NCBI GenBank assembly: GCA_946699065.1
Contig: CAMPDV010000848.1
Location: forward strand, 62,001 to 126,000
Direction of reading: 5' to 3'
DNA length: 64,000 nucleotides
Origin: Loxodes magnus
Taxonomy: Eukaryota; Ciliophora; Karyorelictea; Loxodida; Loxodidae
This document shows positions 1-64,000 of this stretch, piece by piece (position 1 is the stretch's first letter; each line of letters opens with the position of its first letter). The notes beneath the pieces were generated by a model. It saw only the letters and a list, made by a program, of their open reading frames with translations. It searched no databases and was not told the DNA's origin. The translations under genes and the position numbers were made by a program.

Positions 1-88
1 CAATACATAGAAAAATTATAGCAAGTACTGTCCATGTGAACTTCTTTAGAATACACCATTGTTATATTATATATATTAATTTTTAATA

Positions 89-578
89 TCGCCATAGTTG
101 TTTGAAGGTGAACAACAAGGTCATCTTCATCAGAGGTTGGGGAAGTTAAGTACCCATAATCGACTTATGTCTTCCTCTGTTTTGGTTTGACCTCGAGACA
201 TAAGATTCTTAGACCTTCGACGCTGGCTTGACTTGGCTTCGTTTATTTTTAATACTGGTACGAAAAGAAATAATATTGCGAGCTTCATCAGAGGTGGGAA
301 ATTTAAGTACCCATAATTGACACATGTCGTCCTCTGCTTTGTGATGCAATGAGACATAATCCTGCATGTCCTTGGACCTCCAGCAAGTATTAAAGATTAC
401 GAGTATTCTAAAATTATATCAGTATTGAACATTTTTATCAGTACTGAATAATTATACCAGCATTGAACAAGGTCCACCAGTATCTGATAATTTTATCAGT
501 AATAAACATTCTTGTCAGTATGAAACATTTTTTTTTAAAGAGCTGCGCACCAACGAGAGTGCTACGCGCTCTATAATC
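89..578. repeat. Non-coding block interrupting LINE-A reverse transcriptase, copy A
   Basis: This is the same block as described at 26571-27061. It lies between the coding segments for RT motif A and motif B. A 75-codon minus-strand frame within it (130-357) is not conserved as a protein and is not called. Confidence 0.65.
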
Positions 579-2422
579 AAATTTATTTATTTATTTATAA
601 CATTCTTGATAATTTTCCATCTAATAGAAATCTAGCATCTAGATCTTTATAAAATGATTTAATATTATTTATTAGTGCTAAAGGTATTTAATTCTTCTTA
701 AATGATCAAAAAATAGACATCTATCAAAACTATCAAACATCTTTTCAATATCAATAAGAGTAGAGAGCAAATGTTTCTTCTTTCCTGATCTTCTATACAA
801 ATCATTAATTGATTATAAGGTTCATATTTAGTGCATAGTTTATCTTTTCTTAAGAAATCCCTAATTGTGAAGGATGTATAATCTTTCATTATTCAATATA
901 TTCATATAATCTTTAAGTAAGCTTTTTATCATATATTTTAAGGATGACGTTTATAAGTGCAATAGGTCTCCAATTTCTTCAATCGCTTTTTGATCCTTTT
1001 TGTAAATAGGAAGTTTATTATTATTGCTTAAGTTCATTCGGATTTTTTTGATTTCTTAGCATGTTATTTATAAATTTCAAAAGCACAAAATAAAAATCTT
1101 TATTAACATATTTAACGAGTTCTGTTTTAATGCCATCAGCTCCATTTATTTGTTATTTCCTAACTTCTTATATTTGTTTTAATTTCATTTAAATGAAATA
1201 GATCGAACTCTTGTCTATATATAGGTACCCTGCTCTTATAAGAAATCACAATTTCTATAATTATTATCAATTTTTTAATTACATTTTCATATTTCTTCCT
1301 CATCAATGTTTTTGTGCTTATTAAGAACTTTATTTTCCTAATTGTATATGAAATTTGAAAACCCTTCTGAATCCAAATACATATTATTTCTCTTTCTTGG
1401 ATTCAAAAACTTTTTGTTTACTTAAATATTTTAGTAGGAGACTCATTCATTTATTCTCTATTTTTTTGGGCTTATTTTTACTTGTATTTCCAGTAATTAC
1501 TTTTTTATCTTTTAATAAGCCCAACTTCAATACTATCTAGTTTACCCTTCCTTATTATTCTAAAGCTTGCTGATAAGCTATTTGTGCTTATTTTGCTGCG
1601 TTAAAACTCTTAATAATATTTATTGGAAGTAAATTAAATTTATTATTCTATGTAACTTATCCTAAGATTTAATCTGCATTATTAATGAGTAAATGTCTTA
1701 TAAAATAGTATTATTATCTATCTTATTATTTAATCAATTATATCAAAATTAATCAAGCATCATTCAAATAAGACTTTATATTCAGATCTAATTTCTAAAT
1801 TTTAAAGTTTATTAATCTTAAAATTTATTCTAGGAGTTAGAATTGTTACGTTTCTATTAATATTTTAGATAAGTAAGTTAAAACAGTATAGAAAAGTGAT
1901 CTGTATCAAGTCAAGTGTTATGTGAAACTTAAAATAGTGTAATCTAATTAATGTTGATATGATAATTGACTATATCATAATCTTTGCAATAAATTTTATG
2001 ATTTACTCTACTTCTAAAAACAACAAATCATGTAGCATTAACTATTTATAAATCATATTCTTTAATAAAATTATTTAATCTTTAAGCGTTATTTAATTAT
2101 TTTATGAATTATTACTCCCATACTTTTACAAAAGAGCATAAAAGTCTCCCAATAGCATAAGAGCTTAATTTCCTACTTCATTAAGGATATGTTCTAAGTT
2201 TTAATATGATTAGTCTTTGAAAGATAAAGTTTTTTCCTCTGTTGGCAAATAATATGTTGCAAAATAAATGTAATTAACTTATAATTACTAAGAAACGACT
2301 ATTTTAATCGCCAAAGTCAATTTCAATTTGTCTCTAATCAAGTTCTTCTTTAACAATAAAGCAAACTCTGCTGATCTTTAGGATTATTCACAACTTTTAA
2401 AATATTTCTATATCCTTAAATT

Positions 2423-2732
2423 AATTAATTTTAACTTAAAGAGTTTTTGGACTGCAACTTCTTGTAGTTTAACGACCCCAACACTCCCTTCATGGGATAA
2501 TGGGGATATCCTGTTGCTTTCGAAAAGCAGCGGCCAGGGAGTTCCATCGCTATGGGCAGCCAGGCTTCAAGCCCCCTACCAGAAGTGGATAATCAAAAGG
2601 AAGGTGTTCCCTTGCAAAGGTTGACTTTGACCAGGACTTTCTCAGGCGACAGGAAAGGAATTTGTTCCTAGCCATAAATCCAGAAAGTATGATTCAGAAG
2701 GTCAATCTTAGCTCCCACCATCTTTTTAATTA
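2423..2732 (-). mobile_element. SINE-like insertion in LINE-A, copy A
   Basis: This GC-richer block of 310 bp is flanked by direct repeats at 2406-2422 and 2733-2749, with one mismatch. It splits the endonuclease domain of LINE-A. It is read on the minus strand because the solo copies at 33263 and 57911 show that polarity on the plus strand. No tRNA-like A or B box could be recognised. Confidence 0.75.
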
Positions 2733-4186
2733 TTCTATATCCTTATATTTATATTGGAATGAAGTCTTTATATTATCAAGTTTCATTAATTAAAAATATA
2801 TATTCTTTATTATAGAGTAAATTATTTAATACTTAATTATTTTGTTTAGATTTATTTCATATTGCAATGAGCTATTTTTAATTAATTTGCTTCTGCTCCT
2901 CCTTTTCAGTCCTGGGTCACAAAAGTAAAGAACATTTTAATTATTGTGAATTTAAATATGGAGTAACTTTGGGAGCTTAGATTATTGAATTTCTATTACA
3001 AATAATAATAAATAAAGTTAATGCATCAGATTGCTATGTTAGTTTTTAATCTATTTTAATTTTTACTTAATTTCGTTCAATTGTGGCCTAATTTAATTTA
3101 CTAGATAATGTAATAAATCTAGTTTCAACTTAAGCAAAGAGATTTTGATTTTGTCATTTTTTCGTTCTTATAAATTAAATAATTTTTAATTTTTAAAGTT
3201 ATTTCTTTTAATTATTTTCTTCAACATCAACTTAAAATAATTAGTTATGTTACATAAATTTCAATTTACTTTTACTTAATTATGCATCTTACTAACTTCT
3301 TTAACAATTTATATTGATTCTACTGAATTTTAATCAATAATGAGATTTAATTATTTTTTATTATAAAATTTGAAATGTCTACACTGTAGCTTTGTTTTTA
3401 TTCATAAAGTTGACTAAATTAAACCATCTGAGTAGCAGTGTCTTATTTTAAAGAATTTTTAAATTAATTAAATCTTTGATTTTGTTTTGTCTTTCTAGAG
3501 CTATGATATCTCTACATAAGCATCTAGTTTTAGTTCGCATTAATGTTCATAATATTTTACTAATTAAATAAGTTTGAATATCAGAATATTCTTTAAAAAT
3601 CTCTGTTAATTATTTTGCATAGAAAATTGCTATATTTTAGATATCATTTTCTTTCTATGTTAATGTATTTTAAATTTTAAGTTCGTTTTCTTGTATTTGT
3701 TCTTAGCAAATAGTAATTAAGTGATGTTTCTTCAATATTTAAGCATCAAATTCTTATCTAATTTCTTAAATTTAGTTTTTATAATAGCAACATTGAAAAA
3801 GAATGCTAAAAAAAATAATTTATAAATTACTCAGATTTATGTTAAAGCTAAGTGATGAAACTAAAAATATATAAAAAAAGTAATATATTAAATAGATTTA
3901 ATATAAAATACAAAGAGTAACACTAGTTACATCATGCCATATTACATTTTTTATTTTTCCATTCATTTTTAATTTAATTTAATTAATAATTTTAAGCTTA
4001 TAAATATAGTTTATCATATATTTTTTTAATAACACTAAATTTTAAATATATCTTCTTTATTTATTTTTTCTATTTTTATTCTTGTTTACTATTCTAATAG
4101 AAATAATAATATAAAGAATTAAAATTAAATCATAGAAATTAGATACTTTTAATTAATATTTTTTATTATATAAAAAAGAGGAAAAA

Positions 4187-4900
4187 ATGGAAACTTTCTC
4201 GTCATCAGTCTTTTCTTAAGAGGTTTCATCTTAATCAAGAAACGAATATTAAAAAATACTTTAAGAACTCAGAGTCATGCAACAACAAAATTTTAACTTA
4301 TTAGGACAAGTATAAGAACTAGAAAAGAAAACCGAATTTCTGATGATCAATGTGTAAGATAAAAAATTGGAAATAATAAGAAGAAAATGTTAAAATAGAA
4401 TAATCAGAACCTAAATTCAATCAATTCGTAGAATTGACGGGAAGAATACTTCTAACAAAGCTTTCGATGAATGATCTAATGGACGTAGAATAGCATATCC
4501 CAATAACTTATATTCCCTACGGAAAATTATGAGAATCTACTGCAATTTTGAAATAAAAATTTGATAGAAGAAAATACTCCAACTAAATAGAGAAGCTCCG
4601 CATATTTAACATGCATTTAATGAGTTCAATAAGAAATGAATGTGAATAGACCTATCGGAAACCATTAGAAAATAAAAAATTGAAAATCATGAGGACTTAT
4701 GCTAGACTTGACCCAGACAAATCGAAATTCTTTTGTTAAAAAAAACTATTAATTCGTGGAAAACCAAATAAAGGTGACTCCACGTTAATCAATTATTATT
4801 ATTATATTATTATAAAATTTACTTTAGTAAAATGAAAAAATGGAAAATTAGTTGTATTATTAAAGCAAAATTGATGAAATCCATCCATCAAATAAATTAA
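4187..4900 (+). CDS. LINE-B ORF1-like protein, copy A
   Basis: This frame begins METFSSSVFSQEVSS at 4187 with many TAA/TAG codons read as Gln. An N-terminal coiled coil is followed by a basic region and a C-terminal RGKPNKGDSTLINYY motif that recurs in three other genes of the unit. It lies directly upstream of endonuclease-like and RT-like sequence on the same strand, so it is best read as ORF1 of LINE-B. The copies differ by small indels that shift the frame at different points, so at least some are broken. The end at the TAA of 4898-4900 is arbitrary if TAA is sense. Confidence 0.55.
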
Positions 4901-5213
4901 AAATTACACATACTATATTCATCATCATGTAAAATTATTTATTTAATATTCATTTTAGATTAAAAATCTTCAGGCCATATAAAAGAAGTTTAATCTATTT
5001 TTAATCTAATAATATTATAGATTAAGCAATACTCAAAGATATAATTAAGAGGACTAAATGATTTATCATTTCTATGACATATATTTAGTTTTATCTTTAA
5101 TATTTAAAGCAAAAAAATCGTAAAACCACATTTACATAAATTCAAGTACATATGAATAAAATATTTGCTCGGTCGTAAAAATTGTTATAAAGAAATAACT
5201 TAAATCAGATTAG

Positions 5214-6480
5214 GATTGGGCATGTCAATATAAATGGAATAGCAAATAAATTTTACTTAATTGAAGTATTTATAAGAAAAAATAGTTTTGGCATTTTTCA
5301 ACCATCGAAACTTGTTTAAAACAATTTCTCTTAATTCTAATATAAGATTATTGACTGATCAGATAACAATTATGGTAAATTTTCTTTTAACATAATCCTC
5401 TATTAGGTATAATTATCTAAAGAAATATAAAATTAATAAACAATTAATAGATATGAGTGATCTAATAAATGTAGATATCTTTCCAAATAATCTTAAATAA
5501 ATCTAATTTAATATCAATTTTAATATATTTGGAAATAATATTTAATTACATAGAGAATATATTATTATTAGATTATCTGTGAAGAATTAAATTACCTTTG
5601 GGATTAATATAAGCATTTAAATCATACTATAAAAACCTTAGTTCATTATTTATTTAGAATTCTAGTCAATTTTAATATAACAATGGAATTAAGCAGAGAA
5701 GCTCACATTAACATATGATAGACCCCTTTGCATATGAGTAGATTATGATACTTTCGACCGTATAATGGAATGTAATTAGTAATTAGATATAAGGAAATGA
5801 CTATAGTATAAAGTTAGGAGTTTTTAAATAAAAAAATTTGATTCTTAATGATCGAGTCTATATAAACGCGTTTCCTAGAAGTTAAGAAATATAGGTAGAA
5901 TTACAAATAAAAATATTTCACAGATTAATACTTGATGGATGAATGGAGCTATTTAAAAAAGATATTAATGAATAATCAGAAGATGTTTAGATAAGATGCG
6001 AGGAGGAAGCGATATTAAGAAGCTTTTAAATTTAAATACTTTTAATTGAAAGAAAAATTCTGATAATTAAAGATGTCAAAATCATTTTAAGTTTAAATTT
6101 AAATTATTTAATAGCAATACACATAAATCTGAAAGATAAACTATTAAAATGATGGATATTAATTTTGGAGCTTTTTTAAAAATTTATTATTATAATTTAA
6201 AAACATTGAAAAATATATATTAAGTAGCTAGGATAATTGCAAAAGTTAAATATATTAAAATTATTAGAAAGAAATAAAACACTTAGATTCATATCAATTA
6301 TAAAAATTAAAAAATAGCGAACTAGCAAAAATATTATTTTTTTATACTAAAGAATTAAATAAAGAGCTATTTAATTAATTATTTATTTTTAGAGTTTGGG
6401 GACAACCTGGTTTTAGTTGTGTTGTGTTTTCTGATCGACTTTAACAAAGAAGGAAAAATAAAAATAAAAAAATTTTTTGC
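5214..6480 (+). pseudogene. LINE-B ORF2 remnant (endonuclease start and RT fragments), copy A
   Basis: An AP-endonuclease-like start (IGHVNINGIANKFYLIEVF) begins at about 5214. About 300 bp later comes an RT-like stretch (LLLDYLWRIKLPLGLI) parallel to the same segment of LINE-A, then a motif B-like NNGIKQRSSH (about 5680-5715), and near 6395-6420 a motif C-like FGDNLVLVV. The endonuclease to RT distance is far too short for an intact element and the frame changes repeatedly, so this is an internally deleted relic. The identification rests on local motifs only. Confidence 0.5.
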
Positions 6481-6785
6481 TTTGAGTAAATATTGATAAA
6501 ATTATAGGCTTAAAATAGCTATCTGTAATTACAAAATTTAATTTCTAAAATCTGGTTTCTTTCCGAAAATATTCTATTCATACTAAGATATGAGACATAA
6601 ATCAACTTTAAATGTTTATAAGATATAAACTACGCCTCATTGAAATTAAAAGAAATTAATAATTTTTAAAAACTATTTAATTATAAAAACATAAGTAATA
6701 AAATTATTTTTTTAACTTACTATTAGAAATGCAAAAGAATGAAAGTAAATATTAACTTATATATAGTAAATATTTTAGATTATTA

Positions 6786-7922
6786 AATCAAAAGAAATAA
6801 TAGTCTAATTAAAACATTATATTTTATAAGAATATTTTTTATAAAATTATTACTAATAAGCATGCTTCACATAAATTGCATTATATTTCAAATTGTATTT
6901 GTTAACCCATTCACTTAAACTATACTAAAACAGTAAATTTAAATTTTTCATTTCATTTTATTTTCTTTAAATTTTATTTCTATTGAAATTTTTAAAAGAT
7001 TTATTATAAAAAATCAAACTACATTACTATAAAATTATTAAGATATAGCATTTAAATTATGTTAATTGAAAGCATAAATACTATAAGAATTAATGCTTTA
7101 TATGACCAGTTTATAAACATTTTTATAAAAATAATAAAATATTGTAATATCATTATACCAATAGTATTAATACAGCTAAATTTAATTATTCATCATAGAT
7201 TCATATTGCCTTAACTTACTTTGTAGTTGAATAATTCCTTTATAAAAGTTACTTCTCTTAGTTATATAAGAAGAATGTTAAAAGATAATAGTAATAGAAT
7301 TGAAAATCTTAATTTAAATGTTAAAACTGTAATGCTTTTTCCTCAAATAATGATAATTTAATATGTATCTGCTATAAAAAGTTTATCTAATTAAATTTAC
7401 AAAAATAATAGTTTTATTAATTAATAATTATACTAAGAATATAATTAAAATAAGTAGAAGATATTACTTTTTAACTTATCAAAAAACTACCAAAATTAAT
7501 AGATTATTGATGATTATACCTTTGTATGAAAATAAAAGGTTTAAAAATTTGAAAATATTAAAGATACTTATGGCTTTAATTCTTTTAAAAATGATAACTA
7601 AAAAAATAAGAAACTTTATAGCTTGTAAGATAGATAATAATTAAGAATTTTAAGAATGTTAAAAAAGAAAAGAAAAATTTTTTGGAAATTGACAATTAGT
7701 TTGAACATGTTTTTGTAAATCAAACACGAAAAAATAATTTCTTCTTTGCAACTTAGTGTAAAGATTTACAAAAAATTTGCATAAATTTTATTGCAAAAGA
7801 TATAATAGTATTAATTTTAGAATTATTTCGTGATTTAAACATGTTTAGCAAAACCATTTTGATAATTATTAAAAAATAAAAGAGATACAGAAAAGTTTTT
7901 AGTATAAGTAAAATAAAATAAA
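6786..7922. other. AT-rich segment present only in copy A
   Basis: This stretch of about 1.1 kb is flanked by sequence shared with B and C, but those copies have the SINE-like element (33263-33574, 57911-58220) in its place. It is very A+T rich. I see no motif, RNA gene or convincing protein in it. It is either the ancestral sequence deleted when the element arrived or a later replacement. Confidence 0.7.
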
Positions 7923-9389
7923 GAAAACTTTAGCTTAATTTAAATTTATGCAATTGGATAACTATTGCTAAGTTTAAAAAGATTAGTATTTACTTTTAAT
8001 CTTTAATTAATTATTTATAAAAGTATTATTTGTATCTATTCATAAATATTTAAGAATTTTTAATAATAATCTAAATAAAAATGTCAAAAATATTAATAAC
8101 TATAAATGGTTGTAAGCTTATTTATATTTATAATGTATTTGTATATTTGCTTATTTTTAGTTTTTCTTTTAGCTACAAAATAATTATTAATGTAACTATT
8201 ATTCCATTTTAAAATGTTTGAAGATTCTATAATTTTAACAGATTTAAGATTATCATAAATAGTAAAATGATAATACTAAAATTAATATGCTTAATTTTTG
8301 AATATAATATATGGAAGCAAATTTTTCTGACAATTTTACTTTTATAAAAAATAAATAATTGCTTTTTGTTCAGTTAAAAAATTATTAGAATAATTATGTT
8401 TTAAAACTTAACCAAAAATAAATTTTTGTCTAATAGTTATAATAAAAAACAAACATATGCAAAATAAAATAATTTAAATTAAAAAAAAATAAAAAACTCA
8501 CAATCAGTTTATTTTTTATCCGCTCTTGGTATAAACTTTAAATATTGTTCATATCGATGGAACACATTGGCATCTGTATAGGGAATACGACACAATATAC
8601 CTGACATTCCTAAAAGAGAGCATCAAGTCATTTGGAAGAAAAAGAGCTTCCTTCCCGAACTTTCTAAATTTAAAATAATGATCTAATTTTGAAACTCCTA
8701 TCTAATGTAAAAAATGAAAAAATGAAATAAATATTATAAAACTAAAAGTTTACAATTGATTGATTTATTTAAATCTTAAAATAATTTTATCTATAAAATA
8801 AAATAAAAAAATGATTTTAAAAACTTTTTTTAATGTGATTTATTAACATTCGACCTAAGTCTTATCTAGTTTTTATGAAATATAACTTCTTCTTGTAAAC
8901 ATTGCAGTTGTTTATGTAGAATCATTTTATCTGTCTTCAGGTGAAAAAGTGCTCTTTTCTATAAAGATCAATAAAGTAATAAAAATGCTTTATTTTATGA
9001 AGAGAATAATTAAAACATAAGAAATCATATTACAAAAAAAAATGACTTAAATAATAAAATCAAAAAATAGTCCTTTTATTAAAAAAAAACGAAAAAATAA
9101 TTTGCCTGCATTTTTTTATTTGAAACTCTTACATTTTTCTCCAACAAAAAATACGTTTTTTTTATTCTATATCAAATATTTAAGACAGATTTTACCGATT
9201 TTTATACGAAAACATTTAAGATTAAAGAAATAGAATTAATAAAAACCTTATTTAGCTTAATTTATAATTTTTGTAATAAAGAAAAAAATTGCTAATAGTT
9301 ATTCTTTACTAAAAATGTCAGCTCAAATAATTAATTTAGTAAAGCAAAAACTTAAGAAAAATTCAAAAAACGATGATGGGATTCAAATT
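7923..9389. other. AT-rich region without a recognised gene, copy A
   Basis: Apart from the diverged SINE-like fragment at 8517-8640, no gene or RNA could be supported. Part of it (about 8533-8938) is absent from copies B and C, while B and C carry an extra 150 bp or so (34145-34300, 58790-58950). Coverage by homopolymer A runs makes frame reading unreliable. Confidence 0.6.
8517..8640 (+). mobile_element. Diverged fragment of the SINE-like element
   Basis: The stretch starts with TTATCCGCTCTTGGTA and continues through a CGATGGAAC segment and an AAAAGAGAGC segment. These match, in order, the second half of the solo element at 33263-33574, with many substitutions. Copies B and C keep only the first 16 or so bases (34329-34345, 58977-58994), because the next 405 bp are missing there. 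Confidence 0.6.
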
Positions 9390-10380
9390 TAGAAAAAATA
9401 GATTAAAAATCATATAAAAAAAATGAGATTATCTTACTTATAAACATTTTTTCATTCTTCTTTATTTAAAATTTCATAAAAACTTCGATTTAATCTTCTC
9501 AAATTCAATTACTCTTTCAGACTCAAACTTCCTTTATTACTCAAATTCTCACAAGTTTTTTTTATCAAATTTTCTTCATAAAAAAGTTTTCTTATTAAAT
9601 TTTTTTGCTTTATTTCATTTATTTTGATTTGGTTATTTTTATCTATAGCTTTTTATTTCGTTTTTTACTTTTTAATAATTTTTTTATGATTTTTTTTAGT
9701 TTGATTTTTTTTTACTTTCTTTTCTTTTAATTTTTTTTAGAAATTCTATTTCATCTAATATTTTACAAGTTTTATCATATCTTAACATCTTTCAAGCTTT
9801 CTGCATTTACAAAATAAGTTTTTTTTTCTTATTCACGTTGCTTTTTTTTAGGCTACAAAGAATTCTTTTTTTCAAAGCTAAGATTTATCATTACCTCCAT
9901 TTGTGAAGACCTTCTGGTTTTTTTTAATTAATCAAAGTGATTACTTAAATGGTTATATTTCAAAAGTTTTAAGCATTTAATTTGATTCTTTTTTTAATTT
10001 TTTTTTTTTAAGTGATGTTTTTCTCTAGTTATTTTTCCTTAATTAGTGATGTTTTCTTCATTACAGTTTTTTTTTAAAATCCATTTCGGATAAATTTAGA
10101 AGTTTCACTTTTGTTTTGCCTTGCTTTTTTTACTTTTTTATCTGATGTTACACGAATTTTACTTATAATTTGTTACTAACATCTCTCAAAGTATTTTTTC
10201 ATTAAATTCGTACATCATATTTTTAATGAAAATTCCTTACTATTTACTAAGATAAAAAAAGATTTGAAAATTTTTTTTCTAATGTTGTATTTTTCAATAT
10301 TATTGGTTTTTCCTCTTAACTCTTCTTTACATCTTTTTTCATATTGAATCAACAGAAATTTTCTTAATAAGGTAATTATT
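9390..10380 (-). pseudogene. Coiled-coil coding remnant, probably a LINE ORF2 tail, copy A
   Basis: Minus-strand reading with TAA/TAG as Gln gives charged helical segments such as EELRGKTNNIEKYNIRKK near 10320 and EFEQQRKFESERVIEFEKI near 9500. The character resembles the coiled tail after the zinc motif of LINE-A. It lies downstream of the ORF1-like genes on the same strand. Long T runs and copy-to-copy gaps interrupt it, and copy B lacks about 470 bp of it. No catalytic motif was found. Confidence 0.4.
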
Positions 10381-10979
10381 TTTTATTTTAAAAATTTAGA
10401 AAAGAAAGAAATATCAACAACGAGACAGGTAAGGCTAGAACATACTAGATTTTATAAAGAATAAAAAAAATTTTAAATAAAAGGAGATTAAAAAGGTTAA
10501 TTTTCGTGACTTCAAATAATTAGATTATAGTATTTTTTTAATATTTAGGTTTGCTTTTCAAATTAAGATTTATTTTAAGAAAAAATAAATATGAAAAGAA
10601 GATATAAAAGAAAAAATTGAGAAAAGTAGTAAGAGTATAGAGATCATAGAAAATGTTTAATTATGTTTCTTAAGCATAGAAATAATTATTTTCTTGCGTT
10701 TTTAACGTAAGTGCTACTTACCAGTTTAAATTTCTTTGTAGATTTCATATATGATATATAAAATATCATTATCAATTAGATACTTCGTTTGTATGATTTC
10801 CTTTTGTATGAATTTACCTCTTGTTACTTTAATTAACTTAATTATTTGTTAAAATTTTCAGTTATTTTCTAAATTCTTTTGTAATAATACTTTCATATTT
10901 AATTAGATTGTTCTAGTCTTAGATATAAATGTTATAAATCTTCATTTTATCAAAATCAAACTTATGATATTTCTTTATT

Positions 10980-11713
10980 CTAATATATTATTATAGCATA
11001 ACGCTATTATTTCTGGTCTCACCTTTATTTGGTTTACCACTTATTAGTTTGTTTTAAATTTGCTTGTATCTTCATTATCATGTTTCTTGATATTTTTAAG
11101 ATTTTTTTCCATTATTTTTTTCGATAGGCCTAATCGCTATCGTTTTCATTGAAATAGTTTACTGCCTTTTAGATATAAGGAGCTTTTTGGCTTAGTTGGA
11201 GTTTTTTACAGATTAAGCAAACATTCACTTGTCTTGCTTATTTTAAGCATATCTTACCATTTGATTTATATTAATCTCTTTTATTTTTATTAAAATTGGT
11301 AGCAATTTCTTACTTTATATAATGAAAGCTTGCAATGTCAACATATCATTATTTTCCGATAGGGAATATATTTTATTGCAGTTTGTTATTCTATTTCCAA
11401 TGAATCACTTTCTTTAAGTTTTTCTGGTTTAGTATTTTCAAATTTTAAATTTCTATTGCTATTTGTTCTGTCTGTAAAATTCCACCTTAAATTTGTTGCA
11501 AGCGCAGGTTTAGAGCAATTCCTATCGTAGTGTTGAATTTTCCTATTTTACAATTTCTATAGGATTTTACAATTCATTAGTTAGTTTATAAAGATCTTTA
11601 ATAACTTTTGCTATTTCTTAATTCTCTATCTAAAGATAGCAGAGATCATTGACTACATCCTACTAAGTTTTATAAGGTTTTGTTGGTGAAGTCTGTTATT
11701 TCTTAGGTACCAT
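10980..11713 (-). CDS. ORF1-like protein C, copy A
   Basis: The frame starts MVPKKQQTSPTKPYKTQQ at 11713 and runs through a helical region (ENQEIAKVIKDLYKLTNEL) to a CWHCKLSLYKVRNC segment, a CX2CX4YX4C variant of a zinc knuckle in which the usual His is Tyr. It ends near a KLISGKPNKGETRN motif at about 11020-11040. The frame changes at least once between the N-terminal part and the knuckle, so this may be a relic. Its start resembles that of the gene at 12959 (MASKKQQNSPTK), so the two are paralogues. Zinc knuckles are usual in ORF1 of many LINEs. Confidence 0.5.
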
Positions 11714-12189
11714 TTTATTTTTATATAATATATCTAAGAAATGTTTTTAAATAGTATACAAGCAGTACAGCTGATATGCTCTATGCAGATGAAGCACATC
11801 CTTTTATTTTTCTTTATATATTCTATATAATTTATTTAAATTATCTCTTCTATTTATTTAAAATCCATTTTATGATGTTTCAATCTATCTTATTATCTTT
11901 TTTATTTTTTAAATTGAAGAGTTAAAAGATTATTTTTTTTCAGCTTCTTTTCATCGCTTCTCTTTCATAAAGATATCTTTTTAATGATTAATTTTTTTTA
12001 ATTTTTTTTTTATTTTTAATTTAGCTAATGTTAAATACTTTTGTCTTAGCAATTTTTTTATTTTAAATTACTTCTTGTCTTCTTACATTTCTCTTATTCT
12101 CTTTTACTCTTAAACTCCTTAAAAATCCTATTATTCTTTTCACATTACACTTTAATTTACGTTTACTTCTTGTCCTTCAAATTTTTATG

Positions 12190-12959
12190 TTCCTTTTTTA
12201 TTTTAAATTAATATAATAATATATTAATGTGGCATCACCTTTATTTAGCTTACCATAAATTAGAGTTTATAGAGTTTTGTAGTAATTAATAGGTCTCGAG
12301 ATCGTATTATACTTGATTTTTTTAATCGTAAATTCTTATAACATTTTTATTTTCTCCTCTTGCTAATTCTTGTAAGTCAAATCCAGATTGTATCTCTCAA
12401 TGCCTTTTAGATTTTTGAAGTTTCTAAGAATGGTTAAAATATTTTTTCTTGAAAGTCTTCTAGTTGGCAAGCATAAGATCTCGAATAAATTTTAGATTTC
12501 TCTTTCAGTTACTTAAGATTGCTTCTTCTTAAATCGTTAACACTAATTAACCTTATGTCCATACTTATAGCAATATCAACATTTAATTTTTATTTTCTAA
12601 TAGAAAAAGTTTAGTTCGGATTCTTCTCCTTATGATTCTGAATTTGATAGTTAATTGAGCTTGGTATGCTCCAGTTAACTGATCCTCTGGTAAAAATTTT
12701 ATCTTAAATTTCATTCGATTTGACCAATTTATCTTTCTATCTATTTCTAAGGAAATAGTCTATTATTTAATTTCTTGCTTAGAGTCCTATTAATTTACCA
12801 ATTAGTTAATGGCTAACATGAGAGATTAAATTATTAATTTAAAGTCTTAAACTTCTTTTGCTAGCTTCTAATTATCCAATTGTAACAATAGAAATAGTTA
12901 GCAAAGTCTGGTTAATTTTTAGATTTTGTTGGAGAATTCTATTATTTCTTAGATGCCAT
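12190..12959 (-). CDS. ORF1-like zinc-knuckle protein D, copy A
   Basis: One uninterrupted frame runs from the ATG at 12959 (MASKKQQNSPTKSKNQPD) for about 250 codons. It has a Gln/Asn/Lys-rich N-terminus, a canonical CX2CX4HX4C zinc knuckle (CWYCYKYGHKVNQC, about 12545-12590), a helical basic region, and YGKLNKGDATLIYYY at about 12205-12250. Two Trp residues, one inside the knuckle, are encoded by TGA. Under TGA = stop the knuckle would be cut, which supports TGA = Trp. The protein probably binds nucleic acid as a LINE ORF1-type product. Coding character continues below 12190 and the true end is not clear. Confidence 0.62.
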
Positions 12960-14588
12960 TTTATATTAAATTATATTATATAATAATTTATTATTATTTT
13001 TTAATCAAGTAAAAACCAAAAAATCCAAGTTTAGTCCATTTTTAAAATTCTTCTATAATGTAAATCTCCAAAAATAACTCTACACTTTTCCTTTCTCTCT
13101 TAATTATATTTCTTTTTTTGTTTCTTTTACTTATTTAGTTAGTTATCTCTTTTCATCATTATCTATTCTTATATTCAAATTATTTTTACTTCTATAAATA
13201 GTTTATAAGATAATTCTTCTTTAACTTAGTTTTTCTTATCGATAAGTCTAAATAATTAAATTTATAAATATTTTAATATTTTTATTATATCTGAACTTAC
13301 TTTATTCTATTTTCTAAATTATTTTTTCATCATTCATGATTCTTTTATTTATTTATTTAATATATTTACGTTTTACCCCTTTTACTTAATTTTTCAAAAT
13401 TTTTTAGTCCGTTCCAATTTTTTTAGTCCAACCCAAAATTTTTAGTCCATCACAAAAAATCTCATGTAGTGTAAAAAGTTGAGCGAAAAAAAGGCTTTTT
13501 TATTTTTCACAATCTTTTAACAACTTCTATACACCAAATTGAACCTTTTTATTCTTCTAATCTACTCCCTTTAACTCCACTCACTCTTTCTCCTTTCTCA
13601 TATATTTTACACTCCTTCTTTCTTCTTTCAATTTTTTTTATTTTTTCCCTTGCTTACTTTTCTTTTCTTCTTTACTTTTTATTTTTTTCTCTTACAAAAT
13701 AAAATTTTTTTACTTTTTTATTCATTGTTCTTTTCTTTCTTGCTTTCATGCTTTCTTGCTTTCTTACTTTTAATTTTTTCTTTCTTACTTTTCTTTCTTT
13801 ATTACTTTCTTTTTTTTTGTTTCTTTCTTTTTTTCTTTTTTCTTTCTTACTTTTTTTCGTTTTTTTCTTTGTTTCTTTGTTTCTTTGTTTCTTCCTTTCT
13901 TTCTTTTTTCTTTTAAATTAAACTTGCAACACTTTTCTTATTTGTTAAATACAATACTTCCTATTTAAAACAGATAACTTACACCACACTCACTCTACTC
14001 ACTCTATACACACTTTAATCATTAACTCATTCTACTCTCTCAAACTTTACTTTCTTATTTTCCACTCTACCAACATAAAATTTAACCTTACAAAATCTAT
14101 TGGTTATTCCAATAATCCAATAACTCAATACACTCACTTTTAAATTCATCAATTGCCCCTCTCTAACTTTCTTAGCTTCATTATTTTATTTCATTCACAC
14201 AACTGAATTAAATACACACTATTTAATACTCTTTTTTCAAAAAAAATATAATAATAGCTCACTTATTCATCAAAACAATAATACTTCATTGAAACTATTT
14301 TACTCTTTAACACAATTGTTACTCACCACAAACCAAAAAAATATTCAATCTTTAATATTGAATAAATGAACTAAACACAATATATACATACTTTTTATAT
14401 ACTTCTTATATACTTTAAATATACTCAATTTATAATATATACATACCCATCAAATTATATCAATACTTTGAATGGTTTAAATAATTTAAATACTTTAAAT
14501 GATTTAAATAATTTAAATACTTTAAATTTAATTTAATAAATTAATAACTTATAATATAATTACTTATAACTGTCTTTATTAGAGAAAA
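12960..14588. other. Intergenic region, pyrimidine-rich, copy A
   Basis: These 1.6 kb lie between the start of gene D and the 3' end of the TRIM gene. They hold three units of the 20-bp repeat (13403-13455), a pyrimidine tract of about 370 bp with CTTT and TTTG microsatellites (13560-13930; the 88-codon frame there is low complexity), C-rich sequence without motifs, and a TTTAAA-type low-complexity stretch (14465-14530). I see no gene. The 3' side of the TRIM gene presumably contains its polyadenylation region. Confidence 0.65.
13403..13455. repeat. 20-bp tandem repeat, short form (copy A)
   Basis: Two to three units related to AGTCCGTTCCAAAATTTTTT are followed by AGTCCATCAC and a conserved segment of about 45 bp ending GCGAAAAAAAGGC. 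This is the collapsed or ancestral form of the array at 63503. Confidence 0.85.
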
Positions 14589-16970
14589 TCAACTCACTCC
14601 CAATTGCATAGATTTCCACTCTCTATTGTTCAAAGAACCAACTTTTATGTCATAAAAGTATATCACATTTGGCTATGATTTATGTTCACTACTCCACATT
14701 CATAAAATATTTTTCACATATTGACCATTGTATCAGAAAGCAGATAATTATTATGGATATTAACTACCATCCCTTATCATTGACCTAGAGTCAAACACAC
14801 AAGTTTACTAAAGATGATTATTTCTGTCCCAAATATAGGCACACTCAATCTCATTCACTCAAACACTTGCCAAATCAACTGCCGGCTTAGGTAATTCCAT
14901 TCCATACTACTAATACACACTCAATATTACGTCATATGATGATAAAAAACTTGAATTGCGGAAATTTTTAGATAAATCTGAATTTTATATTTGACCACCC
15001 ACAATCCAGACTCTCTCATATGATACCCATATTCCATTACCATAGATACAATCCTTATTACTCAACAATGGCCTAGACTTATTCAGAACTATGTCGTACG
15101 CCTCCAATGAATTATAGTAATTATAATAATCATGAGATGATTCAGACTTTGATTACGGATCCTACCCTCCTAATATATACAACAATCTATCATTGTCATA
15201 TCCCATTTAAGAAATTGCTCTTGGCTAGATCAAATTAGCAGATGCTTTTATCACTGAATCACTACCTTCACTACCAACACTACCAACAGTTATCTATAAG
15301 ATCTTATCCAGATATGATTTGGTACTTTCGCCACCTACCTAGATTAGTAACTCATCAGTGATCTACTGTGTCGAGGATCAATTGCCAGTTATTGGAGTCA
15401 TTGATGCTACCGCATTGTAAACACAGGGGTTTTTAATACTGTCCAACTTGTAAGATTGTATCTTATTGGTATTGCAGAATACTCTCCTATATACTTTTAT
15501 CTATTTAGTCTAAGATTTAGACTATTCCAAAACCAATGGTAAGTCTTTTAATTATTGTTCTTTTTACTTTAGCTATTCAGAATGGATTTTATTATCAGCT
15601 TCCAATTACTTATTAGCTGATTTTAAAACTTCTTACTCCTTCAATAAGATCTATGTCTACTCTTAGTAATTCAAGTTCTCTTATTATAGCTTGTTCAATT
15701 AGTTTTATAACTAAGTGATGGATTATCTACTAAGAGTTAAATCCTATTGAAGAACGGTTTTTTGCTGTTGAAGCTCTTATATCTCTTAATCATATTTGAG
15801 TTATTAGGCCTGATAGTAGTCGTCCTTATTCTTCAACTAAAGTTGATACTCATATGCATTTTGCTAGATGACTTGAAGATTTTCCTATTTAGTCCTTGCT
15901 AACTAATCAGTTAATTCCTAAATTGTCTTATTCTATCCGATGACTTATTGGCTTAAACCATTAACCTGACTAAAATATTAGGAAACCTATTGCTCTAGGG
16001 AGGTGATTTGATTGCGATATGCTTATTCTTTATTTTCGTACTAGAGGTATTATTATTGAATGTCTTAGTATAAGCGCTTTATGGCTAACTATAGTTGCTT
16101 GATCTAGTTAGCTTAGGCCTTCTAACTCTAGTAAACTTGGTTAGGCTAAAGCTATTGCGTTAGATGAGAAACGATAAAATTCTAGAGAGCCTATTGACTT
16201 AAATTCTCTCGACATACAATAGAGGATGATTAGGAGATACTCTAGAACTTATCCTAGATTGTTAACTCAAATTGATTCAACTAGTCCCTCTTATTCTCAC
16301 ACTGATTGATATTATCCTAAGAACTATTTGAGATAGCATCTATCTAGCTTTCTATCACCTGATAGTAATCAGATGTTTCTTTAACTAAATTCATTTACTT
16401 CTTTATTTAGTATTATTAATTATTCACCATCTTCTAACATGCCTACTTGATACTCTACTTGATCGATTGCTTTACCTAAACCATATTAGCCATTCTGGAT
16501 ATCTACTACTAACTTATCTGACTATACCATTAATTCAATGTAGATATATATTAGACCAGTCTCTACATGATAGCACTATAGGTAGATTCAAAGTAACTCT
16601 TTAAATGCTAGATTGCATCCTACGTAGCGATACATCTATGTCCTTAATGCGATATCAATTAACACTATACACAGATTCTTATGCTGTCCTATACGCAATA
16701 TAGAGTTAAGGAATACTATCTATGAATAGGGCAGACGTCCTAATGATTGATAAGGTTCTATACTTAATGACTTACTAAGTTCATAATTGATAATGACTCA
16801 ATTGGTCTAGTTGTGATGATGTTGTGCTTGTTGCATATAAACTTTTATTATAGCCTATAAATACCTTTCAAGCATCTCTCACATAGAATACATTCACAGT
16901 CCAATTATCTAGGCTTTCTAAGCTCTTAGTTGAAATATTTTTCACATAATTCACATTTGGCCGCTGACAT
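14589..16970 (-). CDS. TRIM-type protein: RING, B-box, coiled coil, Kelch-like (copy A)
   Basis: The 793-residue frame has no indel. It begins MSAAKCELCEKYF at 16970. A RING finger spans residues 6-49 (C6-x2-C9, C25-x-C27-x2-C30-x2-C33, C46-x2-H49). A type-2 B-box follows at 80-111 (C80-x2-H83, C92-x2-D95, C100-x2-C103, H108-x2-H111). About 115-520 is a Gln-rich coiled coil. From about 535, Kelch-like blades show Gly-Gly doublets at 546-547 (LLIQVGG), 601-602 (LYILGG) and 658-659 (VWIVGG). This is the architecture of an E3 ubiquitin ligase with a propeller for substrate binding. Gln is often TAA or TAG; residues 531, 704, 746 and 757 are TGA read as Trp; the frame ends at a TGA (14589-14591) before low-complexity AT. 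Under TGA = stop, the protein would be cut at 530 before the propeller. The start is set by the RING. A divergent gene begins 164 bp away. Confidence 0.88.
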
Positions 16971-17133
16971 TTAATTGTTTTATTGAGTAAAAAGTAGAAA
17001 TGCTACTTAATATTTGATTGGATAGAAATTACTTAAGAAATTAAATTAAATTAAATTAAATTAAACTAATTGAATGAAAATAGTTATTAAATTAAACAGA
17101 AAAAATTAACTACTTTTAAAATTATTACATAAA
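16971..17133. promoter_or_regulatory. Divergent intergenic region between TRIM and ORF1-like gene E
   Basis: The 163-bp gap between two divergent starts holds a TTAAA tandem run (17041-17065) that is shorter in copy B. It must contain the 5' control region of the TRIM gene, but no promoter motif could be named. Confidence 0.45.
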
Positions 17134-17860
17134 ATGGAAGAAAAAATAACCTCTAAAAGGAATAAATTACTTATAAAACTAAATACTTAGAAATAGATTT
17201 AACTAATAAAAAGAACAAACAGAAAAGAAACATGTGATGGTTTTAAGACTACTAATAGATAATAATATTCTAATTTTATTAAGTAAACATTATATAAACT
17301 AAATATAGATATAAATAGGTATCTAACCAAACTCATATAAAATTGATTTAATAAAAAGTTTTTCAAATTGTAGTAAACACATAAATAAAATGTGCTATTT
17401 TTAGATAAAAAGATAAAATAGATGATATATTATAATTTTTAATTAAAGCAGAATAGATAGTAAAGATGAATAAAATAATAAATATTTATTACTATTTCTA
17501 AATAAACTAAGGATAACAGTAAAGATTTAATGGAACAATTTAACACATAGAGACTTTATTAAATGAGAGAATTATATTCTAAAGCAAATACCTTGATGAT
17601 CTTAAGATTAATTCTTTTTACCTGACTAATTATATAAAAATTTAAACTATATTACTTACTTAATCTCTTCTAAAGTACTTAGCCTTTCTGTAAGATAAAT
17701 AAAATATATTAGACATTATAAAACTTTTTAACAGGAGCTAGATAAAGTAATTTATAAACTAATTAGTGGCAAACTAAATAAAGGTGAAGTCACTTTAATA
17801 AATTATGTTATGTTATGTTATTGTTCAACGATATTAAAAAATAATTTAAAGATAAAAAAT
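17134..17860 (+). CDS. ORF1-like protein E, copy A
   Basis: The frame opens MEEKITSKRNKLLIKLNTQ and is basic and Gln/Asn/Lys-rich. Near 17763-17810 another frame carries YKLISGKLNKGEVTLINY, the motif shared with the other ORF1-like genes. One frame change between the two parts is implied in both copies, so it is a relic or contains an unrecognised intron. No zinc knuckle was seen. It is probably a LINE ORF1 remnant divergent from the TRIM gene. Confidence 0.42.
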
Positions 17861-18730
17861 TTTTTTTTGCTTAACTCCAATATAAATAACTAACTGAATA
17901 TGACTTCCAATATGGTTTCATCTGAGTATGTTACTAAGTTTTTTATCTATATGTATTACTCCTTTGATCTAGAATTATTAGATAGTACCATCTAGTTACT
18001 CTAATGACTTTAAAACGCTTTTCTTCCATTACATAGACAATTTCGTATTCCTCTCTCCACTTATAATTAATAGGCTTATATCTCATTCGCAAATATTCTT
18101 ATCCTTCTTCATAGAGCTTTCTTAAATAAGGTAATTAGCATATAAAGTAGCTTCTCTCATAGAATCGTAATGGTATAGTTTTAGTTTAAGTAATAGTAAG
18201 ACATAAAATGATTTGAAATATTAAATATCCTAAGCTTATAATAAATAGTATAAATAATTAAGTAACTAATAAAGATAAAATCCACTTATCCTCTATGATA
18301 GAAATTTATCTTTTTCTCTAGGTCAAAAATTACAGTTCCAAAGTATTAAATTTGAACCTCTAATATTTGGATCTTTATCTTATAAATTTTAGGTTCTAAG
18401 AATCATTAGTTAGATATTCTACTTACTGGACTCTAATTTTTAATTTTTAAATTCCATCAGAAACTTATAGCTGAATCTACCTCCTAAATTCCTTTTAACG
18501 TTGATTAACTATTTCTAATTACTAGTCAGTATGTATTTCGATACTCAAGGGTTATGATAACTCTAGTATCACTCTCTTTGATATTCAATTCACGTTCTAA
18601 ATGAGCATTAGTAACTCTCCAATAATCTTTGAGACTTTAGATACCCTTAGTCCTTTAGAATAATCCCTACCTATCGAGATTCTTACTGTTCCTTCAGCTA
18701 ATCTAGCAAAGCTTTCTCTGTCTTAAGTAA
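17860..18730 (-). CDS. Unassigned protein F, copy A
   Basis: Minus-strand reading gives two good blocks. The N-terminal one (about 18730-18350) contains SLKDYWRVTNAHLEREL and RVIITLEYRNTYW. The C-terminal one (about 18130-17860) contains YLRKLYEEGQEYLRMRYK and YEIVYVMEEKRFKVIRV. They are in different frames, so an intron, an insertion near 18150-18300 or decay separates them. Differences from copy B in the second block are partly silent in this frame (TAC/TAT, CTA/TTA), which supports it. I do not recognise the family. Confidence 0.42.
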
Positions 18731-18734
18731 AATA

Positions 18735-19255
18735 CTTTGGTTAATTAAGAAGAGTTATAAGAGAAAAAAGAGTATTAAATGCTTTGAAAATGTGTCAGAT
18801 AATTAGCCTTAAGATTGTGATAGTACATTCAAAACCTCATTACTTTTTAATACCTAGGATCTTGAACAAAGGAGCAACAGAAAGGAAAAAGAAAATAATG
18901 AGGATATCAGTAATTTTGCTAGCAAATTCGATAAATTTAGCAGACATTTGGTAGATAGAACAGAAAAAGTAAGTAATTAATTGTAGGAAAAACATGGGAA
19001 ATGTACTTATGGAAGAAACATAATTATTGAATCTTGATCTTATTTTCCTTCTGTAAGGTAGTTATTTTTTTCTAAATTAGGTAAAACTCATGATTGTGAT
19101 TAGTTATTAAGCAGGTATTACATATAATTTAATGATGTTTAGAAGATATTAATTAGAATACTATTTGATGTTCTTAACAGAAGTTCTAAATTTTAGTTTG
19201 GATAGTTTTTAGTTAATATAATTGTAGCTTTATGATTTAGTCAGTAGTTTTAAAT
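18735..19255 (+). CDS. Unassigned protein G, copy A
   Basis: Plus-strand reading with TAA/TAG = Gln gives FENVSDNQPQDCDS, DLEQRSNRKEKENNEDIS, FDKFSRHLVDRTEKVS and then SYFPSVRQLFFSKLGK and FQFGQFLVNIIVALW, about 170 codons in one frame with two TGA as Trp. No clear ATG was found, so the start is uncertain; it may have an upstream exon. It is divergent from gene F with almost no gap. The family is not recognised. The hydrophilic, charged N-terminal half is unlike the surrounding T-rich DNA, which favours real coding. Confidence 0.45.
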
Positions 19256-19841
19256 AATAAGAGTTTTAATTTAATTTTAAGTATAATAAGAAATAATAAA
19301 TATTAAGAAATTCTTGATATTTATAGTACTAATCTTGTATATTTTCTTCTTTAAATTAATTATATTTATTTTGATGTATAAAAGTATATCATTTTCTAAA
19401 AAGTTAAACATTTTCTACATATAACTATAATTTTAGATTATCTAATAAGTAGATTCAAAAAGCTAAAATAATTCTATCAATTAAAAGCAATAAAAGTCTA
19501 ATTTATGAGTATTAACTATAAATTATTAATATCTAAATACAATTATTTTAAAGTATTCTGATAGTATTTATAATTTATTAATTATTTATCATCTATTAAG
19601 TTTAGATTTATTCTTAACTAAATTATCATTATTACCACATTATATTGCAATTATAATCATCATATCAAATCATTAGGCTCTTATTATCGTCATTTCATTA
19701 TCTTATAGAAAAAACTTTATACCATTTTATAACCTAATTTATGTTTTCTAAAGAGAGATTAAAAACATAGTAACATAGTTAGTCTAGTAAAAAGAACTTA
19801 GCTAACTTAGTTCAGCAATATGATGAAGTTAATAGTGTGAA

Positions 19842-21419
19842 ATGTGTTCGGGTAAAATGATTGCGAGGATCGAAAAGTCTGGGATAAATAAATCATACAA
19901 CTTTAATTTTAAGGTGATAATTCGAAGCGTTAAGTTAAATTTGAATTAAGCTACAAGATTTAAGATAAGACTTGAAAACTACCAAACCTTGTATCTGTAT
20001 TTTCCTAAACTAAAGGACTCCTTAGGATTTAATAATCAACCATCCTTTTTTTTAATATTAGCTTATTAAATGTACCCAGTGCTTTACTCTTTTTAGGTTA
20101 ATTAAATCTTGAAATTAGAGGTTCTTCCTATAGACTAATATGTTGGTTAAATGTTTAAAAAATAATGAAAAATGGTTTATTTAAATAAAGTTATAAATGA
20201 TTTCAGAATGTTTTATAATAATATAGCTTTAAACATATATATCTGTTATTTATATTTGATTAGAATATATTTTGGTAATGCTTCTATATTCTTATTATTG
20301 ATTAGTTGTTTAAATAATTCTTTATTATAATATCTGCTTTTTCTGTATTTATTATATTTACTATTAGAAATAAGAAAAGTAAAATTAAAAATATTTGAGT
20401 ATTTTGATTTATATATTAGCTAATCTAGCTTATATCTTACTAATAGTTTTATCTATATATGGAAAATAAACTTTTAATTTTTAGACTATATTCTGTAGTG
20501 TCTATTTTTAATATTTCTATTTTAATTATTTTAGTTCTTATGACAATTTTGACTAAAGTTGAAAATTTATAAAATAAATGTTGTTAATTTAAATAATGTA
20601 AAAAAGCAAAAGTTTGAAGATAGAATGATGGAAAAGAATAAGATTTTGTAATAGTTTGATATTAAATAAACTTTAAATATTTAATATTAATTTAAAATAA
20701 TTTATATTATTTTATTATTAATCACGAGATCAAATGTACATTTTTTATTAGTCTCTAATTTGCTTTATAGTCTATTATTTTGAAGTGAAAATCTTTAGTT
20801 TATTAAATATTTATGGGCTAAAATCCCTTTCGTTTAAAATTAATTACTACTATAAATACTAATTTATTTTTATTTGTTTTGTGTCCTATTAACCTTCTTC
20901 CTATTTCGGATGCTTGAGAAATCTTTCTAAATTTTTAATATCATCATATTGTAAAGAGTTTCAAATCTAAATTAAGATACTTAAAATATTCAAGAAACAT
21001 ATTTTAAAACAATTTCTGAAAAATAAATATTATACTTAACATAATCAGTTTGCTTAGTATTACCACTTTCTTTTATTTTATCCATTTTTAATTAATCGAA
21101 TTCTGATTTAATAAGAATCAATCATAATTTTATATAATTCCTTCAAATCTATAAAATAACTTGTTCAAAAGCAGAGTTTAAAAAATAATATTATATTGAT
21201 TATATAACTAAAAATAGTAATTTCTTTTACTATAGTTAAATTTATATAATATTTAATTATTTATTTCTTTTATATTAAGTTTATATTACTTTTATTAAGA
21301 ATATACTTCACCCTTTCTTCTAAAGATCTCCAATTTTTATACATTTGTATTTTAAACAATCCTATTTTTTATTTAAATTATCTTTAATAAAACAATATTT
21401 AAATATTACCATCTTATGA
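19842..21419 (+). CDS. Candidate multi-pass membrane protein H, copy A
   Basis: A 525-codon frame runs from ATG 19842 to TGA 21417-21419. Residues 1-80 are soluble and beta-like (FKVIIRSVKLNLNQATRFKI). After that come many hydrophobic segments (IFLLLISCLNNSLLQYLLFL, IIYIILLLI, ILIYFYLFCVLLTFFLF) separated by charged loops (KKQKFEDRMMEKNKILQQF). Four TGA codons are internal and would be Trp. The frame is the same length in copy B. T-rich DNA favours hydrophobic residues in any frame, so part of the membrane pattern may be compositional. An alternative frame starts MFSKERLKTQQHSQSSKK at 19741, which may be the true N-terminus if an intron joins them. The family is not recognised. Confidence 0.5.
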
Positions 21420-21488
21420 AAAAATACCTAATCTAATTATCTCTTTAAGAATTTACTTAGAAACTTAAGAGGAAAAACGATTCAAGAA

Positions 21489-22200
21489 ATGGACAAAAAC
21501 CAATAGAAATATGAGGAATCAAGATCTCAACAGAAGGTATAGGAACCTAAGAGATAGGGAAATCTTAAAATTAAATTGACCAAAATATTCTAAAATTTAC
21601 TAGACTGAATACAAAAACTAATCTAAATATGAAGAAATAATTACAATTAAGAGTAAAAAATCAGAGAATTAGTGAACATATTGACGACTAAAATAATGAG
21701 TTATTAATACTACGTCGTCAGCTAATCTAAAATAACTTAGTTTCAGAACAGTCTCTTTATGAGCAATCACAACTGATAGTTTTCAATTAAAAAGACGTGA
21801 TTATAAAAAGAGACTTAATTAAATTAATCGATTAAGTAGAAACTAGAAGGAAAAAATGATATTAATTTACAAAAGAGAACAGACAAATTGGAATGAAAGT
21901 GTTTTATGAAACAAATCCAGAAAAATATTCCAAAAACTGCTGATACTGCTATTTAATTAATCATGTTTTACGGCAATGCTGTTCCTGAAAATAACTTTTT
22001 TTGTTAAAAGAATAATTAAGAACATGATAGATGATGAACAAACTCTGAATAACTGAAAATAGAGTTTTTAAATAGAAAATTTAATTAAGAAATGAAGAAA
22101 ATTATGAGCAGTAACCTAACTCATATAAAAAAAGGCTTTCCACTTAAAAAAAATTATAGCAGGTATCTGGTTGAAAGCCCAAAGAAAGCTAAAACTTAAA
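21489..22200 (+). CDS. ORF1-like zinc-knuckle protein B, copy A
   Basis: The frame starts MDKNQQKYEESRSQQKVQEP, 70 bp after the TGA of gene H. A coiled-coil block in another frame (ISEHIDDQNNELLILRRQL, DVIIKRDLIKLIDQVETRRK) leads to CWYCYLINHVLRQC at about 21940-21985, a CX2CX4HX4C zinc knuckle whose Trp is TGA. The frame changes imply a relic. The ATATT microsatellite follows within 20 bp of the last readable part. It is similar in plan to the genes at 12959 and 11713. Confidence 0.48.
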
Positions 22201-22213
22201 TTTTTAAGTATAT

Positions 22214-22568
22214 TATAATAATATAATATAATATTATATTATATTATATTATATTATATTATATTATATTATATTATATTATATTATATTATATTATATT
22301 ATATTATATTATATTATATTATATTATATTATATTATATTATATTATATTATATTATATTATATTATATTATATTATATTATATTATATTATATTATATT
22401 ATATTATATTATATATATATTATATTATATTATATTATATTATATTATATTATATTATATTATATTATATTATATTATATTATATTATATTATATTATAT
22501 TATATTATATTATATTATATTATATTATAATAATATAATATTATATTATATAATATTATATTATATTA
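22214..22568. repeat. ATATT microsatellite, long allele (copy A)
   Basis: About 350 bp of nearly perfect ATATT pentamers with one ATAT interruption near 22411. Edges carry imperfect inverted ATAATATT pieces. The matching place in copy B has only about 40 bp. Confidence 0.97.
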
Positions 22569-22569
22569 T

Positions 22570-24439
22570 CAATTATATTAAAAATAGAAAGTAAATCTTG
22601 TTACAATCGCATAATTTTAAATTATTAAATTTGTATTTATTTTACTAAAAATTAGCTTTTAGTCTAAAATATTTCTCCAATATACAATAGTCTTTAATTT
22701 ATATAATTTTAAACTTTTTAAAATTAATAGAGTAATCTATAAATGATTTTAGTAAATAGATATTAAAAGCAATAATGGTTATAAAGCTTAAGTTTAATAA
22801 TTAAATAAATTAGTCTCTAGACTATTATTATAACTAATTTTTTATAAAGCTGCAAATATAAAAAATATTGAATAAAAGCAATTTTTATTTAAATATCTTT
22901 GTATAGAATTTATTTAAATTCTATTTTACTTAAATTTGAATATTATAATTACTTATTTATAAGTATATCTAGTATTGTAAAAATTATACTTAATTATCCG
23001 TTATAAATAAATTTTAAGTCTTATTTTTATAAATTTAAATTAAGGCTTTTCACTTATTTAAATTAAAGATTTAAATAATTTGTTCTATTATTTATTTTGC
23101 TTTGCAATTTTATTTCCTTTAATGATGATTTTAAAGTTCTCTAATTTTTAAATAAATTTAAAAAATATAAATTGTTTATTTTTAACATACGTAACCTAAT
23201 CTCCATTAACTATCTGTTTATAATTTTTAATGATGATTTTACAAATTAAAATTCCTATAATTTAGAGATTTTGTAAATGTTTAATAATTTTAAATGTAGA
23301 ATATAAATTAGTGTCTAAAATATAACTAATTTTGATTTAATTAATTTAAAATAAGTATATAATATTTTATACTTATCTAAAATACCTAAATTATTTTCAA
23401 TCTACAACAGTTTATATAATTTATTCTCATTTAATGAAATAAGATATTTGACTAAGCCAATTCAATATTAAAAATTATTTAGATTTGGGTGTAGTTCATA
23501 AATATATCTAAACATTTACTTCAGCTTAGTGTTTTTCTTTAAATAAATCTAAATTTATGTAAATGTTTATAAATTTGAACTTTTAAAGATTTTATGACAT
23601 CACTTCTTAAATATTCTATGACAGTAAAATTTAAAATTTTAGTCTCTTTAAATTTTAAACCTTATTTACTATTATAGAGAATATTAACTTACAAAAGTAA
23701 GATAATTAATAATATTTCAATATTTTTACTTTTCCTACTTTAAATAAAACAGATTAAAAAGTAAAATGGATTAAGTAATTAAATAGCGTAATAGCATAAT
23801 ATACAGATGAATATCACTAAAAACTTTCATATAAATCAATAAATATTTACTAGCTAAATTTTATTAGGTATTTATTTAATTATAATCCTTTTATATACAT
23901 TAATGCTACTTAACTATCTATTTTTATCAAATCTATAGATTTTTTCAACTAAATTCAGTATTAATCAAATAAGAAAATTATATGTATACTTTAAAACGAA
24001 TGCTTCATTTTATTTTTATAATCACCCTATTATGGATGTTTATTACAAATTAAATAATTATACAAATATTAAATAATCGCTAAAATAATCCAAATGTAAA
24101 CATTTTATAAAATTAGAAAGAAAATGCTTCAGAACCATCTATAATTAATCTGAATTATCACTTACAAATATAACTATTAATATCCTACTTATAAAGTAAA
24201 TAGCAATAACTAAACGCATCCAAACAAAAAGTTAATTAATTAGTTAAAATTTAATTAGAAATATTTTAAGCTTCTTTAGAACTAATGCTTATTAGAAAAA
24301 ATAAATACTTATAGTAATTCAAAATTTAGGCAGATGTTTCAAAATTGTTTAATTATATTTTATTTATAATCTTAAATAAATTCAGGTAACGCCATTTTCT
24401 TTTTTTCAAGAACCAATCAAATCTTATTTAAATTTAAAA
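22570..24439. other. AT-rich region without a recognised gene, copy A
   Basis: I see no RNA gene, motif or convincing frame on either strand. It is strongly conserved between copies A and B because of the recent duplication, not because of demonstrable function. The matching region is 47181-49055. Confidence 0.6.
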
Positions 24440-24850
24440 TGAAGCCTCAATTTAAAATAAACAGTAAAAATAACTTTAAAATAGTCAGAAAATTCAAGTT
24501 AAATAAAGGAATGGGAATAAGAGTTCAAAAGAAGAATAAAATGCTACGTGTACAGTAAACGGTGCTGATGAAATAATGTAACTAAATAAAAGCATTTTGA
24601 GAAAAAAAAGATATTTATAAAATTTTATTAAGAATATATCCAACATAAAGCGGAAGATCTATAAAAAAAAATTATATAATTCAAATTTTAATCCTTGGAA
24701 AAAGAATATCTATGATCTCTACAAGCAGAACATTAAAAGATGGGGCGATAATGAAATGCTACACTGCCTACCTAAGCCTAGTAGGATTTTTAACCAAATA
24801 AATGGAGACAAGCTGATAGAATAGATCAGATAATTATCTACTAACATTTT
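24440..24850 (+). CDS. Unassigned coding-like stretch convergent with LINE-A, copy A
   Basis: Plus-strand reading from about 24520 gives VNGADEIMQLNKSILRKKR and then WKKNIYDLYKQNIKRWGDNE and MLHCLPKPSRIFNQINGDKL, a charged, balanced sequence in one frame. The start is unclear: an ATG at 24440 lies in another frame and is absent from copy B. It may be a short host exon or the tail of another LINE ORF2. It converges with the LINE-A 3' end, so the boundary near 24850 is approximate. Confidence 0.38.
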
Positions 24851-26570
24851 TTTAAAAATCCTTTAACTTTTTTTATTTGATATCTGTTCCAATGTCAGGA
24901 ATTTTTTAAGTAGTTTTTCCTATTCTTAAATCCTTTCGAGAACTAATCTGAGTATTTTTTCTGCTCTTTCTTTACATTTAAAAGACTAAATTTCTCTTTC
25001 ATATTAATAATTCTTATTTAAATTTAAATTTACTAAAAATGTCTATACTATATTATTTATAGTAATAAAAAAGTTTGAATTTTGGAACTCTTTCTCAACT
25101 TTTCTACTCTTGTATTAAATTTAATTCTAAATCATTTTTTACAGTTAATGTGTTGATTTAATTTCCCTTTTTTTAAATAGAAGTTCTTTTTCAAACTAAT
25201 CTTTTTACTCAATGATTTCTATTCTTCTTCTGAGCAGTTTTTTATGAAAAATCTTGATTCTATGGTCAATTTTCTTGAGCTACTGAATACTTATAAAGTT
25301 CTCATTTAAATATTTTTGGTTATAGGTTAAGAGATTTAATAAATCATAATTTTTAAAGTCTTTAAATTCTTCAATTAACTCTTTCAAGACCTCACATGTT
25401 GGAATATGTCTAAAAGTACCAAGGTCTCCGCAAGAACATGTTTCAAAGCTTTAAATGTTATAATACTTTTACAGCAAATCATATTAGAAGTTATAGGAAA
25501 ATGTTATAAGCTTATAAATCGATATAATTTCTCTTACCATATGTTTGTTAAGATTAGAGCAAGTGTAGATTGGGAATTATGAGGTGTTATTGTCAATTTA
25601 ATTTACATATAAGCATGCTGTAGGCATTAAGTTCATTCTTATTATTGAATCTAAATAAAATTTTTGTCTTATTTTATTTTAAACTACTTGTAGGAATTCT
25701 TTGCTTTCTTTAACATCCAAATAATCAAATTAAAAATGCAGGGAAAGTTTCTATAATTTTTTAAAATAATTAAGATTACTGTTTTTTGTTTTATTATAGA
25801 GAAAAACTATATCAGATTTAGGATTTGTTTCTTTTTCTTCTAGTAATTTGAGATAAAATTTAAAGTATCTCATGGATATATAATATTCAAATGGATGTCA
25901 ATTCAAATATATGAAGCAAAATTCGTTAAAAGAGGATCTAGGACTCTTAAATGCATATCTTGATACTTTTCTCTGACTAATATTTATATCTTTTTTGATT
26001 TTCTTTATTCCTTTTAGAATAGATCATGGTATTATTTCCGATCCATATTCAATTTTCGATAATATAAAAGATTGAAAGATTTATTTAAAATTTTATGGCG
26101 AAATATTTCTATATTTTGCAAGTTATAGCAAAGTTCCATTCACACATTTCCCTATACTTTCGGCAAATTTCATAAAAAATGAATTTTATAATTTTATAGT
26201 TCATTAAAATTAAATCCTAAATATGTAACATTTTTTACTTTTTGATAATGTTATTATTCAAATTAATATTAAAATCTTAATCATTTTATTTTTAATTCTT
26301 CTTAAGAAAACATATATATTCACATTTTTCTGTATTAATTGATAGTTTTACTCAACTAAACAATTTTCAAACAGCTTTTATTAAAGAATTCATATTATCT
26401 TCATTTGAAATCAATAAAAAATCATCAGCCCATTCTTTAGTTACAAAATAACAGTTCAAAATTTTAAATATAATCTAATACCAATATCATAGAAAATTAT
26501 AGCAAGTACTGGCCCATGTGAACTTCTTTAGAATACACCATTGTTATATTATATATATTAATTTTTAATA

Positions 26571-27061
26571 CCGCCATAGTTGTTCGAAGGTGAACAACAA
26601 GGTCATCTTCATCAGAGGTTGGGGAAGTTAAGTACCCATAATCGACTTTATGTCTTCCTCTGCTTTGGTTTGACCTCGAGACATAAGATTCTTAGACCTT
26701 CGACACTGGCTTGACTTGGCTTCGTTTATTTTTAATACTGGAACGAAAAAGAAATAATATTGCGAGCTTCATCAGAGGTGGGGAATTTAAGTACCCATAA
26801 TTGACACATATCGTCCTCTGCTTTGGTGATGCAATGAGACACATTCCTGCCATGTCCTTGGACCTCCAGCAAGTATTAAAGATTACGAGTATTCTAAAAT
26901 TATATCAGTATTGAACATTTTTATCAGTACTGAATAATTATACCAGTATTGAACAAGGTTCACCAGTATCTGATAATTTTATCAGTAATAAACATTCTTG
27001 TCAGTATGAAACATTTTTTTTTAAAGAGCTGCGCACCAACGAGAGTGCTACGCGCTCTATA
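26571..27061. repeat. Non-coding block interrupting LINE-A reverse transcriptase, copy B
   Basis: RT coding sense stops just above 27061 (FLLDGKLSRML) and resumes below 26571 (GVFQRSSHGPVLA), where an intact RT needs only a few residues between. The block has three parts: a tandem pair of about 160 bp beginning CTTCATCAGAGG at 26607 and 26767; five to six short units of about 20 bp containing CAGTATTGAA or CAGTAC variants (26907-27012); and a GC-rich imperfect hairpin at 27024-27059 (GAGCTGCGCAC against its near-complement). AT-rich edges give no clear target duplication. It may be an inserted non-autonomous element or an intron-like block. Confidence 0.65.
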
Positions 27062-28897
27062 ATCAAATTTATTTATAACATTCTTGATAATTTTCCATCT
27101 AATAGAAATCTAACATCTAGATCTTTATGAAATTATTTAATATTATTTATTAGTGCTAAAGGTATTTTAATTCTTCTTAAATGATCAAAAAATAGACGTC
27201 TTTCAATATTATCAAGCATCTTTTCAACATCAATAAGAGTAGAGAGCTAATGTTTCTTCTTTCCTAATCTTCTATACAAATCATTAATTGATTATAAGGT
27301 TCATATTTAGTGCAAAGTTTATCTTCTCTTCAGAAATCCCTAATTGTGAAGGATGTATAATCTTTCATTATTCAATATATTCATATAATCTTTAAGTAAG
27401 CTTTTTATCATATATTTTAAGGATGATGTTTATAAGTAAAAAAATTCTCCAATTTCTTCAATCACTTTTTGATCCCTTTTTGTAAATAGGAAGGATTATT
27501 ATTTGCTTAAGTTCATTCGGATTTTTTTGATTTCTTAGCATGTTATTTATAAATTTCAAAAGCACAAAATAAAAATCTTTATTAACATATTTACCGAGTT
27601 CTGTTTTAATGCCATCAGCTCCATTTTATTTGTTATTTCCTAATTTCTTTATAATTGTTCAAATTTCATTTAAATGAAATAGATCGAACTCTTGTCTATA
27701 TATAGGTACCTGCTCTTATAAGAAATCACAATTTCTATAAATATTATCAATTTTTTAATTACACTTTCATATTTCTTCCTCATCAATGTTTTTGTGATTA
27801 TTAAGAACATTATTTTCCTAATTGTATATGAAATTTGAAAACCCTTCTGAATCCAAATACATATTATTTCTCTTTCTTGGATTCAAAAACTTTTTGTTTA
27901 CTTAAATATTTTAGTAGGAGATTCATTCATTTATTCTTTATTTTTTTGGCTTATTTTTACTTGTATTTCCAGTAATTACTTTTTATCTTTTAATAAGCCA
28001 ACTTCAAAACTATCTAGTTTACCCTTCCTTATTATTCTAAAGCTTGCTGATAAACTATTTGTGCTTATTTTGCTGCGTTAAAACTCTTAATAATATTTAT
28101 TGGAAGTAAATTAAATTTATTATTCTATGTAACTTATCCTAAGATTTAATCTGCATTATTAATGAGTAAATGTCTTATAAAATAGTATTATTAATCTATA
28201 TTATTTTAATCAATTGTATCAAAATTAATCAAGCATCATTCAAATAAGACTTTATATTCAGATCTAATTTCTAAATTTTAAAGTTTATTAATCTTAAAAT
28301 TTATTCTAGGAGTTAGAATTGTTACGTTTCTATTAATATTTTAGATAAGTAAGTTAAACAGTATAGAAAAGTGATCTGTATCAAGTCAAGTGTTATGTGA
28401 AACTTAAAATAGTGTAATCTAATTAATGTTGATATGATAATTGACTATATCATAATCTTTGCAATAAGTTTTATGGTTTGCTCTACTTCTAAAAACAACA
28501 AATCATGTAGCATTAACTATTTATAAATCATATTCTTTAATAAAATTATTTAATCTTTAAACGTTATTTTATTAATTTTATGAATTATTACTCCCATACT
28601 TTTACAAAAGAGCATAAAAGTCTACCAATAGCATAAGGGCTTAATCTCCTACTTCATTAAGGATATGTTCTAAGTTTTAATATGATTAGTCTTTGACAGA
28701 TAAAGTTTTTCCTCTGTTGGCAAATAATATGTTGCTAAATAAATGTAATTAACTTTAATTACTAAGAAACGACTATTTTAATCGCCAAAGTCAATTTCAA
28801 TTTGTCTCTAATCAAGTTGTTCTTTAACAATAAAGCAAACTCTGCTGATCTTTAGGATTATTCACAACTTTTAAAATATTTTCTATATCCTTAAATT

Positions 28898-29203
28898 AAT
28901 TAATTTTAACTTAAAGAGTTTTGGACTGCAACTTCTTGTAGTTTAACGACCCCAACACTCCCTTCATGGGATAATGGGGATATCCTGTTGCTTTCGAAAA
29001 GCAGCGGCCAGGGAGTTCCATCGCTATGGGCAGCCAGGCTTCAAGCCCCTACCAGAAGTGGATAATCAAAAAGAAGGCGTTCCCTTGCAAAGGTTGACTT
29101 TGACCAGGGACTTTCTCAGCGACAGGAAAGGAACTTTCCTAGCCATAAATCCAGAAAGTATGATTCAGAAGGTCAATCTCAGCTCCCACCATCTTTTTAA
29201 TTA
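28898..29203 (-). mobile_element. SINE-like insertion in LINE-A with exact 17-bp target-site duplication, copy B
   Basis: This 306-bp block is much richer in G+C than its surroundings and is bounded by exact copies of TTCTATATCCTTAAATT at 28881-28897 and 29204-29220. The coding sense of the LINE endonuclease continues on each side: GYR occurs at both edges because the duplicated target encodes it. The element is therefore an insertion, most simply a non-autonomous retroposon mobilised by a LINE. A 96-codon plus-strand frame (28974-29264) crosses it, but that frame is not conserved in the other copies and is not called a gene. The RNA ancestor is unknown. Confidence 0.8.
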
Positions 29204-30648
29204 TTCTATATCCTTAAATTTATATTGGAATGAAGTCTTAATATTATCAAGTTTCATTAATTAAAAATATATATTCTTTATTATAGAGTAAATTATTTAA
29301 TACTTAATTATTTTGTTTAGATTTAATTCATATTGCAATGAGCTATTTTTAATTAATTTGCTTCTGCTCCTCCTTTTCAGTCCTTGGTCACAAAAGTAAA
29401 GAACATTTTAATTATTGTGAATTTAAATATGGAGTAACTTTGGAGCTTAGATTATTGAATTTCTATTACAAATAATAATAAATAAAGTTAATGCATCAGA
29501 TTGCTATGTTAGTTTTTAATCTATTTTAATTTTTACTTAATTTCGTTCAATTGTGGCCTAATTTAATTTACTAGATAATGTAATAAATCTAGTTTCAACT
29601 TAAGCAAAGAGATTTTGATTTTGTCATTTTTTCGTTCTTATAAATTAAATAAATTTTTAATTTTTAAAGTTATTTCTTTTAATTATTTCTTCAACATCAA
29701 CTTAAAATAATTAGTTATGTTACATAAATTTCAATTTACTTTTACTTAATTATGCATCTTACTAACTTCTTTAACAATTTATATTGATTCTACTGAATTT
29801 TAATCAATAATGAGATTTAATTATTTTTTATTATAAAATTTGAAATGTCTACACTGTAGCTTTGTTTTTATTCATAAAGTTGACTAAATTAAACCATCTG
29901 AGTAGCAGTGTCTTATTTTAAAGATTTTTAAATTAATTAAATCTTTGATTTTGTTTTGTCTTTCTATATGATATCTCTACATAAGCATCTAGTTTTAGTT
30001 CGCATTAATGTTCATAATATTTTACTAATTAAATAAGTTTGAATATCAGAATATTCTTTAAAAATCTCTGTTAATTATTTTGCATAGAAAATTGCTATAT
30101 TTTAGATATCATTTTCTTTCTATGTTAATGTATTTTAAATTTTAAGTTCGTTTTCTTGTATTTGTTCTTAGCAAATAGTAATTAAGTGATGTTTCTTCAA
30201 TATTTAAGCATCAAATTCTTATCTAATTTCTTAAATTTAGTTTTTATAATAGCAACATTGAAAAAGAATGCTAAAAAAAATAATTTATAAATTACTCAGA
30301 TTTATGTTAAAGCTAAGTGGATGAAACTAAAAATATATAAAAAAAGTAATATTTAAATAGATTTAATATAAAATACAAAGAGTAACACTAGTTACATCAT
30401 GCCATATTAAATTTTTTATTTTTGCATTCATTTTTAATTTAATTTAATTAATAATTTTAGCTTATAAATATAGTTATCATATATTTTTTTAATAACACTA
30501 AATTTGATATATCTTCTTTATTTATTTTTTCTATTTTTATTCTTGTTTACTATTCTAATAGAAATAATAGTATAAAGAATTAAAATTAAATCATAGAAAT
30601 TAGATACTTTTAATTAATATTTTTTATTATATAAAAAAAGATGAAAAA

Positions 30649-31369
30649 ATGGAATCTTTCTTGTCATCAGTTTTTTCTTAAAAGATTTCATCTTAATCAA
30701 GAAACGAATATTAAAAAATACTTTAAGAACTCAGAGTCATGCAACAACAAAATTTTAACTTATTAAGACAAGTATAAGAACTAGAAAAGAAAACCGAATT
30801 TCTGATGATCAATGTGTAAGATAAAAAAATTGGAAATAAACAAGAAGAAAATGTTAAAATAGAATAATCAGAACCTAAATTCAATCAATTCGCAGAATTG
30901 ACGGGAAGCATACTCCTATCAAAGCTTTCGATGAATGATCTAATGGACGTAGAATAGCATATCCCAATAACTTATATTCCCTAAAGGAAAATTATGAGAA
31001 TCTACTGCAATTTTGAAATAAAAATTTGATAGAAGAAAATACTCCAACTAAATAGAGAAGCTCCGCATATTTAACATGCATTTAATGAGTTCAATAAGAA
31101 ATGAATGGGAATATACCTATCGGAAACCATTAGAAGAAAAAAAAATTGAAAATCATGAGGACTTATGCTAGACTTGACCCAGACAAATCGAAATTTCTTT
31201 TTGTTAACAAAAAACTATTAATTCGTGGAAAACCAAATAAAGGTGACTCCACGTTAATCAATTATTATTATTGTATTATTATAAAATTTTACTTTAGTAA
31301 AATGAAAAAATGAAAATTAGTTGTATTATTAAAGCAAAATTGATGAAATCCATCCATCAAATAAATTAA
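30649..31369 (+). CDS. LINE-B ORF1-like protein, copy B
   Basis: This is the counterpart of 4187-4900. It opens MESFLSSVFS with a nearby in-frame alternative upstream ATG possible at 30641. The coiled-coil segment is cleaner here (KKIGNKQEENVKIEQ) than in copy A. A one-base difference downstream changes the frame relative to the KPNKG motif. Confidence 0.5.
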
Positions 31370-31687
31370 AAATTACAAATACTATATTCATCATCATGTA
31401 AAATTATTATATTTAATATTCATTTTAGATTAAAAATCTTCATGCTAAAAAAATTAAGTTTAATTTATTTTTAATCTAATAATATTATAGATTAAGCAAT
31501 ACTCAAAGATATAATTAAGAGACTAAATGATTTATCATTTCTATGACATATATTTAGTTTTATCTTTAATATTTAAGCAAAAAGAATTGTAAAACATGAC
31601 ACATTTACATAAATTCAAGTACATATGAATAAAATATTTGCTCGGTTGTAAAAATTATTATAAAGAAATAACTTAAGTCAGATTAGG

Positions 31688-32950
31688 ATTGGGCATGTCA
31701 ATATAAATAGAATAGCAAATAAATTTTATTTAATTGAAATATTTATAAGAGAAAATAGTTTTGGCATTTTTCAACCATAGAAACTTGTTTAAAACAATTT
31801 CTCTTATATCTAATATAAGATTATTGACTGATCAGATAACAATTATGGCAAATTTTCTTTTTAAAATAATCCTCTATTAGGTATAATTATCTAAAGAAGT
31901 ATAAAATTAATAAACAATTAATAGATCTGAGCGATCTAATAAATGTAGATATCTTTCCAAATAGTCTTAAATAAATCTAATTTAATAGCAATTTTAATAT
32001 ATTTGGAAATAATATTTAATTACATAGAGAATATATTATTATTAGATTAACTGTGAAGAATTAAATTACCTTTGGGATTAATATAAGCATTTAAATCATA
32101 CTATAAAAACCTTAGTTCATTATTTATTTAGAATTATAGTCAATTTTAATATAAAAATGGAATTAAGCAGAGAACCTCACATTAACATATGAAAGCCCCC
32201 TTTGCATATGAGTAGATTATGATACTTTCGATCGTATAATGGAATGTAATTAGTAATTAGATATAAGGAAATGACTATAGTATAAAGTTAGGAGTTTTTA
32301 AATAAAAAAATTTGATTCTTAATGATCGAGTCTATATAAACGCATTTCCTAGAAGTTAAGAAATATAGGTAGAATTACAAATAAAAATATTTCACAGATT
32401 AATACTTGATGGATAAATGAAGCTATTTAAAAAAGATATTAATGAATAATCAGAAGATGTTTAGATAAGAAATGCTAACGAAGAGGAAGTGATATGAAGA
32501 AACTTTTTAAATTTTAATGTCTTTAATTGAAAGAAAAATTCTGATAATTAAGGATATCTAAAAATATTTTAAGTTTAAATTTAAATTATTTAATAGCAAT
32601 ACACATAAATCTGAAAGATAAACTATTAAAATGATGGAGATTAATTTTTGAGCTTTTTTAAAAATTTATTATTATAATTTAAAAACATTGAAAAATATAT
32701 ATTAAGTAGCTAGGATAATTGCAAAGTTAAATATATTAAAATTATTAGAAAGAAATAAAACACTTAGATTCATATCAATTATAAAAATTAAAAAACAGCG
32801 AACTAGCAAAAATATTATTTTATTATATTAAAAAATTAAATAAAGAGCTATTTAATTAATTATTTATTTTTAGAATTTGGGGACAACCTGGTTTTAGTTG
32901 TGTTGTGTTTTCTGAACGACTTTAACAAAGAAGGAAAAATAAAAATAAAA
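31688..32950 (+). pseudogene. LINE-B ORF2 remnant, copy B
   Basis: This has the same order of motifs as 5214-6480: endonuclease-like start, RT segment with KLPLGLI, motif B-like GIKQR, and FGDNLVLVV at about 32875-32905. Small indels differ from copy A. Confidence 0.48.
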
Positions 32951-33262
32951 AAATTTTTGCTTTGAGTAAATATTGATAAAATTATAGGCTTAAAATAGCT
33001 ATCTTTAATTACAAAATTTAATTTCTAAAATCTGGTTTCTTTCCGAAAATATTCTATCAATACTAAGATTTAAAACATAAATCAACTTTAAATGTTTGTA
33101 AGATCTAAACTATACCTTATTGAAATTAAAAGAAATTAATAATTTTTAAAAACTATTTAATTTATAAAAACAAAAATAGTTTTTTTAATTTACTATTAGA
33201 AATGTAAAAGAATGTAAGTAAATATTAACTTATATATAGTAAATTATTTAATTTTTAAATCA

Positions 33263-33574
33263 AATAATTGGAAAGATGGTGGGAGCTGAGAATGACCTTC
33301 GTGACAACACTTTCTGGTTTTATGGCTAGGAGCAATTTCTTTCCTGTCGCTGAGAAAGTCCCTGGTCAGAGTCATTTTCTGAAGGGAACACTGTCTTTGA
33401 GATTATCCGCTCTTGGTAGGGGCTTGAAGCCTGGCTGCTCATAGCGATGGAACTCCCTAGCAGCTGTGCCTGGAGCAAAACAGGATATCCCCGTTATTCC
33501 ATAAAAAGAGAGCGTCGGGTCGTGCAATCGGAAAGGAGTTTCCGGTCCAAAAACTTTTTTAGTTGAAATTAATT
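33263..33574 (+). mobile_element. SINE-like element, solo copy (copy B)
   Basis: This block of about 310 bp is homologous to the LINE-A insertion but in the opposite orientation, beginning GAAAGATGGTGGGAGCTGAG and ending near GTCCAAAAAC plus an AT tail. It is roughly 80% similar to the insertion at 28898, so it is an older or different subfamily member. Copy A has about 1.1 kb of unrelated AT-rich DNA at the same place (6786-7922). No clear target-site duplication was found here. Confidence 0.72.
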
Positions 33575-34769
33575 AAGAAAACTTTAGCTTAATTTAAATT
33601 TATGCAATTGGATAAACTATTGCTAAGTTTAAAAAGATTAGTATTTACTTTTAATCTTTAATTAATTATTTATAAAAGTATTATTTGTATCTATTCATAA
33701 ATATTTAAGAATTTGTAATAATAATCTAAATAAAATGGTAAAAAATATTAATAACTATAAATGGTTGTAAGCTTATTTATATTTATAATGTATTTGTATA
33801 TTTGTTTATTTTTAGTTTTTTCTTTTAGCTACAAAATAATTATTAATGTAACTATTATTCCATTTTAAAATGTTTGAAGATTCTATAATTTTAACAGTTT
33901 TTAAGATTATCATAAATAGTAAAAGGATAATACTAAAATTAGTATGCTTAATTTTTGAATTTAATATATGGATGCAAATTTTTCTGACAACTTTACTTTT
34001 ATAAAAAATAGCTAATTGCTTTTTGTTCAGTTAAAAAATTATTAGAATAATTATGTTTTAAAATATTAACCAAAAATAAATTTTTGTCTAATAGTTATAA
34101 TAAAAAAAATAAACATAGGTAAAATAAAATAATTTAAGTTAAAATAAATAGCTAAACATTTTTATTTTGCTATTTAATTTTTGCAATATTAACTATAAAT
34201 TATATTTAGAAATAGAAATTTGAAAAGAATATTATTATTGGAATTAGGAAATAACATATGGAAAGTAAAGATAAAAATTATTTCAATATTTAAATTTAAA
34301 AAAAATAAAAAACTCACAATCAGTTTATTTTTTATCCGCTCTTGGTATAGGTGAAAAAGTGCTCTTTTCTATAAAGATCAATAAAGTAATAAAAATGCTT
34401 TATTTTATGAAGAGAATAATTAAAACATAAGAAATTATATTACAAAAAAAATGGCTTAAATAATAAAATCAAAAAAAATTGTCTTTATATAAAAAACGAA
34501 AAAATAATTTGCCTGAATTTTTTTATTTGTAACTCTTATCACTTTTCTCCAAAAAAAATACGTTTTTTTGATTCTATAACAAAAGATTTAAGACAGATTT
34601 TACCAATTTTTATACGAAAACATTTAAGATTAAAGAAATAGAATTAATGAAAACCTTATTTAGCTTAATTTATAATTTTTGTAATAAAGAAAAAAATTGC
34701 TAATAGTTATTCTTTACTAAAAATGTCAGCTCAAATAATTAATTTAGTAAAGCAAAAACTTAAGAAAAA

Positions 34770-35330
34770 TGAAAAAATTCAAAAAACGATGATGGGATTC
34801 AAATTTAGAAAAAATTGATTAAAAATCATATAAACAAAATGAGATTATCTTACTTATAAACATTTTTTCATTCTTATTTATTTAAAATTTCGTTAAAACT
34901 TCGATTTAATCTTCTCAAATTCAATTACTCTTTCAGACTCAAACTTCCTTTATTACTCAAATTCTCACAAGTTTTTTTTATCAAATTTTTTTGTTTTATT
35001 TAATTTTTTTTGATTTCGTTATTTTTATCTATAGTTTTTTTTTAGTTTTTTACTTTTTTATCTGATGTTACACGAATCTTACTTATAATTCGTTACTAAC
35101 ATCTCTCAAAGTATTTTTTCATTAAATTCGTACATCATATTTTTAATGAAAATTCCTTACTATTTGCTAAGATAAAAAAAAGATTTGTAAATGTTTTTTT
35201 GAATGTTGTATTTTTCAATATTATTGGTTTTTCCTCTTAACTCTTCTTTACATCTTTTTTCATATTGAATCAACAGAAATTTTATTAATAAGGTAATTAT
35301 TTTTAATTTTAAAAATTTAGAAAAGAAAGA
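34770..35330 (-). pseudogene. Coiled-coil coding remnant with internal deletion, copy B
   Basis: This is the counterpart of 9390-10380. The two ends match, but about 470 bp present in A and C are missing at about 35040, next to T-rich repeats that may have mediated the deletion. Confidence 0.38.
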
Positions 35331-35929
35331 AATATCAACAGCGAGACAAGGTAAAGCTAGAACATACTAGATTTTATAAAGAATAAAAAATTTTTAAATA
35401 AAAGGAGATTATAAAGGTTAATTTTCGTGACTTCAGATAATTAGATTATAGTATTTTTTAAATATTTAGGTTTGCTTTTCAAATTAAGATTTATTTTAAG
35501 AAAAAATAAATACGAAAAGAAGATATAAAAGAAAAATTGAGAAAAGTAGTAAGAGTATAGAGATCATAGAAAATGTTTAATTAGGTTTCTTAAGCTGAGA
35601 AATAATTATTTCCTTACGTTTTTAACGCAAGTGCTACTTACCAGTTTAAATTTCTTTGTAGATTTCATATATTATATATAAAATATCATTATCAATTAGA
35701 TACTTCGTTTGTATGATTTCCTTTTGTATGAATTTACCTCTTGTTACTTTAATTAACTTAATTATTTGTTAAAATTTTCAGTTATTTTCTAAATTCTTTT
35801 GTAATAATGCTTTCATTCTTAATTAGATTGTTCTAGTCTTAGATGTAAATGTTATAAATCTTCATTTTATCAAAATCAAACTTATGATATTTCTTTATTC
35901 TAATATATTATTATAGCATAACACTATTA

Positions 35930-36658
35930 TTTCTGGTCTCACCTTTATTTGGTTTACCACTTATTAGTTTGTTAATTTATTGTTTAAAAATAATTTATCA
36001 CTTTAAATTTGCTTGTATCTTCATTATCATGTTTATTGATATTTTAAGATTTTTCATTATTTTTTTCGATAGGCCTAATCGCTATCATTTTCATTGAAAT
36101 AATTTACTGCCTTTTAGATATAAGGAGCTTTTTGGCTTAGTTGGAGTTTTTTACAGATTAAGCAAACATTCACTTGTCTTGCTTATTTTAAGCATATCTT
36201 ACCATTTGATTTATATTAATCTCTTTTATTTTTATTAAAATTGGTAGCAATTTCTTACTTTATATAATGAAAGCTTGCAATGTCAACATATCATTATTTT
36301 CCGATAGGGAATATATTTTGTTGCAGTTTGTTATTCTATTTCCAATGAATCACTTTCTTTAAGTTTTTCTGGTTTAGTATTTTCAAATTTTAAATTTCTA
36401 TTGCTATTTGTTCTGTCTGTAAAATTCCACCTTAAATTTGTTGCAAGTGCGGGTTTAGAGCAATTCCTATCGTAGTGTTGAATTTTCCTATTTTACAATT
36501 TCTATAGGATTTTACAATTCATTAGTTAGTTTATAAAGATCTTTAATAACTTTTGTTATTTCTTAATTCTCTAACTAAAGATAGCAGAGATCATTGACTA
36601 CATCCTACTAAGTTTTATAAGGTTTTGTTGGTGAAGTCTGTTATTTCTTAGGTACCAT
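35930..36658 (-). CDS. ORF1-like protein C, copy B
   Basis: This is the counterpart of 10980-11713, with start ATG at 36658. It contains 31 extra bases near 35975 that copy A lacks, in the linker before the KPNKG motif. Confidence 0.48.
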
Positions 36659-37139
36659 TTTATTTTTATATAATATATCTAAGAAATGTTTTTAAATAGT
36701 ATACAAGCAGTACAGCTGATATGCTCTATGCAGATGAAGCGCATCTTTTTATTTTTCTTTATATATTCTATATAATTTATTTAAATTATCTCTTCTATTT
36801 ATTTAAAATCCATTTTATGATGTTTCAATCTATCTTATTATCTTTTCTATTTTTTAAATTGAAGAGTTAAAAGATTATTTTTTTTCAGCTTCTTTTCATC
36901 GCTTCTCTTTCATAAAGATATCTTTTTAATGATTAATTTTTTTTTTTTTTAATTTAATTTTTTATTTAGCTAATGTTAAATTTTTGTCTTTGCAATTTTT
37001 TTTATTTTAAATTACTTCTTGTCTTCTTACATTTCTCTTATTCTCTTTTACTCTTAAACTCCTTAAAAATCCTATTATTCTTTTCACATTACACTTTAAT
37101 TTACGTTTACTTCTTGTCTTTCAAATTTTTATGTTCCTT

Positions 37140-37905
37140 TTTTATTTTAAATTAATATAATAATATATTAATGTGGCATCACCTTTATTTAGCTTACCAT
37201 AAATTAGAGTTTATAGAGTTTTGTAGTAATTAATAGGTCTCGAGATCGTATTATACTTGATTTTTTTAATCGTAAATTCTTATAACATTTTTATTTTCTC
37301 CTCTTGCTAATTCTTGTAAGTCAAATCATGATTGTATCTCTCAATGTCTTTTAGATTTTTGAAGTTTCTAAGAATGGTTAAAATATTTTTTCTTGAAAGT
37401 CTTCTAGTTGGCAAGCATAAGATCTCGAATAAATTTTAGATTTCTCTTTCAGTTACTTAAGATTGCTTCTTCTTAAATCGTTAACACTAATTAACCTTAT
37501 GTCCATACTTATAGCAATATCAACATTTAATTTTTATTTTCTAATAGAAAAAGTTTAGTTCGGATTCTCCTCTCCTTATGATTCTGAATTTGATAGTTAA
37601 TTGAGCTTGGTATGCTCCAGTTAACTGATCCTCTGGTAAAAATTTTATCTTAAATTTCATTCGATTTGACCAATTTATCTTTCTATCTATTTCTAAGGAA
37701 ATAGTCTATTATTTAATTTCTTGCTTAGAGTCCTATTAATTTACCAATTAGTTAATGGCTAACATGAGAGATTAAATTATTAATTTAAAGTCTTAAACTT
37801 CTTTTGCTAGCTTCTAATTATCCAATTGTAACAATAGAAATAGTTAGCAAAGTCTGGTTAATTTTTAGATTTTGTTGGAGAATTCTATTATTTCTTAGAT
37901 GCCAT
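37140..37905 (-). CDS. ORF1-like zinc-knuckle protein D, copy B
   Basis: This is the counterpart of 12190-12959 with start ATG at 37905. The zinc knuckle and the KLNKG motif are kept. A few substitutions and short indels distinguish it from copy A near 37570 and 37325. Confidence 0.58.
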
Positions 37906-38349
37906 TTTATATTAAATTATATTATATAATAATTTATTATTATTTTTTAATCAAGTAAAAACCAAAAAATCCAAGATTAGTCCATTTTTAAAATTCTTCT
38001 ATAATGTAAATCTCCAAAAATAACTCTACACTTTTCCTTTCTCTCTTAATTATATTTCTTTTTTTGTTTCTTTTACTTAATTTAGTTAGTTAATTCTTTT
38101 TATTATTATCTATCCTTATATTCAAATTATTTATACTTCTATAAATATTTTATAAGATAATTCTTCTTTAACTTAGTTTTTCTTATCGATAAGTCTAAAT
38201 AATTAAATTTATAAATATTTTAATATTTTTATTATATCTGAACTTACTTTATTCTATTTTCTAAATTATTTTTTCATCATTCATGATTCTTTTATTTATT
38301 TATTTAATATATTTACGTTTTACCCCTTTTACTTAATTTTTCAAAATTT

Positions 38350-38402
38350 TTTAGTCCGTTCCAATTTTTTTAGTCCAACCCAAAATTTTTAGTCCATCAC
38401 AA
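38350..38402. repeat. 20-bp tandem repeat, short form (copy B)
   Basis: This is identical in structure to 13403-13455 and has the same downstream 45-bp segment. Confidence 0.85.
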
Positions 38403-39523
38403 AAAATCTCATGTAGTGTAAAAAGTTGAGCGAAAAAAAGGCTTTTTTATTTTTCACAATCTTTTAACAACTTCTATATACCAAATTGAACCTTTTTATT
38501 CTTCTAATCTACTCCCTTTAACTCCACTCACTCTTTCTCCTTTCTCATATATTTTACACTCCTTCTCCCTTCTTTCAATTTTTTTTATTTTTTCCCTTGC
38601 TTACTTTTCTTTTCTTCTTTACTTTTTATTTTTTTCTCTTACAAAATAAAATTTTTTTACTTTTTTATTCATTGTTCTTTTCTTTCTTGCTTTCTTACTT
38701 TTAATTTTTTCTTTCTTACTTTTCTTTCTTTATTACTTTCTTTTTCTTTGTTTCTTTCTTTTTTTCTTTTTTCTTTCTTACTTTTTTTCGTTTTTTTCTT
38801 TGTTTCTTTGTTTCTTTGTTTCTTCCTTTGTTTCTTTCTTTTTTCTTTTAAATTAAACTTGCAACACTTTTCTTATTTGTTAAATACAATACTTCCTATT
38901 TAAAACAGATAACTTACACCACACTCACTCTATTCACTCTATACACACTTTAATCATTAACTCATTCTACTCTCTCAAACTTTACTTTCTTATTTTCCAC
39001 TCTACCAACATAAAATTTAACCTTACAAAATCTATTGGTTATTCCAATAATCCAATAACTCAATACACTCACTTTTAAATTCATCAATTGCCCCTCTCTA
39101 ACTTTCTTAGCTTCATTATTTTATTTCATTCACACAACTGAATTAAATACACACTATTTAATACTCTTTTTTCAAAAAAAATATAATAATAGCTCACTTA
39201 TTCATCAAAGCAATAATACTTCATTGAAACTATTTTACTCTTTAACACAATTGTTACTCACCACAAACCAAAAAAATATTCAATCTTTAATATTGAATAA
39301 ATGAACTAAACACAATATATACATACTTTTTATATACTTCTTATATACTTTAAATATACTCAATTTATAATATATACATACCCATCAAATTATATCAATA
39401 CTTTGAATGGTTTAAATAATTTAAATACTTTAAATGATTTAAATAATTTAAATACTTTAAATTTAATTTAATAAATTAATAACTTATAATATAATTACTT
39501 ATAACTGTCTTTATTAGAGAAAA

Positions 39524-41905
39524 TCAACTCACTCCCAATTGCATAGATTTCCACTCTCTATTGTTCAAAGAACCAACTTTTATGTCATAAAAGTATATCA
39601 CATTTGGCTATGATTTATGTTCACTACTCCACATTCATAAAATATTTTTCACATATTGACCATTGTATCAGAAAGCAGATAATTATTATGGATATTAACT
39701 ACCATCCCTTATCATGGACCTAGAGTCAAACACACAAGTTTACTAAAGATGATTATTTCTGTCCCAAATATAGGCACACTCAGTCTCATTCACTCAAACA
39801 CTTGCCAAATCAACTGCCGGCTTAGGTAATTCCATTCCATACTACTAATACACACTCAATATTACGTCATATGATGATAAAAAACTTGAATTGCGGAAAT
39901 TTTTAGATAAATCTGAATTTTATATTTGACCACCCACAATCCAGACTCTCTCATATGATACCCATATTCCATTACCATAGATACAATCCTTATTACTCAA
40001 CAATGGCCTAGACTTATTCAGAACTATGTCGTACGCCTCCAATGAATTATAGTAATTATAATAATCATGAGATGATTCAGACTTTGATTACGGATCCTAC
40101 CCTCCTAATATATACAACAATCTATCATTGTCATATCCCATTTAAGAAATTGCTCTTGGCTAGATCAAATTAGCAGATGCTTTTATCACTGAATCACTAC
40201 CTTCACTACCAACACTACCAACAGTTATCTATAAGATTTTATCCAGATATGATTTGGTACTTTCGCCACCTACCTAGATTAGTAACTCATCAGTGATCTA
40301 ATGTGTCGAGGATCAATTGCCAGTTATTGGAGTCATTGATGCTACCGCATTGTAAACACAGGGGTTTTTAATACTGTCCAACTTGTAAGATTGTATCTTA
40401 TTGGTATTGCAGAATACTCTCCTATATACTTTTATCTATTTAGTCTAAGATTTAGACTATTCCAAAACCAATGGTAAGTCTTTTAATTATTGTTCTTTTT
40501 ACTTTAGCTATTCAGAATGGATTTTATTATCAGCTTCCAATTACTTATTAGCTGATTTTAAAACTTCTTACTCCTTCAATAAGATCTATGTCTACTCTTA
40601 GTAATTCAAGTTCTCTTATTATAGCTTGTTCAATTAGTTTTATAACTAAGTGATGGATTATCTACTAAGAGTTAAATCCTATTGAAGAACGGTTTTTTGC
40701 TGTTGAAGCTCTTATATCTCTTAATCATATTTGAGTTATTAGGCCTGATAGTAGTCGTCCTTATTCTTCAACTAAAGCTGATACTCATATGCATTTTGCT
40801 AGATGACTTGAAGATTTTCCTATTTAGTCCTTGCTAACTAATCAGTTAATTCCTAAATTGTCTTATTCTATCCGATGACTTATTGGCTTAAACCATTAAC
40901 CTGACTAAAATATTAGGAAACCTATTGCTCTAGGGAGGTGATTTGATTGCGATATGCTTATTCTTTATTTTCGTACTAGAGGTATTATTATTGAATGTCT
41001 TAGTATAAGCGCTTTATGGCTAACTATAGTTGCTTGATCTAGTTAGCTTAGGCCTTCTAACTCTAGTAAACTTGGTTAGGCTAAAGCTATTGCGTTAGAT
41101 GAGAAACGATAAAATTCTAGAGAGCCTATTGACTTAAATTCTCTTGACATACAATAGAGGATGATTATGAGATACTCTAGAACTTATCCTAGATTGTTAA
41201 CTCAAATTGATTCAACTAGTCCCTCTTATTCTCACACTGATTGATATTATCCTAAGAACTATTTGAGATAGCATCTATCTAGCTTTCTATCACCTGATAG
41301 TAATCAGATGTTTCTTTAACTAAATTCATTTACTTCTTTATTTAGTATTATTAATTATTCACCATCTTCTAACATGCCTACTTGATACTCTACTTGATCG
41401 ATTGCTTTACCTAAACCATATTAGCCATTCTGGATATCTACTACTAACTTATCTGACTATACCATTAATTCAATGTAGATATGTATTAGACCAGTCTCTA
41501 CTTGATAGCACTATAGGTAGATTCAAAGTAACTCTTTAAATGCTAGATTGCATCCTACGTAGCGATACATCTATGTCCTTAATGCGATATCAATTAACAC
41601 TATACACAGATTCCTATGCTGTCCTATACGCAATATAGAGTTAAGGAATACTATCTATGAATAGGGCAGACGTCCTAATGATTGATAAGGTTCTATACTT
41701 AATGACTTACTAAGTTCATAATTAGTAATGACTCAATTGGTCTAGTTGTGATGATGTTGTGTTTGTTGCATATAAACTTTTATTATAGCCTATAAATACC
41801 TTTCAAGCATCTCTCACATAGAATACATCCACAGTCCAATTGTCTAGGCTTTCTAAGCTCTTAGTTGAAATCTTTTTCACATAATTCACATTTGGCCGCT
41901 GACAT
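39524..41905 (-). CDS. TRIM-type protein: RING, B-box, coiled coil, Kelch-like (copy B)
   Basis: This frame has the same length (793 codons) as the copy at 14589-16970 with no indel. All zinc ligands of the RING and B-box and all four internal TGA codons are kept. One Gln codon is TAA in copy A (16905-16907) but CAA here (41840-41842), a silent change only if TAA means Gln. Of about 15 substitutions seen by eye, roughly half are silent. Replacements include Y12D and E26G in the RING, R98G in the B-box, and M to K and R to Q in the coiled coil. Both genes could be functional, but selection cannot be judged from so few changes. Confidence 0.88.
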
Positions 41906-42058
41906 TTAATTTTTTTATTGAGTAAAAAATAGAAATGATACTTAATATTTGATTGGACAGAAATAACTTAAGAAATTAAATTAAACTAAACTAATTGAAT
42001 GAAAATAGTTATTAAATTAAACAGAAAAAATTAACTACTTTTAAAATTATTACATAAA

Positions 42059-42790
42059 ATGGAAGAAAAAATAACCTCTAAAAGGAATAAATTACTTATA
42101 AAACTAAATACTTAGAAATAGATTTAACTAATAAAAAGAACAAACAGAAAAGAAACATGTGATGGTTTTAAGACTACTAATAGATGATAATATTCTAATT
42201 TTATTAAGTAAACATTATATAAACTAAATATAGATATAAATAGGTATCTAACCAAACTCATATAAAATTGATTTAATAAAAAGTTTTTCCAATTGTAGTA
42301 AACACATAAATAAAATGTGCTATTTTTAGATAAAAAGATAAAATAGATGATATATTATAATTTTTAATTAAAGCAGAATAGATAGTAAAGATGAATAAAA
42401 TAATAAATATTTATTACTATTTCTAAATAAACTAAGGATAACAGTAAAGATTTAATGGAACAATTTAACACATAGAGACTTTATTAAATGAGAGAATTAT
42501 GTTCTAAAACAAGTACCTTGATGATCTTAAGATTAATTCTTTTTACCTGACTAATTATATAAAAATTTAAACTATATTACTTACTTAATCTCTTCTAAAG
42601 TACTTAGCCTTTCTGTAAGATAAATAAAATATATTAGACATTATAAAACTTTTTAACAGGAGCTAGATAAAGTAACTTATAAACTAATTAGTGGCAAACC
42701 AAATAAAGGTGAAGTCACTTTAATAAATTATGTTATGTTATGCTATTGTTCAACGATATTAAAAAATAATTTAAAGATAAAATTGCTTTT
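42059..42790 (+). CDS. ORF1-like protein E, copy B
   Basis: This is the counterpart of 17134-17860. The shared motif reads YKLISGKPNKGEVTLINY here (Pro in place of Leu), closer to the family pattern. A one-base difference from copy A lies in the homopolymer just after it. Confidence 0.42.
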
Positions 42791-43655
42791 TTTTGCTTAA
42801 CTCCAATATAAATAACTAACTGAATATGACTTCCAATATGGTTTCATCTGAGTATGTTACTAAGTTTTTTATCTATATGTATTACTCCTTTGATCTAGAA
42901 TTATTAAATAGTACCATCTAGTTACTCTAATGACTTTAAAACGCTTTTCTTCCATTACATAGACAATTTCATATTCCTCTCTCCACTTATAATTAATAGG
43001 CTTATATTTCATTCGCAAATATTCTTATCCTTTTTCATAGAGCTTTCTTAAATAAGGTAATTAGCATATAAAGTAGCTTCTCTCATAGAATCGTAATGGT
43101 ATAGTTTTAGTTTAAGTAATAGTAAGACATAAAATGATTTGAAATATTAAATATCCTAAGCTTATAATAAATAGTATAAAGAATTAAGTAACTAATAAAG
43201 ATAAAATCCACTTATCCTCTATGATAGAAGTTTATCTTTTTCTCTAGGTCAAAAATTACAGTTCCAAAGTATTAAACTTGAACCTCTAATATTTGGATCT
43301 TTATCTTATAAATTTTAGGTTCTAAGAATCAGTAGTTAGATATTCTACTTACTGGACTCTAATTTCTAATTTTTAAATCCCATCAGAAACTTATAGCTGA
43401 ATCTACCTCCTAAATTCCTTTTAACGTTGATTAACTATTTCTAATTACTAGTCAGTATGTATTTCGATACTCAAGGGTTATGATAACTCTAGTATCACTC
43501 TCTTTGATATTCAATTCACATTCTAAATGAGCATTAGTAGCTCTCCAATAATCTTTGAGACTTTAGATACCCTTAGTCCTTTAGAATAATCCCTATCTAT
43601 CGAGATTCTTACTGTTCCTTCAGCTAATCTAGAAAAACTTTCTCTGTCTTAAGTA
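42790..43655 (-). CDS. Unassigned protein F, copy B
   Basis: This is the counterpart of 17860-18730, with the same two blocks and the same frame relation. Substitutions include conservative R/K changes. Confidence 0.42.
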
Positions 43656-43659
43656 AAGT

Positions 43660-44180
43660 ACTTTGGTTAATTAAGAAGAGTTATAAGAGAAAAAAGAGTA
43701 TTAAATGCTTTGAAAATGTGTTAGATAATTAGCCTTAAGATTGTGATAGTACATTCAAAACCTCATTACTTTTTAATACCTAGGATCTTGAACAAAGGAG
43801 CAACAGAAAGGAAGAAGAAAATAATGAGGATATCAGTAATTTTGCTAGCAAATTCAATCAATTTAGCAGACATTTGGTAGATAGAACAGAAAAAGTAAGT
43901 AATTAATTGTAGGAAAAACATGGGAAATGTACTTATGGAAGAAACATAATTATTGAATCTTGATCTTATTTTCCTTCTGTAAGGTAGTTATTTTTTTCTA
44001 AATTAGGTAAAACTCATGATTGTGATTAGTTATTAAGCAGGTATTACATATAATTTAATGATGTTTAGAAGATATTAATTAGAATACTATTTGATGTTCT
44101 TAACAGAAGTTCTAAATTTTAGTTTGGATAGTTTTTAGTTAATATAATTGTAGCTTTATGATTTAGTCAGTAGTTTTAAA
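43660..44180 (+). CDS. Unassigned protein G, copy B
   Basis: This is the counterpart of 18735-19255 in the same frame, with several replacements (for example D to N and K to Q in the FDKF segment) and no indel seen. Confidence 0.45.
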
Positions 44181-44767
44181 TAATAAGAGTTTTAATTTAA
44201 TTTTAAGTATAATAAGAAATAATAAATATTAAGAAATTCTTGATATTTATAGTACTAATCTTGTATATTTTCTTCTTTAAATTAATTATATTTATTTTGA
44301 TGTATAAAAGTATATCATTTTCTAAAAAGTTAAACATTTTCTACATATAACTATAATTTTAGATTATCTAATAAGTAGATTCAAAAAGCTAAAATAATTC
44401 TATCAATTAAAAGCAATAAAAGTCTAATTTATGAGTATTAACTATAAATTATTAATATCTAAATACAATTATTTTAAAGTATTCTGATAGTATTTATAAT
44501 TTATTAATTATTTATCATCTATTAAGTTTAGATTTATTCTTAACTAAATTATCATTATTACCACATTATATTGCAATTATAATCATCATATCAAATCATT
44601 AGGCTCTTATTATCGTCATTTCATTATCTTATAGAAAAAACTTTATACCATTTTATAACCTAATTTATGCTTTCTAAAGAGAGATTAAAAACATAGTAAC
44701 ATAGTTAGTCTAGTAAAAAGAACTTAGCTAGCTTAGTTCAGCAATATGATGAAGTTAATAGTGTGAA

Positions 44768-46345
44768 ATGTGTTCGGGTAAAATGATTGCGAGGATCGAA
44801 AAGTCTGGGATAAATAAATCGTACAACTTTAATTTTAAGGTGATAATTCGAAGCGTTAAGTTAAATTTGAATTAAGCTACAAGATTTAAGATAAGACTTG
44901 AAAACTACCAAACCTTGTATCTGTATTCTCCTAAACTAAAGGACTCCTTAGGATTTAATAATCAACCATCCTTTTTTTTAATATTAGCTTATTAAATGTA
45001 CCCAGTGCTTTACTCTTTTTAGGTTAATTAAATCTTGAAATTAGAGGTTCTTCCTATAGACTAATATGTTGGTTAAATGTTTAAAAAATAATGAAAAATG
45101 GTTTATTTAAATAAAGTTATAAATGATTTCAGAATGTTTTATAATAATATAGCTTTAAACATATATATCTGTTATTTATATTTGATTAGAATATATTTTG
45201 GTAATGCTTCTATATTCTTATTATTGATTAGTTGTTTAAATAATTCTTTATTATAATATCTGCTTTTTCTGTATTTATTATATTTACTATTAGAAATAAG
45301 AAAAGTAAAATTAAAAATATTTGAGTATTTTGATTTATATATTAGCTAATCTAGCTTATATCTTACTAATAGTTTTATCTATATATGGAAAATAAACTTT
45401 TAATTTTTAGACTATATTCTGTAGTGTCTATTTTTAATATTTCTATTTTAATTATTTTAGTTCTTATGACAATTTTGACTAAAGTTGAAAATTTATAAAA
45501 TAAATGTTGTTAATTTAAATAATGTAAAAAAGCAAAAGTTTGAAGATAGAATGATGGAAAAGAATAAGATTTTGTAATAGTTTGATATTAAATAAACTTT
45601 AAATATTTAATATTAATTTAAAATAATTTATATTATTTTATTATTAATCACGAGATCAAATGTACATTTTTTATTAGTCTCTAATTTGCTTTATAGTCTA
45701 TTATTTTGAAGTGAAAATCTTTAGTTTATTAAATATTTATGGGCTAAAATCCCTTTCGTTTAAAATTAATTACTACTATAAATACTAATTTATTTTTATT
45801 TGTTTTGTGTCCTATTAACCTTCTTCCTATTTCGGATGCTTGAGAAATCTTTCTAAATTTTTAATATCATCATATTGTAAAGAGTTTCAAATCTAAATTA
45901 AGATACTTAAAATATTCAAGAAACATATTTTAAAACAATTTCTGAAAAATAAATATTATACTTAACATAATCAGTTTGCTTAGTATTACCACTTTCTTTT
46001 ATTTTATCCATTTTTAATTAATCGAATTCTGATTTAATAAGAATCAATCATAATTTTATATAATTCCTTCAAATCTATAAAATAACTTGTTCAAAAGCAG
46101 AGTTTAAAAAATAATATTATATTGATTATATAACTAAAAATAGTAATTTCTTTTACTATAGTTAAATTTATATAATATTTAATTATTTATTTCTTTTATA
46201 TTAAGTTTATATTACTTTTATTAAGAATATACTTCACCCTTTCTTCTAAAGATCTCCAATTTTTATACATTTGTATTTTAAACAATCCTATTTTTTATTT
46301 AAATTATCTTTAATAAAACAATATTTAAATATTACCATCTTATGA
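44768..46345 (+). CDS. Candidate multi-pass membrane protein H, copy B
   Basis: This frame has the same 525-codon length as 19842-21419, with the same terminal TGA (46343-46345). Few substitutions separate the copies, so equal length is only weak extra support. Confidence 0.5.
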
Positions 46346-46414
46346 AAAAATACCTAATCTAATTATCTCTTTAAGAATTTACTTAGAAACTTAAGAGGAA
46401 AAACGATTCAAGAA

Positions 46415-47130
46415 ATGGACAAAAACCAATAGAAATATGAGGAATCAAGATCTCAACAGAAGGTATAGGAACCTAAGAGATAGGGAAATCTTAAAATTAA
46501 ATTGACCAAAATATTCTAAAATTTACTAGACTGAATACAAAAACTAATCTAAATATGAAGAAATAATTACAATTAAGAGTAAAAAATCAGAGAATTAGTG
46601 AACATATTGACGACTAAAATAATGAGTTATTAATACTACGTCGTCAGCTAATCTAAAATAACTTAGTTTCAGAACAGTCTCTTTATGAGCAATCACAACT
46701 GATAGTTTTCAATTAAAAAGACGTGATTATAAAAAGAGACTTAATTAAATTAATCGATTAAGTAGAAACTAGAAGGAAAAAATGATATTAATTTACAAAA
46801 GAGAACAGACAAATTGGAATGAAAGTGTTTTATGAAACAAATCCAGAAAAATATTCCAAAAACTGCTGATACTGCTATTTAATTAATCATGTTTTACGGC
46901 AATGCTGTTCCTGAAAATAACTTTTTTTGTTAAAAGAATAATTAAGAACATGATAGATGATGAACAAACTCTGAATAACTGAAAATAGAGTTTTTAAATA
47001 GAAAATTTAATTAAGAAATGAAGAAAATTATGAGCAGTAACCTAACTCATATAAAAAAAGGCTTTCCACTTAAAAAAATTATAGGAGGTATCTGGTTGAA
47101 AGCCCAAAGAAAGCTAAAACTTAAATTTTT
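46415..47130 (+). CDS. ORF1-like zinc-knuckle protein B, copy B
   Basis: This is the counterpart of 21489-22200, nearly identical, with the same knuckle and the same frame relations; only a short ATATT tract follows. Confidence 0.48.
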
Positions 47131-47138
47131 AAGTATAT

Positions 47139-47180
47139 TATAATAATATTATATTATATAATATTATATTATATTATATT
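47139..47180. repeat. ATATT microsatellite, short allele (copy B)
   Basis: About 40 bp of imperfect ATATT units at the position equivalent to 22214-22568. Confidence 0.9.
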
Positions 47181-49059
47181 ATCAATTATATTAAAAATAG
47201 AAAGTAAATCTTGTTACAATCGCATAATTTTAAATTATTAAATTTGTATTTATTTTACTAAAAATTAGCTTTTAGTCTAAAATATTTCTCCAATATACAA
47301 TAGTCTTTAATTTATATAATTTTAAACTTTTTAAAATTAATAGAGTAATCTATAAATGATTTTAGTAAATAGATATTAAAAGCAATAATGGTTATAAAGC
47401 TTAAGTTTAATAATTAAATAAATTAGTCTCTAGACTATTATTATAACTAATTTTTTATAAAGCTGCAAATATAAAAAATATTGAATAAAAGCAATTTTTA
47501 TTTAAATATCTTTGTATAGAATTTATTTAAATTCTATTTTACTTAAATTTGAATATTATAATTACTTATTTATAAGTATATCTAGTATTGTAAAAATTAT
47601 ACTTAATTATCCGTTATAAATAAATTTGAAGTCTTATTTTTATAAATTTAAATTAAGGCTTTTCACTTATTTAAATTAAAGATTTAAATAATTTGTTCTA
47701 TTATTTATTTTGCTTTGCAATTTTATTTCCTTTAATGATGATTTTAAAGTTCTCTAATTTTTAAATAAATTTAAAAAATATAAATTGTTTATTTTTAACA
47801 TACGTAACCTAATCTCCATTAACTATCTGTTTATAATTTTTAATGATGATTTTACAAATTAAAATTCCTATAATTTAGAGATTTTGTAAATGTTTAATAA
47901 TTTTAAATGTAGAATATAAATTAGTGTCTAAAATATAACTAATTTTGATTTAATTAATTTAAAATAAGTATATAATATTTTATACTTATCTAAAATACCT
48001 AAATTATTTTCAATCTACAACAGTTTATATAATTTATTCTCATTTAATGAAATAAGATATTTGACTAAGCCAATTCAATATTAAAAATTATTTAGATTTG
48101 GGTGTAGTTCATAAATATATCTAAACATTTACTTCAGCTTAGTGTTTTTCTTTAAATAAATCTAAATTTATGTAAATGTTTATAAATTTGAACTTTTAAA
48201 GATTTTATGACATCACTTCTTAAATATTCTATGACAGTAAAATTTAAAATTTTAGTCTCTTTAAATTTTAAACCTTATTTACTATTATAGAGAATATTAA
48301 CTTACAAAAGTAAGATAATTAATAATATTTCAATATTTTTACTTTTCCTACTTTAAATAAAACAGATTAAAAAGTAAAATGGATTAAGTAATTAAATAGC
48401 GTAATAGCATAATATACAGATGAATATCACTAAAAACTTTCATATAAATCAATAAATATTTACTAGCTAAATTTTATTAGGTATTTATTTAATTATAATC
48501 CTTTTATATACATTAATGCTACTTAACTATCTATTTTTATCAAATCTATAGATTTTTTCAACTAAATTCAGTATTAATCAAATAAGAAAATTATATGTAT
48601 ACTTTAAAACGAATGCTTCATTTTATTTTTATAATCACCCTATTATGGATGTTTATTACAAATTAAATAATTATACAAATATTAAATAATCGCTAAAATA
48701 ATCCAAATGTAAACATTTTATAAAATTAGAAAGAAAATGCTTCAGAACCATCTATAATTAATCTGAATTATCACTTACAAATATAACTATTAATATCCTA
48801 CTTATAAAGTAAATAGCAATAACTAAACGCATCCAAACAAAAAGTTAATTAATTAGTTAAAATTTAATTAGAAATATTTTAAGCTTCTTTAGAACTAATG
48901 CTTATTAGAAAAAATAAATACTTATAGTAATTCAAAATTTAGGCAGATGTTTCAAAATTGTTTAATTATATTTTATTTATAATCTTAAATAAATTCAGGT
49001 AACGCCATTTTCTTTTTTTCAAGAACCAATCAAATCTTATTTAAATTTAAAATTAAGCC

Positions 49060-49465
49060 TCAATTTAAAATAAACAGTAAAAATAACTTTAAAATAGTCA
49101 GAAAATTCAAGTTAAATAAAGGAATGGGAATAAGAGTTCAAAAGAAGAATAAAATGTTACGTGTACAGTAAACGGCGCTGATGAAATAATGTAACTAAAT
49201 AAAAGCATTTTGAGAAAAAAAAGATATTTATAAAATTTTATTAAGAATATATCCAACATAAAGCGGTAGATCTATAAAAAAAATTATATAATTCAAATTT
49301 TAATCCTTGGAAAAAGAATATCTATGATCTCTACAAGCAGAACATTAAAAGATGGGGCGATAATGAAATGCTACACTGCCTACCTAAGCCTAGTAGGATT
49401 TTTAACCAAATAAATGGAGACAAGCTGATAGAATAGATCAGATAATTATCTACTAACATTTTTTT
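49060..49465 (+). CDS. Unassigned coding-like stretch convergent with LINE-A, copy B
   Basis: This is the counterpart of 24440-24850. One difference is silent in the proposed frame (GGT/GGC) and one changes Ala to Val. Confidence 0.36.
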
Positions 49466-51196
49466 TAAAATCCTTTAACTTTTTTTATTTGATATCTGTT
49501 CCAATGTCAGGAATTTTTTAAGTAGTTTTTCCTATTCTTAAATCCTTTCGAGAGCTAATCTGAGTATTTTTTCTGCTCTTTCTTTACATTTAAAAGACTA
49601 AATTTCTCTTTCATATTAATAATTCTTATTTAAATTTAAATTTACTAAAAATATCTATACTATATTATTTATAGTAATAAAAAAGTTTGAATTTTGGAAC
49701 TCTTTCTCAACTTTTCTACTCTTGTATTAAATTTAATTCTAAATCTTTTTTTACAGTTAATATGTTGATTTAATTTCCCTTTTTTTAAATAGAAGTTCTT
49801 TTTCAAACTAATCTTTTTACTCAATGATTTCTATTCTTCTTCTGAGCAGTTTTTTATGAAAAATCTTGATTCTAAGGTCAATTTTCTTGAGCTACTGAAT
49901 ACTTATAAAGTTCTCATTTAAATATTTTTGGTTATAGGTTAAGAGATTTAATAAATCATAATTTTTAAAGTCTTTAAATTCTTCAATTAGCTCTTTCAAG
50001 ACTCCACATGTTGGAATATGTCTAAAAGTATCAAGGTCTCTGCAAGAACATGTTTCAAAGCTTTAAATGTTATAATACCTTTACAGTAAATCATATTAGA
50101 AGTTATAGGAAAATGTTATAAGCTTATAAATCGATATAATTTCTCTTACCATATAAGATTAGAGCAAGTGTAGATTGGGAATTATGAGGTGTTATTGTCA
50201 ATTTCATTTACATATAAGTATGATGTAGGCATTAAGTTCATTCTTATTATTGAATCTAAATAAAATTTTTGTCTTATTTTATTTTAAACTACTCGTAGGA
50301 ATTCTTTGCTTTCTTTAACATCCAAATAATCAAATTAAAAATGCAGGGAAAGTTTCTATAATTTTTTAAAATAATTAAGATTACTGTTTTTTGTTTTATT
50401 ATAGAGAAAAGCTATATCAGACTTAGGATTTGTTTCTTTTTCTTCTAGTAATTTGAGATAAAATTTAAAGTATCTCATGATATATAATATTCAAATGGAA
50501 GTAATTCAAATCTATGAAGCAAAATTCGTTAAAAGAGGATCTAGGACTCTTAAATGCATATCTTGATATTTTTCTCTGACTAATATTTATATCTTTTTTG
50601 ATTTTCTTTATTCCTTTTAGAATAGCTCATGGTATTATTTCCGATCCATATTCAACTTTCGATAATATAAAAGATTGAAAGATTTATTTAAAATTTTATG
50701 GCAAAATATTTCTATATTTTGCAAGTTATAGCAAAGTTCCATTCACACATTTCCCTATACTTTCGGCAAATATCATAAAAAATGAATTTTATAATTTTAT
50801 AGTTCATTAAAATTAAATCCTAAATATGTAACATTTTTGACTTTTTGATAATGTTATTATTCAAAGTAATATTAAAATCTAATCATTCTATTTTTAATTC
50901 TTCTTAAGAAAACATATATATTCACATTTTTCTGTATTAATTGATAGTTTTACTCAACTAAACAATTTTCAAACACCTTTTATTAAAGAATTCATATTAT
51001 CTTCATTTTAAATCAATAACAAATCTTCAGCCCATGCTTTAGTTACAAAATAACGGTTCAAAATTTTAAATATAAGTTATTTCTGATAATTTTCAAGGTA
51101 TCTATTACCAATATCATAGAAAATTATAGCAAGTACTGGTCCATGTGAACTTCTTTAGAATACACCATTGTTATATTATATATATTAATTTTTAAT

Positions 51197-51690
51197 ACCG
51201 CCATAGTTGTTCGAAGGTGAACAACAAGGTCATCTTCATCAGAGGTTGGGGAAGTTAAGTACCCATAATCGACTTTATGTCTTCCTCTGTTTTGGTTTGA
51301 CCTCGAGAAATAAGATTCTTAGACCTTCGACGCTGGCTTGACTTGGCTTCGTTTATTTTTAATACTGGAACGAAAAAGAAATAATATTGCGAGCTTCATC
51401 AGAGGTGGGAAATTTAAGTACCCATAATTGACACATGTCGTCCTCTGCTTTGGTGATGCAATGAGACATAATCCTGCCATGTCCTTGGACCTCCAGCAAG
51501 TATTAAAGATTACGAGTATTCTAAAATTATATCAGTATTGAATATTTTTATCAGTACTGAATAATTATACCAGTATTGAACAAGATTTATCAGTATCTGA
51601 TAATTTTATCAGTAATAAACATTCTTGTCAGTATGAAACATTTTTTTTAAAGAGCTGCGCACCAACGAGAGTGCTACGCGCTCTATAATC
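51197..51690. repeat. Non-coding block interrupting LINE-A reverse transcriptase, copy C
   Basis: This is the third copy of the same insertion at the same RT position, with the 160-bp tandem pair, the CAGTA-type short repeats and the terminal hairpin all retained. Confidence 0.65.
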
Positions 51691-53532
51691 AAATTTATTT
51701 ATTTATTTATAACATTCTTGATAATTTTCCATCTAATAGAAATCTAACATCTAGATCTTTATGAAATTATTTAATATTATTTATTAGTGCTAAAGGTATT
51801 TTAATTCTTCTTAAATGATCAAAAAATAGACATCTATCAAAACTATCAAACATCTTTTCAATATCAATAAGAGTAGAGAGCAAATGTTTCTTCTTTCCTG
51901 ATCTTCTATACAAATCATTAATTGATTATAAGGTTCATATTTAGTGCAAAGTTTATCTTTTCTTCAGAAATCCCTAATTGTGAAGGATGTATAATCTTTC
52001 ATTATTCAATATATTCATATAATCTTTAAGTAAGCTTTTTATCATATATTTTAAGGATGACGTTTATAAGTGCAATAGGTCTCCAATTTCTTCAATCGCT
52101 TTTTGATCCTTTTTGTAAATAGGAAGTATTATTATTTGCTTAAGTTCATTCGGATTTTTTTGATTTCTTAGCATGTTATTTATAAATTTCAAAAGCACAA
52201 AATAAAAATCTTTATTAACATATTTAACGAGTTCTGTTTTAATGCCATCAACTCCATTTTATTTGTTATTTCCTAACTTCTTTATAATTGTTTAAATTTC
52301 ATTTAAATGAAATAGATCGAACTCTTGTCTATATATAGGTACCTGCTCTTATAAGAAATCACAATTTCTATAAATATTATCAATTTTTTAATTACACTTT
52401 CTTATTTCTTCCTCATCAATGTTTTTGTGCTTATTAAGAACATTATTTTCCTAATTGTATATGAAATTTGAAAACCCTTCTGAATCCAAATACATATTAT
52501 TTCTCTTTCTTGGATTCAAAAACTTTTTGTTTACTTAAATATTTTAGTAGGAGATTCATTCATTTATTCTCTATTTTTTTGGCTTATTTTTACTTGTATT
52601 TCCAGTAATTACTTTTTTATCTTTTAATAAGCCAACTTCAAAACTATCTAGTTTACCCTTCCTTATTATTCTAAAGCTTGCTGATAAGTTATTTGTGCTT
52701 ATTTTGCTGCGTTAAAACTATTAATAATATTTATTGGAAGTAAATTAAAGTTATTATTCTATGTAACTTATCCTAAGATTTAATCTGCATTATTAATGAG
52801 TAAATGTCTTATAAAATAGTATTATTAATCTATATTATTTTAATCAATTGTATCAAAATTAATCAAGCATCATTCAAATAAGACTTTATATTTAGATCTA
52901 ATTTCTAAATTTTAAAGTTTATTAATCTTAAAATTTATTCTAGGAGTTAGAATTGGTACGTTTCTATTAATATTTTAGATAAGTAAGTTAAACAGTATAG
53001 AAAAGTGATCTATATCAAGTCAAGTGTTATGTAAAACTTAAAATAGTGTAATCTAATTAATGTTGATATGATAATTGACTATATCATAATATTTGCAATA
53101 AGTTTTATGGTTTACTCTACTTCTAAAAACAACAAATTATGTAGCATTAACTATTTATAAATCATATTCTTTAATAAAATTATTTAATCTTTAAGCGTTA
53201 TTTTATTAATTTTATGAATTATTACTCCCATAATTTTACAAAAGAGCATAAAAGTCTACCAATAGCATAAGGGCTTAATCTCCTACTTCATTAAGGATAT
53301 GTTCTAAGTTTTAATATGATTATTCTTTGACAGATAAAGTTTTTTCCTCTGTTGGCAAATAATATGTTGCTAAATAAATGTTATTAACTTTAATTACTAA
53401 GAAACGACTATTTTAATCGCCAAAGTCAATTTCAATTTGTCTCTAATCAAGTTGTTCTTTAACAATAAAGCAAACTCTGCTGATCTTTAGGATTATTCAC
53501 AATTTTTAAAATATTTTCTATATCCTTAAATT

Positions 53533-53839
53533 AATTAATTTTAACTTAAAGAGTTTTGGACTGCAACTTCTTGCTGTTTAACGACCCCAACACTCCCTTC
53601 ATGGGATAATGGGGATATCCTGTTGCTTTCGAAAAGCAGCGGCCAGGGAGTTCCATCGCTATGGGCAGCCAGGCTTCAAGCCCTACCAGGAGTGGATAAT
53701 CAAAAGGAAAGCGTTCCCTTGCAAAGGTTGACTTTGACCAGGGACTTTCTCAGCGGCAGGAAAGGAACTTGTTCCTAGCAATAAATCCAGAAAGTATGAT
53801 TCAGAAGGTCAATCTCAGCTCCCACCATCTTTTTAATTA
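53533..53839 (-). mobile_element. SINE-like insertion in LINE-A, copy C
   Basis: This is the same 307-bp insertion as at 28898, with the 17-bp duplication at 53516-53532 and 53840-53856 (exact). Small differences from the other copies (single substitutions and one- or two-base gaps) break any protein frame through it, which fits a non-coding element. Confidence 0.78.
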
Positions 53840-55288
53840 TTCTATATCCTTAAATTTATATTGGAATGAAGTCTTATTGTAATCAAGTTTTATTAATTAA
53901 AAATATATATTCTTTATTATAGAGTAAATTATTTAATACTTAATTATTTTATTTAGATTTAATTCATATTGCAACGAGCTATTTTTAATTAATTTGCTTC
54001 TGCTCCTCCTTTTCAGTCCTGGGTCACAAAAGTAAAGAACATTTTAATTATTGTGAATTTAAATATGGAGTAACTTTGGAGCTTAGATTATTGAATTTCT
54101 ATTACAAATAATAATAAATAAAGTTATGCATCAGATTGCTATGTTAGTTTTTAATCTATTTTAATTTTTACTTAATTTCGTTCAATTGTGGCCTAATTTA
54201 ATTTACTAGATAATGTAATAAATCTAGTTTCAACTTAAGCAAAGAGATTTTGATTTTGTCATTTTTTCGTTCTTATAAATTAAATAAATTTTTAATTTTT
54301 AAAGTTATTTCTTTTAATTATTTCTTCAACATCAACTTAAAATAATTAGTTATGTTACATAAATTTCAATTTACTTTTACTTAATTATGCATCTTACTAA
54401 CTTCTTTAACAATTTATATTGATTCTACTGAATTTTAATCAATAATGAGATTTAATTATTTTTTATTATAAAATTTGAAATGTCTACACTGTAGCTTTGT
54501 TTTTATTCATAAAGTTGACTAAATTAAACCATCTGAGTAGCAGTGTCTTATTTTAAAGATTTTTAAATTAATTAAATCTTTGATTTTGTTTTGTCTTTCT
54601 AGAGCTATGATATCTCTACATAAGCATCTAGTTTTAGTTCGCATTAATGTTCATAATATTTTACTAATTAAATAAGTTTGAATATCAGAATATTCTTTAA
54701 AAATCTCTGTTAATTATTTTGCATAGAAAATTGCTATATTTTAGATATCATTTTCTTTCTATGTTAATGTATTTTAAATTTTAAGTTCGTTTTCTTGTAT
54801 TTGTTCTTAGCAAATAGTAATTAAGTGATGTTTCTTCAATATTTAAGCATCAAATTCTTATCTAATTTCTTAAATTTAGTTTTTATAATAGCAACATTGA
54901 AAAAGAATGCTAAAAAAAATAATTTATAAATTACTCAGATTTATGTTAAAGCTAAGTGGATGAAACTAAAAATATATAAAAAAAGTAATATTTAAATAGA
55001 TTTAATATAAAATACAAAGAGTAACACTAGTTACATCATGCCATATTACATTTTTTATTTTTCCATTCATTTTTAATTTAATTTAATTTAATTAATAATT
55101 TTAGCTTATAAATATAGTTATCATATATTTTTTTAATAACACTAAATTTTAAATATATCTTCTTTATTTATTTTTTCTATTTTTATTCTTATTTACTATT
55201 CTAATAGAAATAATAGTATAAAGAATTAAATCATAGAAATTAGATACTTTTAATTAATATTTTTTATTATATAAAAAAAGAGGAAAAA

Positions 55289-56009
55289 ATGGAAACTTTC
55301 TTGTTATCAGTCTTTTCTTAAGAGGTTTCATCTTAATCAAGAAACGAATATTAAAAAATACTTTAAGAACTCAGAGTCATGTAACAACAAAATTTTAACT
55401 TATTAAGACAAGTATAAGAACTAGAAAAGAAAACCGAATTTCTGATGATCAATGTGTAAGATAAAAAAATTGGAAATAAATAAGAAGAAAATGTTAAAAT
55501 AGAATAATCAGAACCTAAATTCAATCAATTCGCAGAATTGACGGGAAGAATACTTCTAACAAAGCTTTCGATGAATGATCCAATGGACGTAGAATAGCAT
55601 ATCCCAATAACTTATATTCCCTAAAGGAAAATTATGAGAATCTACTGCAATTTTGAAATAAAAATTTGATAGAAGAAAATACTCCAACTAAATAGAGAAG
55701 CTCCGCATATTTAACATGCATTTAATGAGTTCAATAAGAAATGAATGTGAATAGACCTATCGGAAACCATTAGAAAATAAAAAATTGAAAATCATGAGGA
55801 CTTATGCTAGACTTGACCCAGACAAATCGAAATTTCTTTTTGTTAACAAAAAACTATTAATTCGTGGAAAACCAAATAAAGGTGACTCCACGTTAATCAA
55901 TTATTATTATTATATTATTAAAAAATTTTACTTTAGTAAAATGAAAAAATGGAAAATTAGTTGTATTATTAAAGCAAAATTGATGAAATCCATCCATCAA
56001 ATAAATTAA
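55289..56009 (+). CDS. LINE-B ORF1-like protein, copy C
   Basis: This is the counterpart in copy C. The C-terminal 74 codons (55785-56009) are open even under the standard code and encode RTYARLDPDKSKFLFVNKK and then the RGKPNKGDSTLINYY motif. The upstream coiled-coil part lies in another frame in this copy. Confidence 0.5.
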
Positions 56010-56325
56010 AAATTACACATACTATATTCATCATCATGTAAAATTATTTATTTAATATTCATTTTAGATTAAAAATCTTTAGGCTATATAAAAGAAGTTT
56101 AATCTATTTTTAATCTAATAATATTATAGATTAAGCAATACTCAAAGATATAATTAAGAGACTAAATGATTTATCATTTCTATGACATATATTTAGTTTT
56201 ATCTTTATTATTTAAAGCAAAAAGAATTGTAAAACATGACACATTTACATAAATTCAAGTATACATGAAAAAAAATACTTGCTCAGTCGTAAAAATTATC
56301 ATAAAATAAATAGCTTAAATCAGAT

Positions 56326-57600
56326 TAGGATTGGGCATGTCAATATAAATGGAATAGCAATAAATTATATTTAATTGAAGTATTTATAAGAGAAAATAGT
56401 TTTGGCATTTTCAATCATCGAAACTTGTTTAAAACAATTTCTCTTAATTCTAATATAAGATTATTGACTGATCAGATACCAATTATGGTAAATTTTCTTT
56501 TTAACATAATCCTCTATTAGGTATAATTATCTAAAGAAATATAAAATTAATAAACAATTAATAGATATGAGTGATCTAATAAATATAGATATCTTTCCAA
56601 ATAATCTTAAATAAATCTAATTTAATATCAATTTTAATATATTTGGAAATAATATTTAATTATATAGAGAATATATTATTATTAGATTATCTGTGAAGAA
56701 TTAAATTACCTTTGGGATTAATATAAGCATTTAAATCATACTAAAAAAATCTTAGTTTATTATTTATTTAGAATTCTAGTCAATTTTAATATAACAATGG
56801 AATTAAGCAGAGAAGCTCACATTAACATATGATAGACCCCTTTGCATATGAGTAGATTATGATACTTTCGACCGTATAATGGAATGTAATTAGTAATTAG
56901 ATATAAGGAAATGACTATAATATAAAGTTAGGAGTTTTTAAATAAAAAAATTTGATTCTTAATGATCGAATCTATATAAACGCGTTTCCTAGAAGTTAAG
57001 AAATATAGGTAGAATTACAAATAAAAATATTTCACAGATTAATACTTGATGGATAAATGAAGCTATTTAAAAAAGATATTAATGAATAATCAGAAGATGT
57101 TTAGATAAGAAATGCTAACGAAGAGGAAGTGATATTAAGAAACTTTTTAAATTTAAATGTCTTTAATTGAAAGAAAAATTCTGATAATTAAGGATATCTA
57201 AAAATATTTTAAGTTTAAATTTAAATTATTTAATAGCAATACACATAAATCTGAAAGATAAACTATTAAAATGATGGATATTAATTTTGGAGCTTTTTTA
57301 AAAATTTATTATTATAATTTAAAAACATTGAAAAATATATATTAAGTAGCTAGGATAATTGCAAAGTTAAATATATTAAAATTATTAGAAAGAAATAAAA
57401 CACTTAGATTCATATCAATTATAAAAATTTAAAAAAGTGAACTAGCAAAAATATTATTTTTTTATACTAAAGAATTAAATAAAGAGCTATTTAATTAATT
57501 ATTTATTTATTTTTAGAATTTGGGACAACCTGGTTTTAGTTGTGTTGTGTTTTCTGAACGATTTTAACAAAGAAGGAAAAATAAAAAAATAAAAATTTTG
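56326..57600 (+). pseudogene. LINE-B ORF2 remnant, copy C
   Basis: This is the third copy of the same relic. The RT segment DYLWRIKLPLGLIQAF is readable in one frame, with W from TGA. The motif C-like site is altered by a base loss in the GGGGAC run near 57520. Confidence 0.48.
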
Positions 57601-57910
57601 CTTTGAGTAAATATTGATAAAATTATAGGCTTAAAATAGCTATCTGTAATTACAAAATTTAAGTTCTAAAATCTGGTTTCTTTCCGAAAATATTCTATCA
57701 ATACTAAGATTTAAAACATAAATAAACTTTAAATGTTTGTAAGATATAAACTATACTTCATTGAAATTAAAAGAAATTAAATAATTTTAAAAAACTATTT
57801 AATTTATAAAAACAAAAATAATAAATTTTTTTTATTTACTATTAGAAATGTAAAAGAATGAAAGAAATGTTTAACTTATATATAGTAAATTATTTAATTT
57901 TTAAATCAAA

Positions 57911-58220
57911 TAATTGGAAAGATGGTGGGAGCTGAGAATGACCTTCGTGACAACACTTTCTGGTTTTATGGCTAGGAGCAATTTCTTTCCTGTCGCTGAG
58001 AAAGTCCCTGGTCAGAGTCATTTTCTGAAGGGAACACTGTCTTTGAGATTATCCGCTCTTGGTAGGGGCTTGAAGCCTGGCTGCTCATAGCGATGGAACT
58101 CCCTAGCAGCTGTGCCTGGAGCAAAACAGGATATCCCCGTTATTCCATAAAAAGAGAGCGTCGGGTCGTGCAATCGGAAAGGAGTTTCCGGTCCAAAAAC
58201 TTTTTTAGTTGAAATTAATT
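57911..58220 (+). mobile_element. SINE-like element, solo copy (copy C)
   Basis: This is the counterpart of 33263-33574 and is essentially identical to it over the GC-rich core. Its presence in B and C but not A dates the replacement event to after the A versus B/C split, or to a later deletion in A. Confidence 0.72.
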
Positions 58221-59419
58221 AAGAAAACTTTAGCTTAGTTTAAATTAGGGCAATTGGATAAACTATTGCTAAGTTTAAAGAGATTAGTATTTACTTTTAA
58301 TCTTTAATTAATTATTTATAAAAGTATTATTTGTATCTTTCATAAATATTTAAGAATTTGTAATAATAATCTAAATAAAATGGTAAAAAATATTAATAAC
58401 TATAAATGGTTGTAAGCTTATTTATATTTATAATGTATTTGTATATTTGCTTATTTTTAGTTTTTCTTTTAGCTACAAAATAATTATTAATGTAACTATT
58501 ATTCCATTTTAAAATGTTTGAAGATTCTATAATTTTAACAGTTTTTAAGATTATCATAAATAGTAAAAGGATAATACTAAAATTAGTATGCTTAATTTTT
58601 GAATATAATATATGGATGCAAATTTTGCTGACAAATTTACTTTTATAAAAAATAACTAATTGCTTTTTGTTCAGTTAAAAAATTATTAGAATAATTATGT
58701 TTTAAAATATTAACCAAAAATAAATTTTTGTCTAATAGTTATAATAAAAAAAACAAACATATGCAAAATAAAATAATTTAAGTTAAAATAAATAACTAAA
58801 CATTTTTATTTTGCTATTTAATTTTTACAATATTAACTATAAATTATAATCAGAAATAGAAATTTGAAAAGAATATTATTATTTGGAATTAGGAAATAAC
58901 ATATGAAAAGTAAAGATAAAAATTATTTCAAGATTTAAATTTTTAAAAAAATAAAAAACTCACAATCAGTTTATTTTTTATCCGCTCTTGGTATAGGTGA
59001 AAAAGTGCTCTTTTCTATAAAGATCAATAAAGTAATAAAAATGCTTTATTTTATGAAGAGAAGAATTAAAACATAAGAAATTATATTACAAAAAAAATAA
59101 CTTAAATAATAAAATCAAAAAAAATTTTCTTTTTATAAAAAAACGAAAAAATAATTTGCCTGCATTTTTTTATTTGAAACTCTTACATTTTTCTCCAAAA
59201 AAAATACGTTTTTTTGATTCTATAACAAATATTTAAGACAGATTTTACCAATTTTTATACGAAAACATTTAAAATTAAAGAAATAGAATTAATGAAAACC
59301 TTATTTAGCTTAATTTATAATTTTTGTAATAAAGAAAAAAATTGCTAATAGTTATTCTTTACTAAAAATGTCAGCTCAAATAATTAATTTAGTAAAGCAA
59401 AAACTTAAGAAAAATTCAA

Positions 59420-60470
59420 AAATTCAAAAAACGATGATGGGATTCAAATTTAGAAAAAATAGATTAAAAATCATATAAACAAAATGAGATTATCTTACTT
59501 ATAAACATTTTTTCATTCTTCTTTGTTTAAAATTTCATAAAAACTTCGATTTAATCTTCTCAAATTCAATTACTCTTTCAGACTCAAATTTCCTTTATTA
59601 CTCAAATTCTCACAAGTTTTTTTTATCAAATTTTCTTCATAAAAAATCTTTCTTATTACATTTTTTTGTTTTATTTCATTTTTTTTGATGTCGTTATTTT
59701 TATCTATAGTTTTTTTTCGTTTTTTACTTTTTTAATAACTTTTAATGATTTTTTTTAGTTTGATTTTTTTTTAACTTTCTTTTCTTTTAATTTTTTTTAG
59801 CAATTCTTTTTCATCTAATATTTTACAAGTTTTATCATATCTTAACATCTTTCAAGCTTTCTGCATTTACAAAATACGTTTTTTTTTCTTCTTCACGTTG
59901 CTTTTTTTTAGGCTACAAAGAATTCTTTTTTTCAAAGTTAAGATTTATCAATACCTGCTATTTGTGAAGATCTTCTGGTTTTTTTTAATTAATCAAAGTG
60001 ATTAGTTAAATGGTTATATTTCAAAAGTTTTAAGCATTTAATTTGATTCTTTTTTTAATTTAATTTTCTTTTTTTAAGGTGATGTTTTTCTCTAGTCATT
60101 TTTCCTTAATTAGTGATGTTTTCTTCATTACAGTTTTTTTGTTTTTAAATCCATTTCGGATCAGTTTAGAAGTTTCACTTTTGTTTCGCCTTGCTTTTTT
60201 TACTTTTTTCTCTGATGTTACACGAATCTTACTTATAATTCGTTACTAACATCTCTCAAAGTATTTTTTCATTAAATTCGTACATCATATTTTTAATGAA
60301 AATTCCTTACTATTTACTAAGATAAAAAAAGATTTGAAAATTTTTTTCTAATGTTGTATTTTTCAATATTATTGGTTTTTCCTCTTAACTCTTCTTTACA
60401 TCTTTTTTCATATTGAATCAACAGAAATTTTCTTAATAAGGTAATTATTTTTTATTTTAAAAATTTATAA
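59420..60470 (-). pseudogene. Coiled-coil coding remnant, copy C
   Basis: This is the counterpart of 9390-10380 with the same length as in copy A, showing that the shorter form in copy B is a deletion. Confidence 0.38.
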
Positions 60471-61079
60471 AGAAAGAAATATCAACAACGAGACAAGGTA
60501 AAGCTATAACATACTAGATTTTATAAAGAATAAAAAAATTTTTAAATAAAAGGAGATTAAAAAGGTTAATTTTCGTAACTTCAGATAATTAGATTATAGT
60601 ATTTTTTAAATATCTAGGTTTGCTTTTCAAATTAAGATTTATTTTAAGAAAAAATAAATATGAAAAGAAGATATAAAAGAAAAAATTGAGAAAAGTAGTA
60701 AGAGTATAAGATCATAGAAAATGTTTAATTATGTTTCTTAAGGTGAGAAATAATTATTTTCTTGTGTTTTTAACGCAAGTGCTACTTACCAGTTTAAATT
60801 TCTTTGTAGATTTCATATATGATTTATAAAATATCATTATCAATTAGATACTTCTTTTGTATGATTTCCTTTTGTATGAATTTACCTCTTGTTACTTTAA
60901 TTAACTTGATTATTTGTTAAAATTTTCAGTTATTTTCTCAATTCTTTTGTAATAATACTTTCATATTTAATTAGATTGTACTAGTCTTAGATATAAATGC
61001 TATAAATCTTCATTTTATCAAAATCAAACTTATGATATTTGTTTATTCTAACATATTATTATAGCAAAACACTATTATT

Positions 61080-61809
61080 TCTGGTCTCACCTTTATTTGG
61101 TTTACCACTTATTAATTTGTTAATTTATTGTTTTAAAATAATTTATCACTTTAAATTTGCTTGTATCTTCATTATCATGTTTCTTGATATTTTTAAGATT
61201 TGTTTCCATTATTTTTTTCGATAGGCCTAATCGCTATCATTTTCATTGAAATAGTTTACTGTCTTTTAGATATAATGAGCTTTTTTCTTAGTTTGAGTTT
61301 TTTTCAGATTAAGCAAACATTCACTTGTCTTGCTTATTTTAAGCATATCTTACCATTTGATTTATATTAATCTCTTTTATTTTTATTAAAATTGGTAGCA
61401 ATTTCTTACTTTATATAATGAAAGCTTGCAATGTCAACATATCATTATTTTCCGATAGGGAATATATTTTGTTGCAGTTTGTTATTCTATTTCCAATGAA
61501 TCACTTTCTTTAAGTTTTTCTGGTTTAGTATTTTCAAATTTTAAATTTCTATTACTATTTGTTCTGTCTGTAAAATTCCACCTTAAATTTGTTGCAAGTG
61601 CGGGTTTAGAGCAATTCCTATCGTAGTGTTGAATTTTCCTATTTTACAATTTCTATAGGATTTTACAATTCATTAGTTAGTTTATAAAGATCTTTAATTA
61701 CTTTTGTTATTTCTTAATTCTCTATCTAAAGATGGCAGAGATCATTGACTACATCCTACTAAGTTTTATAAGGTTTTGTTGGTGAAGTCTGTTATTTCTT
61801 AGGTACCAT
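61080..61809 (-). CDS. ORF1-like protein C, copy C
   Basis: This is the counterpart in copy C with start ATG at 61809. The linker before the KPNKG motif reads well here (MIMKIQANLKWQIILKQQ), with its Trp encoded by TGA. Confidence 0.48.
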
Positions 61810-62289
61810 TTTATTTTTATATAATATATCTAATAAATGTTTTTAAATAGTATACAAGCAGTACAGCTGATATGCTCTATGTAGATGAAGCGCATCCTTT
61901 TATTTTTCTTTATATATTCTATAAATTTATTTAAATTATCTCTTCTATTTATTTAAAATCCATTTTATGATGTTTCAATCTATCTTATTATCTTTTCTAT
62001 TTTTTAAATTGAAGAGTTAAAAGATTATTTTTTTCAGCTTCTTTTCATCGCTTCTCTTTCATAAAGATATCTTTTTAATGATTAATTTTTTTTAATTTTT
62101 TTTTAAATTTTTTATTTAATTTTTTATTTAGCTAATGTTAAATACTTTTGTCTTTGCAATTTTTTTTATTTTAAATTACTTCTTGTCTTCTTACATTTCT
62201 CTTATTCTCTTTTACTCTTAAACTCCTTAAAAATCCTATTATTCTTTTCACATTACACTTTAATTTACATTTACTTCTTGTCTTTCAAA

Positions 62290-63067
62290 TTTTTATGTTC
62301 CTTTTTTATTTTAAATTAATATAATAATATATTAATGTGGCATCACTTTTATTTAGCTTACCATAAATTAGAGTTTATAGAGTTTTGTAGTAATTAATAG
62401 GTCTCGAGATCGTATTATACTTGATTTTTTTAATCGTAAATTCTTATAACATTTTTATTTTCTCCTCTTGCTAATTCTTGTAAGTCAAATCCAGATTGTA
62501 TCTCTCAATGCCTTTTAGATTTTTGAAGTTTCTAAGAATGGTTAAAATATTTTTTCTTGAAAGTCTTCTGTTTGGAAGCATAATATTATGAATAAATTTT
62601 AGATTTCTCTTTCAGTTACTTAAGATTGTTTCTTCTTAAATCGTTAACACTAATTAAACTTGTGTCCATACTTATAGCAATATCAACATTTAATTTTTCT
62701 TTTCTAATAGAATAAGTTTTAATTCAGATTCTTCTCCTTATGATTCTGAATTTGATAGTTAACTGAGCTTGATATGCTCCAGTTAACTGATCCTCTGGGA
62801 AAAATTTTATCTTAAATTTCATTCGATTTGACCAATTTATCTTTCTATCTATTTCTAAGGAAATAGTCTATTATTTAATTTCTTGCTTAGAGTCCTATTA
62901 ATTTACCAATTAGTTAATGGCTAACATGAGAGATTAAATTATTAATTTAAAGTCTTAAACTTCTTTTGCTAGCTTCTAATTATCCAATTGTAACAATAGA
63001 AATAGTTAGCAAAGTCTGGTTAATTTTTAGATTTTGTTGGAGAATTCTATTATTTCTTAGATGCCAT
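62290..63067 (-). CDS. ORF1-like zinc-knuckle protein D, copy C
   Basis: This is the counterpart with start ATG at 63067. It carries more changes than A and B, including small gaps near 62570, so it may be more decayed. Confidence 0.52.
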
Positions 63068-63502
63068 TTTATATTAAATTATATTATATAATAATTTATT
63101 ATTATTTTTTAATCAAGTAAAAACCAAAACATCCAAGATTAGTCCATTTTTAAAATTCTTCTATAGTGTAAATCTCCAAAAATAACTCTACACTTTTCCT
63201 TTCTCTCTTAATTATATTTCTTTTTTTGGTTTCTTTTACTTATTTAGTTAGTTATCTCTTTTCATCATTATCTATCCTTATATTCAAATTATTTATACTT
63301 CTATAAATAGTTTATAAGATAATTCTTCTTTAACTTAGTTTTTCTTATCGATAAGTCTAAATAATTAAATTTATAAATATTTTAATATTTTTATTATATC
63401 GGAACTTACTTTATTCTATTTTCTAAATTATTTTTTCATCATTCATGATTCTTTTATTTTTTTATTTAATATATTTACGTTTTACCCCTTTTACTTAATT
63501 TT

Positions 63503-63845
63503 CAAAATTTTTTAGTCCGTTCCAAAATTTTGTAGTCCGTTCCAAAATTTTTTAGTCCAACCCAAAATCTTTTTAGTCCGTTCCAAAGTTTTTTAGCCCA
63601 ACCCAAAATTTTTTAGTCCGTTCCAAAATTTTTTAGTCCGTTCCAAAATTTTTTAGTCCAACCCAAAATCTTTTTAGTCCGTTCCAAAGTTTTTTAGCCC
63701 AACCCAAAATTTTTTAGTCCGTTCCAAAATTTTTTAGTCCGTTCCAAAATTTTTTAGTCCGTTCCAAAATTTTTTAGTCCGTTCCAAAATTTTTTAGTCC
63801 GTTCCAAAATTTTTTAATCCAATCCAAAATTTTTAGTCCATCAAA
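63503..63845. repeat. 20-bp tandem repeat, expanded array (copy C)
   Basis: About 17 units of AGTCCGTTCCAAAATTTTTT with variants AGTCCAACCC and AGCCCAACCC. The variants recur in the same order in two consecutive blocks of about 100 bp (five units each), a higher-order pattern, followed by a run of uniform units. The macro-repeat ends about 45 bp beyond the array. Confidence 0.92.
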
Positions 63846-63888
63846 AAAAATCTCTTGCAGTGTAAAACGCTGAGCAAAAAAAGGCTTT

Positions 63889-64000
63889 CACCAGTTTTCC
63901 CTTTATAACACTCCTCATTTTCTAAAAAAATTCCCCTCTAACATCCGACTCATCCCAAAAACACTCCATTAATCTTTCCTTTCACCTTCTCTTACTCTTA
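63889..64000. other. Sequence beyond the macro-repeat
   Basis: This does not match the corresponding positions after 13495 or 38450. It is C- and T-rich on the plus strand like the TRIM 3' region, but no feature can be supported in 110 bp. Confidence 0.6.

Follow-up and report, generated by a model that had tools for sequence, protein, structure and literature searches.

The 64,000-nucleotide stretch of Loxodes magnus DNA analyzed here (hereafter, the window) most probably uses the karyorelict nuclear code, NCBI translation table 27, a reading to which we assign a probability of roughly 95%. Under this code, TAA and TAG would be sense codons fitting Gln, internal TGA would fit Trp and TGA would also end genes, with the gene at positions 14589 to 16970 being an intact member of a TRIM-like family. 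The code of L. magnus is already in print as table 27, with UGA standing for Trp or stop (PMC11441545), as is the decoding tRNA, and nothing reported here is new with regard to the code itself. An annotation in which every TGA is a stop would cut the encoded protein at residue 530, which matters for annotating the L. magnus genome; the raw sequence confirms that the gene is intact despite its internal TGAs.

The TRIM-like gene lies on the minus strand, where its frame runs from an inferred ATG start (16970 to 16968) through 793 sense codons to a TGA at 14591 to 14589 (residue 794). The frame contains 42 TAA and 53 TAG codons (95 in total) and 4 sense TGAs, at residues 531 (15378 to 15380), 704 (14859 to 14861), 746 (14733 to 14735) and 757 (14700 to 14702), exactly where the preliminary description had placed them, compared with 15 to 30 TGAs in each of the five alternative frames over this region. 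A B-box zinc finger is recognizable at residues 77 to 114 (16629 to 16742; PF00643, E = 7e-8, 32.9 bits against a cut-off of 24.1), and a Kelch-like stretch at residues 584 to 637 (15060 to 15221), wholly 3′ of TGA 531, matches PF13418 (Kelch_4) with E = 0.003 and a score of 17.9 bits, which does not reach the 21.6-bit cut-off. A RING domain is hinted at by a zf-C3HC4_4 match (Pfam; E = 0.5, 11 bits), under the cut-off of 30. Because only the B-box passes its cut-off and the PDB matches of the protein, to TRIM3 and Midline-2, are weak (E = 0.002-0.003), we keep the name at "TRIM-like." As a candidate for the coiled coil that follows the B-box in TRIM proteins, a Gln-rich stretch is visible in the translation; an AlphaFold model of residues 496 to 793, built with 22 paralogues, had a pLDDT of 34 and was discarded. 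The family search showed that the window contains one more copy, also on the minus strand (39524 to 41905; L012), with 99.0% protein identity.

Searching the assembly (705,730,643 bases in 7,843 contigs) revealed relatives of this gene at 57 or more genomic places, merged by hand from 122 rows. Thirty family loci were fetched, and after removal of L031, which has a split frame, and L034, which is the same place as L035, 28 members were aligned; all but L030 and L035 (26/28) have an ATG at the aligned start. Codon usage per alignment column was compared in a non-redundant set of 24 members obtained with a 97% identity filter. The preliminary description held that Trp suits the context of all 4 internal TGAs, and the strength of this proposal varies among them. 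At residue 757, 22 of the 28 members carry TGG and 6 carry TGA. Swaps between the two codons also occur at columns 648 and 655 (27 TGG and 1 TGA each) and at column 148 (21 TGG, 1 TGA and 6 other codons), giving four columns in which TGG and TGA replace each other. By contrast, residue 531 is TGA in 20 members and TGG in none, the remaining 8 carrying non-Trp codons (5 Phe, all TTT; 2 Thr, ACT and ACC; 1 Ala, GCC); judged by the alignment, it is the weakest Trp case and does not appear to be a conserved Trp. Residues 704 and 746 are TGA in all 28 members. Columns in which Trp is encoded by a single codon are not unusually common in the family (5/8, compared with 5/8 for Glu and 4/11 for Lys), and we therefore read no special signal into these two invariant TGAs.

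Across the non-redundant set, TGA is present in 4 of the 7 columns that are mainly TGG but in just 1 of the 42 that are mainly TAA (Fisher p = 8e-4), even though TAA is likewise one transition away from TGA. When all other one-step neighbor columns are pooled, TAA included, the contrast becomes 4/7 versus 3/128 (p = 9e-5). The 24 members contain 85 sense TGAs, 52 of them in columns that are at least 90% TGA or TGG and 33 elsewhere.

As to TAA and TAG, they occur side by side with CAA or CAG in 17 of the 54 columns where every one of the 28 members has Gln, although in columns with any TAA or TAG, CAA and CAG account for only 336 of the 1,487 other codons. Candidate decoding tRNAs with anticodons UUA and CUA are encoded in the genome: the UUA form has 418 matches (at most 1 mismatch), all with UUA among the 100 matches listed, and a single pattern covering the CUA and CUG forms has 530 matches (at most 2 mismatches), all with CUA or CUG among the 100 matches listed. 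ARAGORN recognized tRNA genes with UUA (L050), CUA (L052 and L059) and CUG (L057 and L058), although its own labels for the UUA and CUA genes are Stop and Pyl; at L060, a likely CUG place, it found no tRNA gene. All five genes have an anticodon stem of 5 pairs, the top pair of L050 being U-G. Since the UUA and CUA tRNAs are alike to the tRNA-Gln(CUG) genes, we infer that they carry Gln. Both the reading of TAA and TAG as Gln throughout the gene and the anticipated UUA and CUA tRNA-Gln genes are thus upheld, and, on codon and tRNA gene content, the two codons appear to be sense codons fitting Gln.

The assignment of TGA was further examined in proteins unrelated to the TRIM-like family. The Prp8 gene, for which there is one genomic match, comprises 2,286 codons with 19 in-frame TGAs. 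The best-matching chain of known structure from each search, either Prp8 or 8xi2 (labelled MPN domain-containing protein), has Trp opposite 16 of the 19, Tyr opposite 2 and Ala opposite 1. A single TGA occurs in the second-subunit domain of RNA polymerase I, opposite Leu within a variable segment (0/1 Trp), and the other polymerase loci (L053, L055 and L056) have no TGA within the matched part. For both proteins together, 16 of 20 TGAs fall on Trp, with a chance probability of approximately 5e-22 at a Trp share of 2.8%. This homologue alignment bears out the karyorelict-type code named in the preliminary description, and internal TGA, as judged from aligned residues, would fit Trp.

The gene ends point in turn to a second role of the same codon. 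The exact codon of the terminal TGA shifts among the 28 members, but by no more than a few codons, as expected of stops. Downstream of it, conservation drops: 100 to 500 nt past the stop, five of seven divergent members show identities of 0.35-0.50 and the other two of 0.65-0.67, compared with 0.79-0.89 over the last 790 nt of coding sequence and 0.37-0.47 in shuffled controls, while two near copies keep an identity of 0.99-1.00. The GC content falls from 33.7% in codons 532 to 793 to 21.3% over the 600 bases past the terminal TGA, in line with the earlier claim that the gene ends at a TGA directly before low-complexity AT. On the other side of the gene, five of the seven divergent copies keep a similarity of 82-89% over the 500 nt 5′ of it, with 0.58 in L030 and too little flank in L036. 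The alignment of Prp8 stops 15 codons short of its terminal TGA, with 18 residues of the best chain still to come at that point. A TGA also closes the frame of each eRF1 copy, a few codons beyond the aligned part, and one or two more TGAs come after it. In this small gene sample, TGA is the only end seen (28/28 family members, Prp8 and 2/2 eRF1 copies), and it would accordingly serve as a stop as well as a sense codon. Sense TGAs keep a distance from the end: the one closest to the stop is 37 to 50 codons away in 24/24 family members, with none within 36 codons, and 81 codons away in Prp8. TAG is also absent over the last 24 codons in 24/24 members, an observation from one gene family.

These data bear on two opposite simplifications. 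If TGA were solely a stop, the gene would end at residue 530 and its 3′ part would be a relic. TGA 531 is indeed the first in-frame TGA, and selection is weaker downstream of it: over 276 pairs from 24 members (L010 to L013 being left out; the pairs are not independent), the median dN/dS under table 27 is 0.34 for codons 1 to 530 and 0.54 from codon 532 onward. However, the latter ratio is below 1 in 275/276 pairs, and values below 1 are also found after residue 704 (251/274 usable pairs) and, as a weak signal, in the last 36 codons (215/269 usable pairs). Together with the preservation of TGA 704 and 746 in every member, 3′ frames that are open to the same end, and the many TGAs of Prp8, most of them at Trp, this leaves a dead 3′ part very improbable; on these ratios, the frame past TGA 531 is conserved, under purifying selection and apparently alive. 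The converse proposal, that TGA codes for Trp everywhere and a different signal ends the gene, draws on the internal TGAs, which are plainly sense, but it leaves unaccounted for the terminal TGA that lies near the family end in every member while shifting as stops do, as well as the TGA ends of Prp8 and both eRF1 copies near the ends of their homologues, and we give it hardly any credence.

Table 27, with its dual use of TGA, also fares better than two readings in which the internal TGAs would be something other than ordinary Trp codons. L. magnus has very short introns, with a mean of 19.3 bp (PMC11441545), and GT..AG pairs of 15 to 26 nt do span TGA 704 and 757; such pairs, however, span 470 of the 794 codons, none lies over TGA 531 or 746, and each of the 16 Trp-aligned TGAs of Prp8 stands opposite one Trp residue with no adjoining insertion in the alignments, so that removal of the TGAs by splicing is highly unlikely. 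UGA can also encode selenocysteine in such ciliates, according to PMC4967479, and low-level readthrough occurs in standard-code organisms, but neither would be expected to place TGA opposite Trp at 16 of 20 positions, several times per gene, and to swap it with TGG within a family; this is the least probable of the readings considered. A dead 3′ part, TGA that is never a stop, TGAs inside short introns and selenocysteine were accordingly all rejected.

The tRNA genes offer a clue to how internal UGA might be read. The preliminary description proposed looking for a tRNA-Trp with a UCA anticodon. The tRNA-Trp identified has 126 matching places, and among the 100 listed, a single sequence with CCA accounts for 98 and UCA occurs in none; a pattern for the UCA form of that same sequence matched 0 places genome-wide (the CCA control being on the found gene only), although a UCA tRNA-Trp of a different sequence may exist. 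The anticodon stem of tRNA-Trp(CCA) has 4 pairs, with A27·C43 open (L046, L047 and L049; numbering ours). A 4-bp-stem tRNA-Trp(CCA) is said, in PMC13092985 and PMC12005148, to be reported for Loxodes. A genome search with RF00005 returned 63 places, and the 8 examined were all tRNA-Lys. Contigs C67, C148, C112, C130, C154, C214 and C1433 of the assembly (G000) carry tandemly arrayed tRNA genes or tRNA-like matches for Trp (CCA) and for Gln-like forms (CUG, CUA, UUA and UUG), the units being approximately 187, 241, 275, 588, 1264 and 1740 bases apart.

Two eRF1 genes, with clustered TGAs at their ends, were identified (L040/L045 and L041; G000:C196); the eRF1_1 match on contig C2 (L039/L044) is presumably Pelota. 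Compared with human eRF1 (human numbering, 1dt9 row), the aligned copy carries E55A, T58R, S60Q, S70A and Y125F and retains NIKS, and positions 55, 58, 60, 70 and 125 of the other copy hold identical residues; in both, the TAS preceding NIKS is replaced by RAQ. These substitutions call for caution, because PMC4967479 could not clearly tie individual eRF1 changes to particular codes across ciliates. Presumably, internal UGA would be read by tRNA-Trp(CCA) with its 4-bp anticodon stem (A27·C43 unpaired), eRF1 would be weakened for UGA, and termination at UGA would be confined to sites close to the 3′ end of the mRNA, where proximity of the poly(A) tail would favor eRF1. The last step is the poly(A)-proximity model of PMC11441545 and of PMC4967479, and context-dependent termination as invoked here rests on that published work.

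The neighborhood of the TRIM-like gene was analyzed as well. The zinc-knuckle gene on the same strand (11900 to 12959, with an approximate 3′ end) had been described as carrying a TGA at a Trp-like position, and an in-frame TGA is indeed found inside its CCHC motif (C-TGA-Y-C...H...C; TGA at 12576 to 12578) and likewise in the motifs at 37525 and 62688. The LINE-A reverse transcriptase with Trp-like TGAs that had been listed beside it was not recovered: no reverse transcriptase was detected by Pfam at E ≤ 0.01 (0.05 in one scan) in the frames scanned, namely whole frames on both strands over 1 to 13000 (less 6901 to 6999 on the plus strand) and 18000 to 26500, and 20 single ORFs. Pfam coverage of 13001 to 17999 was the gene itself and one ORF, and that of most of 26482 to 63567, which consists of copies of 1 to 34989 at 94.6-98.2% identity, was three single ORFs. 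Nor was a transposase found by Pfam in the window frames scanned.

A zinc-knuckle relative is located 1.35 to 4.0 kb downstream of the TRIM-like gene, on the same strand, at 45 of the 57 places, and at none of the 57 was one found 5′ of the gene or on the opposite strand in a range of 7 kb; both place tables are lower bounds, with overlapping zinc-knuckle rows omitted. From their arrangement, the two genes look like an ordered two-gene module that may be spreading or has been duplicated as a unit. Positions 1 to 63567 of the window are largely copies of a unit of about 24.6 to 24.9 kb, approximately 95-98% identical (97-98% in the longest matches), with the gene pair inside it; repeat pairs include 10126 to 22266 with 35046 to 47193 and 22521 to 34989 with 47134 to 59634. 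Related genes at C848:50427, 76592 and 101527, plus a divergent one at 127465, point to a more extended array. The gene pair and the eRF1 substitutions are the parts of this analysis that we consider worth following up.

The code of Condylostoma magnum, translation table 28, differs from the one described here in that all three codons can act as stops there, whereas the ends examined in L. magnus are TGA, with no TAA or TAG end seen. Shared features, as given in PMC4967479, are that all 64 codons can be sense, that termination is context dependent, and that the tRNA-Trp is of the CCA type with no UCA form detected. Agreement is closest with the published karyorelict table 27 (Swart 2016; Seah 2022; Seah 2024 for L. 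magnus), with which the present genome shares UAA and UAG as Gln, UGA as Trp in genes and as the sole stop, the lack of sense UGA just before the stop and AT-rich sequence past it. According to PMC11441545, UGA and UAA are depleted and UAG is not, whereas in the one gene family studied here TAG is missing near the stop too; apart from this point, we found no difference.

Resemblance extends beyond ciliates. Loxodes may, tentatively, have arrived at UGA = Trp through the same pair of changes as Blastocrithidia, a trypanosomatid unrelated to it: an open-stem tRNA-Trp(CCA) combined with an eRF1 weakened for UGA at Ser70, although we regard this as less likely than not. If it is true, UGA termination would have to be assisted from the 3′ end of the mRNA. 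For the eRF1 half, we came across no report on Loxodes in the literature searched, outside of which fall the 2022 Peer Community Journal paper and most subscription papers. Blastocrithidia differs in that UAR is Glu, UAA is the stop and UGA is no stop there, but, according to PMC12153298, it has the same 4-bp-stem tRNA-Trp(CCA) and an eRF1 likewise changed at Ser70, to Gly there and to Ala in L. magnus.
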